Shown one piece after another: positions 1 to 43,309 of a DNA stretch of 43,309 nt. The notes under the pieces were generated by a model that saw only the letters and a list, made by a program, of their open reading frames with translations, did no database searches and was not told the origin of the DNA. How positions within the stretch are numbered: position 1 is the first letter of the stretch; every line of letters begins with the position of its first letter. Source of the DNA: Bacteroidia bacterium (lineage in GTDB: Bacteria; Bacteroidota; Bacteroidia; DATLTG01); NCBI GenBank assembly GCA_039924845.1, contig JBDTAC010000057.1, positions 1-43,309 on the forward strand, written 5' to 3'. The position numbers were made by a program, and so were the translations under genes.

Positions 1-2
1 GC

Positions 3-71
3 ACTTATTATTACCTATTAACTTTGCCTGACGGAACTCTAAAGAAAGGCTTTTTGGAAGTTATTAAATAA
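3..71 (+). CDS. C-terminal end of a T9SS type B sorted protein (partial)
   Basis: An open frame enters from the left edge and stops at TAA 69-71. The visible 22 residues include YYYLLTLPDGTLKKGFLEVIK-like strands, cut here to the pattern YYxLTLPDGxxKKGFxEVIK. This matches the end of the gliding-motility-associated (type B) C-terminal sorting domain, which usually closes with a Gly-Phe strand and a basic last residue. Such proteins are exported by Sec and then carried across the outer membrane by the type IX system. Only the tail is present, so the cargo function is unknown. The family call rests on a short stretch. Confidence 0.6.
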   Translation, partial: TYYYLLTLPDGTLKKGFLEVIK

Positions 72-142
72 CTGATACAGAATTTATCTTCTCTGTAAAA
101 TCACATTCAAAAAAATAATTTTCCGAAGCATCTATTTTGCAT

Positions 143-150
143 TACATTTG
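143..150 (+). promoter_or_regulatory. Candidate -7 element (TACATTTG) upstream of rluF
   Basis: TACATTTG matches the Bacteroidota -7 consensus TAnnTTTG exactly. It lies 113 bp upstream of the rluF start. No clear TTTG is seen 17-19 bp further upstream, so this is a moderate call. Confidence 0.35.
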
Positions 151-263
151 TTATATCATTTTTAGCCCCCGATTGTTAAACTAAAAGGGATCCTTGTCTA
201 TTATTTTGATATTTTCGCTTAAATTTTTCGTCCAATTTTGTTTGGAATTTCACACGCTAATAT

Positions 264-965
264 ATGAAGATAGATAAATACATTGGGCATTCGGGTTACA
301 CCTCCAGAAGAAAAGCCTGTGTTTTAATTGAAGAAAAAAGAATAGTGGTAAACGGAAAACCTGCCACATTTAGTACTAAAATTAAAGAAGGCGATCTTAT
401 TTTAATTGATGGTATAAAATTAGAACCTAAATTTTTTATACCCACATACATTGCTTACAACAAACCAAAAGGGATAGAATGCACTTCTGAAAAAATAGCC
501 AACAATATCATTGATGCGATTGGGCATACCGAAGATATTTATCCAATAGGCAGGTTAGATAAAGATTCTGAAGGGCTCATTTTACTAACGAACCAAACAG
601 AATTAATAGATAAAATAATCAATCCGGAATTTGGTCATGAAAAGGAATACATCGTTACCTTAAACTTACCCGTACGGAAACAGTTTTTAAAAGAAATAGC
701 AGAAGGAATTAAATTACATAAAGAACAAACCAAGCCCTGTGTGGTTAGTTTAGAACCTAAAGCCAAACGTATTTTCAGGATTACATTAACACAGGGACTT
801 AATCGGCAAATTCGGAGAATGTGCAATGCGTATGATTACCAAGTAATAAAACTACAACGCGTTCGTATAATGCATATAAAATTAGATAAACTAAAACTGG
901 GCGAGTGGCGTAATTTATCTACCGAGGAATTAGATGTGTTATTTGAATCGGTAGACGCTAAATAA
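264..965 (+). CDS. rluF: 23S rRNA pseudouridine synthase, RluF type
   Basis: This 233-residue protein has an N-terminal S4 RNA-binding domain (about residues 1-50, with the SRRKA motif) followed by a RsuA/RluB/E/F-type pseudouridine synthase domain. The catalytic motif GRLDKDSEG places the nucleophilic Asp at residue 99. The NKPKGIECT strand, the HEKEY motif and the GLNRQIRRMC motif are all typical of RluF, which modifies helix 74-75 of 23S rRNA (U2604 in E. coli). It is shorter than E. coli RluF, which has a longer C-terminal tail. The ATG start is the only one that keeps the S4 domain whole. It stands alone between a T9SS protein and a small cysteine-rich protein. Confidence 0.92.
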   Translation: MKIDKYIGHSGYTSRRKACVLIEEKRIVVNGKPATFSTKIKEGDLILIDGIKLEPKFFIPTYIAYNKPKGIECTSEKIANNIIDAIGHTEDIYPIGRLDKDSEGLILLTNQTELIDKIINPEFGHEKEYIVTLNLPVRKQFLKEIAEGIKLHKEQTKPCVVSLEPKAKRIFRITLTQGLNRQIRRMCNAYDYQVIKLQRVRIMHIKLDKLKLGEWRNLSTEELDVLFESVDAK

Positions 966-988
966 ATTAAAGCGTTCGCTTTTTTACA

Positions 989-996
989 TATCTTTG
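989..996 (+). promoter_or_regulatory. Candidate -7 element (TATCTTTG)
   Basis: TATCTTTG is an exact TAnnTTTG match, 20 bp before the ATG at 1017. The implied transcript start is only about 12-14 nt upstream of the start codon, giving a short leader, which is common in this phylum. Confidence 0.45.
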
Positions 997-1016
997 TAAT
1001 AAGATTCATTTTTGCA

Positions 1017-1394
1017 ATGAAAAAAGTTACTGCTATATTTTTCTGCCTATTTTATTTGCTCTCTACTTCGGGAGTGGTGTGGAATAATTTTTATTGCTGC
1101 GGAAAATTAAAACAAATTACTTTTTTCAGTTCTACCAAAAGCACAGCTTGCAAAAGCGTAAAAAAACTTCCAGGATGTTGCCAAAACAAAACATTCTTCG
1201 CAAAAGTTAAAGACAATCATCCACCTTCTTCTGAATTAAAAGTAAAAAAGACAACAGATGTTATTCATGCTTATTTCGTTCCTCTTAGCATTCTTTCTGT
1301 AAAAGCAGAAACCTTTTCTTTTACTAGATTATATCCTCCACCTCTGCATTGCAATCAGCCTGTTTACATAGCTGAATGTAATTTCCGCGTTTGA
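1017..1394 (+). CDS. Small secreted cysteine-rich protein, HYC_CC_PP-like
   Basis: This 125-residue protein has an N-terminal hydrophobic signal (about residues 3-22). It then shows FYCCGKL (about 26-32), a second Cys pair in GCCQNKTF (about 53-60) and a late LYPPPLH stretch. That order (aromatic-Cys, Cys-Cys, Pro-Pro) fits the Bacteroidota family called HYC_CC_PP, whose function is unknown. The Cys and His residues, and its place just upstream of a copper-efflux block, suggest metal handling, but that is inference. It is probably transcribed from the -7 element at 989-996. Confidence 0.65.
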   Translation: MKKVTAIFFCLFYLLSTSGVVWNNFYCCGKLKQITFFSSTKSTACKSVKKLPGCCQNKTFFAKVKDNHPPSSELKVKKTTDVIHAYFVPLSILSVKAETFSFTRLYPPPLHCNQPVYIAECNFRV

Positions 1395-1417
1395 TTTTTT
1401 TATAGATTCCACTACTT

Positions 1418-1437
1418 TTCCAATTCTTAAATTGGAA
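1418..1437. promoter_or_regulatory. Perfect inverted repeat upstream of the copper block
   Basis: TTCCAATT-CTTA-AATTGGAA: 8-bp perfect arms around a 4-nt spacer, 24 bp after the preceding stop and 66 bp before the next ATG. It could be an operator for the copper block or the stem of a weak terminator. The following T-run begins about 15 nt downstream, which is too far for a good terminator. Confidence 0.4.
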
Positions 1438-1502
1438 CGGGAAAATAATTTTTTCTACTGAAAATATTATTTCATTTAACCTTACTCTTAAATTTTATTA
1501 AA

Positions 1503-1748
1503 ATGAAAAAAGCGATTCTTCTATCGTCAGCAATACTGGTATTCGCAATTAGTTCTTGTACTAATTCGACTACTCAAAAACAAGAAAATGTAAGTCAAAC
1601 AACAATTCAAAATACAAGTTTTGATACTACAAAATTAAAATCAGGGATTGTGTTTTATCAATGCGAAATGAATCCGGAAGTAATTTCTGACAAACCAGGA
1701 ACTTGTCCGAAATGCGGAATGACGTTAGAAAAAGTGATTAAAAAATAA
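1503..1748 (+). CDS. Lipoprotein with heavy-metal-binding (HMBD) domain
   Basis: This 81-residue protein starts with a lipoprotein signal (hydrophobic stretch ending in SSC at about residues 17-19). It ends in one heavy-metal-binding domain with YQCEMNPEV, a DKPGTCPKCGM motif and a final Leu-Glu-Lys-Val. The same domain opens the CusB-like adaptor two genes downstream. The family binds Cu/Ag through the Cys and Met residues. A membrane-anchored metal chaperone or donor to the efflux pump is the likely role. The next gene begins 4 nt after the stop, so the two are probably co-transcribed. Confidence 0.8.
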   Translation: MKKAILLSSAILVFAISSCTNSTTQKQENVSQTTIQNTSFDTTKLKSGIVFYQCEMNPEVISDKPGTCPKCGMTLEKVIKK

Positions 1749-1752
1749 ACCG

Positions 1753-3015
1753 ATGAAACGAAAATTATTTTTTTGCGGATGCTTTGTTGTTTTCGCTTGT
1801 ATCAGAATTTTAGCGCAAACCACGCTTGCTGCTTATATTGATACGGCTCTGAAAAACAATCCCAGTCTTCAAGTATATACTTATGAAAGCAGTGCTTTAC
1901 AGCAGGAAATAAAATCTGCGAAAGCATTGAATGATCCGCAACTAAATGCTGGAATTATGAATCTCCCAAGCAATTTCAATTTTACGGATGATATGATGAC
2001 GATGGAACAAGTGGGAATTGAACAAAGTTTTAGTGTTGGTAAAAAATATTTTTTGCGAAACGATGTAGCCGAGAAAAATTACGAAGTCAGCACTTACAAT
2101 GTGAAAGCGCAGCAATTACTTCTCATTAAAGAAGTAAAACAAATTTATTATGATTTGTATACGCAAAATAAAATGATTGAAATTACCAAAAAAAATATCG
2201 AAATTTTAAAATCATACATTGATATTGCCAACACAAAATACAGCACAGGACAAGGAACGCAGCAAGATGTTATGAAAGCGCAAGTAGAAGTTAGTAAAAT
2301 GCAAGAACAAGTAATTGACGCACAAAGTATGAAAGAATATTTAACAGCTACCTTCAACACCTTGCTATCTCGTGATATAATGGACTCTGTGGAACTTCCC
2401 GAAGAAATAAGTTTTCAAAAAATAAATCTTCTGATGTATCCATTGATGCAAGAAGTGGCTGTGAATAATCCGATGGTGCTTTCGTCAAAAATAACACAAA
2501 GCAAAGACAGCGCTTTTTATCTATTAGCAAACACTTCTAAGACTCCTGATTTTACGGCAGGATTCTGGTACGGAGAAAGACAAGCAACAATGATTGATGG
2601 AAGTAAAGCGAGTAATTTATTAGGTTTTACTTTTGGGATGAATCTGCCTTTATACTACAAGAAAAAACAAAATCCTTTGATTGCGGAAGCAAGTATAAAA
2701 ATGCAGGAATCGCAATCGGTAGCAGAAGCTACGCAGCATCAATACCAATTGGATTTGCATCATGTTTTAATAGATGCTTATCGAAATGAAAAAATAATTT
2801 CCTTATACCAAACACAACTAATTCCAGAAACTACTGAAAACGTAGCTGCGGGAATTACAGGTTATCAGGAAAATAAAATTGATTTTATGACTTTGATAGA
2901 TAATTTCTTGTCCTTGTATAATTATCAATTAAAATATTATCAAGCAATAGCAGATTATTACAAAGCCGTTGCAGGAATAGAAATGGTTACAGGAAAAAAA
3001 TTAATCACTCAATAA
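1753..3015 (+). CDS. TolC-family outer-membrane efflux channel (CusC-like)
   Basis: This 420-residue protein has a Sec signal ending near RILAQ (about residue 22) and two OEP repeats. These are seen as long amphipathic helices such as the one around TKKNIEILKSYIDIANTKY and its C-terminal counterpart near NFLSLYNYQLKYYQAIADYYKA. The TGQGTQQDVMKAQVEVSKM segment is typical of outer-membrane factors. It would be the exit duct of the CusCBA-type pump whose adaptor starts 7 nt downstream and whose inner-membrane pump is encoded at 8582-11791. No lipobox is seen. Confidence 0.88.
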   Translation: MKRKLFFCGCFVVFACIRILAQTTLAAYIDTALKNNPSLQVYTYESSALQQEIKSAKALNDPQLNAGIMNLPSNFNFTDDMMTMEQVGIEQSFSVGKKYFLRNDVAEKNYEVSTYNVKAQQLLLIKEVKQIYYDLYTQNKMIEITKKNIEILKSYIDIANTKYSTGQGTQQDVMKAQVEVSKMQEQVIDAQSMKEYLTATFNTLLSRDIMDSVELPEEISFQKINLLMYPLMQEVAVNNPMVLSSKITQSKDSAFYLLANTSKTPDFTAGFWYGERQATMIDGSKASNLLGFTFGMNLPLYYKKKQNPLIAEASIKMQESQSVAEATQHQYQLDLHHVLIDAYRNEKIISLYQTQLIPETTENVAAGITGYQENKIDFMTLIDNFLSLYNYQLKYYQAIADYYKAVAGIEMVTGKKLITQ

Positions 3016-3022
3016 TATAAAA

Positions 3023-4321
3023 ATGAAAATAAAAAATATTTTTGGAATTATTTTGTTCCTCGCAATAATTTCAATAGTCGGATACTTTAGTTATCAGCAT
3101 TTAGCATCTAAAAAATTAAAGGGAAGCAATCTGGTTACATCCGACATTGCTTATTATCATTGCGGAATGCACCTTTGGATACATAGCGACAAGCCAGGGA
3201 AATGCCCAGTTTGCGGAATGGATTTAACACCCGTTTATAAAAAAGAAAGCAAAAATGAACAAGGAGTTGTGGAAATAAGTCCGACAACGATTCAAGATAT
3301 TGATGTGAGAACGGAAGTAATTAAAAAACGGAAACTCTCGCGAATAATTACTACCACTGGCATTGTTGATTATAACGAATCAACAGAATCGGAAATCACA
3401 ACAAAATTTTCAGGATACATCGAAAAATTATTTGTGGATTACACTGGACAATCCGTACAAAAAGGGCAAGCATTATTTACAATTTACAGTCCGGAATTAG
3501 TTGCAGCCGAACAAGAATATTTACAAGCCATTCAATATAAAAACACAATCAAAATTGCGAATGACACTGCTATCATTGGACAATCGGACAACTTAGTACA
3601 AAGCGCGAAAAAAAAATTATTGCTTTGGGATATTTCTCCTGAACAAATTCGTTCCTTGGCTTCGAGCCGACAAGTAAAAAAATCGCTTACTATTTACGCG
3701 CCTATTTCAGGAACTGTAATTCAAAAAAATATTCTGGAAGGAATGCAAATACAAGCCGGAATGTCTTTATTTCAAATTGCTGATTTATCTAAAATGTGGA
3801 TGTATGCTGATATTTTCGAAAATGATTTGCCATGGATAAAAACGGGAGAAGCAGCATCTATAACATTACCAAATGATTCAGGAGAAGTAGTTGATGGAAA
3901 AATTTCTTACATCTATCCTTTCGTGCAACAACAAACACGAACGGTAAAAGCCAGAATTGAAATCTCGAATAAAAATATTTTTTTGAAAAAAGATATGTAC
4001 GTAAGTGTTAGCATCACACCAAAAAATAGCATCAATACAGTTGCTGTTCCGGAGCAAGCTGTTATCCACAGCGGCACACGAAATATTGTTGTCCTCGCTT
4101 TAGGAAAAGGAAAATTTAAACCTGTAAATGTAACATTGGGTTTACTGGCTAACGGATATTATGCTGTAAAAAGTGGTATTCAGGAAGGCGATACAATTGT
4201 TACCTCTTCTCAATTTTTGATTGATTCGGAAAGTAATTTAACAAGCGCATTCTCGTCTATGCAAGGAATGCCGGGAATGTCTGGAATGCAACCATCAAAA
4301 TCAGATTCAACAAAAAAATAA
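3023..4321 (+). CDS. cusB: RND periplasmic adaptor with HMBD domain (CusB-like)
   Basis: This 432-residue protein has an N-terminal membrane anchor or signal (about residues 5-25). A heavy-metal-binding domain follows (about 45-75: YYHCGMH, KPGKCPVCGMDL), then barrel-sandwich, alpha-hairpin and beta-barrel regions of membrane fusion proteins (FSGYIEKLFVDYTGQSVQKG; APISGTVIQKN). The C-terminus is Met-rich (MQGMPGMSGM). The Met/Cys content and the HMBD point to Cu(I)/Ag(I). It would link the TolC-like channel to the CusA pump and hand over metal. The DNA shows nothing odd. Confidence 0.88.
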   Translation: MKIKNIFGIILFLAIISIVGYFSYQHLASKKLKGSNLVTSDIAYYHCGMHLWIHSDKPGKCPVCGMDLTPVYKKESKNEQGVVEISPTTIQDIDVRTEVIKKRKLSRIITTTGIVDYNESTESEITTKFSGYIEKLFVDYTGQSVQKGQALFTIYSPELVAAEQEYLQAIQYKNTIKIANDTAIIGQSDNLVQSAKKKLLLWDISPEQIRSLASSRQVKKSLTIYAPISGTVIQKNILEGMQIQAGMSLFQIADLSKMWMYADIFENDLPWIKTGEAASITLPNDSGEVVDGKISYIYPFVQQQTRTVKARIEISNKNIFLKKDMYVSVSITPKNSINTVAVPEQAVIHSGTRNIVVLALGKGKFKPVNVTLGLLANGYYAVKSGIQEGDTIVTSSQFLIDSESNLTSAFSSMQGMPGMSGMQPSKSDSTKK

Positions 4322-4345
4322 AACCTAAAATATTATTGTATCAAA

Positions 4346-4960
4346 ATGGAAACAAGAAAAGAACATTGGGAAAAAATTTATTCTACCAAACTGCCTCACG
4401 AAGTAAGTTGGACGCAGGAATTTCCTAAAACATCTTTAGACTTTATTCACAATTCTAATCTGCCAAAAACAGCAAGCATTATTGATATTGGCGGTGGTGA
4501 TAGTAATTTAGTAGATCATTTATTAAATGAAGGGTACGAAAACATTTCAGTTCTTGATATTAGCCAGCAAGCTTTAAAAAGGGCGCAACAAAGGCTTGGA
4601 TATCGTGCAGAAAAAGTGGATTGGATTTGTTCCAACATCACAGAATTTCATTCTAAAAAAACGTATGACTTTTGGCACGACAGAGCAACATTTCATTTTC
4701 TGATTACGGAACAAGAAATTCAAACATATCTCTCTATCGCCAAGAATGCAGTTAAAAAAAATTTAACAATTGGAACATTTTCTAAGGAAGGTCCGAACAA
4801 ATGCAGCGGGCTTGATGTCCATCAATACAGCGAAATAGAATTACAAAGTGAACTAAGTAAAGGATTTCAGAAAATAAAATGTATTACAGAAGTCCACACA
4901 ACACCTTTCAATACGAAGCAAAATTTTTTGTTTTGTTCTTTTAAAAAAAATATTGAATAA
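4346..4960 (+). CDS. Class I SAM-dependent methyltransferase
   Basis: This 204-residue protein has the Rossmann-type motif I IIDIGGGDSNLVDHL (about residues 46-60) and motif II SVLDIS (about 70-75). The N-terminus HWEKIYSTKLPHEVSW resembles small Bacteroidota and proteobacterial methyltransferases of unknown substrate. It lies 24 bp after the adaptor gene and 88 bp before a DUF3347 gene, so it sits inside the copper block. Whether it acts in metal resistance cannot be told from the sequence. A passenger role is possible. Confidence 0.75.
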   Translation: METRKEHWEKIYSTKLPHEVSWTQEFPKTSLDFIHNSNLPKTASIIDIGGGDSNLVDHLLNEGYENISVLDISQQALKRAQQRLGYRAEKVDWICSNITEFHSKKTYDFWHDRATFHFLITEQEIQTYLSIAKNAVKKNLTIGTFSKEGPNKCSGLDVHQYSEIELQSELSKGFQKIKCITEVHTTPFNTKQNFLFCSFKKNIE

Positions 4961-5048
4961 GATTAAAAAAATAATTGAATTGGGCGACAGTAATACTGAA
5001 GAAACTGGCAACAGAGGAACTGAAGAAAACAATAAAAACAATAAAAAA

Positions 5049-5642
5049 ATGAAAACTATAATTTTTTCAGTTGCATTTGTGCTAAGTGCACTCATGCAAG
5101 AAGGTTGTGCGCAACCAAGCAACAACACTTCAGCTAATGCAACAACTCAAATCAAAGCATCAAGTATTAGACTAGAACAAAGCAAAGACTCCGTAGCTGT
5201 TAAAGACCCACTTAACGGAGTGCTTTCAGCATACCTTGCTTTAAAAAATGCTCTTACTGCTGACGATGGCACAACAGCGCAAGCAAGTGCAAAAACAATG
5301 TTGGATAAAATCGGAAAAGTTCCGATGGATAAAATGACAAGCGACCAACATACTCTTTGGATGAAATACATTAAAAAGCTCACTTATGATGCAACACACA
5401 TCAGTGAGACAGACCATGTAGAGCATCAAAGAGAACATTTTATTACACTTTCAAAAAACATCTATGATGTTGAAAAAGGATTCGGCACTAACTCAGAAAC
5501 TCTTTATTATCAATATTGCCCAATGGCAAATGATGGAAAAGGTGCTTATTGGGTAAGTGAAAAAGAAAAAATCAGCAATCCATTTTTAGGAAAGAAAATG
5601 CCAACTTGTGGTTCAACAAAAGAAACATTAAAAGTAAAATAA
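5049..5642 (+). CDS. DUF3347 domain lipoprotein
   Basis: The ATG at 5049 is preferred over an upstream TTG at 4953 because it begins a lipoprotein-like signal (MKTIIFSV to about EGC at residue 19), giving 197 residues. The C-terminal three quarters match DUF3347: a helical start around NGVLSAYLALKNALTADD, then QYCPMANDGKGAYWVSE with a Cys-Pro-Met, and a final NPFLGKKMPTCG. DUF3347 proteins are often encoded beside copper-efflux and CusB-type genes in Bacteroidota, and CPM plus the last Cys look like metal ligands. Periplasmic copper binding is an inference. Confidence 0.8.
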   Translation: MKTIIFSVAFVLSALMQEGCAQPSNNTSANATTQIKASSIRLEQSKDSVAVKDPLNGVLSAYLALKNALTADDGTTAQASAKTMLDKIGKVPMDKMTSDQHTLWMKYIKKLTYDATHISETDHVEHQREHFITLSKNIYDVEKGFGTNSETLYYQYCPMANDGKGAYWVSEKEKISNPFLGKKMPTCGSTKETLKVK

Positions 5643-5648
5643 ATTTTT

Positions 5649-5683
5649 TATAGTAGATCTGATTAGCAACCTGCTCTACTATA
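5649..5683. repeat. Inverted repeat (9-bp arms) after the DUF3347 gene
   Basis: TATAGTAGA at 5649-5657 and TCTACTATA at 5675-5683 are perfect complements around a 17-nt loop, 6 bp past the stop codon. The position suits a transcript 3' end or processing stem, but only a weak AT-rich tract follows. It may separate the cusB-side genes from the oxidase/CusA-side genes. Confidence 0.4.
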
Positions 5684-5738
5684 ATTTAAAAAGAGAATTA
5701 AAGCAATATTGCTTAAAACAATAAATTAAAAAATCAGG

Positions 5739-6200
5739 ATGCCTAATTTTTTAAAAGAGTTTCCAAATCTGCACCCTTTAGTTGTGCATTTTCCCATTGT
5801 GCTTTTATTGCTGGCAGTTTTATCACAACTGGCAACTTTGTTTTTGCCGGAAAACAACCAACTCAAATGGCTCACCTTTTTATTTTTGATTACAGGTTGT
5901 ATCGGTGTATTGGTTGCAATTTATACTGCGGTTCATATTAGCGGTGATGCAAGCGATAAAGCTATTGAGCTTTTTGAAGCGCATCAGCATTTTGGAAAAC
6001 TTACTTTTTGGTTTTCACTCGCTGCAACTATTCTTCGTTTTATTACTTTAAAATGGTTTAAAAGACAATGGTTAGAAATTATTGTTACGGCAATAATAAT
6101 TACAACAGGATCATTGGTTATAATCACAGGACATCACGGAGCGGAATTAGTTCACGTTTACGATGTGGGACCAAAAGATAATAACGTAATGTCAGAATAA
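5739..6200 (+). CDS. DUF2231 membrane protein
   Basis: This 153-residue protein has four hydrophobic segments (about residues 14-34, 43-65, 88-105 and 112-130). It carries the hallmark opening LHPLVVHFPIVLLL and a later GHHGAELVHVYDVG, both typical of DUF2231. The conserved His residues suggest metal or heme contact, although the family has no proven biochemical role. It starts 20 bp before the multicopper oxidase gene, so co-expression is likely. Confidence 0.82.
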   Translation: MPNFLKEFPNLHPLVVHFPIVLLLLAVLSQLATLFLPENNQLKWLTFLFLITGCIGVLVAIYTAVHISGDASDKAIELFEAHQHFGKLTFWFSLAATILRFITLKWFKRQWLEIIVTAIIITTGSLVIITGHHGAELVHVYDVGPKDNNVMSE

Positions 6201-6219
6201 ATTCTAAAACAATTCTAAA

Positions 6220-8571
6220 ATGAAAATAATCAATAATACAACTAAATATATTTTTCGTTTGCTAAAAAAAATTTTCACGAAACAAAATTGCTGCAAGTGT
6301 GCAATTATTTTTTCACTTACTTTAACGGAAACAGCACATGCTCAAAAAGCTGTTAGATATGATTTATATGTAAAAGACACACTCGTCAATTTTTCAGGGA
6401 AAGTAAAACATGCAATCGCAATTAATGGACAAATACCTGCTCCAACACTTACTTTCACTGAAGGCGATACGGCAGAAATTTACGTGCATAATATGCTCAA
6501 TACAGGTACAACACTTCATTGGCACGGACTTTTTGTTCCAAATCAATACGATGGAGTTGCCTATTTAACACAAATGCCCATTCCGCCTCACCAAACACAT
6601 TTATATAAATTTCCAATCATTCAAAATGGAACGTATTGGTATCACAGCCATTTTGGCTTGCAAGAACAAACTGGAATGTATGGCTCATTGATTTTATTGA
6701 AACGAAAAAATGATTCTACTTTTAGAAAAGGTATTGATGATTTGCCTTCAATACCAATTGTTTTAAGCGATTGGACAGATATGAAACCAATGGAAGTTGA
6801 CCGTTCATTACACAATGCTACTGATTGGTTTGCAATAAAAAAAGGAACAACACAAAGTTATGGAGAAGCAATTAAAAGCGGGCATTTAAAAACCAAACTC
6901 ACTAATGAATGGAAACGCATGACGGCAATGGATGTAAGCGATGTGTATTATGAAAAGTTTTTAATAAATGGAAAGAACACGAGTGAAAAACCTCAATTTA
7001 AAGCAGGTGATAAAGTGCGACTGCGTATAGCAAATGGCGGAGCCTCTACTTATTTTTGGCTTAGCTATGCAGGAGGAAAAATTACTGTTGTAGCCAACGA
7101 TGGTAACGATGTAGAACCAGTTCAAGTTGACCGTTTAATAATAGGAGTTTCTGAAACCTACGATGTAATTGTAACAATTCCCGAAAATAAAAGCTACGAA
7201 TTTTTGGCTACTTCTGAAGACCGAACAGGCTACGCTTCGTTATGGTTAGGCAGTGGCGAAAAAGTATCAGCAATAAAACTACCCAGACTAAAATATTTTG
7301 CAGGTATGAAAATGATGAACAATATGATGAAAATAGATGGAAATTTAAAGTCGATGGGAATGCCAATGAGTGATCAAACAATGGATATGAATACTGTAAT
7401 GTATCCTGAAATTACAGGAGAGACAGAGTCAAAAAACAAAAAGCAACCGAATGATGAAATGAACAATATGAAAATGGATAGTATGAATATGCAAAGTGAA
7501 AGTCCTAATATCGTTACGCTAAACTATGGCATGTTACGCTCAACTCATAAAACAACATTACCTCATGATTCAACAATGCTTTTACATTTTGAATTAACAG
7601 GGAATATGAATCGCTATGTGTGGACAATAAACAACAAAACGGTTTCTGAAACGGATAAAATCCTAATTCACAAAGGGGAAAATGTTAAAATTATTCTTTA
7701 CAATAATACCATGATGAGGCATCCCATGCACCTGCATGGGCATGATTTCAGAGTGCTTAATGGACAAGGAGAATATGCGCCTCTAAAAAATGTTCTCGAT
7801 ATTATGCCAATGGAAACCGATACCATTGAGTTTGCTCCAACAGAAGCAAGTGGTGATTGGTTTTTTCATTGTCATATTCTTTATCACATGATGAGTGGAA
7901 TGGGCAGAATATTTAGTTACGAAAACTCACCATCAAATCCTGAATTACCAAATCCAAAATTAGCACTTAGAAAATTATATAATGGCGACAGAGAATTTCA
8001 TTTCATGTCAAAAATTGGCATAGAAACAAATGGAAGCGATGGCAAAGCCATGTTTGCAAACACCCGCTGGCAATTTAGTGAACTTTGGCATTTAGGTTAT
8101 TCTACTGAACATGGTTATGAAAGCGAAACCATGTTCGGGAGATACATCGGAAGAATGCAGTGGTTCTATCCCTATGTAGGATTTGATTACCATTATAAAA
8201 AAGACGGCTTGTCTCAAAAAAATTTCTTTTCTCTTGAAGGCAGCCCAACAAATATTTTCGGAAGTGATTCATATAATTGGTTTAATCAGAAAAGCAATAT
8301 AAACAATCGTCATACAGCAGTAGTAGGTCTTGCATATACCTTACCCTTACTCATAATTGCTGATGCACGAATAGACGGGGACGGAAAATTCCGTTTTCAA
8401 TTATCACGCGAAGACATTTCAATTACTTCTCGATTACGTTTTGGTTGGATGATAAATACTGACAAAGAATATATGGCAGGATTCAGATACATCGCAACAA
8501 AATATATTTCCATCTCCACACACTATGACTGCGATATGGGCTTAGGTGTGGGGGTAATATTTATTTATTAA
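6220..8571 (+). CDS. Multicopper oxidase fused to a CopB-like beta-barrel tail
   Basis: This 783-residue protein has a signal region that ends near AHAQ (about 44). Cupredoxin domains carry the copper ligands HWHG (100-103), HSH (142-144), HPMHLHGH (501-508) and HCHILYHMMSGM (550-561). All type 1, 2 and 3 sites therefore look intact: Cys551, His556 and Met561 for type 1. Between domains lies a Met-rich stretch (about 362-430), as in CueO and CopA. From about residue 575 the sequence changes to alternating aromatic strands (LALRKLYNGDREF, ending GVGVIFIY) resembling the CopB/PcoB outer-membrane barrel. This suggests periplasmic Cu(I) oxidation at the outer membrane. The fusion itself is read directly from one uninterrupted frame. 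Confidence 0.88.
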   Translation: MKIINNTTKYIFRLLKKIFTKQNCCKCAIIFSLTLTETAHAQKAVRYDLYVKDTLVNFSGKVKHAIAINGQIPAPTLTFTEGDTAEIYVHNMLNTGTTLHWHGLFVPNQYDGVAYLTQMPIPPHQTHLYKFPIIQNGTYWYHSHFGLQEQTGMYGSLILLKRKNDSTFRKGIDDLPSIPIVLSDWTDMKPMEVDRSLHNATDWFAIKKGTTQSYGEAIKSGHLKTKLTNEWKRMTAMDVSDVYYEKFLINGKNTSEKPQFKAGDKVRLRIANGGASTYFWLSYAGGKITVVANDGNDVEPVQVDRLIIGVSETYDVIVTIPENKSYEFLATSEDRTGYASLWLGSGEKVSAIKLPRLKYFAGMKMMNNMMKIDGNLKSMGMPMSDQTMDMNTVMYPEITGETESKNKKQPNDEMNNMKMDSMNMQSESPNIVTLNYGMLRSTHKTTLPHDSTMLLHFELTGNMNRYVWTINNKTVSETDKILIHKGENVKIILYNNTMMRHPMHLHGHDFRVLNGQGEYAPLKNVLDIMPMETDTIEFAPTEASGDWFFHCHILYHMMSGMGRIFSYENSPSNPELPNPKLALRKLYNGDREFHFMSKIGIETNGSDGKAMFANTRWQFSELWHLGYSTEHGYESETMFGRYIGRMQWFYPYVGFDYHYKKDGLSQKNFFSLEGSPTNIFGSDSYNWFNQKSNINNRHTAVVGLAYTLPLLIIADARIDGDGKFRFQLSREDISITSRLRFGWMINTDKEYMAGFRYIATKYISISTHYDCDMGLGVGVIFIY

Positions 8572-8581
8572 TTAAATCGTT

Positions 8582-11500
8582 ATGCTAAAAAAAATAATTG
8601 AGTGGAGCATCAATAATAAATTTTTTGTCATTCTTATTGCGATAGTTGTAATAGGAATTGGGATTTATTCCATTGAAGAAATTAAGATTGATGCCATTCC
8701 TGATTTAAGTGATACGCAAGTAATTATTTACACCAACTATCCCGGGCAAGCTGCCGAATTGGTAGAGCAGCAAGTTACATATCCCATTACTACTGCAATG
8801 ATGTCGGTAGCAAAAGCAAAAGTGGTTCGGGGATATTCCTTCTTCGGAGTTTCAATGGTGTATGTTATTTTTAAAGATGGAACTGATTTGTATTGGGCGC
8901 GAAGTCGAGTCTTGGAATACTTAAATACGATTGCCGACAAATTACCTCCCGATGTGAAACCATCAATGGGCCCGGACGCTTCAGGAGTTGGTTGGGTTTA
9001 TGAATATGCACTTACCAGCAAAAGTCACGATTTATCCGAATTGCGCTCTATGCAGGATTGGTATTTGCGCTATCAACTTGAAAGTGTTCCTGGTGTGGCA
9101 GAAGTAGCAAGCATTGGTGGTTATGTCAGAAATTATCGCGTAACGGTAGATCCTATAAAAATGCGCGCTTATCATATTTCTCTGCAAGAAGTTGAAAGTG
9201 CTATCAAGAAAAGTAATAATGATGTTGGCGGTGGAACAATTGAAATGGGCGAAACGGAATTTATGGTTCGCGGAATTGGCTATTTAAAGTCCTTAGCTGA
9301 TTTTAATAAAATTCCTGTTGGGATTTCTACACCTGTTACTTCATCAAATATCACTTCTCTGATAAATAATCAAAATGAAAGTCCTCCTTTAAATGATGAT
9401 TTTAATAGCGCAACGGGAACACCTGTTTATCTTTCGCAAATTGCCACAATTAGCATTGAACCCGAAGCGCGAAGGGGTATTGTCGAATTAAATGGGAAAG
9501 GCGAAACTGTTGGCGGAATTGTAATTATGCGTGATAAAGAAAATGCCGTTGCCACGATAAATGCAGTAAAACAAAAACTGGCAGAATTGAAAAAAGGATT
9601 ACCCGATGATGTAAAAATTACAACTGTTTATGATCGTTCTTCTTTGATAAATAGAAGTGTTGATACATTGCGCGACAAATTAATTGAAGAAGGAGTTATC
9701 GTTTGCCTTATTTGTTTGCTATTTCTATTTCATTTCCGGAGTAGTTTAGTCGCAATTATTATGTTGCCGATTGCCGTTCTCATTTCATTTGTGGTGATGA
9801 ATATACAAGGATTGAGTGCTAATATTATGTCGCTCGGAGGCATTGCTATTGCCATCGGGACGATGGTGGATGCCGCCATTATTATGATTGAAAATGCACA
9901 TAAACATATTGAGGAAGACAATGAAAGTGGAAAAAGTAGATGGAAAATAATTACCGAATCGGCTGTAGAAGTAGGTCCTTCTTTGTTTTTCTCTTTGCTT
10001 GTGATAGCCGTTTCCTTTTTACCCATTTTCACTTTACAAGCACAAGAAGGAAGGATGTTTAAGCCACTTGCTTTCACAAAAACATATTCAATGGCGGCAG
10101 CCGCACTTTTGTCCATAACGCTTGTTCCTGTTTTGATGGGTTTATTAATTCGTGGAAAAATTCCGAAAGAAGAAAAAAATCCGATCAATCGTATCATGAT
10201 AAAAATCTATCACCCGGTTTTAAATTTTGTATTACGATTCAAAAAAATAATTTTATTGTCTGCATTGATATTACTTGGTTTAACATTCATTCCATTTCAT
10301 AAAATAGGTTCTGAATTTATGCCGTCTTTGTGGGAAGGAGATTTACTTTATATGCCGTCCAGTCTGCCTGGAATTTCCATCACAAAAGCAGCAGAAGTAT
10401 TGCAACAAACCGATAAAATTATTCGCACATTTCCAGAAGTAAAAACAGTTTTCGGAAAAATGGGAAGAGCTGAAACTTCTACCGATCCTGCTCCATTAGA
10501 TATGATGGAAACAACCATTATGTTAAAACCACAAAGTGAATGGAGAGAAGGAATGACACAGGAAAAATTAATTCAGCAAATGGATAGAGCTTTGCAAATT
10601 CCGGGATTAACAAACGTTTGGACAATGCCTATCAAAAATAGAATTGAGATGTTAAGCACCGGAATAAAAACACCAGTTGGAATAAAAATAGCCGGACCAG
10701 ATTTGCACGTGCTTGATAGTTTAGGAAGACGCATTGAAACAATTATGCACACCGTTCCTGGAACGGCTTCGGCTTATGCCGAAAGACTATTTGGCGGTAA
10801 TTACATTGATTTTACTATTAATCGCGAAGCTGCTGCACGTTACGGATTAGCAGTAAGCGATATAGAAAATGTAGTTCAAACAGCTATTGGCGGAAAAGAT
10901 ATTTCGGAGATGATAGTGGGTTTGCAACGCTATCCAATTTCCATTCGTTATCCGAGAGAACTGCGTGATAATATTGAAAGTTTAAAAAATATTTTGGTGA
11001 GCTCACCTCTTGGCGCACAAATTCCGCTCGGACAATTAGGAACATTTGAATTTAAAAAAGCTCCGATGTTAATTCGCAGTGAAGATAGTCGCCCGAATGA
11101 TTGGGTGTATGTAGATGTGAAAGGCACTGACATTGGCACTTATGTAAAAAATGCAAAAGAAATTGTTGCGAAAAGCTTTACACTTCCAACAGGTTATACA
11201 CTTTCGTGGAGCGGACAATTTCAATCTATGCAAAGCGCCAACAATCGTTTAAAATGGATTATTCCGTTTACGTTGTTTCTTATTTTTGTGATTCTCTATC
11301 TCAATACAAAATCACTTATAAAAGTAGCTATTATTTTTTTAGCAGTTCCCTTTTCATTAATCGGGGCATTTTGGATATTGTATTTACTCCATTATAATTT
11401 GAGCATTGCTGTGTGGGTTGGGATAATTGCTTTAGCAGGATTAGACGCAGAAACAGGCATTATTATGTTGTTGTATTTAGATATAGCTTATATCGAAATG

Positions 11501-11791
11501 AAAAAAAATGGGCGGATGTTAAATCAAGAAGATCTGAAAGAAGCCATTCATCACGGAGCAGTAAAAAGAATTCGTCCAAAAATGATGACTGCAACAGCAA
11601 TCATAGCAGGTTTGTTGCCAATAATGTGGAGTACAGGATCGGGAGCAGATGTAATGAAGCGCATTGCAGCACCAATGGTTGGTGGAATCATTACAAGCGT
11701 TCTTTTAGAATTATTGATTTATCCTATTATCTATTACTTGTGGAAAAATAGGGAATTAAAAAAACAGAAGCTGAAACAGCCAGTGGATTAA
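8582..11791 (+). CDS. cusA: CusA-type Cu(I)/Ag(I) RND efflux pump
   Basis: This 1069-residue protein is an inner-membrane RND pump of the heavy-metal class. The TM4 motif AIGTMVDAAIIMIENAHKH is that of the HME-4 (Cu/Ag) group, not of the Zn/Co/Cd CzcA group. The CusA Met triad is retained at Met591 (YMPSSLPG), Met641 (DMMETT) and Met690 (EMLSTGIK). Their spacing of 50 and 49 residues equals that of E. coli Met573, Met623 and Met672. Length is full. An insert around residues 255-275 (SNITSLINNQNESPPL) is longer than in E. coli. It starts 10 bp after the oxidase gene and would work with the CusB-like and TolC-like proteins encoded upstream. Confidence 0.95.
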   Translation: MLKKIIEWSINNKFFVILIAIVVIGIGIYSIEEIKIDAIPDLSDTQVIIYTNYPGQAAELVEQQVTYPITTAMMSVAKAKVVRGYSFFGVSMVYVIFKDGTDLYWARSRVLEYLNTIADKLPPDVKPSMGPDASGVGWVYEYALTSKSHDLSELRSMQDWYLRYQLESVPGVAEVASIGGYVRNYRVTVDPIKMRAYHISLQEVESAIKKSNNDVGGGTIEMGETEFMVRGIGYLKSLADFNKIPVGISTPVTSSNITSLINNQNESPPLNDDFNSATGTPVYLSQIATISIEPEARRGIVELNGKGETVGGIVIMRDKENAVATINAVKQKLAELKKGLPDDVKITTVYDRSSLINRSVDTLRDKLIEEGVIVCLICLLFLFHFRSSLVAIIMLPIAVLISFVVMNIQGLSANIMSLGGIAIAIGTMVDAAIIMIENAHKHIEEDNESGKSRWKIITESAVEVGPSLFFSLLVIAVSFLPIFTLQAQEGRMFKPLAFTKTYSMAAAALLSITLVPVLMGLLIRGKIPKEEKNPINRIMIKIYHPVLNFVLRFKKIILLSALILLGLTFIPFHKIGSEFMPSLWEGDLLYMPSSLPGISITKAAEVLQQTDKIIRTFPEVKTVFGKMGRAETSTDPAPLDMMETTIMLKPQSEWREGMTQEKLIQQMDRALQIPGLTNVWTMPIKNRIEMLSTGIKTPVGIKIAGPDLHVLDSLGRRIETIMHTVPGTASAYAERLFGGNYIDFTINREAAARYGLAVSDIENVVQTAIGGKDISEMIVGLQRYPISIRYPRELRDNIESLKNILVSSPLGAQIPLGQLGTFEFKKAPMLIRSEDSRPNDWVYVDVKGTDIGTYVKNAKEIVAKSFTLPTGYTLSWSGQFQSMQSANNRLKWIIPFTLFLIFVILYLNTKSLIKVAIIFLAVPFSLIGAFWILYLLHYNLSIAVWVGIIALAGLDAETGIIMLLYLDIAYIEMKKNGRMLNQEDLKEAIHHGAVKRIRPKMMTATAIIAGLLPIMWSTGSGADVMKRIAAPMVGGIITSVLLELLIYPIIYYLWKNRELKKQKLKQPVD

Positions 11792-11885
11792 ACAGCAGCA
11801 AAACTCTTGGATATTCAAAAAAATAGATAATTTTGATGAATCTAAAATAATGATTTTGTAATTTACTAACATTAATTTATAAAAA

Positions 11886-13007
11886 TTGAAAGTAACATTT
11901 GCGTTTCTTCTTACTTTTTGTTTTACGTCCGTCTCTTTTCTTTCATATTCACAGGGATGTAGTGATGCAGGTGTTTGCTCTGTAGGTTCTCTCAGCATAC
12001 TGCATTTACAATTCAAATTTGAACTTCTGCCCATGGATACCATAAGTAGACCGGCACTTATGAAGGCAGAAGATCCGAACCTGACTACTGGACTTTATAA
12101 GTCAAAAAATGACACAAACATAACAGTTTCAACCCAGGCAAATGCGGGTTTACAAACTCAAACAGTCAAAAAACGATTATCGGATACAAGTACAGTTGAA
12201 CAATACAAAATTGGAAGCTTGCCTCGCTACTTTTTTCAATTGACAAATTATTATGGCTTGGGTGATGATCATACTTCTATTTCTACCACTCAATTGGAAG
12301 CGAATATCAGGATTAAGCAAAAATTCTTTTTCCAGATAAAATTACCTTATTCATATATCAGCGGTAATTTGGGTAATACTAACGGCTTAAGTGATATTTT
12401 TACAAGTTTGAGTTATATTGTGTTTAATAAAAGCAACTCAAATTTGAGCCTGACCGGAGGTCTTAAGCTTCCAGCAAATCACGCCAATCTTTCAAAAGAT
12501 GGTCTACCTCTTCCCATGGTTTATCAAACAAGCCTTGGAAGCACAGATGGTCTCGCTGGAGTTAAATACACCATCCATAAATGGGATTTTACCTTTGGAT
12601 ATCAGCATTCATTTAATACTTCAGGGAATCAATATCTGCATCAACCAACGCTTGAAAACAGCGCCTACAACACGTATGATGAATCCAATTTATTAAAACG
12701 CAAGGATGACGGTATTTTCAGGGTTAATCGAAATTTTCAACTGAAAAAGTGGAATGTGATTGCTGGTCTGCTTTTCATATATCACATGGCAAATGATGAT
12801 TACACCAATGAATTAGGAGAGAGAGTCGCAATAATAGGTTCTAAGGGTTTGACGCTAAATCTCAATCTTGCAACTACCGTCCCAATCTCTAAAAAGTTAG
12901 ATTTTACTTTTGTATTTGGCAAACCTTTGATTCTGAGGGAAACCCGTCCAGATGGTCTCACCCGCGTATTTGTCGCTATTGCAGGCATAAAATACACCCT
13001 GTTTTAA
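11886..13007 (+). CDS. Outer-membrane beta-barrel-like protein of unknown function
   Basis: This 373-residue protein has a TTG start, chosen because it is followed at once by a good Sec signal (MKVTFAFLLTFCF to SYSQ). The next in-frame ATG would remove it. The mature N-terminus reads GCSDAGVCSVGSL. The rest consists of alternating aromatic/aliphatic strands (KFFFQIKLPYSYIS, WDFTFGYQHSF, LDFTFVFGKPL) ending in LF, as in outer-membrane porin-like proteins. Proteins with this Cys-containing start occur near metal-efflux genes in Bacteroidota, from memory and not verified. A channel or sensor at the end of the copper block is plausible. Confidence 0.65.
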   Translation: MKVTFAFLLTFCFTSVSFLSYSQGCSDAGVCSVGSLSILHLQFKFELLPMDTISRPALMKAEDPNLTTGLYKSKNDTNITVSTQANAGLQTQTVKKRLSDTSTVEQYKIGSLPRYFFQLTNYYGLGDDHTSISTTQLEANIRIKQKFFFQIKLPYSYISGNLGNTNGLSDIFTSLSYIVFNKSNSNLSLTGGLKLPANHANLSKDGLPLPMVYQTSLGSTDGLAGVKYTIHKWDFTFGYQHSFNTSGNQYLHQPTLENSAYNTYDESNLLKRKDDGIFRVNRNFQLKKWNVIAGLLFIYHMANDDYTNELGERVAIIGSKGLTLNLNLATTVPISKKLDFTFVFGKPLILRETRPDGLTRVFVAIAGIKYTLF

Positions 13008-13030
13008 CTAGTTAGCTGTAACCTGGTTTG

Positions 13031-13102
13031 TGGCTCCGGCGGGAATCGAACCCACATCAAAAGTTTAGGAAACTTCTATTCTATCCATTGAACTACGGTG
13101 CC
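13031..13102 (-). tRNA. tRNA-Arg(CCT)
   Basis: The minus strand folds as a cloverleaf: acceptor GGCACCG/CGGAGCC, D arm GTTC...GAAT, anticodon stem GAAGT/ACTTT around TTCCTAA, and T arm GTGGG-TTCGATT-CCCGC, with discriminator A. The anticodon CCT is complementary to + strand 13067-13069. CCA is not encoded. Position 4-69 is an A-A mismatch in the acceptor stem, which is unusual. Confidence 0.92.
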
Positions 13103-13207
13103 AATAATATTTTTGATTCGAAAAAATTATTTTACGAGACAGAAATTTATGTCATAAAAGTGACTTCAAAAAAATAATTTTTCAAAGAGATAAATTTATT
13201 TATAAAC

Positions 13208-13966
13208 TCAATCGTCTTTTTTTATTTTCGATTTTCTTTTATTCCTTTGCCGAAGAAAATGGCGCATATTGATTCTTAACCTTTCGTAAAATGAAGCGCA
13301 AACAACAATGAAACCTGCAACAAAAAAAAGTTTGAGCGCAAGGGTCGAATACAAAACGCCACAAAAAATACCTCCGCTGAAAAAAAATAAAATGGTAATT
13401 AAGCGTATTTTAATATTTCCCATTAATAATTTTTGTTCGTTTGCTTCTTTGTAAAAAAAAAGTTGAGATAATTCAATGCCAAGATCGGTGAAAAGTCCAG
13501 TTACATGGGTTGTTCTGACTATTGCATTCGATACTTTTGTTACCATTGAGTTTTGCATTCCCATCGAAAATAAAAGGATACAAGCGAGAATATTTTTATA
13601 CGAAAATGGATTTATCTGTGTACACCAATAGCCTACTAAAAAAAGTAAAAAGGCTTCAATGTAAAGGACAATTGAATAAGGATTTTTTTTCTTTCGTCCC
13701 AATAACTCCACAATAGTGTTTGAAAAAAAAGCTCCAACTAAGAACGAGAGAATCCAAATTAAAAAAATAAAGCCTGTGTAATAATCGTTCAGACTAATAT
13801 TTTCGGAAAAATGAGCAAAATGTCCGGTTACATTAGTCGTAAGCGTTTTTATTGTTAATAAACTTAAAACATCTACCATTCCGGCAACAAACGACAACAT
13901 TGCCGCCAAATGCAGGTTGTCTTTTAGTGTTCGCTTATTTCCTTTATGTCGGAACATTTTTATCAA
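13208..13966 (-). CDS. DUF1275 (YoaK-family) membrane protein
   Basis: This 252-residue integral membrane protein has about six hydrophobic segments. The start NLHLAAMLSFVAGMVDVLSLLT and the following TTNVTGHFAHF segment are typical of DUF1275, as is MGMQNSMVTKVSNAIVRTTHVTGLFTDLGIE in the middle. The family's function is unknown. A second Met at residue 4 could be the start. The C-terminus is strongly basic (RQRNKRKSKIKK). It is a single gene on the minus strand, divergent from the gene at 14173. Confidence 0.82.
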   Translation of the reverse strand: MIKMFRHKGNKRTLKDNLHLAAMLSFVAGMVDVLSLLTIKTLTTNVTGHFAHFSENISLNDYYTGFIFLIWILSFLVGAFFSNTIVELLGRKKKNPYSIVLYIEAFLLFLVGYWCTQINPFSYKNILACILLFSMGMQNSMVTKVSNAIVRTTHVTGLFTDLGIELSQLFFYKEANEQKLLMGNIKIRLITILFFFSGGIFCGVLYSTLALKLFFVAGFIVVCASFYERLRINMRHFLRQRNKRKSKIKKDD

Positions 13967-14108
13967 AAAATTGAAATTGAGTGCAATTTGCTACATTTTT
14001 ACTTCTGGAACTTTTTTTTTAAAAGTATTTTGGAGATTCTATTTCTAATTTACTGTTTTAGGAGGAGATTAAGTCATAATTAAATTATTCTATCTTTTTT
14101 TCAATTTA

Positions 14109-14120
14109 TGACGTAAGTCA
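14109..14120 (+). promoter_or_regulatory. CRP/FNR-type box TGAC-GTAA-GTCA
   Basis: A perfect dyad with the half-site TGAC, flanked by A and T. Its centre (14114.5) is 36.5 bp from the last base of the -7 element at 14144-14151. No TTTG lies at the usual -33 spacing, as expected where an activator replaces it. The same geometry recurs at two promoters near 19.3-19.5 kb. Confidence 0.65.
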
Positions 14121-14143
14121 TTTTTTATCTTTTTCATCGTAGG

Positions 14144-14151
14144 TAACTTTG
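14144..14151 (+). promoter_or_regulatory. -7 element (TAACTTTG)
   Basis: Exact TAnnTTTG match, 21 bp before the ATG at 14173. It is associated with the dyad at 14109-14120 and would give a leader of about 15 nt. Confidence 0.6.
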
Positions 14152-14172
14152 AATAATCAAAAAAATAAAACT

Positions 14173-14529
14173 ATGGAAACAATTCATATTGCTGCAAAAT
14201 ACCACCAGGTGGGAATTGCAAAAAAGGAAAACAAAGAAAGTGTTCTTTCAAAATGGATCGCTCAGATAAGCCCATCGGACGAGGATTTACGAATAAATCA
14301 TTTTGGTATTGTGTCGTTTGCGCTTATATTTCAGGCTTGCGTGGGCTCAATTGCATGTGCATTATTATTGGCGAATGGTTTAAATAATGTATGGTTTATA
14401 GCGTGTGTAGGAACCACAATGGCTATTTTAGTAACTATCCTTGGACAATCTCCTACCAGATGGGTGTTGCGAGCTTTTTATGTCGCATCTATAGTAAATT
14501 TTATTATTATTATTTACTGTTTGCTATAA
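14173..14529 (+). CDS. Small membrane protein, probable box-regulated gene
   Basis: ATG at 14173 is preferred over a TTG at 14149, because that TTG overlaps the end of the -7 promoter element. The product has 118 residues: a soluble N-terminal 45 (METIHIAAKYHQVGIA...) and three hydrophobic segments (about 48-66, 72-90 and 97-117). No family is recognised. The promoter carries a TGAC-N4-GTCA dyad placed as at the stress-protein promoters near 19.4 kb, so it is probably switched by the same CRP/FNR-type regulator. Membrane location is the only functional statement supported. Confidence 0.6.
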   Translation: METIHIAAKYHQVGIAKKENKESVLSKWIAQISPSDEDLRINHFGIVSFALIFQACVGSIACALLLANGLNNVWFIACVGTTMAILVTILGQSPTRWVLRAFYVASIVNFIIIIYCLL

Positions 14530-14582
14530 TAAATTTTCGTGTTTCAAAGTAAAAAGCACTTCCAATATTTTGGTTAGTGTTT

Positions 14583-14771
14583 TTATTTTATTTTTTTAAT
14601 TATTAAATTTATTGTTATTAGGATTATTGAAACTCCAAACATAATCCAATCATATTTCAATGCCTGTTGATTATAAATAGTTTTAATAATATTTATAATG
14701 CTCATAAAGCCAATTCCCGCCCAGAAACTAACGCCTATAAGAAACCATTTAATTTTTTGTTCTTTATTCAT
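14583..14771 (-). CDS. Small two-TM membrane protein
   Basis: This 62-residue protein has a basic start (MNKEQKIKW), two hydrophobic stretches (about 10-28 and 42-58) and a Lys-rich end (IIKKIK). An AAGGAG-like ribosome binding site lies about 5 nt before the ATG on the minus strand, which is uncommon in this window and supports translation. No family recognised. It lies 55 bp downstream of the SpoIIAA-like gene, beyond an inverted repeat. Confidence 0.5.
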   Translation of the reverse strand: MNKEQKIKWFLIGVSFWAGIGFMSIINIIKTIYNQQALKYDWIMFGVSIILITINLIIKKIK

Positions 14772-14784
14772 TTTTCTCCTTTTA

Positions 14785-14810
14785 TTTATATTGAAAGTTC
14801 AATATAAATA
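14785..14810. repeat. Perfect 12-bp inverted repeat before the small membrane gene
   Basis: ATTTATATTGAA at 14785-14796, spacer AG, then its exact complement at 14799-14810. It is 16 bp after the SpoIIAA-like stop and 13 bp before the next start on the minus strand. It could be an operator or an AT-rich hairpin at the gene boundary. GC content is too low for a strong terminator. Confidence 0.45.
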
Positions 14811-14826
14811 AACAAAAATTAATCAT

Positions 14827-15192
14827 TCAATTTTCAATAATCCATTTTTTTGCTTCTTCTAATTCGGAGTTTTTAAACACCCGAACTTCACAGGGGATTA
14901 TATGTCCGAAAAATTTTACCGAAGCGTTTATTAGATGATTATCCGAAACCAATGCACATTTATACCAAGCAAATAAATTCGTCATTCCTGTTTTTGCATC
15001 ATCCAACATGGCTGATAATTCAAATCCTGAAAAATTAGCTCCAATATGGTAAAGGATACTGATTTTTTTATTTCGCTTTAACTTATCTTCAATAGCAGGA
15101 ATTAAAACGGTTTCGTAATCTGTTCCTGTAACTTTACCTTCTGCGGTAATTCCCAGAACATTATCTGGGAAGTCTTTCATTAAGTGTATCAT
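14827..15192 (-). CDS. SpoIIAA-like (STAS/SEC14) protein
   Basis: This 121-residue soluble protein is recognised by GKVTGTDYETVLIPAIEDKL near residues 19-38, KISILYHIGANFSGFE near 43-58, the central aspartate run DDAKTG and a final VRVFKNSELEEAKKWI. This is the SpoIIAA-like fold (DUF3478/STAS-like). Members are small single-domain proteins, sometimes linked to stress and membrane functions, without a fixed role. It follows the cytochrome genes with a 63-bp gap and may be the last member of that transcription unit. Confidence 0.8.
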   Translation of the reverse strand: MIHLMKDFPDNVLGITAEGKVTGTDYETVLIPAIEDKLKRNKKISILYHIGANFSGFELSAMLDDAKTGMTNLFAWYKCALVSDNHLINASVKFFGHIIPCEVRVFKNSELEEAKKWIIEN

Positions 15193-15255
15193 GTTTATTA
15201 ATTAGTTTGATTAAATTTTTTTGTTGTGAACTTAAAATTAGAGCTAAAATTTATT

Positions 15256-15843
15256 TTACTTTTCCATAAGCCTTTTCAAGGAAGTTCCTAATACATAAAT
15301 GATAAGTAACATAAATAGAACAAGGAAAAAAAGCAGGTATTCTGTAAAACTAAACATATTTAACAATGAGCTTCCAGATGAAGCAGGTTCAATTTTCTTT
15401 TGTATTGCTGGATTGACAGTCGTGTTTTGAGATGAAACTGAATCTGCCGAAGCAACTTTTGTATTTTGAGGCGAAGCAGTATTTGTGGAAGTCGCCACAA
15501 CTTCTGCGCCTCCTACTTTAATGAAATTAAGGATTGCTTTAATTTGGTCTTCATTAAGTGCCTGATCAGGCATCGGAATATTACTATTGTCAGCAAATAA
15601 TTTGACAGCAGCGGTATCGCCAGCCTGCACAAGAGATTGGGATGATTTTATCCATTTTAATAACCATTTTTCACTCCGGTAGCTTTCAACGCCTTTTAAA
15701 TCTGGGCCTACTAATTTACCTTTTCCTATTGTGTGACAAGCCACACAATTGCTTGTAAATAAATCTGAACCGTTATATGCAAAAAGTTGTAAATGTGAAG
15801 CGATTAGTAAGGTAATTAACGAAATTAGAAACTTAGATTTCAT
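15256..15843 (-). CDS. Membrane-anchored mono-heme cytochrome c
   Basis: This 195-residue protein has a Sec signal (residues 1-22) and heme motif CVACH at 33-37 followed by GKGKLVGPDLKGVE, a class I cytochrome signature. The likely axial Met is in NIPMPDQALNED (about residue 92). A Ser/Thr/Asn-rich linker (about 115-155) leads to a C-terminal transmembrane helix (about 166-188). It would carry electrons while tethered to the inner membrane. It lies 30 bp downstream of another c-type cytochrome gene. Confidence 0.88.
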   Translation of the reverse strand: MKSKFLISLITLLIASHLQLFAYNGSDLFTSNCVACHTIGKGKLVGPDLKGVESYRSEKWLLKWIKSSQSLVQAGDTAAVKLFADNSNIPMPDQALNEDQIKAILNFIKVGGAEVVATSTNTASPQNTKVASADSVSSQNTTVNPAIQKKIEPASSGSSLLNMFSFTEYLLFFLVLFMLLIIYVLGTSLKRLMEK

Positions 15844-15873
15844 GATTTGTATGTTTTAGAATAAGTATTTATT

Positions 15874-16176
15874 TTAGTTAGCAGATTTCAGAAAAGCCCT
15901 GATTTTAGAGATTTCTTGATCTGTGAGTAAGGCTTTTTGACGCATGTGTTCACAAGCTGCATCCCATTGGTCATCACTAAATGTGTGTGGGTCGGGTGCG
16001 TTATGACAACGACTACAATTCTCTCCCCATAATTGAGCGCCCGATTTTGATGAAATTTCTTCAGGAACTTTGCAGCCGTTAATAATAGTTGCGCAAGCTA
16101 TAGCTATAAGAAACATGACTAATACTGTTTTGTTGCGAATTCCCTTTTTCATATCATTTGTTTTTAATAATTTCAT
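15874..16176 (-). CDS. Small c-type cytochrome lipoprotein
   Basis: This 100-residue protein has a lipoprotein signal ending in NGC (Cys35) and heme motif CSRCH at 54-58. Helix-forming segments follow (FSDDQWDAACEHMRQKA, LTDQEISKIRAFLKS). The Met in CEHMRQ (about 78) may be the second heme ligand. The ATG giving MKKGIRNK (residue 9 here) is an equally good start. It lies 7 bp after the porin-like gene stop and is co-oriented with the other cytochrome genes, so one operon is likely. Confidence 0.82.
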   Translation of the reverse strand: MKLLKTNDMKKGIRNKTVLVMFLIAIACATIINGCKVPEEISSKSGAQLWGENCSRCHNAPDPHTFSDDQWDAACEHMRQKALLTDQEISKIRAFLKSAN

Positions 16177-16183
16177 ATGCTTT

Positions 16184-17362
16184 TTAAAAATACCACATCC
16201 CTCTTAATGTAATTGTAGTTTGAGTGGGGCTGCCACTTTGAGTATAAATATCATAAGCAAGATTTACGGGTGTTTTCCAAGTATACCAATAGGTAAGACA
16301 AATAGTAGTTTGGTTTATTGGATTTCCTCCCCATAAAGCAGTTGTTGGAGTAATTAATGAGCCAATTCTACCTCCTAATTCTAGATTAGAAAGGAATTTA
16401 TTTGAGAAGCCGCTTGCACATACCGTTGCGCCTAAATACCAACCACTTATTTGGTTATTAAAACTAGGAAAGAGAAGCGAGTCTGTTTCTGATTTATATA
16501 GATTGAAATTTTGAGTTTGAGAATATTCGTATTGTCCCTGTACCCTCAACATAATAGGGCTAAATAGATGATAATAATTTACATACGCTGCTGCCGATGT
16601 ACTACTTATATTTTCAAAATGGCTACCAGCATCGCCTGTCTTTGGCGTGTATTGTGCCGATACTCCTATTTCTAGATTTGAATTAGAGAAAGGTAATAAA
16701 CCAAGTTCGCCTCCAACCGCTTTATTCTTGTTATTGTCTGTATAATTACCATAATTTAGAATTCCATTTTGAATTCCTGTACTATCAACTACTAATTGAG
16801 GACCGTTAGCTACGTATAGCTGGTAAAGCAATTTTGAATAACCAGCTTGTATTCCTCCTTGTATACCTATACCTGATTCTGTTTGTACTCCAATTCCCAT
16901 TCCTACAGGAGTTGAGCAGTAGCGATTTGTGAAATCATCTAATATCCCTTCATACATACCTGATCTGGGCTGGAAATTACCTCCAAATAAATAAACTGCA
17001 GGGGCAATTCTATAATAAATAATAGCCTCATTTAAGTTTACGCTAGAACCTCCGCCAGGAGATTGGTTTACGGCAACTTCTACCTGCACATCAAGGAAAA
17101 GTCGGTCGGTAATTTTGACTAAAGGCATAAGCATTAACCCTAAAGGATCTGCTCCGAAACTATTTGTAGAAGGAGCACCTTTAAATTTATTATTTTGCCA
17201 CGAAGTAAAAACTTCTCCTGCAAGTAAAAACTTTTCACCTCCTCCTTGAGGTGAATTTACGACATCTGTTTGGGATGTTGAATCTGTTTGGGCAGAGCTT
17301 GAATTTACTAAAGCGCCTATTATTATTGCAAAAATTAAAGCGGTTAGTTTGGTTATTTTCAT
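16184..17362 (-). CDS. Porin-like outer-membrane protein
   Basis: This 392-residue protein has a Sec signal (to about SSAQ, residue 25). The body is rich in Gly, Asn, Tyr and Phe, with alternating strands such as RLFLDVQVEVAVN, AVYLFGGNFQPRSGMYEG and ITLRGMWYF at the end, where a terminal aromatic is typical of an outer-membrane barrel. No named family is recognised with confidence. It lies 11 bp after one cytochrome gene and 7 bp before another, so it probably forms a redox-linked envelope module with them. The substrate is unknown. Confidence 0.65.
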   Translation of the reverse strand: MKITKLTALIFAIIIGALVNSSSAQTDSTSQTDVVNSPQGGGEKFLLAGEVFTSWQNNKFKGAPSTNSFGADPLGLMLMPLVKITDRLFLDVQVEVAVNQSPGGGSSVNLNEAIIYYRIAPAVYLFGGNFQPRSGMYEGILDDFTNRYCSTPVGMGIGVQTESGIGIQGGIQAGYSKLLYQLYVANGPQLVVDSTGIQNGILNYGNYTDNNKNKAVGGELGLLPFSNSNLEIGVSAQYTPKTGDAGSHFENISSTSAAAYVNYYHLFSPIMLRVQGQYEYSQTQNFNLYKSETDSLLFPSFNNQISGWYLGATVCASGFSNKFLSNLELGGRIGSLITPTTALWGGNPINQTTICLTYWYTWKTPVNLAYDIYTQSGSPTQTTITLRGMWYF

Positions 17363-17373
17363 GTGTAGATGTA

Positions 17374-17829
17374 TTATTTAGTTGTTTTCTTTAACGTCCT
17401 TATGAAATTTATTACTTGCCAACGCTGCGTCTTAGTCAGGATTTTCGCGTAAGAAGCCATCGCATATTTTCCAGTTGTAATTTCCCAAAAAATAGCTCCA
17501 TCTGTTTGCTTTTGAAAGGTTTCAGAAGTATGGTCAACAGGTCTGGGATTCAGTGCTGCTGAAGCAATTCCATTACCCCTTCCTTCAGCACCATGACATA
17601 CAACACAATAACGTATGTATATTTTTTTACCTTCTGCAATTGAAGCAACATTTCCTTTAAGAGGATTTTTAATAGTATCGGCTAATTTAGGTGCAACCCA
17701 ACCTACAGCTTGTTGCGGAGGAGTTGCGCTTATAAAAAAAGCACTAAAAAGGGCAATCATTATACTGATTGGAAGAATCCGTTTCTTTATAACAAACGTC
17801 ATTACGCTATTTTCCTGTTTTGATTCCAT
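17374..17829 (-). CDS. Periplasmic cytochrome c, first gene of the cluster
   Basis: This 151-residue protein has an N-terminal hydrophobic segment (about 17-35) and heme motif CVVCHG at 75-80, followed by AEGRGNGIAS. A Met-containing loop KYAMASYAKILT and a final helix RWQVINFIRTL follow, both standard for class I cytochromes of respiratory chains. The start could also be the Met at residue 10. It is first in the minus-strand series 17.8-14.8 kb. The 176 bp upstream contains no clean TAnnTTTG or TGAY-N4-TCA box. Confidence 0.86.
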   Translation of the reverse strand: MESKQENSVMTFVIKKRILPISIMIALFSAFFISATPPQQAVGWVAPKLADTIKNPLKGNVASIAEGKKIYIRYCVVCHGAEGRGNGIASAALNPRPVDHTSETFQKQTDGAIFWEITTGKYAMASYAKILTKTQRWQVINFIRTLKKTTK

Positions 17830-18005
17830 GATTTTATAATTTGAATTGTAATTAAATTATTACAGTACAAAACTGGCATTCCTCAGAATAAGAAACATTA
17901 CACCTTAAATAAGATAACTTATATATAACACAGGTTTTCAAAATTTTATTTTCCTTTAATCAAAAGAGTAAAGACATGGTTCGAAAATTATTTTTTCAAT
18001 AAAGA

Positions 18006-18824
18006 TTATTCGTGAATGCTTAAAATTGGAACATCAGCGTGTAGTGCAATTTTTTTAGAGATACTTTGATGAAATAATCCTTCAATAAAATTATAATTAT
18101 GAGGCATTATTGTAAGAATATCCACTTTGTTTTTTTTCACAAATTGATTTATTTCTTCTATCAAATTATCACCTGAAGCGAAATACAAAGAGTGTTTTAC
18201 ATCCATCAATGCATCTTCTAAATTTACTTCAGCAGCCGCTTTTTGGTACGATATAATTTCTGTCTTTTTTAAAACATCAAAAATGAGTACGTGCGATTCG
18301 AATAAGTGCACGATTTTTTTAAAATTAGTTACAACACTGGTGGGTATGATTGCCTTATAATCACAAGCAAGAGCAATGTTCTTAGGTTTTTTAAAAGTTG
18401 TATTTTCAGGAATGCATAATACTGGGAGTACAGCCTTTTTCATGATATCTATAGTATGACTACCAAGAATGTAGCTTGAATTTTCAGCTTTTTCGATTCC
18501 CATTACTACCATATCTGCCTTCTTCGTTTCTAACATATTTATGATTTCATCTACAACGAAACCTTGTTGTACGATTAATTCGGTTTTAATTTCGCCACAA
18601 CTTATTTTAATCTTCTTAGCAAGATCATCCATCATCGCCCATTTATCTTTTTCAATTTCCTCGTATGGAACAGGAATGATAGGCACGTCATAAACCGGTA
18701 TGGCAATGGTGTAAGTATGAAAAATAATTAATTTAGAGTCTGTTGCTTTAGCAAGTTCGGCTGCGTACAGTACTGCATTTTCAGAAATTACCGAGAAGTC
18801 TGTTGGTGCAAGAATAGCTTTCAT
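18006..18824 (-). CDS. Universal stress protein, two UspA domains
   Basis: The start is set at the Met before KAILAPTDFS, giving 272 residues. The frame is open further upstream only because it overlaps the DoxX gene. Domain 1 (about 1-145) has the UspA opening ILAPTDFSVISENAVLYA and the ligand-loop region VVMGIEKAENSSYILGSHT. Domain 2 (about 150-272) is a degenerate copy ending in VPILSIHE. Tandem UspA proteins are common in Bacteroidota and usually respond to hypoxia or starvation. It lies 11 bp downstream of the DoxX-like gene, so it shares that box-bearing promoter. Confidence 0.88.
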   Translation of the reverse strand: MKAILAPTDFSVISENAVLYAAELAKATDSKLIIFHTYTIAIPVYDVPIIPVPYEEIEKDKWAMMDDLAKKIKISCGEIKTELIVQQGFVVDEIINMLETKKADMVVMGIEKAENSSYILGSHTIDIMKKAVLPVLCIPENTTFKKPKNIALACDYKAIIPTSVVTNFKKIVHLFESHVLIFDVLKKTEIISYQKAAAEVNLEDALMDVKHSLYFASGDNLIEEINQFVKKNKVDILTIMPHNYNFIEGLFHQSISKKIALHADVPILSIHE

Positions 18825-18835
18825 TTTTTTTGAGA

Positions 18836-19285
18836 TTAAAGGGTTAAAAAGAAATTTAAATGGAATGAACGTAAAAGAGTATCTATTGAAAATAAATCCC
18901 ATTGTGAAGGAATTATTAATAAGAAAATTAATAGTAAAATGCGCGGGAATATATGTTTGGTATCCCACATCGGTTCTACAAGTCCAAATGCAATCGAAAC
19001 AAAAAGAATGTCGAAACCTAATAAATAAAGACTATAATATTTTGCGAATCCTAAAATAAGTGCCGCACCGCAAATTAATTCTACATAAGAAGTAAAGTAA
19101 GCTCCAACGATGCTGAAAAATTTAGGAACCCCTTTCGAAACAAGTGGGAGGTGGATTGTTTCTACTACATTTTTCACTTTAATGCAAAATATTTTGTCGT
19201 AGCCTTGATAAAAGAAAAGTAAGCCAAGAAAAACTCTCGCTATGAACGCGACATACATTTCACTATACTCTGTTGAAATAATCAT
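18836..19285 (-). CDS. DoxX-like membrane protein
   Basis: This 149-residue protein has four hydrophobic segments. The first contains IARVFLGLLFFYQGYDKIF, the usual DoxX/DoxD opening. A middle SYVELICGAALILGFAKYYSLYLLG segment is also typical. It is the first gene of a two-gene unit with the tandem UspA protein. The promoter has TAGTTTTG (minus strand) and a TGAC-N4-CTCA box. The role is unknown, and redox or membrane stress is suggested only by context. Confidence 0.75.
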   Translation of the reverse strand: MIISTEYSEMYVAFIARVFLGLLFFYQGYDKIFCIKVKNVVETIHLPLVSKGVPKFFSIVGAYFTSYVELICGAALILGFAKYYSLYLLGFDILFVSIAFGLVEPMWDTKHIFPRILLLIFLLIIPSQWDLFSIDTLLRSFHLNFFLTL

Positions 19286-19304
19286 TTGCTTTAAATTTAT
19301 GTAA

Positions 19305-19312
19305 CAAAACTA
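19305..19312 (-). promoter_or_regulatory. -7 element (TAGTTTTG) for the DoxX-UspA unit
   Basis: On the minus strand this is an exact TAnnTTTG match, 20 bp before the DoxX start. Its last base is 36.5 bp from the centre of the box at 19336-19347, identical to two other promoters in the window. Confidence 0.6.
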
Positions 19313-19335
19313 TCTCCATTAATTTGTAACACTTA

Positions 19336-19347
19336 TGACGCTTCTCA
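19336..19347 (-). promoter_or_regulatory. CRP/FNR-type box, one half imperfect (TGAC-GCTT-CTCA)
   Basis: Seven of the eight half-site positions agree with TGAY-N4-RTCA. On its own it would be weak, but its distance to the -7 element equals that of the perfect boxes, which supports function. Confidence 0.5.
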
Positions 19348-19357
19348 GGTTATAAAA

Positions 19358-19369
19358 TGATTTATATCA
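19358..19369. promoter_or_regulatory. CRP/FNR-type box TGAT-TTAT-ATCA
   Basis: A perfect dyad flanked by A and T in the divergent region between the DoxX-like and UspA genes. It is centred 22 bp upstream of the imperfect box as seen from the minus-strand promoter, so it could be a second, distal site. Confidence 0.5.
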
Positions 19370-19400
19370 TATCTAAATTTTCGAATGTATTTTTCGTGCC

Positions 19401-19412
19401 TGATTAAAATCA
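19401..19412. promoter_or_regulatory. CRP/FNR-type box TGAT-TAAA-ATCA
   Basis: A perfect dyad, centred exactly 22 bp (two helical turns) upstream of the box at 19423-19434. Two sites on one DNA face are typical of tandem activator binding. Confidence 0.5.
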
Positions 19413-19422
19413 TGTTTTAATA

Positions 19423-19434
19423 TGATCAAAATCA
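19423..19434 (+). promoter_or_regulatory. CRP/FNR-type box TGAT-CAAA-ATCA, promoter-proximal
   Basis: A perfect dyad of half-sites with centre 19428.5. It is 36.5 bp before the last base of the -7-like TTACTTTG at 19458-19465, the same geometry as at the 14.1-kb and minus-strand 19.3-kb promoters. Confidence 0.6.
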
Positions 19435-19457
19435 GCTATTGAAATTTGTTAAATTTT

Positions 19458-19465
19458 TTACTTTG
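19458..19465 (+). promoter_or_regulatory. -7-like element (TTACTTTG) for the second UspA gene
   Basis: One mismatch to TAnnTTTG. It lies 45 bp before the ATG at 19511. The box upstream and the weak core suggest an activator-dependent promoter. A near-dyad TGAC-N5-GTCA at 19471-19483 overlaps the expected start site. Confidence 0.45.
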
Positions 19466-19510
19466 CTTTTTGACAAAAAGTCATAAAAGATATGATATGA
19501 AAATAGGAAG

Positions 19511-20227
19511 ATGAAAAATATTCTTGTACTAACTGACTTCTCTGAAAATGCAACAAACGCTGCATTTTACGCACTTAATTTATTTAAAAATGATTCGCAT
19601 AAATTTACACTGATTAATGCTTTTGATAAACCACACCCGCAAAAAGATTTATTGATTTCTGTTCATGATATTTTATTTAAAGAGGCAGAAAAGAAATTAA
19701 AGGATGAGCAAAAAAAACTTTCTGCTGTTTTTGAAAAACCATTTATCGAAATACATCCACGCTCAGAAGAAATTAGTTCGGAAGAATCGTTAGCTTATTT
19801 ATTAAGAAAGGCGAAAATATTGCTCGTGGTTATCGGAATAAAAAGTAATGAGAAACCACTTAGTCCTATTTATTCTATGTTGATGCAACAAGCTTGGTCA
19901 CCATTGTTATTAGTGCCGGATCATGCACATTTTAGTGAACCGAAAGAAATATTTGTTGTTGCATCAGATACAAAAATCAAAGGATTTGAAATAAAAAGAG
20001 GTCTCCATAAAATTTGCACTCCAAAAAACAATATCAATCAACTCATTTTTCATAAAGAAGACACTGAAAATTATTGGATAGACCTTCTAAAAAAAATGCG
20101 AGATTTACACCAAATAACAAAAATTATTTTTGTTATTTCTCAAGGAGATGTGCTTGATCAGGCTATTCGCCAACATCAAATAGATAAATTATTTTCACTA
20201 ATGCCGATATTAATAATCCGTCTTTAA
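19511..20227 (+). CDS. Universal stress protein, UspA family
   Basis: This 238-residue protein begins with ILVLTDFSENATNAAFYALNL, the UspA first strand and helix. The region around LLVVIGIKSNEKPL and SPLLLVPDHA (about 110-140) ends the first domain. The second half (about 145-238) is a degenerate UspA-like fold without a clear ATP motif. The nucleotide-binding glycines of the classical motif are poorly kept even in domain 1. It is transcribed towards the kinase/regulator pair that follows after 49 bp and may belong to their regulon. Confidence 0.82.
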   Translation: MKNILVLTDFSENATNAAFYALNLFKNDSHKFTLINAFDKPHPQKDLLISVHDILFKEAEKKLKDEQKKLSAVFEKPFIEIHPRSEEISSEESLAYLLRKAKILLVVIGIKSNEKPLSPIYSMLMQQAWSPLLLVPDHAHFSEPKEIFVVASDTKIKGFEIKRGLHKICTPKNNINQLIFHKEDTENYWIDLLKKMRDLHQITKIIFVISQGDVLDQAIRQHQIDKLFSLMPILIIRL

Positions 20228-20276
20228 TATTTGCTCAAAAAAATTATTTTTGTACTAAATTCAAAAAGAATATTTT

Positions 20277-21821
20277 ATGAAGAATTCCGGAAAAGAATTG
20301 GATCAAGTATATAAATTATTATTTGAATCGGCAGGAGAAGCTTTGTTTGTGGTCAATACAAAAGGGATTATTCAACTGATGAATGTGCGAGCTTGTGAAA
20401 TGTTTGGCTATGAAGAGAGTGAACTTGTTGGTCAGCCATTGGAAATTTTGCTTCCAGAAAGTGATCGAAAAGCACATGTAAAACACAGGAAAGATTATAA
20501 CGAAGCTCCCAGAAGACGTTCGATGGGAATGGGAATGGATTTGAGAGGAATTCGCAAAGATGGAAAGCAATTGCCGATAGAAGTAAGTTTAAATTATTTC
20601 GAAAGTGGTGGAGAGATGTTTATTATGAGTTTAGTAACTGATATTTCTGAAAGGCGAAAAGTAGAAGAATCTGTTCGCAAATTAAACGAAGAACTTGAAA
20701 ATAAAGTAAACAGTCGTACGAAGGAACTTAAAGAGAGTCAGCAATTGTATCAAGTTATTGCAAGAAATTTTCCGGCAGGGACGATTAATGTTTTTGACAG
20801 AAAATTAAATTACGTTTTTGTGGAAGGAATGGAGCTTTTTAAATACGGGGTTACTAGTGAAAAATTAGTTGGAACAAGTTATTTAGATCGAGTTTCGGAA
20901 GAAATACGAGAGGAAATAAAAACTAAATTATTGGAAGTATTTGCCGGCAAAAATGCTACATTCGAGATTCAATTTAAAGGGCGTTTTTACTCTATGAATG
21001 CAGTTGCTTTAAATAATTCGGAAGGAAAAATTGAGCAAATTTTATTAGTCGAGCAAAATATTACTGCTCAAAAAACAGCCGAGGAAGATGTTAAAACCGC
21101 ATTGATAAAGGAGCAAGAATTAAATCAACTTAAATCACGTTTTGTTTCGATGGCTTCGCACGAATTTCGGACTCCTTTGAGTACCATACTTTCATCAACT
21201 GCGCTTATCGAAGCCTATTTGGAGCCTGAAAAATTTAATTTCGAGACCATAAAAAATAAGACAGATAAACATCTGAAAAGAATAAAATCTTCGGTTGGTA
21301 ATTTGACAAATATTCTTAACGATTTTCTTTCATTAGATAAATTGGAATTAGGTAAAATACAGCCTCAATCAATTGAATTTAATATTAAGCAATTTTTAAT
21401 TGAATTGACAGAAGAAATTCAAACGACATTAAAAAGCGGACAAAAAATAAATTATAGCCATACATCTGAAGTTGTTGATGTTTTTTTGGACGGACAAATG
21501 TTGAGAAACATTGTTATAAATTTATTGTCAAATGCTAGTAAGTATTCTCCTGAAGAATCAACAATTAAACTCACAAGTAATATTGAAAGAAATAATTTAA
21601 TTATTATGATAACAGATCAAGGCATTGGAATCCCTGAAGTGGAACAAGAAAAAATATTTGAACGTTTTTTTAGAGCCAAAAATGTTACGAATATTCAGGG
21701 AACAGGTTTGGGTTTAAATATTGTAAAAAGATACGTTGATTTAATGAAGGGCGAAATTTCTTTTTCAAGCAAAGAAGGAGAAGGAACTACATTCAAGCTA
21801 ATTATAAAAATAAAAAAATAA
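20277..21821 (+). CDS. PAS-domain sensor histidine kinase
   Basis: This 514-residue cytoplasmic kinase has no membrane segment. It has PAS1 (about 8-125, with FESAGEALFVVNTKGII and DISERRKVEE), a coiled coil (about 128-155), PAS2 (about 156-265) and a HisKA domain. The H-box SMASHEFRTPLS has its phospho-acceptor at His295. A HATPase domain follows, with the N box INLLSNASKYSPEE, G1 DQGIGIP and G2 GTGLGLNIVKRY. No cofactor-binding signature was recognised in either PAS domain, so the signal is unknown. A TATTTTTG element at 20245-20252 may be its promoter. The response regulator starts 6 bp after its stop. Confidence 0.93.
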   Translation: MKNSGKELDQVYKLLFESAGEALFVVNTKGIIQLMNVRACEMFGYEESELVGQPLEILLPESDRKAHVKHRKDYNEAPRRRSMGMGMDLRGIRKDGKQLPIEVSLNYFESGGEMFIMSLVTDISERRKVEESVRKLNEELENKVNSRTKELKESQQLYQVIARNFPAGTINVFDRKLNYVFVEGMELFKYGVTSEKLVGTSYLDRVSEEIREEIKTKLLEVFAGKNATFEIQFKGRFYSMNAVALNNSEGKIEQILLVEQNITAQKTAEEDVKTALIKEQELNQLKSRFVSMASHEFRTPLSTILSSTALIEAYLEPEKFNFETIKNKTDKHLKRIKSSVGNLTNILNDFLSLDKLELGKIQPQSIEFNIKQFLIELTEEIQTTLKSGQKINYSHTSEVVDVFLDGQMLRNIVINLLSNASKYSPEESTIKLTSNIERNNLIIMITDQGIGIPEVEQEKIFERFFRAKNVTNIQGTGLGLNIVKRYVDLMKGEISFSSKEGEGTTFKLIIKIKK

Positions 21822-21827
21822 CATTTT

Positions 21828-22883
21828 ATGAAAAAAATTTTACTTATCGAAGACAACGTTGAGATGCGAGAAAACATCGCAGAAATATTAGAGTTAGCAA
21901 ACTACAAGGTACTGAGTGCGGAAAATGGAAAAATTGGTGTGGATATGGCAAAAGAGGAAATTCCCGATCTTATTTTATGTGATATTATGATGCCTGATTT
22001 AGATGGCTATGGCGTACTTCATATTTTAAGTAAAGACATTAGAATGAGTAGTATTCCATTTGTCTTTCTAACCGCTAAAGCAGATAAAAGCGAAGTCAGA
22101 AAAGGAATGAATTTAGGTGCTGATGATTACCTCACCAAGCCTTTCGATAAAACCGAATTACTCGATACAATTGAAGTGCGTTTGAAGCGAAGTGATTTAT
22201 TTAAGAAAAACTATGCTTCTAATTTTACTGGGTTTTCAGAATTTGTAGATGAAGCAAAAAAAAATTTTCTACCTAAAATTAATACTTCAGATTATAAAAT
22301 GCGGAGCTACAAAAACAAAGAAATGATTTATCATGAAGGAGATCTTCCGAATAATGTTTATTATGTAAATAAGGGTAAAATTAAAACGTGTAAAATGAAT
22401 CAAAATGGGAAAGAATTAATTACCGGGATTTATGAGCAGGGAGACTTCTTTGGCTATATTGCAACGCTTGAAGGAGTCGAATATGGTGATTACGCAACTG
22501 CACTTGAAAATTCAGAAATTGCACTCATTCCGCAAGATGATTTTATGACCCTTATTTATGCAAATCGAGAAGTGGCAGCTAGGTTTATTAAAATACTTGC
22601 CAATAATATTGCTGAAAATGAAGAACGCTTATTAGGATTAGCCTATAATTCTGTTCGAAACCGTGTTGCAAATGCACTAATCCAAATACAAAAAAAACAT
22701 ATAGAGGACAATAAACATATTTTAGTTTCGAGAGAGGATTTGGCAAATATGGTTGGTACTTCTACAGAATCATTAATCCGTACCTTATCTGATTTTAAAA
22801 GTGAAAAAATTATAGAAACAGAAGGAAGAGAAATAAAAATACTTGATATGAATGGATTGGAAAAGGTAAAAAAGATTTCTTAA
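21828..22883 (+). CDS. Response regulator fused to CRP/FNR-type DNA-binding protein
   Basis: This 351-residue protein has a receiver domain (about 1-122) with phospho-acceptor Asp52 (LILCDIMMPD) and the LTKPF lysine. A linker leads to a cyclic-nucleotide-binding-like domain (about 150-265, RSYKNKEMIYHEGDLPNNVYYV). A CRP-type winged helix follows (about 270-345). The recognition helix TSTESLIRTL keeps Glu314 and Arg318, the pair that reads TGA half-sites in CRP and FNR. No Fe-S cysteines are seen, so it is not an FNR-type oxygen sensor itself. Phosphorylation by the adjacent kinase is likely. The TGAY-N4-TCA boxes nearby are probable targets by inference. Confidence 0.92.
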   Translation: MKKILLIEDNVEMRENIAEILELANYKVLSAENGKIGVDMAKEEIPDLILCDIMMPDLDGYGVLHILSKDIRMSSIPFVFLTAKADKSEVRKGMNLGADDYLTKPFDKTELLDTIEVRLKRSDLFKKNYASNFTGFSEFVDEAKKNFLPKINTSDYKMRSYKNKEMIYHEGDLPNNVYYVNKGKIKTCKMNQNGKELITGIYEQGDFFGYIATLEGVEYGDYATALENSEIALIPQDDFMTLIYANREVAARFIKILANNIAENEERLLGLAYNSVRNRVANALIQIQKKHIEDNKHILVSREDLANMVGTSTESLIRTLSDFKSEKIIETEGREIKILDMNGLEKVKKIS

Positions 22884-22957
22884 TCTTTTTTGTACAGTTA
22901 AAACGAAAAGTATTTCGTTCGCTTAATAATACATTTAACATTGATTCTAATAAGAAA

Positions 22958-22995
22958 CAAAAAAGGGAAGAATTGCTAAAAAAGCATTCTTCCCT
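22958..22995 (-). terminator. Rho-independent terminator after tRNA-Phe
   Basis: Read on the minus strand: AGGGAAGAATGC, loop TTTTTTA, then GCAATTCTTCCCT (one bulged base) followed by TTTTTT. It begins 6 nt after the tRNA-Phe 3' end. It may also end the regulator transcript from the other side. Confidence 0.8.
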
Positions 22996-23000
22996 CGAAG

Positions 23001-23073
23001 TGGTGCCCACTGGAATCGAACCAGTGACACAAGGATTTTCAGTCCTTTGCTCTACCGACTGAGCTAGGGCACC
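23001..23073 (-). tRNA. tRNA-Phe(GAA)
   Basis: The minus strand gives a standard cloverleaf: acceptor GGTGCCC/GGGCACC fully paired, D arm GCTC/GAGC, anticodon stem AAGGA/TCCTT around CTGAAAA (anticodon GAA), and T arm ACTGG-TTCGATT-CCAGT, with discriminator A. CCA is not encoded. Confidence 0.97.
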
Positions 23074-23088
23074 TCCGTAAATGGAGCG

Positions 23089-23117
23089 CAAATGTAATTA
23101 ATATTTTCTTTTACAAA
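23089..23117 (-). promoter_or_regulatory. Promoter of tRNA-Phe
   Basis: On the minus strand TTTG (23114-23117), 17 bp, then TACATTTG (23089-23096): both elements of the Bacteroidota promoter. The -7 element is 15 bp from the tRNA 5' end. Confidence 0.65.
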
Positions 23118-23163
23118 AAAATATTTCCGCGAAGCGTTTTTTCTTATTTTGTACATTCGCAGC

Positions 23164-23910
23164 ATGCAATTAGTGATTGACATCGGAAACACTCGGATTA
23201 AGGTGGCTTTTTTCCAAAATAACGAGGTGAAAAATTTTTTTTTGGTCACTTCCGTGGACGAATTAATAAATGCTACTTGGTTTACGGATACAAAAATAGA
23301 ATATGCCTTAATTTCTTCTGTGGCACAATATCCAGAGAATCTAATCGAAATAATAAAACAAAAAACAACGCTCGTTATTTTTTCTGCCACAACGCCTGTT
23401 CCGCTCGTAAATAAATACAAAACCGCTCATACACTTGGCAGCGACCGTTTAGCCGCAGCAGTTGGAGGAAATTTTATTTTTCCGAATACCAATTTGTTGG
23501 TGATTGATGCCGGTACTTGTTTGAAATATAATTTTGTGAACGCCCAAAACGAATTCCTTGGCGGAGGTATTTCGCCCGGATTGCAAATGCGTTTTAATGC
23601 TTTACACAATTTTACGGCTAAACTTCCGTTGCAGGATTTTGAAAAAAATATTCCGCCATTAGTGGGGACAGATACAACATCTTCTATTTTATCGGGTGTT
23701 CAAAATGGGATATTGGCAGAAGTAGAAGGCATTATTCATCAATATAAGGAGCAATATCCAAATTTAAAAACAATATTAACAGGCGGAGATGGTGATTTTT
23801 TTGCGAAACAATTAAAAAACAGCATCTTTGCAGACCCTTTTTTGGTGCAAAAGGGCTTAAACATTATTTTGAATCATAATTTTAACACGCAGAACATTGA
23901 AAAAAAATAA
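23164..23910 (+). CDS. coaX: Type III pantothenate kinase
   Basis: This 248-residue protein phosphorylates pantothenate in the first step of coenzyme A synthesis. ATG 23164 is chosen because MQLVIDIGNTRIKVAFF carries the first phosphate motif (DIGNT) at the very start. An upstream TTG adds only five residues. Further motifs are GSDRLAAAVGG, VIDAGTCLKYNFV (the DAGT phosphate-2 motif), GGGISPGLQMR and LTGGDGDFF. These define the CoaX fold (ASKHA). It overlaps the next gene by 14 nt, so the two are translationally linked. Confidence 0.94.
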   Translation: MQLVIDIGNTRIKVAFFQNNEVKNFFLVTSVDELINATWFTDTKIEYALISSVAQYPENLIEIIKQKTTLVIFSATTPVPLVNKYKTAHTLGSDRLAAAVGGNFIFPNTNLLVIDAGTCLKYNFVNAQNEFLGGGISPGLQMRFNALHNFTAKLPLQDFEKNIPPLVGTDTTSSILSGVQNGILAEVEGIIHQYKEQYPNLKTILTGGDGDFFAKQLKNSIFADPFLVQKGLNIILNHNFNTQNIEKK

Positions 23911-25312
23911 GGAGATTTCCTTTTATTATAACAACATTTCTTTTTTAGTCCTCGTTTTTTTTACCTGTTTCGCAAAAATAGCTGTTTCGCAAATAGCTAC
24001 AGGTTCCCCTTATTCTCGTTATGGAATAGGTGATTTGCAATCCACTGGCTTTGTGCAAAGTGCCGGTATGGGCGGATTAACTGTAGGTATGAGAAACGAT
24101 ACTTTAAATCCTTTTTTCATCAACATTGCCAATCCTTCTTCTTACACTTCTAATAAAATGACCACTTTTGAAGTTGGGTTAAGAAGTAATACAGTTAATT
24201 TTACTACAAGTTCTCAAAGTCAGCTAAACAATTACACATCACTTGCCTATCTCGCTTTCGCATTTCCTGTAACAAAATGGTGGGGAGCCAGTTTTGGATT
24301 AGTTCCATACAGCAGTGTAGGATATCATGCTGGCAATCAAAGTACGATTGACAGTATTGGACCAGTTAGTTATCAATACAATGGTTCTGGAGGTATCAAT
24401 CGTTTCTATATTGGAAGCTCATTTATGCCTATAAAGCATTTGTCGGTTGGACTAAATGCTTCGTATATGTTTGGAAATATTACCAACGAGCGAACCGTGG
24501 AATTTAATGATCCTTCGCAATCCAATTATTTCAATACAGATATTTTAAACGTAACAACAATTGGATCGATTTATTGTGATTTTGGAATGCAATACGAGTG
24601 GGTGATTCGCTCCGTCCCACAACGCACAAAAATTTTAAAACCCGATACACTTCACACGGAAATGAAGCGTTATCACAAGAGGTTATTACAAGAAAGAGTG
24701 AAAGTTGTTTTCGGATTTACCTTTGGCCCTTCTACCGCTCTAAGTGCTACAAACACTTTGTTAGCACGAGATTATGTGAATTCCAATGGTTCAAAAATCG
24801 CCATAGATACCGCAAAATACATCAATGATGCCAACTCTCCCATTACCATTCCTTTAAGTTTAGGTTATGGAATTACAATTAAAAAAGGCGAGCGTTGGTT
24901 GGTTGGCGCAGATTACGCAGTACAAAATTGGTCGGCATTTAATTCGCTCGGAGAAACAGGCGTTTTAACAAACAGTATGCGCGCCTCCTTAGGTGCACAA
25001 TACGTACCGAATGCAATGACCGATTTGCCGAATACTTTTTGGCAACATGTTAATTACCGAGCGGGCATTCGATATTCAAAAACGTTTTTAGATATTGGGA
25101 ATACTCCTCTTAACGATTATTCTTTCAGCCTTGGGCTTGGTTTCCCAATTGGTCCACACCGCGTAAATTATTCCTTTTCCATGCTGAATATTGGTTTCGA
25201 ATATGGACAATTAGGGACAACAAACAATAATTTATTAAAAGAAAATTATTACAAACTAACCCTCGGATTTACCTTTGACGACAAATGGTTTATCAAGCCG
25301 AAATTTGATTAA
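23897..25312 (+). CDS. Outer-membrane barrel protein of the coaX-lptC cluster
   Basis: This 471-residue protein has a TTG start, supported by a basic then hydrophobic signal (to about IAVSQ, residue 32) and by the overlap with coaX. No ATG lies before residue 60. The mature start IATGSPYSRYGIGDLQSTG is characteristic of a conserved Bacteroidota outer-membrane protein family related to FadL-like or OmpP1-like barrels. The C-terminal strands (FDIGFEYGQLG-like and TLGFTFDDKWFIKPKFD) fit a barrel. The function is not established. In this phylum it often sits between coaX and lptC, as here. Confidence 0.8.
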   Translation: MKKNKEISFYYNNISFLVLVFFTCFAKIAVSQIATGSPYSRYGIGDLQSTGFVQSAGMGGLTVGMRNDTLNPFFINIANPSSYTSNKMTTFEVGLRSNTVNFTTSSQSQLNNYTSLAYLAFAFPVTKWWGASFGLVPYSSVGYHAGNQSTIDSIGPVSYQYNGSGGINRFYIGSSFMPIKHLSVGLNASYMFGNITNERTVEFNDPSQSNYFNTDILNVTTIGSIYCDFGMQYEWVIRSVPQRTKILKPDTLHTEMKRYHKRLLQERVKVVFGFTFGPSTALSATNTLLARDYVNSNGSKIAIDTAKYINDANSPITIPLSLGYGITIKKGERWLVGADYAVQNWSAFNSLGETGVLTNSMRASLGAQYVPNAMTDLPNTFWQHVNYRAGIRYSKTFLDIGNTPLNDYSFSLGLGFPIGPHRVNYSFSMLNIGFEYGQLGTTNNNLLKENYYKLTLGFTFDDKWFIKPKFD

Positions 25313-25323
25313 TTTTACGCTTC

Positions 25324-25896
25324 ATGGTTTTCTGTGAAATGTATAAAATCGGTTTCAAAAAATATTTTTTCGCGCTCTGTATTTTAATCCTTCTTTTTTC
25401 TGCTTGCGAAAATAATATTGCTACGGTAAATATTATTACCTCTCAAATAAATTTACCTTTGCAAACAGGTAAAAACATCGAAATTTTATATACTGATTCT
25501 GCCAAATTAAAAGTCAAATTATTAAGTCCAGAAATGAATCGTTTTCAAGGAAAAAATCCATATACAGAATGCCCGAAAGGTGTGAAAGTAACGTTTTACA
25601 ATGACTCTGGAAAAGTCGCTTCTCAGCTTACCGCGAATTACGCTATTCGTTATGAAAATCTTGGTAAAATGGAAGCGAAAAACGATGTCGTTCTCATCAA
25701 TCAAAAAGGAGAAAAATTAAATACGGAACATTTGATTTGGGATCAACAAAAACAACTTATTTATACAAATGATTTTGTGAAAATTACTACTGCCAACGAA
25801 GTTATTTTTGGCGACGGACTCGAATCCAACCAAAATTTCTCGCAGTATAAAATAAAAAATATCAAAGGAACCATCAATTTAAACGACAATGAATAG
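25324..25896 (+). CDS. lptC: LPS export ABC transporter periplasmic protein LptC
   Basis: This 190-residue protein has an N-terminal membrane/lipoprotein signal ending in FSAC (Cys28), then the LptC/OstA-like beta-jellyroll: YTDSAKLKVKLLSPEM, GVKVTFYNDSGKVASQLTANYAIRYE and MEAKNDVVLINQKGEKLNTEHLIWDQ. LptC passes lipopolysaccharide from the LptBFG transporter to LptA. A second Met at residue 6 is an alternative start. It overlaps the next start by 8 nt (ATGAATAG). Confidence 0.88.
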   Translation: MVFCEMYKIGFKKYFFALCILILLFSACENNIATVNIITSQINLPLQTGKNIEILYTDSAKLKVKLLSPEMNRFQGKNPYTECPKGVKVTFYNDSGKVASQLTANYAIRYENLGKMEAKNDVVLINQKGEKLNTEHLIWDQQKQLIYTNDFVKITTANEVIFGDGLESNQNFSQYKIKNIKGTINLNDNE

Positions 25897-26107
25897 AGCA
25901 TTTCGATTAATGCAAGCGATGTGGCTGGGCGTTGCCATCATGGCATTCGGCTTTTTTGTTTACGCTGTTTGGACAAAAGATACGAGCGATGCAAAATTTC
26001 TTTTTGCGATTGTCATGATTTCCTGCTGCATGTTTTTCATGAAAAAATGGCAACGTAAAAAATTAGCAAGCCATATTTCTGAACACGATAAACCGAAAGA
26101 AAAATAA
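25889..26107 (+). CDS. Small two-TM membrane protein in the lptC unit
   Basis: This 72-residue protein has hydrophobic segments at about 9-27 and 36-52 and a basic, Lys-rich tail (KKWQRKKLA, KPKEK). It overlaps lptC by 8 nt and lies 3 nt before the next gene, so it is very probably translated. No family is named. It is known here only by position between lptC and the DUF21/CBS gene. Confidence 0.7.
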   Translation: MNRAFRLMQAMWLGVAIMAFGFFVYAVWTKDTSDAKFLFAIVMISCCMFFMKKWQRKKLASHISEHDKPKEK

Positions 26108-26110
26108 AAT

Positions 26111-27370
26111 TTGAACAGTCTAATTATCATTGGAGCTCTTATTGCATCTGCATTTTTCTCAGGAATGGAGATTGCATTTATCACTTCCAATAAATTTCGT
26201 ATCGAGTTGGATCGCAAGCGTGGAAGCCTTTCCGCAAATTTTTTTTCGTATTTTAATAAACATCCATCGCAATATATTGCCACGATGTTATTTGGGAATA
26301 GTGCGTCCTTAGTAATTTTTGCATTTTTTATGCAAAAAGCAAATGAGCCGATTATCCGTCAATACATCCATTCGAATATTGGTGTTTTTATGGTGCAAAT
26401 AATTTTTTCTACGTTGTTGATTTTAATTGCTGCGGAATATCTTCCAAAAAATATTTTTCGTGCCAATCCAAATCGTATTATAAAAATTTTTGCAGTTCCT
26501 GTCGGTATTGTTTATTTTGCTTTGTATCCCTTTGTTTACCTGATAACCAAGTTGTCGGAAAGTATTTTGAAAAATATTTTCCGAGTAGAATCTTCGTCTG
26601 AAAAAATAATTTTTGGACGCGTAGATTTAGATAATTTTTTGGAAGATATTACGGTAAGTAATGATGGAAAAGCGCCGATGGACAATGAACTTCAAATCGT
26701 GAAAAATGTGCTTGATTTATCCGAAGTAAAAGTGCGCGAATGTATGGTGCCGCGTACCGAAATGGTGGCGATTAGCGTGAATGAATCCATCGAAAAAATC
26801 AAAGAAAAATTTCTGCAAACGCGGCTTTCTAAAATATTAATTTTTGAAGGAAGTGTGGACAATATCATCGGATACGTGCATTCCTTCGAGCTTTTCCGGA
26901 ATCCAGAAAAAATTTCTTCCATTATATTGCCCGTTCCTATTTTTCCTGAATCGAAATCGGCGAGCGAAGCACTAACTATTTTTATTCAGCAACATAAAAG
27001 TATTGCCTTGGTTGTGGATGAATTTGGCGGAACTTCTGGAATTATTACGATGGAAGATGTGATGGAAGAAATTTTTGGAGAGATTGAAGACGAGCACGAC
27101 AAAGAAGATAAAGTCGAAAAAAAAATTTCCGAGAATGAATATTTATTTTCCGGACGGCATGAAATTGATTATCTCAATCAGAAATATAAATTGAATTTAC
27201 CTGTTGCGGAAGATTACGAAACCCTTGCGGGACTTATCATTCACTATTATGAAAGTATTCCGCGGATAAACGATGAGATTACGGCGAATGAATTTACGTT
27301 TAAAATAATTGCCGTTACCGATTCGCGAATTGACGTAGCGCGATTAAAAATCAATCCAAAAAAAGTATAA
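26111..27370 (+). CDS. DUF21/CBS/CorC-HlyC membrane protein (hemolysin family)
   Basis: This 419-residue protein has a TTG start 3 nt after the preceding stop. The DUF21 (CNNM) membrane domain spans about 1-150 (FFSGMEIAFITSNKFR). A CBS pair follows at about 195-320 (VRECMVPRTEMVAI; VVDEFGGTSGIITMEDVMEEIFGEIEDEHD), and a CorC/HlyC transporter-associated domain at about 335-415 (FSGRHEIDYLNQKY). Family members are linked to Mg2+ or other cation homeostasis. The 'hemolysin' label is historical. It ends at a bidirectional terminator. Confidence 0.9.
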   Translation: MNSLIIIGALIASAFFSGMEIAFITSNKFRIELDRKRGSLSANFFSYFNKHPSQYIATMLFGNSASLVIFAFFMQKANEPIIRQYIHSNIGVFMVQIIFSTLLILIAAEYLPKNIFRANPNRIIKIFAVPVGIVYFALYPFVYLITKLSESILKNIFRVESSSEKIIFGRVDLDNFLEDITVSNDGKAPMDNELQIVKNVLDLSEVKVRECMVPRTEMVAISVNESIEKIKEKFLQTRLSKILIFEGSVDNIIGYVHSFELFRNPEKISSIILPVPIFPESKSASEALTIFIQQHKSIALVVDEFGGTSGIITMEDVMEEIFGEIEDEHDKEDKVEKKISENEYLFSGRHEIDYLNQKYKLNLPVAEDYETLAGLIIHYYESIPRINDEITANEFTFKIIAVTDSRIDVARLKINPKKV

Positions 27371-27375
27371 AAAAA

Positions 27376-27406
27376 GGTCTTCGAAAAATTAATTTTTCGA
27401 AGACCT
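27376..27406. terminator. Bidirectional terminator between convergent genes
   Basis: AGGTCTTCGAAAAA and its complement surround a TTA core. The arms are perfect over 14 bp, with A and T tracts on either side. It separates the DUF21/CBS gene (+) from the TPR gene (-). Its inner part is the recurrent AT palindrome described in the findings. Confidence 0.85.
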
Positions 27407-27424
27407 AAAATCAGTATCAAAAAA

Positions 27425-29017
27425 TTATTTTTTTCGCTCTAAACTTTTGAAAAAAGCTTTTTGCTGAATATTAGTTGGATCTAAATCACGCACTTTCCCC
27501 CAATATACTTTAGCGTTTTCCGAATCTTTTGCGAGCGCATAATAATAACCTAAATAGCCGTAAGCTTCAATCAAACCGTTTTTATTTTTCAAAGAATCTG
27601 GTTCTGCTTTTAAAATATATTGTTCGTAAAATGGTTTCGCACGACCACCTTTCGAATCCGGATCTAACTGCGCATTGGCGCGTGCGCGCCACATATAAGC
27701 GGGTGGCCAATTTGGAATAACACGCGTAATTTGGGCAAATGCAGAATCACATTTTACATAATCTTTGTTTTGATAGCAAGCAATTCCGAGCGCATTGTAA
27801 TCGTTTGCATTGGCTTGTCCGAGGGAAATTTTTTTCTGATAAGCTTGTTCACATTCTGGATATTTTTTCTGACGGTAATAAATTTCACCCAATTGTCCGT
27901 ATAAATCACCTTGTGAGGAATCCAGCTTTAATGCTTGTTTTAACTGTAATACAGACAATGAATCTTGACCAGTTTGCGACAATAATTTTCCTTCGTAGGC
28001 ATAATCCGAAGAAATAATTTTGATGTCTGTATTTTTTGCTTTCGCGAAAAATTTATTCATGTTTTTCAAACCGTTTGCGTAATCCTTTGTTTCGTATTGC
28101 GAATATCCGATAAGGCGATACATGTAAACATTGGAAGTATCTTTTTGCAAAATTCCGTTAATTTCAGAAACAGTTTCCGGATATTTTTTACTGAGAAAAA
28201 GAAACGATGCGTAACGCTCTCTGGCGGATAAATCATTGTTGATGGCCAAGAATTTTTGATATTGTTGCAAGGCTTTATCAAACTGCCCGGATTGTGCTAA
28301 AAGTTCCGCTTTCTCGCGGTAAGCAGGCGCAAAAGAAGAATCAATGGCACTGGCTTGTTTAAAATAATCAAACGATAAATTATAATTTTGAGCACGTCCG
28401 TAAAGTTGCCCTAAACGTAAAATTCCTTGTACTGATTTTTTATCCAAACTGGTTGCTTTTTCATAATTTGTAACAGCGTTACTGCCATCTGCTTGCGCCA
28501 AATAAACATCTCCTGTAAGCAAATAAACATTCGGATCATATGGAGTAAGGGCTTGCGCTTGCGTGAGTAATTTCATCGCTTGTGGCAAATCTTTAGTGTC
28601 AGCATTGGTGTACGCTTCCGCGATTTTCATCAACACTACTGCATTTTTTGATTTACAAATAGTAAGCGCTTTATAAAAGTTGGCTTGTGCATCTTTTGCA
28701 TCGTTGGCGTACCATTGTATTTTTCCCAATCCCACGTAATTCAAAGGATTTTCCGGTACAAGATCCGCACCTTTTTGGTACATGATTCGAGCAGAATCCA
28801 AATTTTTATTTTGAAAATAATTTTCTCCAAAGTAAAAATAAAAATCTCCGTTTTTTGGATTTTGTTGCAACAATTGTCTGAAAGCAGCAGTGGCTTTATT
28901 AAATTGTTCATTTTCGGTAAGACGTATCGCATCGTTGAGCGTTTGCGAGAAGGAAAATAAAGTTGTTGCAAGTACAACAATTGCTGTTAATGTGATTTTT
29001 TGGGATGTCCTTTTCAT
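27425..29017 (-). CDS. TPR-repeat protein at the end of the TonB operon
   Basis: This 530-residue protein has a signal peptide (to about LFSFSQ, residue 25). About ten tetratricopeptide repeats cover nearly the whole length (for example ATAAFRQLLQQNPKNGDFYFYFGENYF and PLNYVGLGKIQWYANDAKDAQANFYKAL). TPR solenoids bind proteins, and here the location is periplasmic. It starts 4 bp after the PstS-like gene, which suggests translational coupling. In Bacteroidota such TPR proteins commonly travel with ExbBD-TonB loci. The exact partner is unknown. Confidence 0.85.
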   Translation of the reverse strand: MKRTSQKITLTAIVVLATTLFSFSQTLNDAIRLTENEQFNKATAAFRQLLQQNPKNGDFYFYFGENYFQNKNLDSARIMYQKGADLVPENPLNYVGLGKIQWYANDAKDAQANFYKALTICKSKNAVVLMKIAEAYTNADTKDLPQAMKLLTQAQALTPYDPNVYLLTGDVYLAQADGSNAVTNYEKATSLDKKSVQGILRLGQLYGRAQNYNLSFDYFKQASAIDSSFAPAYREKAELLAQSGQFDKALQQYQKFLAINNDLSARERYASFLFLSKKYPETVSEINGILQKDTSNVYMYRLIGYSQYETKDYANGLKNMNKFFAKAKNTDIKIISSDYAYEGKLLSQTGQDSLSVLQLKQALKLDSSQGDLYGQLGEIYYRQKKYPECEQAYQKKISLGQANANDYNALGIACYQNKDYVKCDSAFAQITRVIPNWPPAYMWRARANAQLDPDSKGGRAKPFYEQYILKAEPDSLKNKNGLIEAYGYLGYYYALAKDSENAKVYWGKVRDLDPTNIQQKAFFKSLERKK

Positions 29018-29021
29018 AAAA

Positions 29022-29960
29022 TTAATTGGTATTTATTTCAACTATTCGTGTGGGTGCAATGGCTGGCACAAGTCCAGATTTAAGAATGATGCGCTGCCCT
29101 TTTTCTCCGGCTACAAATGAGGCAAAACCTGTGCCAAGTCCCCAACGGGCTTCTCTGCTTATAATATAGACCTTACGACACAACGGATAAGTTCCTAATT
29201 TGATATATGCTTGATACGGTTGTTTGTAATCGTCTGGTTGCGGATTTTCTAAAGTAGAAAGGGCAACTATTTTTACATCTTTCCTAAAATTAATAGCATT
29301 ACTATCGTTTCCAGTAATCCAGTTTACGCCAATAATACCAATGCCTCCAGATGTTTTTTTTACGTAATCTATTACTTCCGGATTCGATTTTAGCGCGAAA
29401 CAATTTTTTGGGAATGCTTTGTTGTTGGCAATTTTTTCGTGGATATAACGTGCGTTTCCAGAATTGTCGTGATCAAACACAACGGTTATTTTTCCGTCAG
29501 ATTTTTTATTTAATTGTTGCCAGGTACTATCTGCTCCCGAAAATATTTTTTTCAATTCATTCACAGTCATCAAAGTATCCGGACTGTCATTATTGACGAT
29601 AATTGCCAAAGCGTCTTCTGCAATTTCAGTTGTTTTTGGGAACAAATGCAAATCGTCAAAATATTTTTTTTCGGCAGGCACTAATTCTCTGTTCATTACT
29701 ACTAAACGAGCGGAATCATTTATCAAATCTTTCACCACATTGCCTTCCGATTCATAATTTGCTTTTATTTTTGCGTATGGATACAAGGATTGAAAAACCT
29801 GAATTTCTCCATCCATAATATTTGAATAGGAATCGTCCACACTAATTGTAATGTGTCCCGAAGTTAGTGTATCCGTGGGACTATTCTTTTCATTACATCC
29901 CCATAAAAAAAGGAGGAAGAGGAAAAAACAATTCAAAAAAATAATTTTTCGAAGGGGCAT
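29022..29960 (-). CDS. PstS-like substrate-binding lipoprotein
   Basis: This 312-residue protein has a lipoprotein signal ending in WGC (Cys22) and a PstS-like periplasmic-binding fold. It shows GHITISVDDSYSNIMDGEIQVF, LINDSARLVVMNREL, FSGADSTWQQL, DHDNSGNARYIHEK and GGIGIIGVNWI. Phosphate-binding residues of PstS are only partly discernible. Being tied to the ExbBD-TonB genes and not to pstCAB, it may serve envelope sensing and not classical phosphate uptake. A TACATTTG sequence at 29965-29972 (minus strand) could add an internal promoter with almost no leader. Confidence 0.8.
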   Translation of the reverse strand: MPLRKIIFLNCFFLFLLFLWGCNEKNSPTDTLTSGHITISVDDSYSNIMDGEIQVFQSLYPYAKIKANYESEGNVVKDLINDSARLVVMNRELVPAEKKYFDDLHLFPKTTEIAEDALAIIVNNDSPDTLMTVNELKKIFSGADSTWQQLNKKSDGKITVVFDHDNSGNARYIHEKIANNKAFPKNCFALKSNPEVIDYVKKTSGGIGIIGVNWITGNDSNAINFRKDVKIVALSTLENPQPDDYKQPYQAYIKLGTYPLCRKVYIISREARWGLGTGFASFVAGEKGQRIILKSGLVPAIAPTRIVEINTN

Positions 29961-29984
29961 TTTGCAAATGTAAAAAAATAAGTT

Positions 29985-30215
29985 TTACTCTTCGTTTCCG
30001 TAATTGCGGTTATCGTAAAATTTTCTGTAAAGTCGGTATGCTTTAAAAATGGCGTAGGCAACAACAATTATCGAGAGCAAGTGAAGGTTGGCTCTCGAAA
30101 CCCAATAAAACAAATTGCTGTCGAAAATCAATAGTGAAGCAAAAGCAAAGTAAAATGCTATCATGAAAATGCCAAAAATGAATGGCGTTTTATCCAGCAA
30201 TTTCTGTCCGAACAC
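29985..30215 (-). CDS. Small two-TM protein next to tonB
   Basis: This 76-residue protein has two hydrophobic segments (about 10-31 and 43-60) and a charged tail (YRLYRKFYDNRNYGNEE). It starts 2 bp after the tonB stop, so it belongs to the operon. Short proteins of this kind between tonB and the PstS-like gene recur in Bacteroidota from memory. No function is known. Confidence 0.7.
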   Translation of the reverse strand: MFGQKLLDKTPFIFGIFMIAFYFAFASLLIFDSNLFYWVSRANLHLLSIIVVAYAIFKAYRLYRKFYDNRNYGNEE

Positions 30216-30217
30216 GT

Positions 30218-31045
30218 TTATCTTAAAATAAACTTAATTGGTAAACTGTATTGAACTGGAACTGTTCTTCCATCTTGTTTTCCTGGTGTCCAAGCGGGCA
30301 TTGCTTGTACTACACGCAATGCTTCTTTGTTACAACCAGGTCCGTTAGGAATTCCTCTGAGCACTTTTACATCTTGCACTCTTCCATCAGCACCAATCAC
30401 AAACGAAACATAAACAGTTCCTTGCACTCCTGCCTCCTTTTCCATTTGCGGATAATTGGTATTATTTTGCAAATATTGGAAAAGTTTGTCTTGTCCACCC
30501 GGGAAAACGGGCATTTGTTGCACAATGATAAACGGTTTTTGCACTGTTGGAGGAGCCACTCCAGCTCCAGTATTTATCGGAGCAAGCAAATTAGTGTCTT
30601 TCCCATCTTGAGTTTTATTACCAGCTTGCGTTACCTGCAATTGTTGTTGCGTAGGAGGAGGATCTATTACCTTATCATCCGGCTTTACAACAGGTGGCGT
30701 AAATTGTATCGTTTTCATCACCGGCGGTGGCGGTGGTGGTGGCGGTGGAATTGGCTTGTTAGGGTCTACTGGTGGCGGTGCTTGTAAAACTACACTTACT
30801 GTTACTGGTTTGTCATTTGTATTAAAATTCGCGCCTTCAATCAATCTAACAATCATAGGAATGCCTACCAATAAAACGATTGCGGCAATTGCAATCAATA
30901 AAGCCATCACTACCGTGCGACTGTATTCGCGTCTAATCACATACGCTCCGTATTCTTTGTTTCTCTTCTCAAAAACAATTTCGTTTCTGCCATCAGAAAG
31001 TACGTTGTTCCAATCGGAAATAAACAAGCCGTTTTTTTCCTCCAT
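30218..31045 (-). CDS. tonB: TonB-family energy transducer
   Basis: This 275-residue protein has a cytoplasmic N-terminus carrying the FEKRNKEYGAYVIRREYSR motif typical of Bacteroidota TonB. One transmembrane helix follows (about 46-66), then a proline-rich periplasmic spacer (about 88-108, including PPPPPPPPP). The C-terminal TonB domain (about 190-275) has YPQMEKEAGVQGTVYVSFVIG, CNKEALRVVQAMPAWTPGKQ and a final PIKFILR. It couples the ExbB/ExbD proton motor to outer-membrane receptors. It lies 2 bp after the second exbD gene. Confidence 0.93.
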   Translation of the reverse strand: MEEKNGLFISDWNNVLSDGRNEIVFEKRNKEYGAYVIRREYSRTVVMALLIAIAAIVLLVGIPMIVRLIEGANFNTNDKPVTVSVVLQAPPPVDPNKPIPPPPPPPPPVMKTIQFTPPVVKPDDKVIDPPPTQQQLQVTQAGNKTQDGKDTNLLAPINTGAGVAPPTVQKPFIIVQQMPVFPGGQDKLFQYLQNNTNYPQMEKEAGVQGTVYVSFVIGADGRVQDVKVLRGIPNGPGCNKEALRVVQAMPAWTPGKQDGRTVPVQYSLPIKFILR

Positions 31046-31047
31046 GA

Positions 31048-31671
31048 TTAGTTCTTTTTAAAAATTTTTACTTTATCTTTTTCTTGTGGAAAGAGACTCA
31101 CTAAAGCATATTTACCAACATTGCAAATACTCAATTCATCCAACATATCTACCACATTTCCGTATTTAGCAAGCGAATCCGGTTTTACCAACACAAACAA
31201 TGCATCTCTCGAACCTTGAGCTTTTGCTTTGTATTTTTCGAATTGAGCATCGCTGATTGTCTTATTATCGTGTTCTTTAGTGATAATGGAAATACTGTCT
31301 AACACAAATTTATTTTTCGCTAACAAAATTTTACGGATGCCATCTTTTGAATAATCGGTTAATTGTAGTTTAGTAGTGTCTTTAAATTCTCCTCCGTAAT
31401 AATAAATTTTGTTGTGATCACTTAATATTACTGTCAATGCCAAGGAATTCTTGATTTTCGTAGAATCGACATTTTTATCTTTTATAGGCATCGTCAGCTC
31501 CATCGTTTGTGGTTTACTGAACGTGGTAGTAAGCATAAAAAAGGTTAAAAGTAAAAACGCCAAATCCACCATAGGTGTCATGTCAATCTTCGTGGAAGAT
31601 TTTTTGGCGCGTTTTTTTTCGTGTTTCCCTTTTTTACCGCCACCGGAATCGCCTGTGTTTACTTCAGCCAT
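31048..31671 (-). CDS. exbD: ExbD/TolR biopolymer transporter, second copy
   Basis: This 207-residue protein has a basic N-terminus (KKGKHEKKRAKKSS) before the ExbD motif KIDMTPMVDLAFLLLTFFMLTTTF. That motif carries the membrane Asp (VDLAF) which relays protons. A periplasmic domain follows (about 60-207). It is longer than E. coli ExbD (141), as usual in this phylum. A paralogue lies directly upstream after 29 bp. The pair probably forms a mixed ExbD dimer within the ExbB pentamer, which is an inference from tandem conservation. Confidence 0.92.
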   Translation of the reverse strand: MAEVNTGDSGGGKKGKHEKKRAKKSSTKIDMTPMVDLAFLLLTFFMLTTTFSKPQTMELTMPIKDKNVDSTKIKNSLALTVILSDHNKIYYYGGEFKDTTKLQLTDYSKDGIRKILLAKNKFVLDSISIITKEHDNKTISDAQFEKYKAKAQGSRDALFVLVKPDSLAKYGNVVDMLDELSICNVGKYALVSLFPQEKDKVKIFKKN

Positions 31672-31700
31672 TTATGTATAATAACGTTGTATTAATTAAT

Positions 31701-32339
31701 TTATTGCTTTTTAAGATTGGTAACCAAATTAAATCGGTTTACTTTCTCATCTTGAAAAATATCGATTACTTTTTTCACAATTTTGTAATTGGCTTGCCCG
31801 TCGCCTTTAATAGCGAACCGTAAGTCTTTTACAGGTTTTCCTGCTTGTTTTTTCGCTTGATAATCATCTGCGGCGGCATAACGACCAAAATTAATCCAAT
31901 CGGCTAATTCGTTTTTCAACGAGTCGGTTGGAATTCCTTTGGTTTGACTGTTAAATGTTTTGCGTTTATCTTCCGATTCATCAATATAACCTTTCAACTG
32001 AGCAATGGGCATTCCAAAAGTGGTCATAACGGCAAACCGTTCAATTTCTGTGGGTGTAAATGAAACTTTATATTTATCACCCATTTTCTGCAATAAGTTT
32101 TTACGCACATCTTGTCCGTCGATATCATAAAAAACTCTTCCTGCACTGTCTACTGTAACAGTCATAATATTAGTAGGAAGTTTAGTTTCTGAAACGGAAG
32201 AAGGCATATCTACTACCACCGGCTCGTCCGGACGAAATTTAGTAGTAAGCATGAAGAAAGTTACCAGCAAGAACGCCAAATCCACCATAGGAGTCATATC
32301 TAGCGAAGGGCTTGACCTCGGTACTTTTATTTTAGGCAT
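31701..32339 (-). CDS. exbD: ExbD/TolR biopolymer transporter, first copy
   Basis: This 212-residue protein has the N-terminal motif SLDMTPMVDLAFLLVTFFMLTTKFRPDEP with the proton-relay Asp, then a periplasmic domain containing a long insert (about 60-160). It differs from the downstream paralogue in lacking the Lys-rich leader and in its C-terminal half (VKDLRFAIKGDGQANYKIVKKVIDIFQD). It lies 41 bp after exbB in the same direction. Confidence 0.92.
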   Translation of the reverse strand: MPKIKVPRSSPSLDMTPMVDLAFLLVTFFMLTTKFRPDEPVVVDMPSSVSETKLPTNIMTVTVDSAGRVFYDIDGQDVRKNLLQKMGDKYKVSFTPTEIERFAVMTTFGMPIAQLKGYIDESEDKRKTFNSQTKGIPTDSLKNELADWINFGRYAAADDYQAKKQAGKPVKDLRFAIKGDGQANYKIVKKVIDIFQDEKVNRFNLVTNLKKQ

Positions 32340-32380
32340 ATCCGAATAATTTATTTATGAATTTATGCGTACCGAAATTT

Positions 32381-33202
32381 TTATTTTGAACTTTGTTTGT
32401 GCATCGCTGAAAATGTTTGCACAATGCTAAATCCAGCTTCGTCAATACCATAAGTAAGTGCATCAATTTTAGTGGTGAAGTAATTGTACATCACAATCGC
32501 AATTGCCGAACCTGTAATACCTAAAGCTGTATTGATAAGCGCCTCAGAAATACCGCTTGCCAATGCAACTGCATCAGGAGCGCCTGCTTGTGCAAGTGCC
32601 GCAAACGCTTTAATCATCCCAATTACTGTACCAATCAAACCAACAAGTGTAGCGATGGAAGCACACGTAGAAATAATTACTAAATTTTTAGAAAGCATAG
32701 GTAATTCTAAAGAAGTAGCTTCTTCCAATTCTTTTTGGATAGCTGCTAATTTACCTTCTTTTTCCATGCCGTGTTCGTGTTCAACTTGTTTGTATTTATG
32801 TAAACCGGAACGGATAATGTTTGCTACAGAACCTTGTTGTACATCACATTCTGCAATAGCAGCATCAATGTCGCCAGCAGAAAGCAATTCTTTTACTTTT
32901 CTTACAAATGGCTCCAAACGGTTATTTCCTTTTGATTTGCCAATGGTAATGTAACGCTCAATCGAGAAAATGATAACTAATAAGTCAATCGTCATCAAAA
33001 CAGGAACGATAGGACCTCCGGAGTAAATAATTGCCAAATAATTACCGGGCAAGGGAGCATTGTTATGATCTCCTCCTTGAAAGTTGGAACCACTTCCCAA
33101 CACAAAATTGTAAATTAAAAGAGCAACCACAAACGTTATTGGAATAACAATGGTTACAAAAAGGGCGCTTCTGTTTCTGGCTGATGAATTGTCGTTACTC
33201 AT
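32381..33202 (-). CDS. exbB: ExbB/TolQ/MotA proton channel
   Basis: This 273-residue protein has three transmembrane helices (about 14-34, 58-78 and two later long hydrophobic stretches between 170 and 235 that form the channel core). It shows TCASIATLVGLIGTVIGMIKAF, the MotA/TolQ/ExbB signature. The later SGISEALINTALGITGSAIAIVMYNYF segment supplies the second core helix. It is the first gene of a seven-gene minus-strand operon (exbB, exbD, exbD, tonB, small TM protein, PstS-like, TPR). The promoter candidate lies at 33311-33339. Confidence 0.93.
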   Translation of the reverse strand: MSNDNSSARNRSALFVTIVIPITFVVALLIYNFVLGSGSNFQGGDHNNAPLPGNYLAIIYSGGPIVPVLMTIDLLVIIFSIERYITIGKSKGNNRLEPFVRKVKELLSAGDIDAAIAECDVQQGSVANIIRSGLHKYKQVEHEHGMEKEGKLAAIQKELEEATSLELPMLSKNLVIISTCASIATLVGLIGTVIGMIKAFAALAQAGAPDAVALASGISEALINTALGITGSAIAIVMYNYFTTKIDALTYGIDEAGFSIVQTFSAMHKQSSK

Positions 33203-33310
33203 ATTCTTTTAATGTTTAAAGTTAATTTTTTAATTGTGTTTTACGGTTGATAACTACTATTTACTCATTTTATTGTTTCCTGTCGAAAAGAAATTTTTCA
33301 AACAGGGCTT

Positions 33311-33339
33311 CAAACGTAGTAAAATAATTTTAATTCAAA
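33311..33339 (-). promoter_or_regulatory. Promoter of the exbB operon
   Basis: On the minus strand a TTTG element (33336-33339), 17 bp, then TACGTTTG (33311-33318), an exact -7 match. The leader would be about 100 nt. The -33 element lies inside one copy of the recurrent AT palindrome. Confidence 0.6.
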
Positions 33340-33372
33340 AAATTATTTTTTTGATAAGTTTTTTTAGGGATC

Positions 33373-33414
33373 AAAAAATGCACTCGAAAAAATAATTTTT
33401 CGAGTGCATTTTTT
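33373..33414. repeat. Perfect hairpin between divergent genes
   Basis: Two 19-nt perfect arms (…TGCACTCGAAAAA and its complement) surround ATAA, with flanking A and T tracts. It looks like a strong terminator on both strands. It lies between the divergent starts of exbB (-) and the gene at 33525 (+), where no transcript obviously ends. The 322-bp gap also holds promoter candidates on each side. Confidence 0.8.
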
Positions 33415-33467
33415 GCGCATTTCTTTCCTTTCGTGTTTTTGATTTAAAAAGAGCTCAACTATTCTTT

Positions 33468-33475
33468 TAATTTTG
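33468..33475 (+). promoter_or_regulatory. -7 element (TAATTTTG)
   Basis: Exact TAnnTTTG match, 49 bp before the ATG at 33525. A TTTG-like stretch lies about 26 bp upstream, somewhat too far. Confidence 0.45.
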
Positions 33476-33524
33476 CGCCCCAATAATTAAAATCGTGCTT
33501 TCGCGAAAATTAAAAATAATTAAA

Positions 33525-33911
33525 ATGAACACAAAATATGTAATGATTTCGAGTGTGTGTTTTATGGGGCTCCTTGGACTTGCAGCTTCGTTTTTTCCAA
33601 AAGAAATTTTAGAATCGGCGGGACAAACTCCAACCGAATTACTGACTCTATTATTACAAATTACAGGTGCCTTGTATCTCGGTTTTGCTTTAATAAATTG
33701 GATGGCAAAAAAAATATTAATCGGAGGTATTTATTCCAAACCACTTTGTATGGGAAATTTTTTACATTTTATGGTGGCAGCACTTGCGCTCGTAAAAGCA
33801 ACAATGGATAATCCCACTTCAAAATATATTTTAATCGCAACTGTTGCTTATTCCACTTTTGCTGTTTTATTCGGATTTATTTTATTTACAAATCCCAGAG
33901 AAGTGGCTTAA
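33525..33911 (+). CDS. Four-TM membrane protein of unknown function
   Basis: ATG 33525 is chosen over a GTG at 33495 because the extra ten residues are charged and the ATG is followed by a hydrophobic segment. The product has 128 residues with four membrane helices (about 5-24, 41-62, 76-95 and 103-121) and the loop FPKEILESAGQTPTELLT. It is not AtpI by sequence, though it sits where an atpI-like gene might be expected, 227 bp before atpB. No family recognised. Confidence 0.6.
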   Translation: MNTKYVMISSVCFMGLLGLAASFFPKEILESAGQTPTELLTLLLQITGALYLGFALINWMAKKILIGGIYSKPLCMGNFLHFMVAALALVKATMDNPTSKYILIATVAYSTFAVLFGFILFTNPREVA

Positions 33912-34138
33912 ACAAATATCAAGAGGCGCAATTAATCCATTTTTTAAAAAGAATTTCCTTTCTTTTTTCAAGACAAAAAAAGGAAAGTAAATTAACAGCT
34001 TCAAAAAAATAATTTTTGAGCGGCAATTTTCTTTATTCATCGAAAGATGAAAAAAAGAACGTCAAAAATTTCGTATTTTCATCGAAATACTTAACTTCGC
34101 AGCCGATTTTAAAAACGATACGAAAAAAAAACACGTTA

Positions 34139-35278
34139 ATGGCATCTAAAATCAACTCTTTTAAGCATTTATGTATTGCGATTATCGCGGTAACGCTTGT
34201 ATTTGCGAACGCAAATACATCTTTCGCTGCTGTTTCAGCAAAGGATTCTATCGCAAAAGCAAGTCCTGAAAAGCCCGCATTTAACGCGTCCGAATTTATT
34301 ATGGGACACGTAAAAGACAATCACGAATGGCACATTGCTGGTGACATCGCGATTCCGCTTCCTGTAATTTTGTACAGTCCTGCAGGTTTGGATATTTTTC
34401 TATCGAGCAAATTGGGCGAAGGCAAAATTTACAAAGGCAAACAAAATTACAAACTAGAAGGTTCTAAAATTGTAGTTATAAATGATGCAGGAACCTTTGA
34501 TGCTGCTGCTACAAATAAACTTTTCGATATTTCGGTTACCAAAAATGTAGTGGCACTTTTTATCAGTCTCTTTTTAATTTTGTGGGTGTTTATTTCAGTC
34601 GCCAACTCGTATGTCAGAAATAAAGGGAAAGCGCCGAAAGGCTTACAATCCTTCATCGAGCCATTGGTTATTTTTGTGCGTGACGATATTGCTAAAACAG
34701 CGATCGGAGAAAAAAAACACGAAAAATATTTACCTTACATCTTAACCGTTTTCTTTTTCATCTGGATAAATAATTTGATCGGAATGATTCCTGTTTTTCC
34801 GGGCGGAGCCAACCTTACCGGAAACATTGCCATTACTTTTACCTTGGCAATTTTAACGCTTATTATCACACTTGCCAGCAGTAAAAAACATTATTGGCAT
34901 CATATTTTTGCGATGCCGGGTGTTCCGGTTTGGGTATTAATTATTTTAACGCCAATTGAAATCGTTGGTATTTTCCTAAAACCTTTTGTATTGATGATTC
35001 GACTTTTCGCAAATATTTTAGCGGGACACATTGTGGCGATGTCGTTTTTCTGTTTGATATTTATTTTCGCAAATCTGTATCACAGTACGGGTGCTGGTTA
35101 TGGCGTTTCGGTTGTTTCTATTTTATTTACCGTTTTCATGTCGTTTTTAGATTTATTGGAAGGCTTTATTCAAGCCTACGTGTTCGCCTTGCTTACTGCG
35201 ATGTATATCGGAATGGCATTGCAAGAAGATCATCACCACGAAGAAGAATTTTACGAAATGGAAAAAGTAATTGCCTAA
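34139..35278 (+). CDS. atpB: F0F1 ATP synthase subunit a
   Basis: ATG 34139 gives 379 residues. An upstream TTG frame adds 41 residues of non-membrane, Lys-rich sequence and is rejected. The protein has a cleavable-looking N-terminal signal (MASKINSFKHL to NTSFA) and an extra periplasmic domain (about 30-130), both usual in Bacteroidota subunit a. Five or six membrane helices follow. The essential proton-path Arg is Arg288 in MIRLFANILAGH. In the 227-bp gap upstream lie a copy of the AT palindrome (33999-34018) and a small TTCATC-GAAA-GATGAA hairpin (34036-34051). It opens the atpBEFHAG series. Confidence 0.94.
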   Translation: MASKINSFKHLCIAIIAVTLVFANANTSFAAVSAKDSIAKASPEKPAFNASEFIMGHVKDNHEWHIAGDIAIPLPVILYSPAGLDIFLSSKLGEGKIYKGKQNYKLEGSKIVVINDAGTFDAAATNKLFDISVTKNVVALFISLFLILWVFISVANSYVRNKGKAPKGLQSFIEPLVIFVRDDIAKTAIGEKKHEKYLPYILTVFFFIWINNLIGMIPVFPGGANLTGNIAITFTLAILTLIITLASSKKHYWHHIFAMPGVPVWVLIILTPIEIVGIFLKPFVLMIRLFANILAGHIVAMSFFCLIFIFANLYHSTGAGYGVSVVSILFTVFMSFLDLLEGFIQAYVFALLTAMYIGMALQEDHHHEEEFYEMEKVIA

Positions 35279-35315
35279 AAAAGAATTTTTGTTTAACCCT
35301 TAATAATTAAATTTT

Positions 35316-35570
35316 ATGATGTCATCAATTTTATTAGACGCAATCCCGGGAATCGGAATTGGTTACGGTATCGCTGCACTTGGAGCAGGATTTGCTGCAC
35401 TTGGAGCAGGTGTTGGTATCGGTCGTATCGGTGGAGACGCTGTTCAGGCAATTGCCCGTCAGCCGGAAGCTATCAACGACATTCGTACCAATATGATTTT
35501 GACGGCAGCACTTGTTGAAGGTGTTGCTTTCTTCGCGATTGTAATGAGTTTGCTCGTTATTTTAAAATAA
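35316..35570 (+). CDS. atpE: F0F1 ATP synthase subunit c
   Basis: This 84-residue, two-helix hairpin protein has a Gly/Ala-rich first helix (GYGIAALGAGFAALGAGVGIGRIG) and the polar loop ARQPE. The proton-binding Glu68 lies in ALVEGVAFFAIV. The residues around Glu68 do not show the Gln/Ser/Thr sodium signature, so proton coupling is expected. A second ATG follows at once and may be the true start. A strong hairpin lies 13 bp after the stop. Confidence 0.95.
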   Translation: MMSSILLDAIPGIGIGYGIAALGAGFAALGAGVGIGRIGGDAVQAIARQPEAINDIRTNMILTAALVEGVAFFAIVMSLLVILK

Positions 35571-35582
35571 CAAGCGATCGAA

Positions 35583-35619
35583 AAAACCTGCTTTCAACGG
35601 TTGGTTGAAAGCAGGTTTT
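35583..35619 (+). terminator. Hairpin inside the atp operon (between atpE and atpF)
   Basis: AAAACCTGCTTTCAA (35583-35597), loop CGGTTGG, then the exact complement (35605-35619) ending in TTTT and soon more T. The 15-bp perfect stem has the form of a rho-independent terminator. Because atpF follows 36 bp later in the same direction, partial termination or mRNA end protection is more likely than a full stop. Confidence 0.75.
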
Positions 35620-35654
35620 AATTAAAATTTTTTAGGAACCAAAAAACAAAACAA

Positions 35655-36149
35655 ATGGAATTAGTACAACCCGCATTCGGTCTCATCTTTTGGATGTTAC
35701 TTTCGTTTCTAATCGTAGTTTTTTTATTGAAAAAATTCGCGTGGAAACCAATTTTGACCATGATTAAAGAACGCGAAACGTTTATTGAAAACGCGTTAAG
35801 TTCTGCCGAAAAAGCCAAACAAGAAATGGCTTCTTTGCAAGCGAGTAACGAAAAAATACTACAACAAGCACGTTTGGAACGCGATCAATTATTAAAAGAA
35901 GCGCGCGAAGTAAAAGAATCCATTATTGCTGAAGCAAAAATGAAAGCCGTAAAAGAAGGAGATAAAATGATTGCTTCTGCGCGCGAAAATATCAACAACG
36001 AAAAAATGGCTGCCATTGCTGAGTTGAAAAATCAAGTAGCGATGTTATCGATGGAAATTGCCGAGAAAATTATCAAAACCGAATTGTCATCCGACGAAAA
36101 ACAAAAAGCATTGATAAAAAATATGCTTCAAGATGTTAATTTGAATTAA
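35655..36149 (+). CDS. atpF: F0F1 ATP synthase subunit b
   Basis: This 164-residue protein has one N-terminal membrane helix (about 7-27, FGLIFWMLLSFLIVVFLLKKF) followed by FAWKPI, typical of subunit b. A long charged coiled coil follows (about 35-145) that forms the peripheral stalk. Length is normal. It ends 1 nt before atpH, so these two are coupled. Confidence 0.94.
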   Translation: MELVQPAFGLIFWMLLSFLIVVFLLKKFAWKPILTMIKERETFIENALSSAEKAKQEMASLQASNEKILQQARLERDQLLKEAREVKESIIAEAKMKAVKEGDKMIASARENINNEKMAAIAELKNQVAMLSMEIAEKIIKTELSSDEKQKALIKNMLQDVNLN

Positions 36150-36150
36150 T

Positions 36151-36699
36151 ATGAATCAAACCAGAGTCGCTGTACGTTACGCCAAAGCATTGTTGGATCA
36201 AGCACTTGAAAAAAGCTTGATAGAAGTTGTGTTTGCCGATATGACTTCCCTGCTTAGTATATGCCACAGCAACAAAGATTTTTCGCTTTTTCTGCAAAGT
36301 CCGATTATTAAAACCGAGAAAAAAGTAAGTGTGTTGAAAGAAATTTTTTCTTCTAAAATAAATGCGCTTTCTCTCGATTTTTTACTACTCATCGTAACTA
36401 AAAAAAGAGAAAACGCGATGGAAAATATTGCGGAAGAATTCATCAATCAATATAAAAAATACAAAAAAATAATTACAGCGGTAGTTACTTCTTCCGTAGG
36501 ATTAGATGCCAATTTGAGGAAAGAAGTGATTGAAATAGTGAAAAAAGGAAGTGCTTCCGAAGTAGAATTAATTGAAAAAGTAAATCCAGATTTAATTGGC
36601 GGGTTTATTTTACGCATCGGCGATAAGCAAGTAGACACAAGCATTCTACGTCAATTAAAAAAATTGAACAGAACATTTAAAGAAAATTCATTGCAGTAA
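36151..36699 (+). CDS. atpH: F0F1 ATP synthase subunit delta
   Basis: This 182-residue protein starts MNQTRVAVRYAKALLDQALE, the OSCP/delta signature, with an N-terminal helical domain. It ends with the conserved VNPDLIGGFILRIGDKQVDTSILRQL. It joins the top of F1 to the b stalk. It lies 1 nt after atpF and 55 bp before atpA. A copy of the AT palindrome begins at its stop codon. Confidence 0.93.
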   Translation: MNQTRVAVRYAKALLDQALEKSLIEVVFADMTSLLSICHSNKDFSLFLQSPIIKTEKKVSVLKEIFSSKINALSLDFLLLIVTKKRENAMENIAEEFINQYKKYKKIITAVVTSSVGLDANLRKEVIEIVKKGSASEVELIEKVNPDLIGGFILRIGDKQVDTSILRQLKKLNRTFKENSLQ

Positions 36700-36754
36700 A
36701 AAAATAATTTTTCGAACGCATAAAAACGATTTGTAATTTTTAATAAATAGCACA

Positions 36755-38335
36755 ATGGCAGAAGTTAAACCAGCAGAAGTATCTGCAATATTAAGACAAC
36801 AATTAGCCGGTTTCAAATCCGAAGCGGAATTGGAAGAAGTGGGAACGATTTTACAAGTGGGTGATGGAATTGCTCGTATTTACGGACTTTCAAAAGTAGA
36901 ATCTGGAGAGTTGGTGGAATTTGAAAACGGCTTAAAAGGCATCGTTCTCAACTTGGAAGAAGACAACGTAGGTGTGGTTTTATTGGGATCTACCAACGAG
37001 TTGAAAGAAGGAGATGTTGCAAAACGTACTGGAAAAATTGCTTCTATCCGCGTAGGCGAAGGAATGTTGGGCCGCGTTGTAGATACACTCGGAAACGCAA
37101 TTGACGGAAAAGGCGCTATTGGCGGAACTTTATACGAAATGCCGCTCGAAAGAAAAGCTCCCGGAGTAATTTATCGTCAGCCAGTAAATGAGCCACTTCA
37201 AACTGGTATCAAAGCGATTGACGCAATGATTCCGATTGGAAGAGGACAACGCGAATTGATTATTGGTGATCGTCAAACAGGAAAAACAGCCGTTGCGATT
37301 GATACCATCATCAACCAAAAAGAATTTTACGAAGCAGGAAATCCTGTTTATTGTATTTATGTAGCCATCGGACAAAAAGGTTCGACAGTTGCAAATATTT
37401 TAAGAACATTAGAAGAAAACGGAGCAATGCCTTATACCGTAATTGTTTCTGCAACGGCTTCTGATCCTGCTGCAATGCAGTTTTATGCTCCTTTCGCAGG
37501 TGCATCTATCGGAGAATTTTTTAGAGATTCTGGTCGCCCAGCATTAATTGTGTACGATGATTTATCGAAACAAGCTGTTGCGTATCGCGAAGTTTCTTTA
37601 TTATTGAGAAGACCGCCGGGACGCGAAGCATATCCTGGAGATGTATTTTATTTGCACAGCAGATTGTTAGAAAGAGCGGCAAAAATAAATGCCTCTGACG
37701 AAATCGCTAAAAACATGAACGATTTACCAGATTCTTTGAAAGGAATTGTAAAAGGTGGCGGTTCATTAACAGCATTGCCAATCATCGAAACACAAGCTGG
37801 AGACGTTTCTGCATACATTCCGACTAACGTAATTTCTATTACTGACGGACAAATATTTTTGGAATCGAATTTATTCAACTCTGGTGTGCGCCCTGCTATT
37901 AACGTGGGTATTTCCGTATCTCGCGTAGGAGGAAATGCACAAATTAAATCCATGAAAAAAATTGCGGGAACATTAAAATTAGATCAAGCGCAATACCGCG
38001 AATTGGAAGCGTTTGCTAAATTCGGTTCTGATTTAGATGCCGCTACAAAATCGGTATTGGACAAAGGATCGAGAAACGTGGAAATCCTTAAACAAGGACA
38101 ATTTTCTCCGGTAACGGTAGAAAAACAAGTAGCGATTTTATTTTGCGGAACAAAAGGTTTATTGAGAGATGTGCCTGTAAATAAAGTGCGCGAATTTGAA
38201 GCAGAGTTTGTGAATTTCTTGGAAGTAAAACACAAAAATGTATTGAACGATTTAAAAGCTGGAAAATTAACAGACGAAGTAACAAAAACGCTTGAATCAG
38301 TTGCGAAAGATTTAACAGCGAAATATAAAAAATAA
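36755..38335 (+). CDS. atpA: F0F1 ATP synthase subunit alpha
   Basis: This 526-residue protein has an N-terminal barrel, then the nucleotide-binding domain with Walker A GDRQTGKT at 171-178. It also shows the [45 protein letters not shown] segment with alpha-subunit signature residues, and a C-terminal helical domain. All motifs are intact and length is normal. Its stop codon touches the left repeat of the inserted four-helix-bundle element. The beta and epsilon genes (atpD, atpC) do not follow, matching the split arrangement known in Bacteroidota. Confidence 0.96.
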
Positions 38336-38765
38336 ATTAAGAATTAAGAATGCAGTATTCAGAATTTAGGTAAAATGACTAAAACGAGCAATCCAATTGT
38401 AGATAAAACATTTGAATTTGCTGGAAACATTTTAGACTTAAATTCGAGATTAATGGAACAAAAACAGTATGTACTTGCGAAACAAGTTGCAAGAAGCGGA
38501 ACATCAATTGGAGCTAATGTAAGAGAATCTCAACGAGCCGTAAGTAAGGCGGATTTTATAAATAAATTGGGTATTGCATTAAAAGAGGCGGACGAAACAC
38601 AATATTGGTTGGAGTTAATTGAAAAAAAGATTTTTAAAATAGACAGTAAATTAAAAATAGAATTAAACGAAATTATAAGTCTTTTAGTGGCAATTATTAA
38701 TAGTAGCAAAAAAAATTTAAAGCAGCCTTTTTGAATTCTGAATTCTTAACTCTGCATTCTTAATT
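38335..38765 (+). mobile_element. IVS-like element: inverted repeats around a four-helix-bundle gene
   Basis: The left arm has AATTAAGAATGCAG (38342-38355) and ATTCAGAATT (38357-38366). The right arm has their complements CTGCATTCTTAATT (38752-38765) and AATTCTGAAT (38734-38743), with a short unpaired stretch on the right only. The arms therefore total 24 bp. They lie exactly at the junctions with atpA (stop) and atpG (10 bp before ATG), and the right arm starts at the internal gene's TGA. This resembles the intervening sequences known from 23S rRNA genes, which carry S23-type genes between pairing arms. Calling it mobile is inference. Confidence 0.6.
38375..38734 (+). CDS. Four-helix-bundle protein (S23/IVP family)
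   Basis: This 119-residue all-helical protein has the family features DKTFEFAGNILDLN, ARQ-like VARSGTSIGANVRESQRAVSKADFINKLGIALKEADETQYWLELI and a Lys-rich end. This is the family first described as the 23S rRNA intervening-sequence protein. Members bind nucleic acid and also serve as accessory proteins in diversity-generating retroelements. It is inserted between atpA and atpG and flanked by inverted repeats. No reverse transcriptase is near, so a retroelement is not supported. Confidence 0.88.
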   Translation: MTKTSNPIVDKTFEFAGNILDLNSRLMEQKQYVLAKQVARSGTSIGANVRESQRAVSKADFINKLGIALKEADETQYWLELIEKKIFKIDSKLKIELNEIISLLVAIINSSKKNLKQPF

Positions 38766-38775
38766 AAATATAGAG

Positions 38776-39666
38776 ATGGCAAATTTAAAAGAAGTACGTA
38801 ACCGGATAACCTCGGTTTCATCTACGCAGCAAATTACCAGCGCCATGAAAATGGTGTCTGCCGCTAAGTTGAGAAGAGCACAAGATGCCATTGTGCAAAT
38901 GCGTCCGTATGCAGATAAATTACGCGAAATTTTAGAAAATTTAAGTTCCAGTTTAGGAAGTTCTGATAGTTCTTTTTCTAAAAAAAGAGACGTAAAAAAA
39001 GTACTTTTAATCGTTGTTACATCCAATCGCGGATTGTGCGGAGCCTTTAATACTAACGTTAACAAGAGAGCACAACGTTTGGCGAACAACGAATATAAAA
39101 ATCAAAAGGTAAGTGTATTGTGTGTTGGGAAAAAAGCGAATGACTTCTTCAAAAAAACAGACATTCCTATTTTCGATGGAGGATTGGCGAAAGAAATTGC
39201 TGCTATTTTTGATCACGTAAGTTTTGATCACATCGCGCCAATTGCGGAAAGTGTGATGAATGCTTTTCTATCTTCCGAATTTGACAAGGTAGAAGTGATT
39301 TACAATCAGTTTAAAAATGCGGCTGTGCAACAAACCGTTACCGAACAATTCTTGCCAGTAATTCCCACTGTGGCACATACTTCGGGCGGAAAAAAAGGAC
39401 ATACCATTGATTATATTTTTGAACCGGATAAAGAATTTATTGTGAAAGATTTAATTCCGCGCTCATTAAAAACTCAATTTTACAAAGCCATTTTAGATTC
39501 ACATGCTTCGGAACACGGAGCGCGTATGACGGCGATGCACAAGGCAACCGACAATGCAAAAGATATTTTGCGTAACCTCAAATTGAGTTATAACAAAGCT
39601 CGTCAGGCTGCCATTACCAACGAAATCCTCGAAATTGTTGGCGGAGCAGAAGCACTAAAAGGTTAA
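38776..39666 (+). CDS. atpG: F0F1 ATP synthase subunit gamma
   Basis: This 296-residue protein starts MANLKEVRNRITSVSSTQQITSAMKMVSAAKLRRAQDA and ends with the matching long C-terminal helix (RMTAMHKATDNAKDILRNLKLSYNKARQAAITNEILEIVGGAEAL). These two helices form the rotating coiled coil. The VVTSNRGLCGAFN strand of the central domain is present. It lies 10 bp after the right arm of the inserted element, whose sequence may supply or affect its translation start. Confidence 0.95.
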   Translation: MANLKEVRNRITSVSSTQQITSAMKMVSAAKLRRAQDAIVQMRPYADKLREILENLSSSLGSSDSSFSKKRDVKKVLLIVVTSNRGLCGAFNTNVNKRAQRLANNEYKNQKVSVLCVGKKANDFFKKTDIPIFDGGLAKEIAAIFDHVSFDHIAPIAESVMNAFLSSEFDKVEVIYNQFKNAAVQQTVTEQFLPVIPTVAHTSGGKKGHTIDYIFEPDKEFIVKDLIPRSLKTQFYKAILDSHASEHGARMTAMHKATDNAKDILRNLKLSYNKARQAAITNEILEIVGGAEALKG

Positions 39667-39671
39667 TCTCC

Positions 39672-39704
39672 AATTAAGAATTGAGAATGCAAAATTCAGA
39701 ATTT
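39672..39704 (+). repeat. Solitary copy of the element's left repeat after atpG
   Basis: This 33-nt stretch matches 38335-38367 at 30 of 33 positions (three substitutions, no gaps). It starts 5 bp after the atpG stop, as the first copy starts at the atpA stop. Its right half (TCAGAAT, 39696-39702) can pair with ATTCTGA (39708-39714). No gene accompanies it. It may be a scar, a gene-less derivative, or an atp-operon end stem. Confidence 0.7.
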
Positions 39705-39790
39705 ATTATTCTGAGTGAAAAACACGTTTGAAAAATTATTTTTTCGAGCGCATAAAAAATCGCACCTTTGGTTTATAAAAAAATAAAATA

Positions 39791-39969
39791 ATGAATATCC
39801 TCATAGGCACTAAGCTGTCGCGATACTTGTGTGGCAGGGCTTAGTGTCCGAGTTTCTTGTAAGCTGTGCTTACAACACCAAAAAACTAAACGTGCCTATG
39901 GTTCAGGTGAACGTGTCATACGATGAGCTAAACGTGCCTATGGTTTAGGTAAACGTGTCTTATGATGAA
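39791..39969. other. Structured gene-free region between atpG and the antiporter gene
   Basis: Within the 478-bp gap between atpG and the antiporter gene lie three inverted repeats. CACTAAGC (39808-39815) pairs with GCTTAGTG (39839-39846). TTGTAAGC (39857-39864) pairs with GCTTACAA (39868-39875) over a 3-nt loop. CATAGGCAC (39802-39810) pairs with GTGCCTATG at 39892-39900 or 39934-39942. The first and third pairings share three bases and exclude each other. A frame from 39814 reads 44 codons before TAG, with a peptide-level repeat. No start codon or family supports a gene. Confidence 0.5.
39886..39969. repeat. Tandem 42-bp direct repeat
   Basis: Two adjacent 42-bp units (39886-39927 and 39928-39969), each starting CTAAACGTGCCTATGGTT, match at 37 of 42 positions. 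The period is a multiple of three. In one frame both encode NVPMV-x-VNVSYDEL, but a TAG interrupts the second. It may be a decayed gene end or a non-coding repeat. Confidence 0.75.
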
Positions 39970-40010
39970 TTGATTATTTAGGTTATTTTCTTACGTTCTT
40001 TTGACTTGAA

Positions 40011-40056
40011 AGAAAGAAAAAGAGAAAAGCAGAATTGAAAAATTATTTTTTGGAAG
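40011..40056 (+). repeat. Dispersed repeat, copy A (before the antiporter gene)
   Basis: AGAAAGAAAA-x-GAGAAAAGCAGAATTG-x-AAAATTATTTTTT-x-GAAGAC: nearly identical to 41472-41518. The second half is the recurrent AT palindrome. It is 89 bp upstream of the antiporter start. Confidence 0.65.
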
Positions 40057-40144
40057 ACCCTTTTTGATGCGGAATAACTCTATCTTTCATTTTTATTTCA
40101 ATAAAGTAAAATAGCATATTGTATTTTTTAAATAAAAGCATTCT

Positions 40145-41383
40145 ATGAAAGATCCTTATGTAATAATTATATTATCAAGCTTGTTGATTGTATTTTCTTA
40201 CCTTTTTACGCAAATTTCTAAATCCACTAAAATTCCATCTGTACTGTTTTTAATTGGTACCGGAATCGCCTTACAATTTGGTTTAAAATACTTCGGAATT
40301 ACCGTACCCGACTCAAGTACAATCCTCAGTTTATTAGGCATTATTGGTTTAATGATGCTTGTTTTAGAAGGAGCTTTAGACATTAAAATCCACCGAAATA
40401 AAATACGCACCATTTTGGCTGCATTTGCTACTTCCGTGCTTATTTTGGCAATAACCAACTCGTTAATTGCTTGCATTATTTATTATTCTCAACCCGTAAA
40501 TTTGATCAACTCCTTTTTATATGCCATTCCGCTTTCTGTGGTAAGCAGCGCAATTGTTATTCCGAGTGTTCATACATTAATTCCTGCAAAAAAGGAATTC
40601 ATGGTTTTGGAAGCAACTCTGTCTGATATTTTTGGTATTATGCTTTTTTCTTTCTGGATTAAAGAACCAAATGCGGGTCAAACGTATGTTCAAGCAATAT
40701 CATGGAATATTTTTATTTCTATTACTGTTTCGATACTACTCAGTTATTTATTAGTATTTGTTTTTCATAAAATTAAAACCTCCGTAAAATTCTTTTTGTT
40801 CCTTGCCATTTTGGCTCTTCTGCTTTCCATCGGAGAATATTTCCACTACTCCGCTTTACTGATTATTTTAATTTTCGGATTAATACTAAACAATACACAT
40901 GCGTTTTTTAAAGGTTTTCTGAAAAAAATAATTAATCACGAAAAGGTAACAGAAATAAGAAACGAATTTGTGATGATTACCAACGAAACTTCCTTTTTAA
41001 TTAGAACTTTCTTTTTCGTAGTTTTTGGATTGACAATGAATTTAGAAGGATTGCTAAACCAAAAAATAATTATTATCTCGATATTGGTAATGGTGGTAAT
41101 TTATCTTGCGAGAGCACTAAATTTAAAAGTATTTATAAAAAGTACCATTTTTCCTCAAATGTTGATTGCTCCCAGAGGTTTAGTTACCATACTTTTATTT
41201 CAACAAATTATTGATCATTATGGAATAATCCCATTTAATAAAGCCATTTTGTCTTGGGTAATTATAGGCACTAACATAATTATGATGTTTGGTTTAATTT
41301 TCAGCGGAAGTTCCGAAGATGATATTTTAAGAATTAATAGTGACGATGCTTCCGCTTCAACCAAATTAGATTATGAAAATTAA
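40145..41383 (+). CDS. Cation:proton antiporter, CPA family
   Basis: This 412-residue protein has about twelve membrane helices. It shows FLIGTGIALQFGLKYFG, LLGIIGLMMLVLEGALDIKIH, SSAIVIPSVHTLIP, VLEATLSDIFGIMLFSF and APRGLVTILLFQQII, all in the order of CPA1/KefB-like Na+(K+)/H+ exchangers. The usual Asn-Asp or Asp-Asp pair of helix 5 appears here as Ser-Asp (TLSDIFG), so the ion stoichiometry is uncertain. No regulatory RCK domain is attached. It stands alone, with near-identical dispersed repeats on both sides. Confidence 0.85.
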   Translation: MKDPYVIIILSSLLIVFSYLFTQISKSTKIPSVLFLIGTGIALQFGLKYFGITVPDSSTILSLLGIIGLMMLVLEGALDIKIHRNKIRTILAAFATSVLILAITNSLIACIIYYSQPVNLINSFLYAIPLSVVSSAIVIPSVHTLIPAKKEFMVLEATLSDIFGIMLFSFWIKEPNAGQTYVQAISWNIFISITVSILLSYLLVFVFHKIKTSVKFFLFLAILALLLSIGEYFHYSALLIILIFGLILNNTHAFFKGFLKKIINHEKVTEIRNEFVMITNETSFLIRTFFFVVFGLTMNLEGLLNQKIIIISILVMVVIYLARALNLKVFIKSTIFPQMLIAPRGLVTILLFQQIIDHYGIIPFNKAILSWVIIGTNIIMMFGLIFSGSSEDDILRINSDDASASTKLDYEN

Positions 41384-41471
41384 TTTTTCAAATATCTTTC
41401 AGGAAGCTAAAATGAAATAAGAAATCAAAGCCTTGAATTTTTCTTTATTTCTTTCCTTTGTTTCAAGACAA

Positions 41472-41518
41472 AAGAAAGAAAAGGAGAAAAGCAGAATTGG
41501 AAAATTATTTTTTCGAAG
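41472..41518 (+). repeat. Dispersed repeat, copy B (after the antiporter gene)
   Basis: Second copy of the 40011-40056 repeat, in the same orientation, in the 258 bp between the antiporter gene and tRNA-Gln. Upstream of it CTTTCCTTTG...CAAAAGAAAG forms an imperfect hairpin, which is also seen in a related form near 33950-33985. No gene is seen in this gap. Confidence 0.65.
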
Positions 41519-41597
41519 ACGTTTTTGGATGCGTAAAATATGCTTTCAAAAAATTAATTTTTCAAACACCTTTTTTTCGGAAACATTTTTTCAATAA

Positions 41598-41634
41598 AAA
41601 AATCCTTGTAAATAATTTATTTACAAGGATTTTT
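41598..41634. terminator. Bidirectional terminator at tRNA-Gln
   Basis: AAAAATCCTTGTAAA and its exact complement surround TAATTTA, a 15-bp perfect stem with A and T tracts on each side. It lies 7 nt beyond the tRNA-Gln 3' end on the minus strand and also faces transcripts from the antiporter gene. Confidence 0.85.
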
Positions 41635-41641
41635 GTTGAAG

Positions 41642-41714
41642 TTGTCCGACCAGGGCTCGAACCTGGACTCTTTTGAATCAAAATCAAATGTGTTGCCAGT
41701 TACACCATCGGACA
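41642..41714 (-). tRNA. tRNA-Gln(TTG)
   Basis: The minus strand folds as a cloverleaf: acceptor TGTCCGA/TCGGACA (U1-A72, typical of bacterial tRNA-Gln), D arm GTGT, anticodon stem TTTGA/TCAAA around TTTTGAT (anticodon TTG), and T arm CCAGG-TTCGAGC-CCTGG, with discriminator A. CCA is not encoded. Confidence 0.95.
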
Positions 41715-41736
41715 ATCTTTTTTTGAAAAGAGGCTG

Positions 41737-41767
41737 CAAAATTAGAAATAAAATTTTATCAGCCAAA
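41737..41767 (-). promoter_or_regulatory. Promoter of tRNA-Gln
   Basis: On the minus strand TTTG (41764-41767), 19 bp, then TAATTTTG (41737-41744): a full Bacteroidota promoter. The IS left end lies 57 bp upstream of the TTTG and leaves it intact. Confidence 0.75.
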
Positions 41768-41824
41768 TTTAATATGGATGTCAAAAGCATTAAAACAGCA
41801 TTAAAAGTGAAAAGGAACAAAATA

Positions 41825-41849
41825 GGGGAATGTAAAACAAAGTGTGTCA
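41825..41849 (+). repeat. IS left terminal inverted repeat
   Basis: TGTAAAACAAAGTGTGTCA with a G-rich outer end. It pairs with the right end at 43286-43309, with two mismatches over the inner 20 bp and a one-base length difference at the outer end. Confidence 0.8.
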
Positions 41850-41860
41850 GATTGTTTTTT

Positions 41861-41868
41861 TATATTTG
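41861..41868 (+). promoter_or_regulatory. -7 element (TATATTTG) for the RNA inside the IS
   Basis: Exact TAnnTTTG match just inside the IS left repeat. The implied start is near 41875, at the first stem of the RNA candidate. No clear TTTG lies 17-19 bp upstream; part of that region is the terminal repeat. Confidence 0.45.
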
Positions 41869-41870
41869 AT

Positions 41871-41980
41871 GATTGGTTAGAAACATAACATGGCTCTGCT
41901 GGCGAGCAACCTACTAGGGATATAGCCAATCGATGAAATAATAGAATAAAGAGCGTTGCTGTAAAGGTAACGTTTTTTTT
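41871..41980 (+). ncRNA. Structured RNA candidate inside the IS
   Basis: A nine-pair closing stem, GATTGGTTA (41871-41879) with TAGCCAATC (41923-41931, one G-T pair), encloses two hairpins. These are TGCT-GGCG-AGCA (41897-41908) and CCT-ACT-AGG (41910-41918). A CGTTGC...GTAACG hairpin (41954-41972) followed by eight T then ends it like a rho-independent terminator. A -7 element precedes it, so this looks like a complete small RNA or a leader. A 12-codon reading frame (MPKKTRPYYRDR) begins at 42001, beyond the terminator. The family is not identified from memory. Bacteroidota motifs such as Flavo-1 should be compared. Confidence 0.55.
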
Positions 41981-42023
41981 ATTATTTATTTCAGAGAAAT
42001 ATGCCAAAGAAAACGCGTCCATA

Positions 42024-43265
42024 TTATCGTGATAGATGAGTTGATTGGCAAATAAATCTTTCTTGAAAAATAATATGTAGTTGCGATGCTATGATTGGCC
42101 AACCAATAATTCCTTTAGACCATTTTTCTACAATTCGTGTTGTTGCTAAGTAAACAAGTTTAAGCAATGCTATATCGGATGTAAATGCTCCTTTAGTTTT
42201 AGTTACTTTTCTTACTTGCCGATGAAAAGCTTCAATAATATTTGTAGTATACATCATTTTTCTGATAGCATCTGGATAATCAAAATAGGTGGATAGCCGA
42301 TGCCAGTTATTACGCCAACTTTGGATAGCTACTGAATATTTTTTGTTCCATTTTTCTTCTATAGCATCAAGGTTTTTTTCTGCAATTTCTAAAGTCGAGG
42401 CTTGATAAACAGTTTTTAAATCCGCCATAAAAGCTCTGCTGTCTTTATAAGAAAGATATTTCAACGAATTTCTTATTTGATGAACTATGCAACATTGAAC
42501 TTGTGTTTGAGGAAACACTAACTCTATGGCATCTGCAAAGCCCTTTAGATTATCAATACATGCAATTAGTATATCTTTTAATCCTCTTCGTTTTAAATCT
42601 TCCATCACTTGCATCCAAAACTTTGAGCCTTCACTATCTGCCATATAAATACCTAACAACTCTTTTACTCCACTGGTGTTTACTCCAATGATATTATATA
42701 ACGCTTTTGTAATAACCCTTCCTTCTTCTCTTACTTTATAAAACATAGCATCAAACCATACGATACAATAAGTGTTTTCTAAAGCTCTCTGTTGCCACTC
42801 TTGTATCAATGGTATTACACGGTCTGTAATATTACTCATCGTTGTAGCTGATAATGTAAAGCCATACATTTCTTCGATATGTTCTGTAATATCCCGAACA
42901 CTTAATCCTTTACTATAAAGTCGTAAAACTTTATCTTCTATTTCTTCGCTAATTAATGTTTGGCGTTTGCCAACAAGTTTTGGTTCAAATGTACCAGAAC
43001 GATCTCGTGGAGTCGATAGTTCAAAAGAGCCATTTGTACTTTTAACTGTTTTGGTACTTTTACCATTTTTACGATTACCTTGCTCTCGTCCTCCTTCTTC
43101 CAAATGCTCGTCAATCTCAGCTTCAAGAGCTTCTTCAATAAATTTTTTAAATAATGGCTTAAATAAATTTTCTGCCGTTACTCCTGGTTCTTTATTCCGA
43201 AGTTTACGAAGCGCCTCTTTTTTAAAGGCTTCAAAATCGAATTTTTCTGCTTTCATATTGGTCAA
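42024..43265 (-). CDS. IS256-family (mutator-type) transposase
   Basis: This 413-residue protein has the N-terminal DNA-binding region EKFDFEAFKKEALRKLR and the linker HLEEGGREQGNRKNGKS. A DDE core carries Asp172 (WFDAMFYKV), Asp238 (ACIDNLKGF), the CCIVHQIRNSLKYL helix (Cys259/His262) and Glu345 (NIIEAFHRQVRK). Spacing and length match active IS256 transposases (about 390-410). No frameshift or stop is seen, so it may be functional. Met4 is an alternative start. The C-terminal RFICQSTHLSR is slightly longer than usual. It catalyses cut-and-paste or circle transposition of the element. Confidence 0.95.
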   Translation of the reverse strand: MTNMKAEKFDFEAFKKEALRKLRNKEPGVTAENLFKPLFKKFIEEALEAEIDEHLEEGGREQGNRKNGKSTKTVKSTNGSFELSTPRDRSGTFEPKLVGKRQTLISEEIEDKVLRLYSKGLSVRDITEHIEEMYGFTLSATTMSNITDRVIPLIQEWQQRALENTYCIVWFDAMFYKVREEGRVITKALYNIIGVNTSGVKELLGIYMADSEGSKFWMQVMEDLKRRGLKDILIACIDNLKGFADAIELVFPQTQVQCCIVHQIRNSLKYLSYKDSRAFMADLKTVYQASTLEIAEKNLDAIEEKWNKKYSVAIQSWRNNWHRLSTYFDYPDAIRKMMYTTNIIEAFHRQVRKVTKTKGAFTSDIALLKLVYLATTRIVEKWSKGIIGWPIIASQLHIIFQERFICQSTHLSR

Positions 43266-43285
43266 TTTAAATCTTTTAATTTAAT

Positions 43286-43309
43286 TGACACACTTTATTT
43301 TACACCCTC
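43286..43309 (-). repeat. IS right terminal inverted repeat
   Basis: TGACACACTTTATTTTACACCCTC reads as the complement of the left repeat with two internal differences (key blocks TGACACACTTT and TTTTACA). It ends at the window edge, so one or more outer bases may be missing. Confidence 0.8.

Follow-up and report, generated by a model that had tools for sequence, protein, structure and literature searches.

The window analysed here, i.e., the whole stretch of 43,309 nucleotides from a Bacteroidia bacterium, contains a two-component gene set, its neighbouring stress genes and three predicted promoters with CRP/FNR-type boxes. The features are as follows.

14109..14120, plus strand: single CRP/FNR-type box TGACGTAAGTCA, predicted centre -41.5
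14144..14151, plus strand: -7 element TAACTTTG, beginning 23 nt past the 14109 box
14173..14529, plus strand: small membrane protein (the 14149 membrane protein), no Pfam match
18006..18824, minus strand: UspA-family protein behind DoxX (PF00582, one stretch matched)
18836..19285, minus strand: DoxX-family membrane protein (Pfam PF07681)
19305..19312, minus strand: -7 element TAGTTTTG of the DoxX promoter
19336..19347, minus strand: proximal box of the DoxX promoter, TGACGCTTCTCA (TGAGAAGCGTCA on the minus strand), predicted -41.5
19358..19369, minus strand: distal box of the DoxX promoter, TGATTTATATCA, 22 bp upstream of the proximal box, predicted -63.5
19401..19412, plus strand: distal box of the usp-kinase-regulator promoter, TGATTAAAATCA, 22 bp upstream of the proximal box
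19423..19434, plus strand: proximal box of the usp-kinase-regulator promoter, TGATCAAAATCA, predicted -41.5
19458..19465, plus strand: -7 element TTACTTTG of the usp-kinase-regulator promoter, one mismatch to TAnnTTTG
19511..20227, plus strand: UspA-family protein (PF00582), first gene of the regulator operon
20277..21821, plus strand: soluble PAS-PAS histidine kinase, without a FixL-type haem histidine
21828..22883, plus strand: REC-CRP regulator (receiver, cNMP-like domain and Crp helix-turn-helix)

All five boxes were found by direct sequence check where the original prediction had placed them and with the sequences it gave. Its measurements also hold: the distance from the box centre to the last base of the -7 element is 36.5 bp, i.e., a gap of 23 nt (gap 23), for TAACTTTG, TAGTTTTG (minus strand) and TTACTTTG, and the boxes of the pairs 19336/19358 and 19401/19423 are each exactly 22 bp apart. 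Both pairs occupy the intergenic stretch that separates doxX-usp on the minus strand from usp-kinase-REC-CRP on the plus strand; for the 14109 box, a second box 22 bp further upstream was looked for, and none was found. The RTCA half of the 19336 box is broken (CTCA), and the mismatch in TTACTTTG falls in the TA of TAnnTTTG. The 19336 box has an aligned counterpart in locus L045, which keeps the 19358 box as TGATATATATCA. The open reading frame of the UspA-family protein behind DoxX was predicted from an upstream GTG (18006-18968), with an ATG at 18824. Elsewhere in the window, positions 1753-11791 hold a copper/metal efflux cluster (an outer membrane efflux protein, an HlyD/CusB-type adaptor with a heavy-metal domain, DUF3347, a multicopper oxidase and an RND pump), and positions 15256-17829, which have no gap-23 box, hold an operon-like series of cytochrome c genes together with a 392-aa protein that gave no match.

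The class II activator position of CRP and FNR is -41.5, and the window promoters carry the palindromic TGA-N6-TCA box of class II CRP/FNR promoters. In mapped promoters of Flavobacterium psychrophilum, TAnnTTTG occupies positions -12 to -5 (PMC9723704); thus, a distance of 36.5 bp to the end of the -7 element puts the box centre at -41.5. By inference, the box centres in the window would lie near -41.5, abutting the sigma contact, as in class II activation.

To have equal spacing at three promoters by chance was originally judged hard, and this is borne out: dinucleotide-shuffled intergenic DNA of the window gave 0.015 gap-23 pairs, compared to three observed. Genome-wide pattern searches in the same organism gave 13 sites when up to one mismatch was allowed, versus three reversed controls. 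Among 35 loose matches in this genome, five were at gap 23 and six at gap 18, a modest spacing excess; the own-genome spacing was rejected as sole proof. One gap-23 site of this genome (L007:1438-1480, contig C18) is located within the 3' end of a ccmB-like gene that is directly followed by a ccmC-like one; sequences much like it occur in genomes G320 and G093, and the site may represent either a conserved internal promoter or coding constraint.

The comparison was extended to the surroundings of REC-CRP homologues and to the class. In the window and 80 REC-CRP loci, an intergenic TGA-N6-TCA followed by TAnnTTTG was found at gap 23 in 42 cases, and at any other gap in three cases at most. The strict form of the pattern occurred 37 times at gap 23 and 0-4 times at every other gap (1.21 Mb around 80 REC-CRP homologues), and the looser form 48 times around REC-CRP, compared to 0.15 in shuffled intergenic DNA. 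The density of strict gap-23 sites near REC-CRP, approximately 1 per 33 kb, can be set against 4.55 sites per whole genome. The proposed scan of related genomes for the motif at fixed spacing returned 1345 sites versus 42 reversed controls in 396 Bacteroidia genomes; these genomes are related, and the class-wide counts are accordingly not independent. The comparative evidence for the gap-23 arrangement is overwhelming, and it is supported that the fixed spacing represents a real activator-promoter arrangement.

The REC-CRP protein, with matches in 199 of the 396 genomes (E <= 1e-50), carries the Glu-x3-Arg recognition helix of the FNR type; E314 and R318, which had been named as the residues reading TGA, are both invariant (81/81 homologues). 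The phospho-acceptor D52 is likewise invariant, together with T82 and K104 (81/81), as expected of a response regulator. An N-terminal Fe-S cysteine cluster of the FNR type was looked for in REC-CRP and is absent, with the receiver in its place. Two other inputs were considered and rejected: (i) a cAMP-gated CRP, given that Y210, Y219 and G220 align with the cAMP-contacting Glu72 and Arg82-Ser83; and (ii) a haem FixL kinase, given that the window kinase has Arg at the aligned haem-His position (by eye). Among the kinases with a readable motif, a single one has the haem-ligand His. Because the receiver residues are invariant, the cAMP residues are absent and the kinase lacks the haem His, the input to REC-CRP is likely to be phosphorylation. 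This looks like a swap of the FNR-type sensor for two-component input. A search of open-licence papers turned up no description of an operator for a Bacteroidota REC-CRP.

Near REC-CRP genes, the boxes are concentrated in intergenic DNA: their density is 1.41 per kb there versus 0.087 in coding DNA (16-fold), with 241 intergenic copies versus 7-19 for permuted motifs, and a perfect box is present in 46 of 77 REC-CRP operon leaders versus 34% of other leaders in the same stretches. Strict intergenic box pairs near REC-CRP are 22 bp apart in 28 cases and 23 bp apart in seven, with two cases at most for each other distance; in such pairs, a -7 element follows the proximal box at gap 23 in 18 exact cases, or 50 when one mismatch is allowed. 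Two tandem pairs are present in the window, compared to none in 200 dinucleotide shuffles of its intergenic DNA; 19401/19423, preceding usp-kinase-REC-CRP, is the only strict 22-bp pair counted in this genome. Class-wide, tandem pairs number 2.04 per genome with REC-CRP versus 0.53 without (4e-14), and at least one pair was detected in 62% of genomes with REC-CRP versus 26% of those without a REC-CRP match. Within mixed families, tandems go up with REC-CRP in 18 and down in five (P = 0.018). Genome G273 was left out of the tandem count because its matches are a repeat family (109 tandem-22 matches versus 61 reversed controls). The 22-bp partner boxes are a better mark of REC-CRP than gap-23 promoters alone.

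Gap-23 sites as such are also more frequent with REC-CRP (4.55 versus 2.23 per genome, Mann-Whitney 4e-12; higher in 19 of 24 mixed families). Given 2.23 sites per genome even without REC-CRP, its presence or absence alone leaves gap-23 sites unexplained, and a single-owner model was therefore dropped. All 13 genomes that lack REC-CRP and have at least three tandems encode a stand-alone CRP that is related to the CRP part of REC-CRP; among the 12 that are readable, most have an FNR-like N-terminal CxxC..C..C pattern together with the recognition helix GT[AS]TE[ST]xIRxLS[ED]F, near-identical to that of REC-CRP. These motifs are suggestive of a link between the tandems in such genomes and FNR-like stand-alone CRPs.

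In the genome under study, two cNMP/CRP proteins were found, REC-CRP and a 197-aa CRP on contig C86 (CRP2), which keeps the Glu-x3-Arg helix and shares its operon with hemerythrins, a globin and an NDH-2-like protein. Two loci of the same genome (L258 and L259) appear by eye to encode qNOR-like and cNOR-like nitric oxide reductases, which would fit a nitric-oxide role for CRP2.

The explanation that we regard as rather probable as a whole is a phospho-switched REC-CRP acting by class II activation through tandem boxes at -41.5 and -63.5. REC-CRP would be a class II activator of the FNR/FixK kind, with a phosphorylation receiver in place of the usual sensor end. The adjoining kinase would sense the signal and phosphorylate D52, and the active REC-CRP dimer would bind TGAY-N4-RTCA. 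Two such dimers, 22 bp apart at -63.5 and -41.5, would be adjacent on each of the DoxX-Usp and Usp-kinase-REC-CRP promoters; judging from its position, the -41.5 dimer would abut the housekeeping sigma factor on TAnnTTTG and activate transcription. Such activation at the usp-kinase-REC-CRP promoter implies that the system would amplify itself. At the 14109 promoter, a single box takes the -41.5 position, and control may be exerted by CRP2, REC-CRP or both.

It is possible, albeit doubtful, that REC-CRP alone activates all three promoters, with the single 14109 box as a weaker or non-cooperative target. The 14109 box is 7.7 kb from the REC-CRP gene and scores slightly better with the REC-CRP matrix than with the CRP2 matrix (15.6 versus 13.8), and relatives of the 14149 protein near REC-CRP, often within a few kb of it, have tandem boxes (L233, L238 and L252; also L237, L241 and L245). 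Conversely, the 14109 box is single, whereas the other two promoters are double, and relatives of this gene near C86-type CRPs have single extended boxes (L228-L231 and L253; also L232). Moreover, a paralogue on contig C86, 44% identical to the 14149 protein, has its own gap-23 box, which is clearly of the CRP2 type (19.9 with the CRP2 matrix versus 10.2 with that of REC-CRP). This paralogue's gap-23 promoter is at L031:1501-1543, 3 kb from CRP2, and a third copy of the gene is a 59-aa fragment (C43:5887-6021). The training sets of the two matrices separate only partly, and the 14109, 19336, 19401 and 19423 boxes are not clearly assigned; nor do the box flanks in the window clearly separate the regulators. 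The lone box of the 14109 promoter fits CRP2 about as well as REC-CRP. With a single box of neither type clearly and a paralogue box of the CRP2 type, one activator for all three promoters is unproven and probably wrong. The claim that equal spacing implies one activator is not supported, the -41.5 layout being common also without REC-CRP and around the second CRP. What survives of the nomination of REC-CRP concerns the two adjoining divergent promoters.

An improbable alternative is that the C86 CRP controls all three promoters and REC-CRP is a bystander. No cNMP/CRP protein besides it and REC-CRP was found in the genome, it keeps the Glu-x3-Arg helix, and gap-23 sites are equally dense near its relatives (nine strict sites in 316 kb), with 5.06 gap-23 sites per genome where a C86-type CRP occurs without REC-CRP. 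However, those genomes have 0.82 tandems each, the boxes near C86-type CRPs are single and extended, like TTATGATTnnAATCATAA, tandem pairs nearby are rare (three in 316 kb), and the two tandem promoters of the window flank the REC-CRP operon. Still less probable is that the boxes are repression operators or are never bound, given that the strict -41.5 spacing, its class-wide conservation (1345 versus 42) and the 16-fold intergenic excess fit activation rather than repression or chance. We retain REC-CRP as the likely activator at the adjoining pair of divergent promoters, because the boxes, the 22-bp pairs and the gap-23 promoters cluster at REC-CRP genes, its own operon included.

Near REC-CRP, gap-23 or tandem promoters precede the kinase or REC-CRP gene (13), UspA (11 loci), CcoG (4), Hsp20 (3), the bifunctional cbb3 oxidase CcoNO, HemA, globin and a PEP synthase-type enzyme (2 each), DoxX, thioredoxin and cytochrome c; a few of these counts are inflated by three Arenibacter loci that are nearly copies of one another. 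By this gene content, the predicted REC-CRP regulon seems to serve oxygen limitation and energy stress and to include positive autoregulation. The COX1-family matches of the genome under study included no recognisable cbb3 oxidase, and its COX1-family loci, identified by eye as aa3, qNOR, cNOR-like and an NnrS-like candidate, lack a gap-23 box. The kinase signal is most likely low oxygen or energy stress, with oxygen extrapolated from relatives because no cbb3 oxidase was recognised in this genome.

This architecture resembles FixL-FixJ-FixK2 of rhizobia in having a PAS kinase, a receiver and a CRP-family output, and in the cbb3 oxidase and CcoG/FixG of the regulon predicted in relatives; it differs in the fusion of receiver and CRP in one protein, in the tandem 22-bp boxes and in the haem histidine, which the window kinase lacks and a single readable kinase has. 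With class II FNR/ANR of Proteobacteria it shares the TGAY-N4-RTCA core read by Glu-x3-Arg, the predicted -41.5 position and oxygen-limitation genes, whereas REC-CRP has no N-terminal Fe-S cysteines, the -7 element is that of Bacteroidota and a second box is fixed at -63.5. The DosRS dormancy regulon of mycobacteria has a similar cargo (UspA, Hsp20, a CBS protein and a PEP synthase-type enzyme); however, DosR is a LuxR-type response regulator with a different operator. CRP/FNR homologues in Flavobacteriales and Saprospiraceae MAGs, of the same class and family as REC-CRP, were read as MalR (PMC8510549); in contrast to the present case, the main text of that study does not mention receiver domains, and a Bacteroides MalR matrix was used.

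The recurrence of the double site around REC-CRP across the class points to a previously unreported two-component control system, probably for low oxygen or energy stress. Whether it is a class-wide, phospho-switched counterpart of FNR/FixK in Bacteroidia, with a new, cooperative -63.5/-41.5 tandem operator serving low-oxygen and dormancy genes, we consider evenly balanced. To our knowledge, operators are known for few Bacteroidia transcription factors. A rule legible in the sequence itself (box, 23 nt, TAnnTTTG, and a partner 22 bp upstream) would make regulons predictable in hundreds of genomes, and the switching of cbb3 oxidase and stress genes in Bacteroidia is made testable by the spacing rule.
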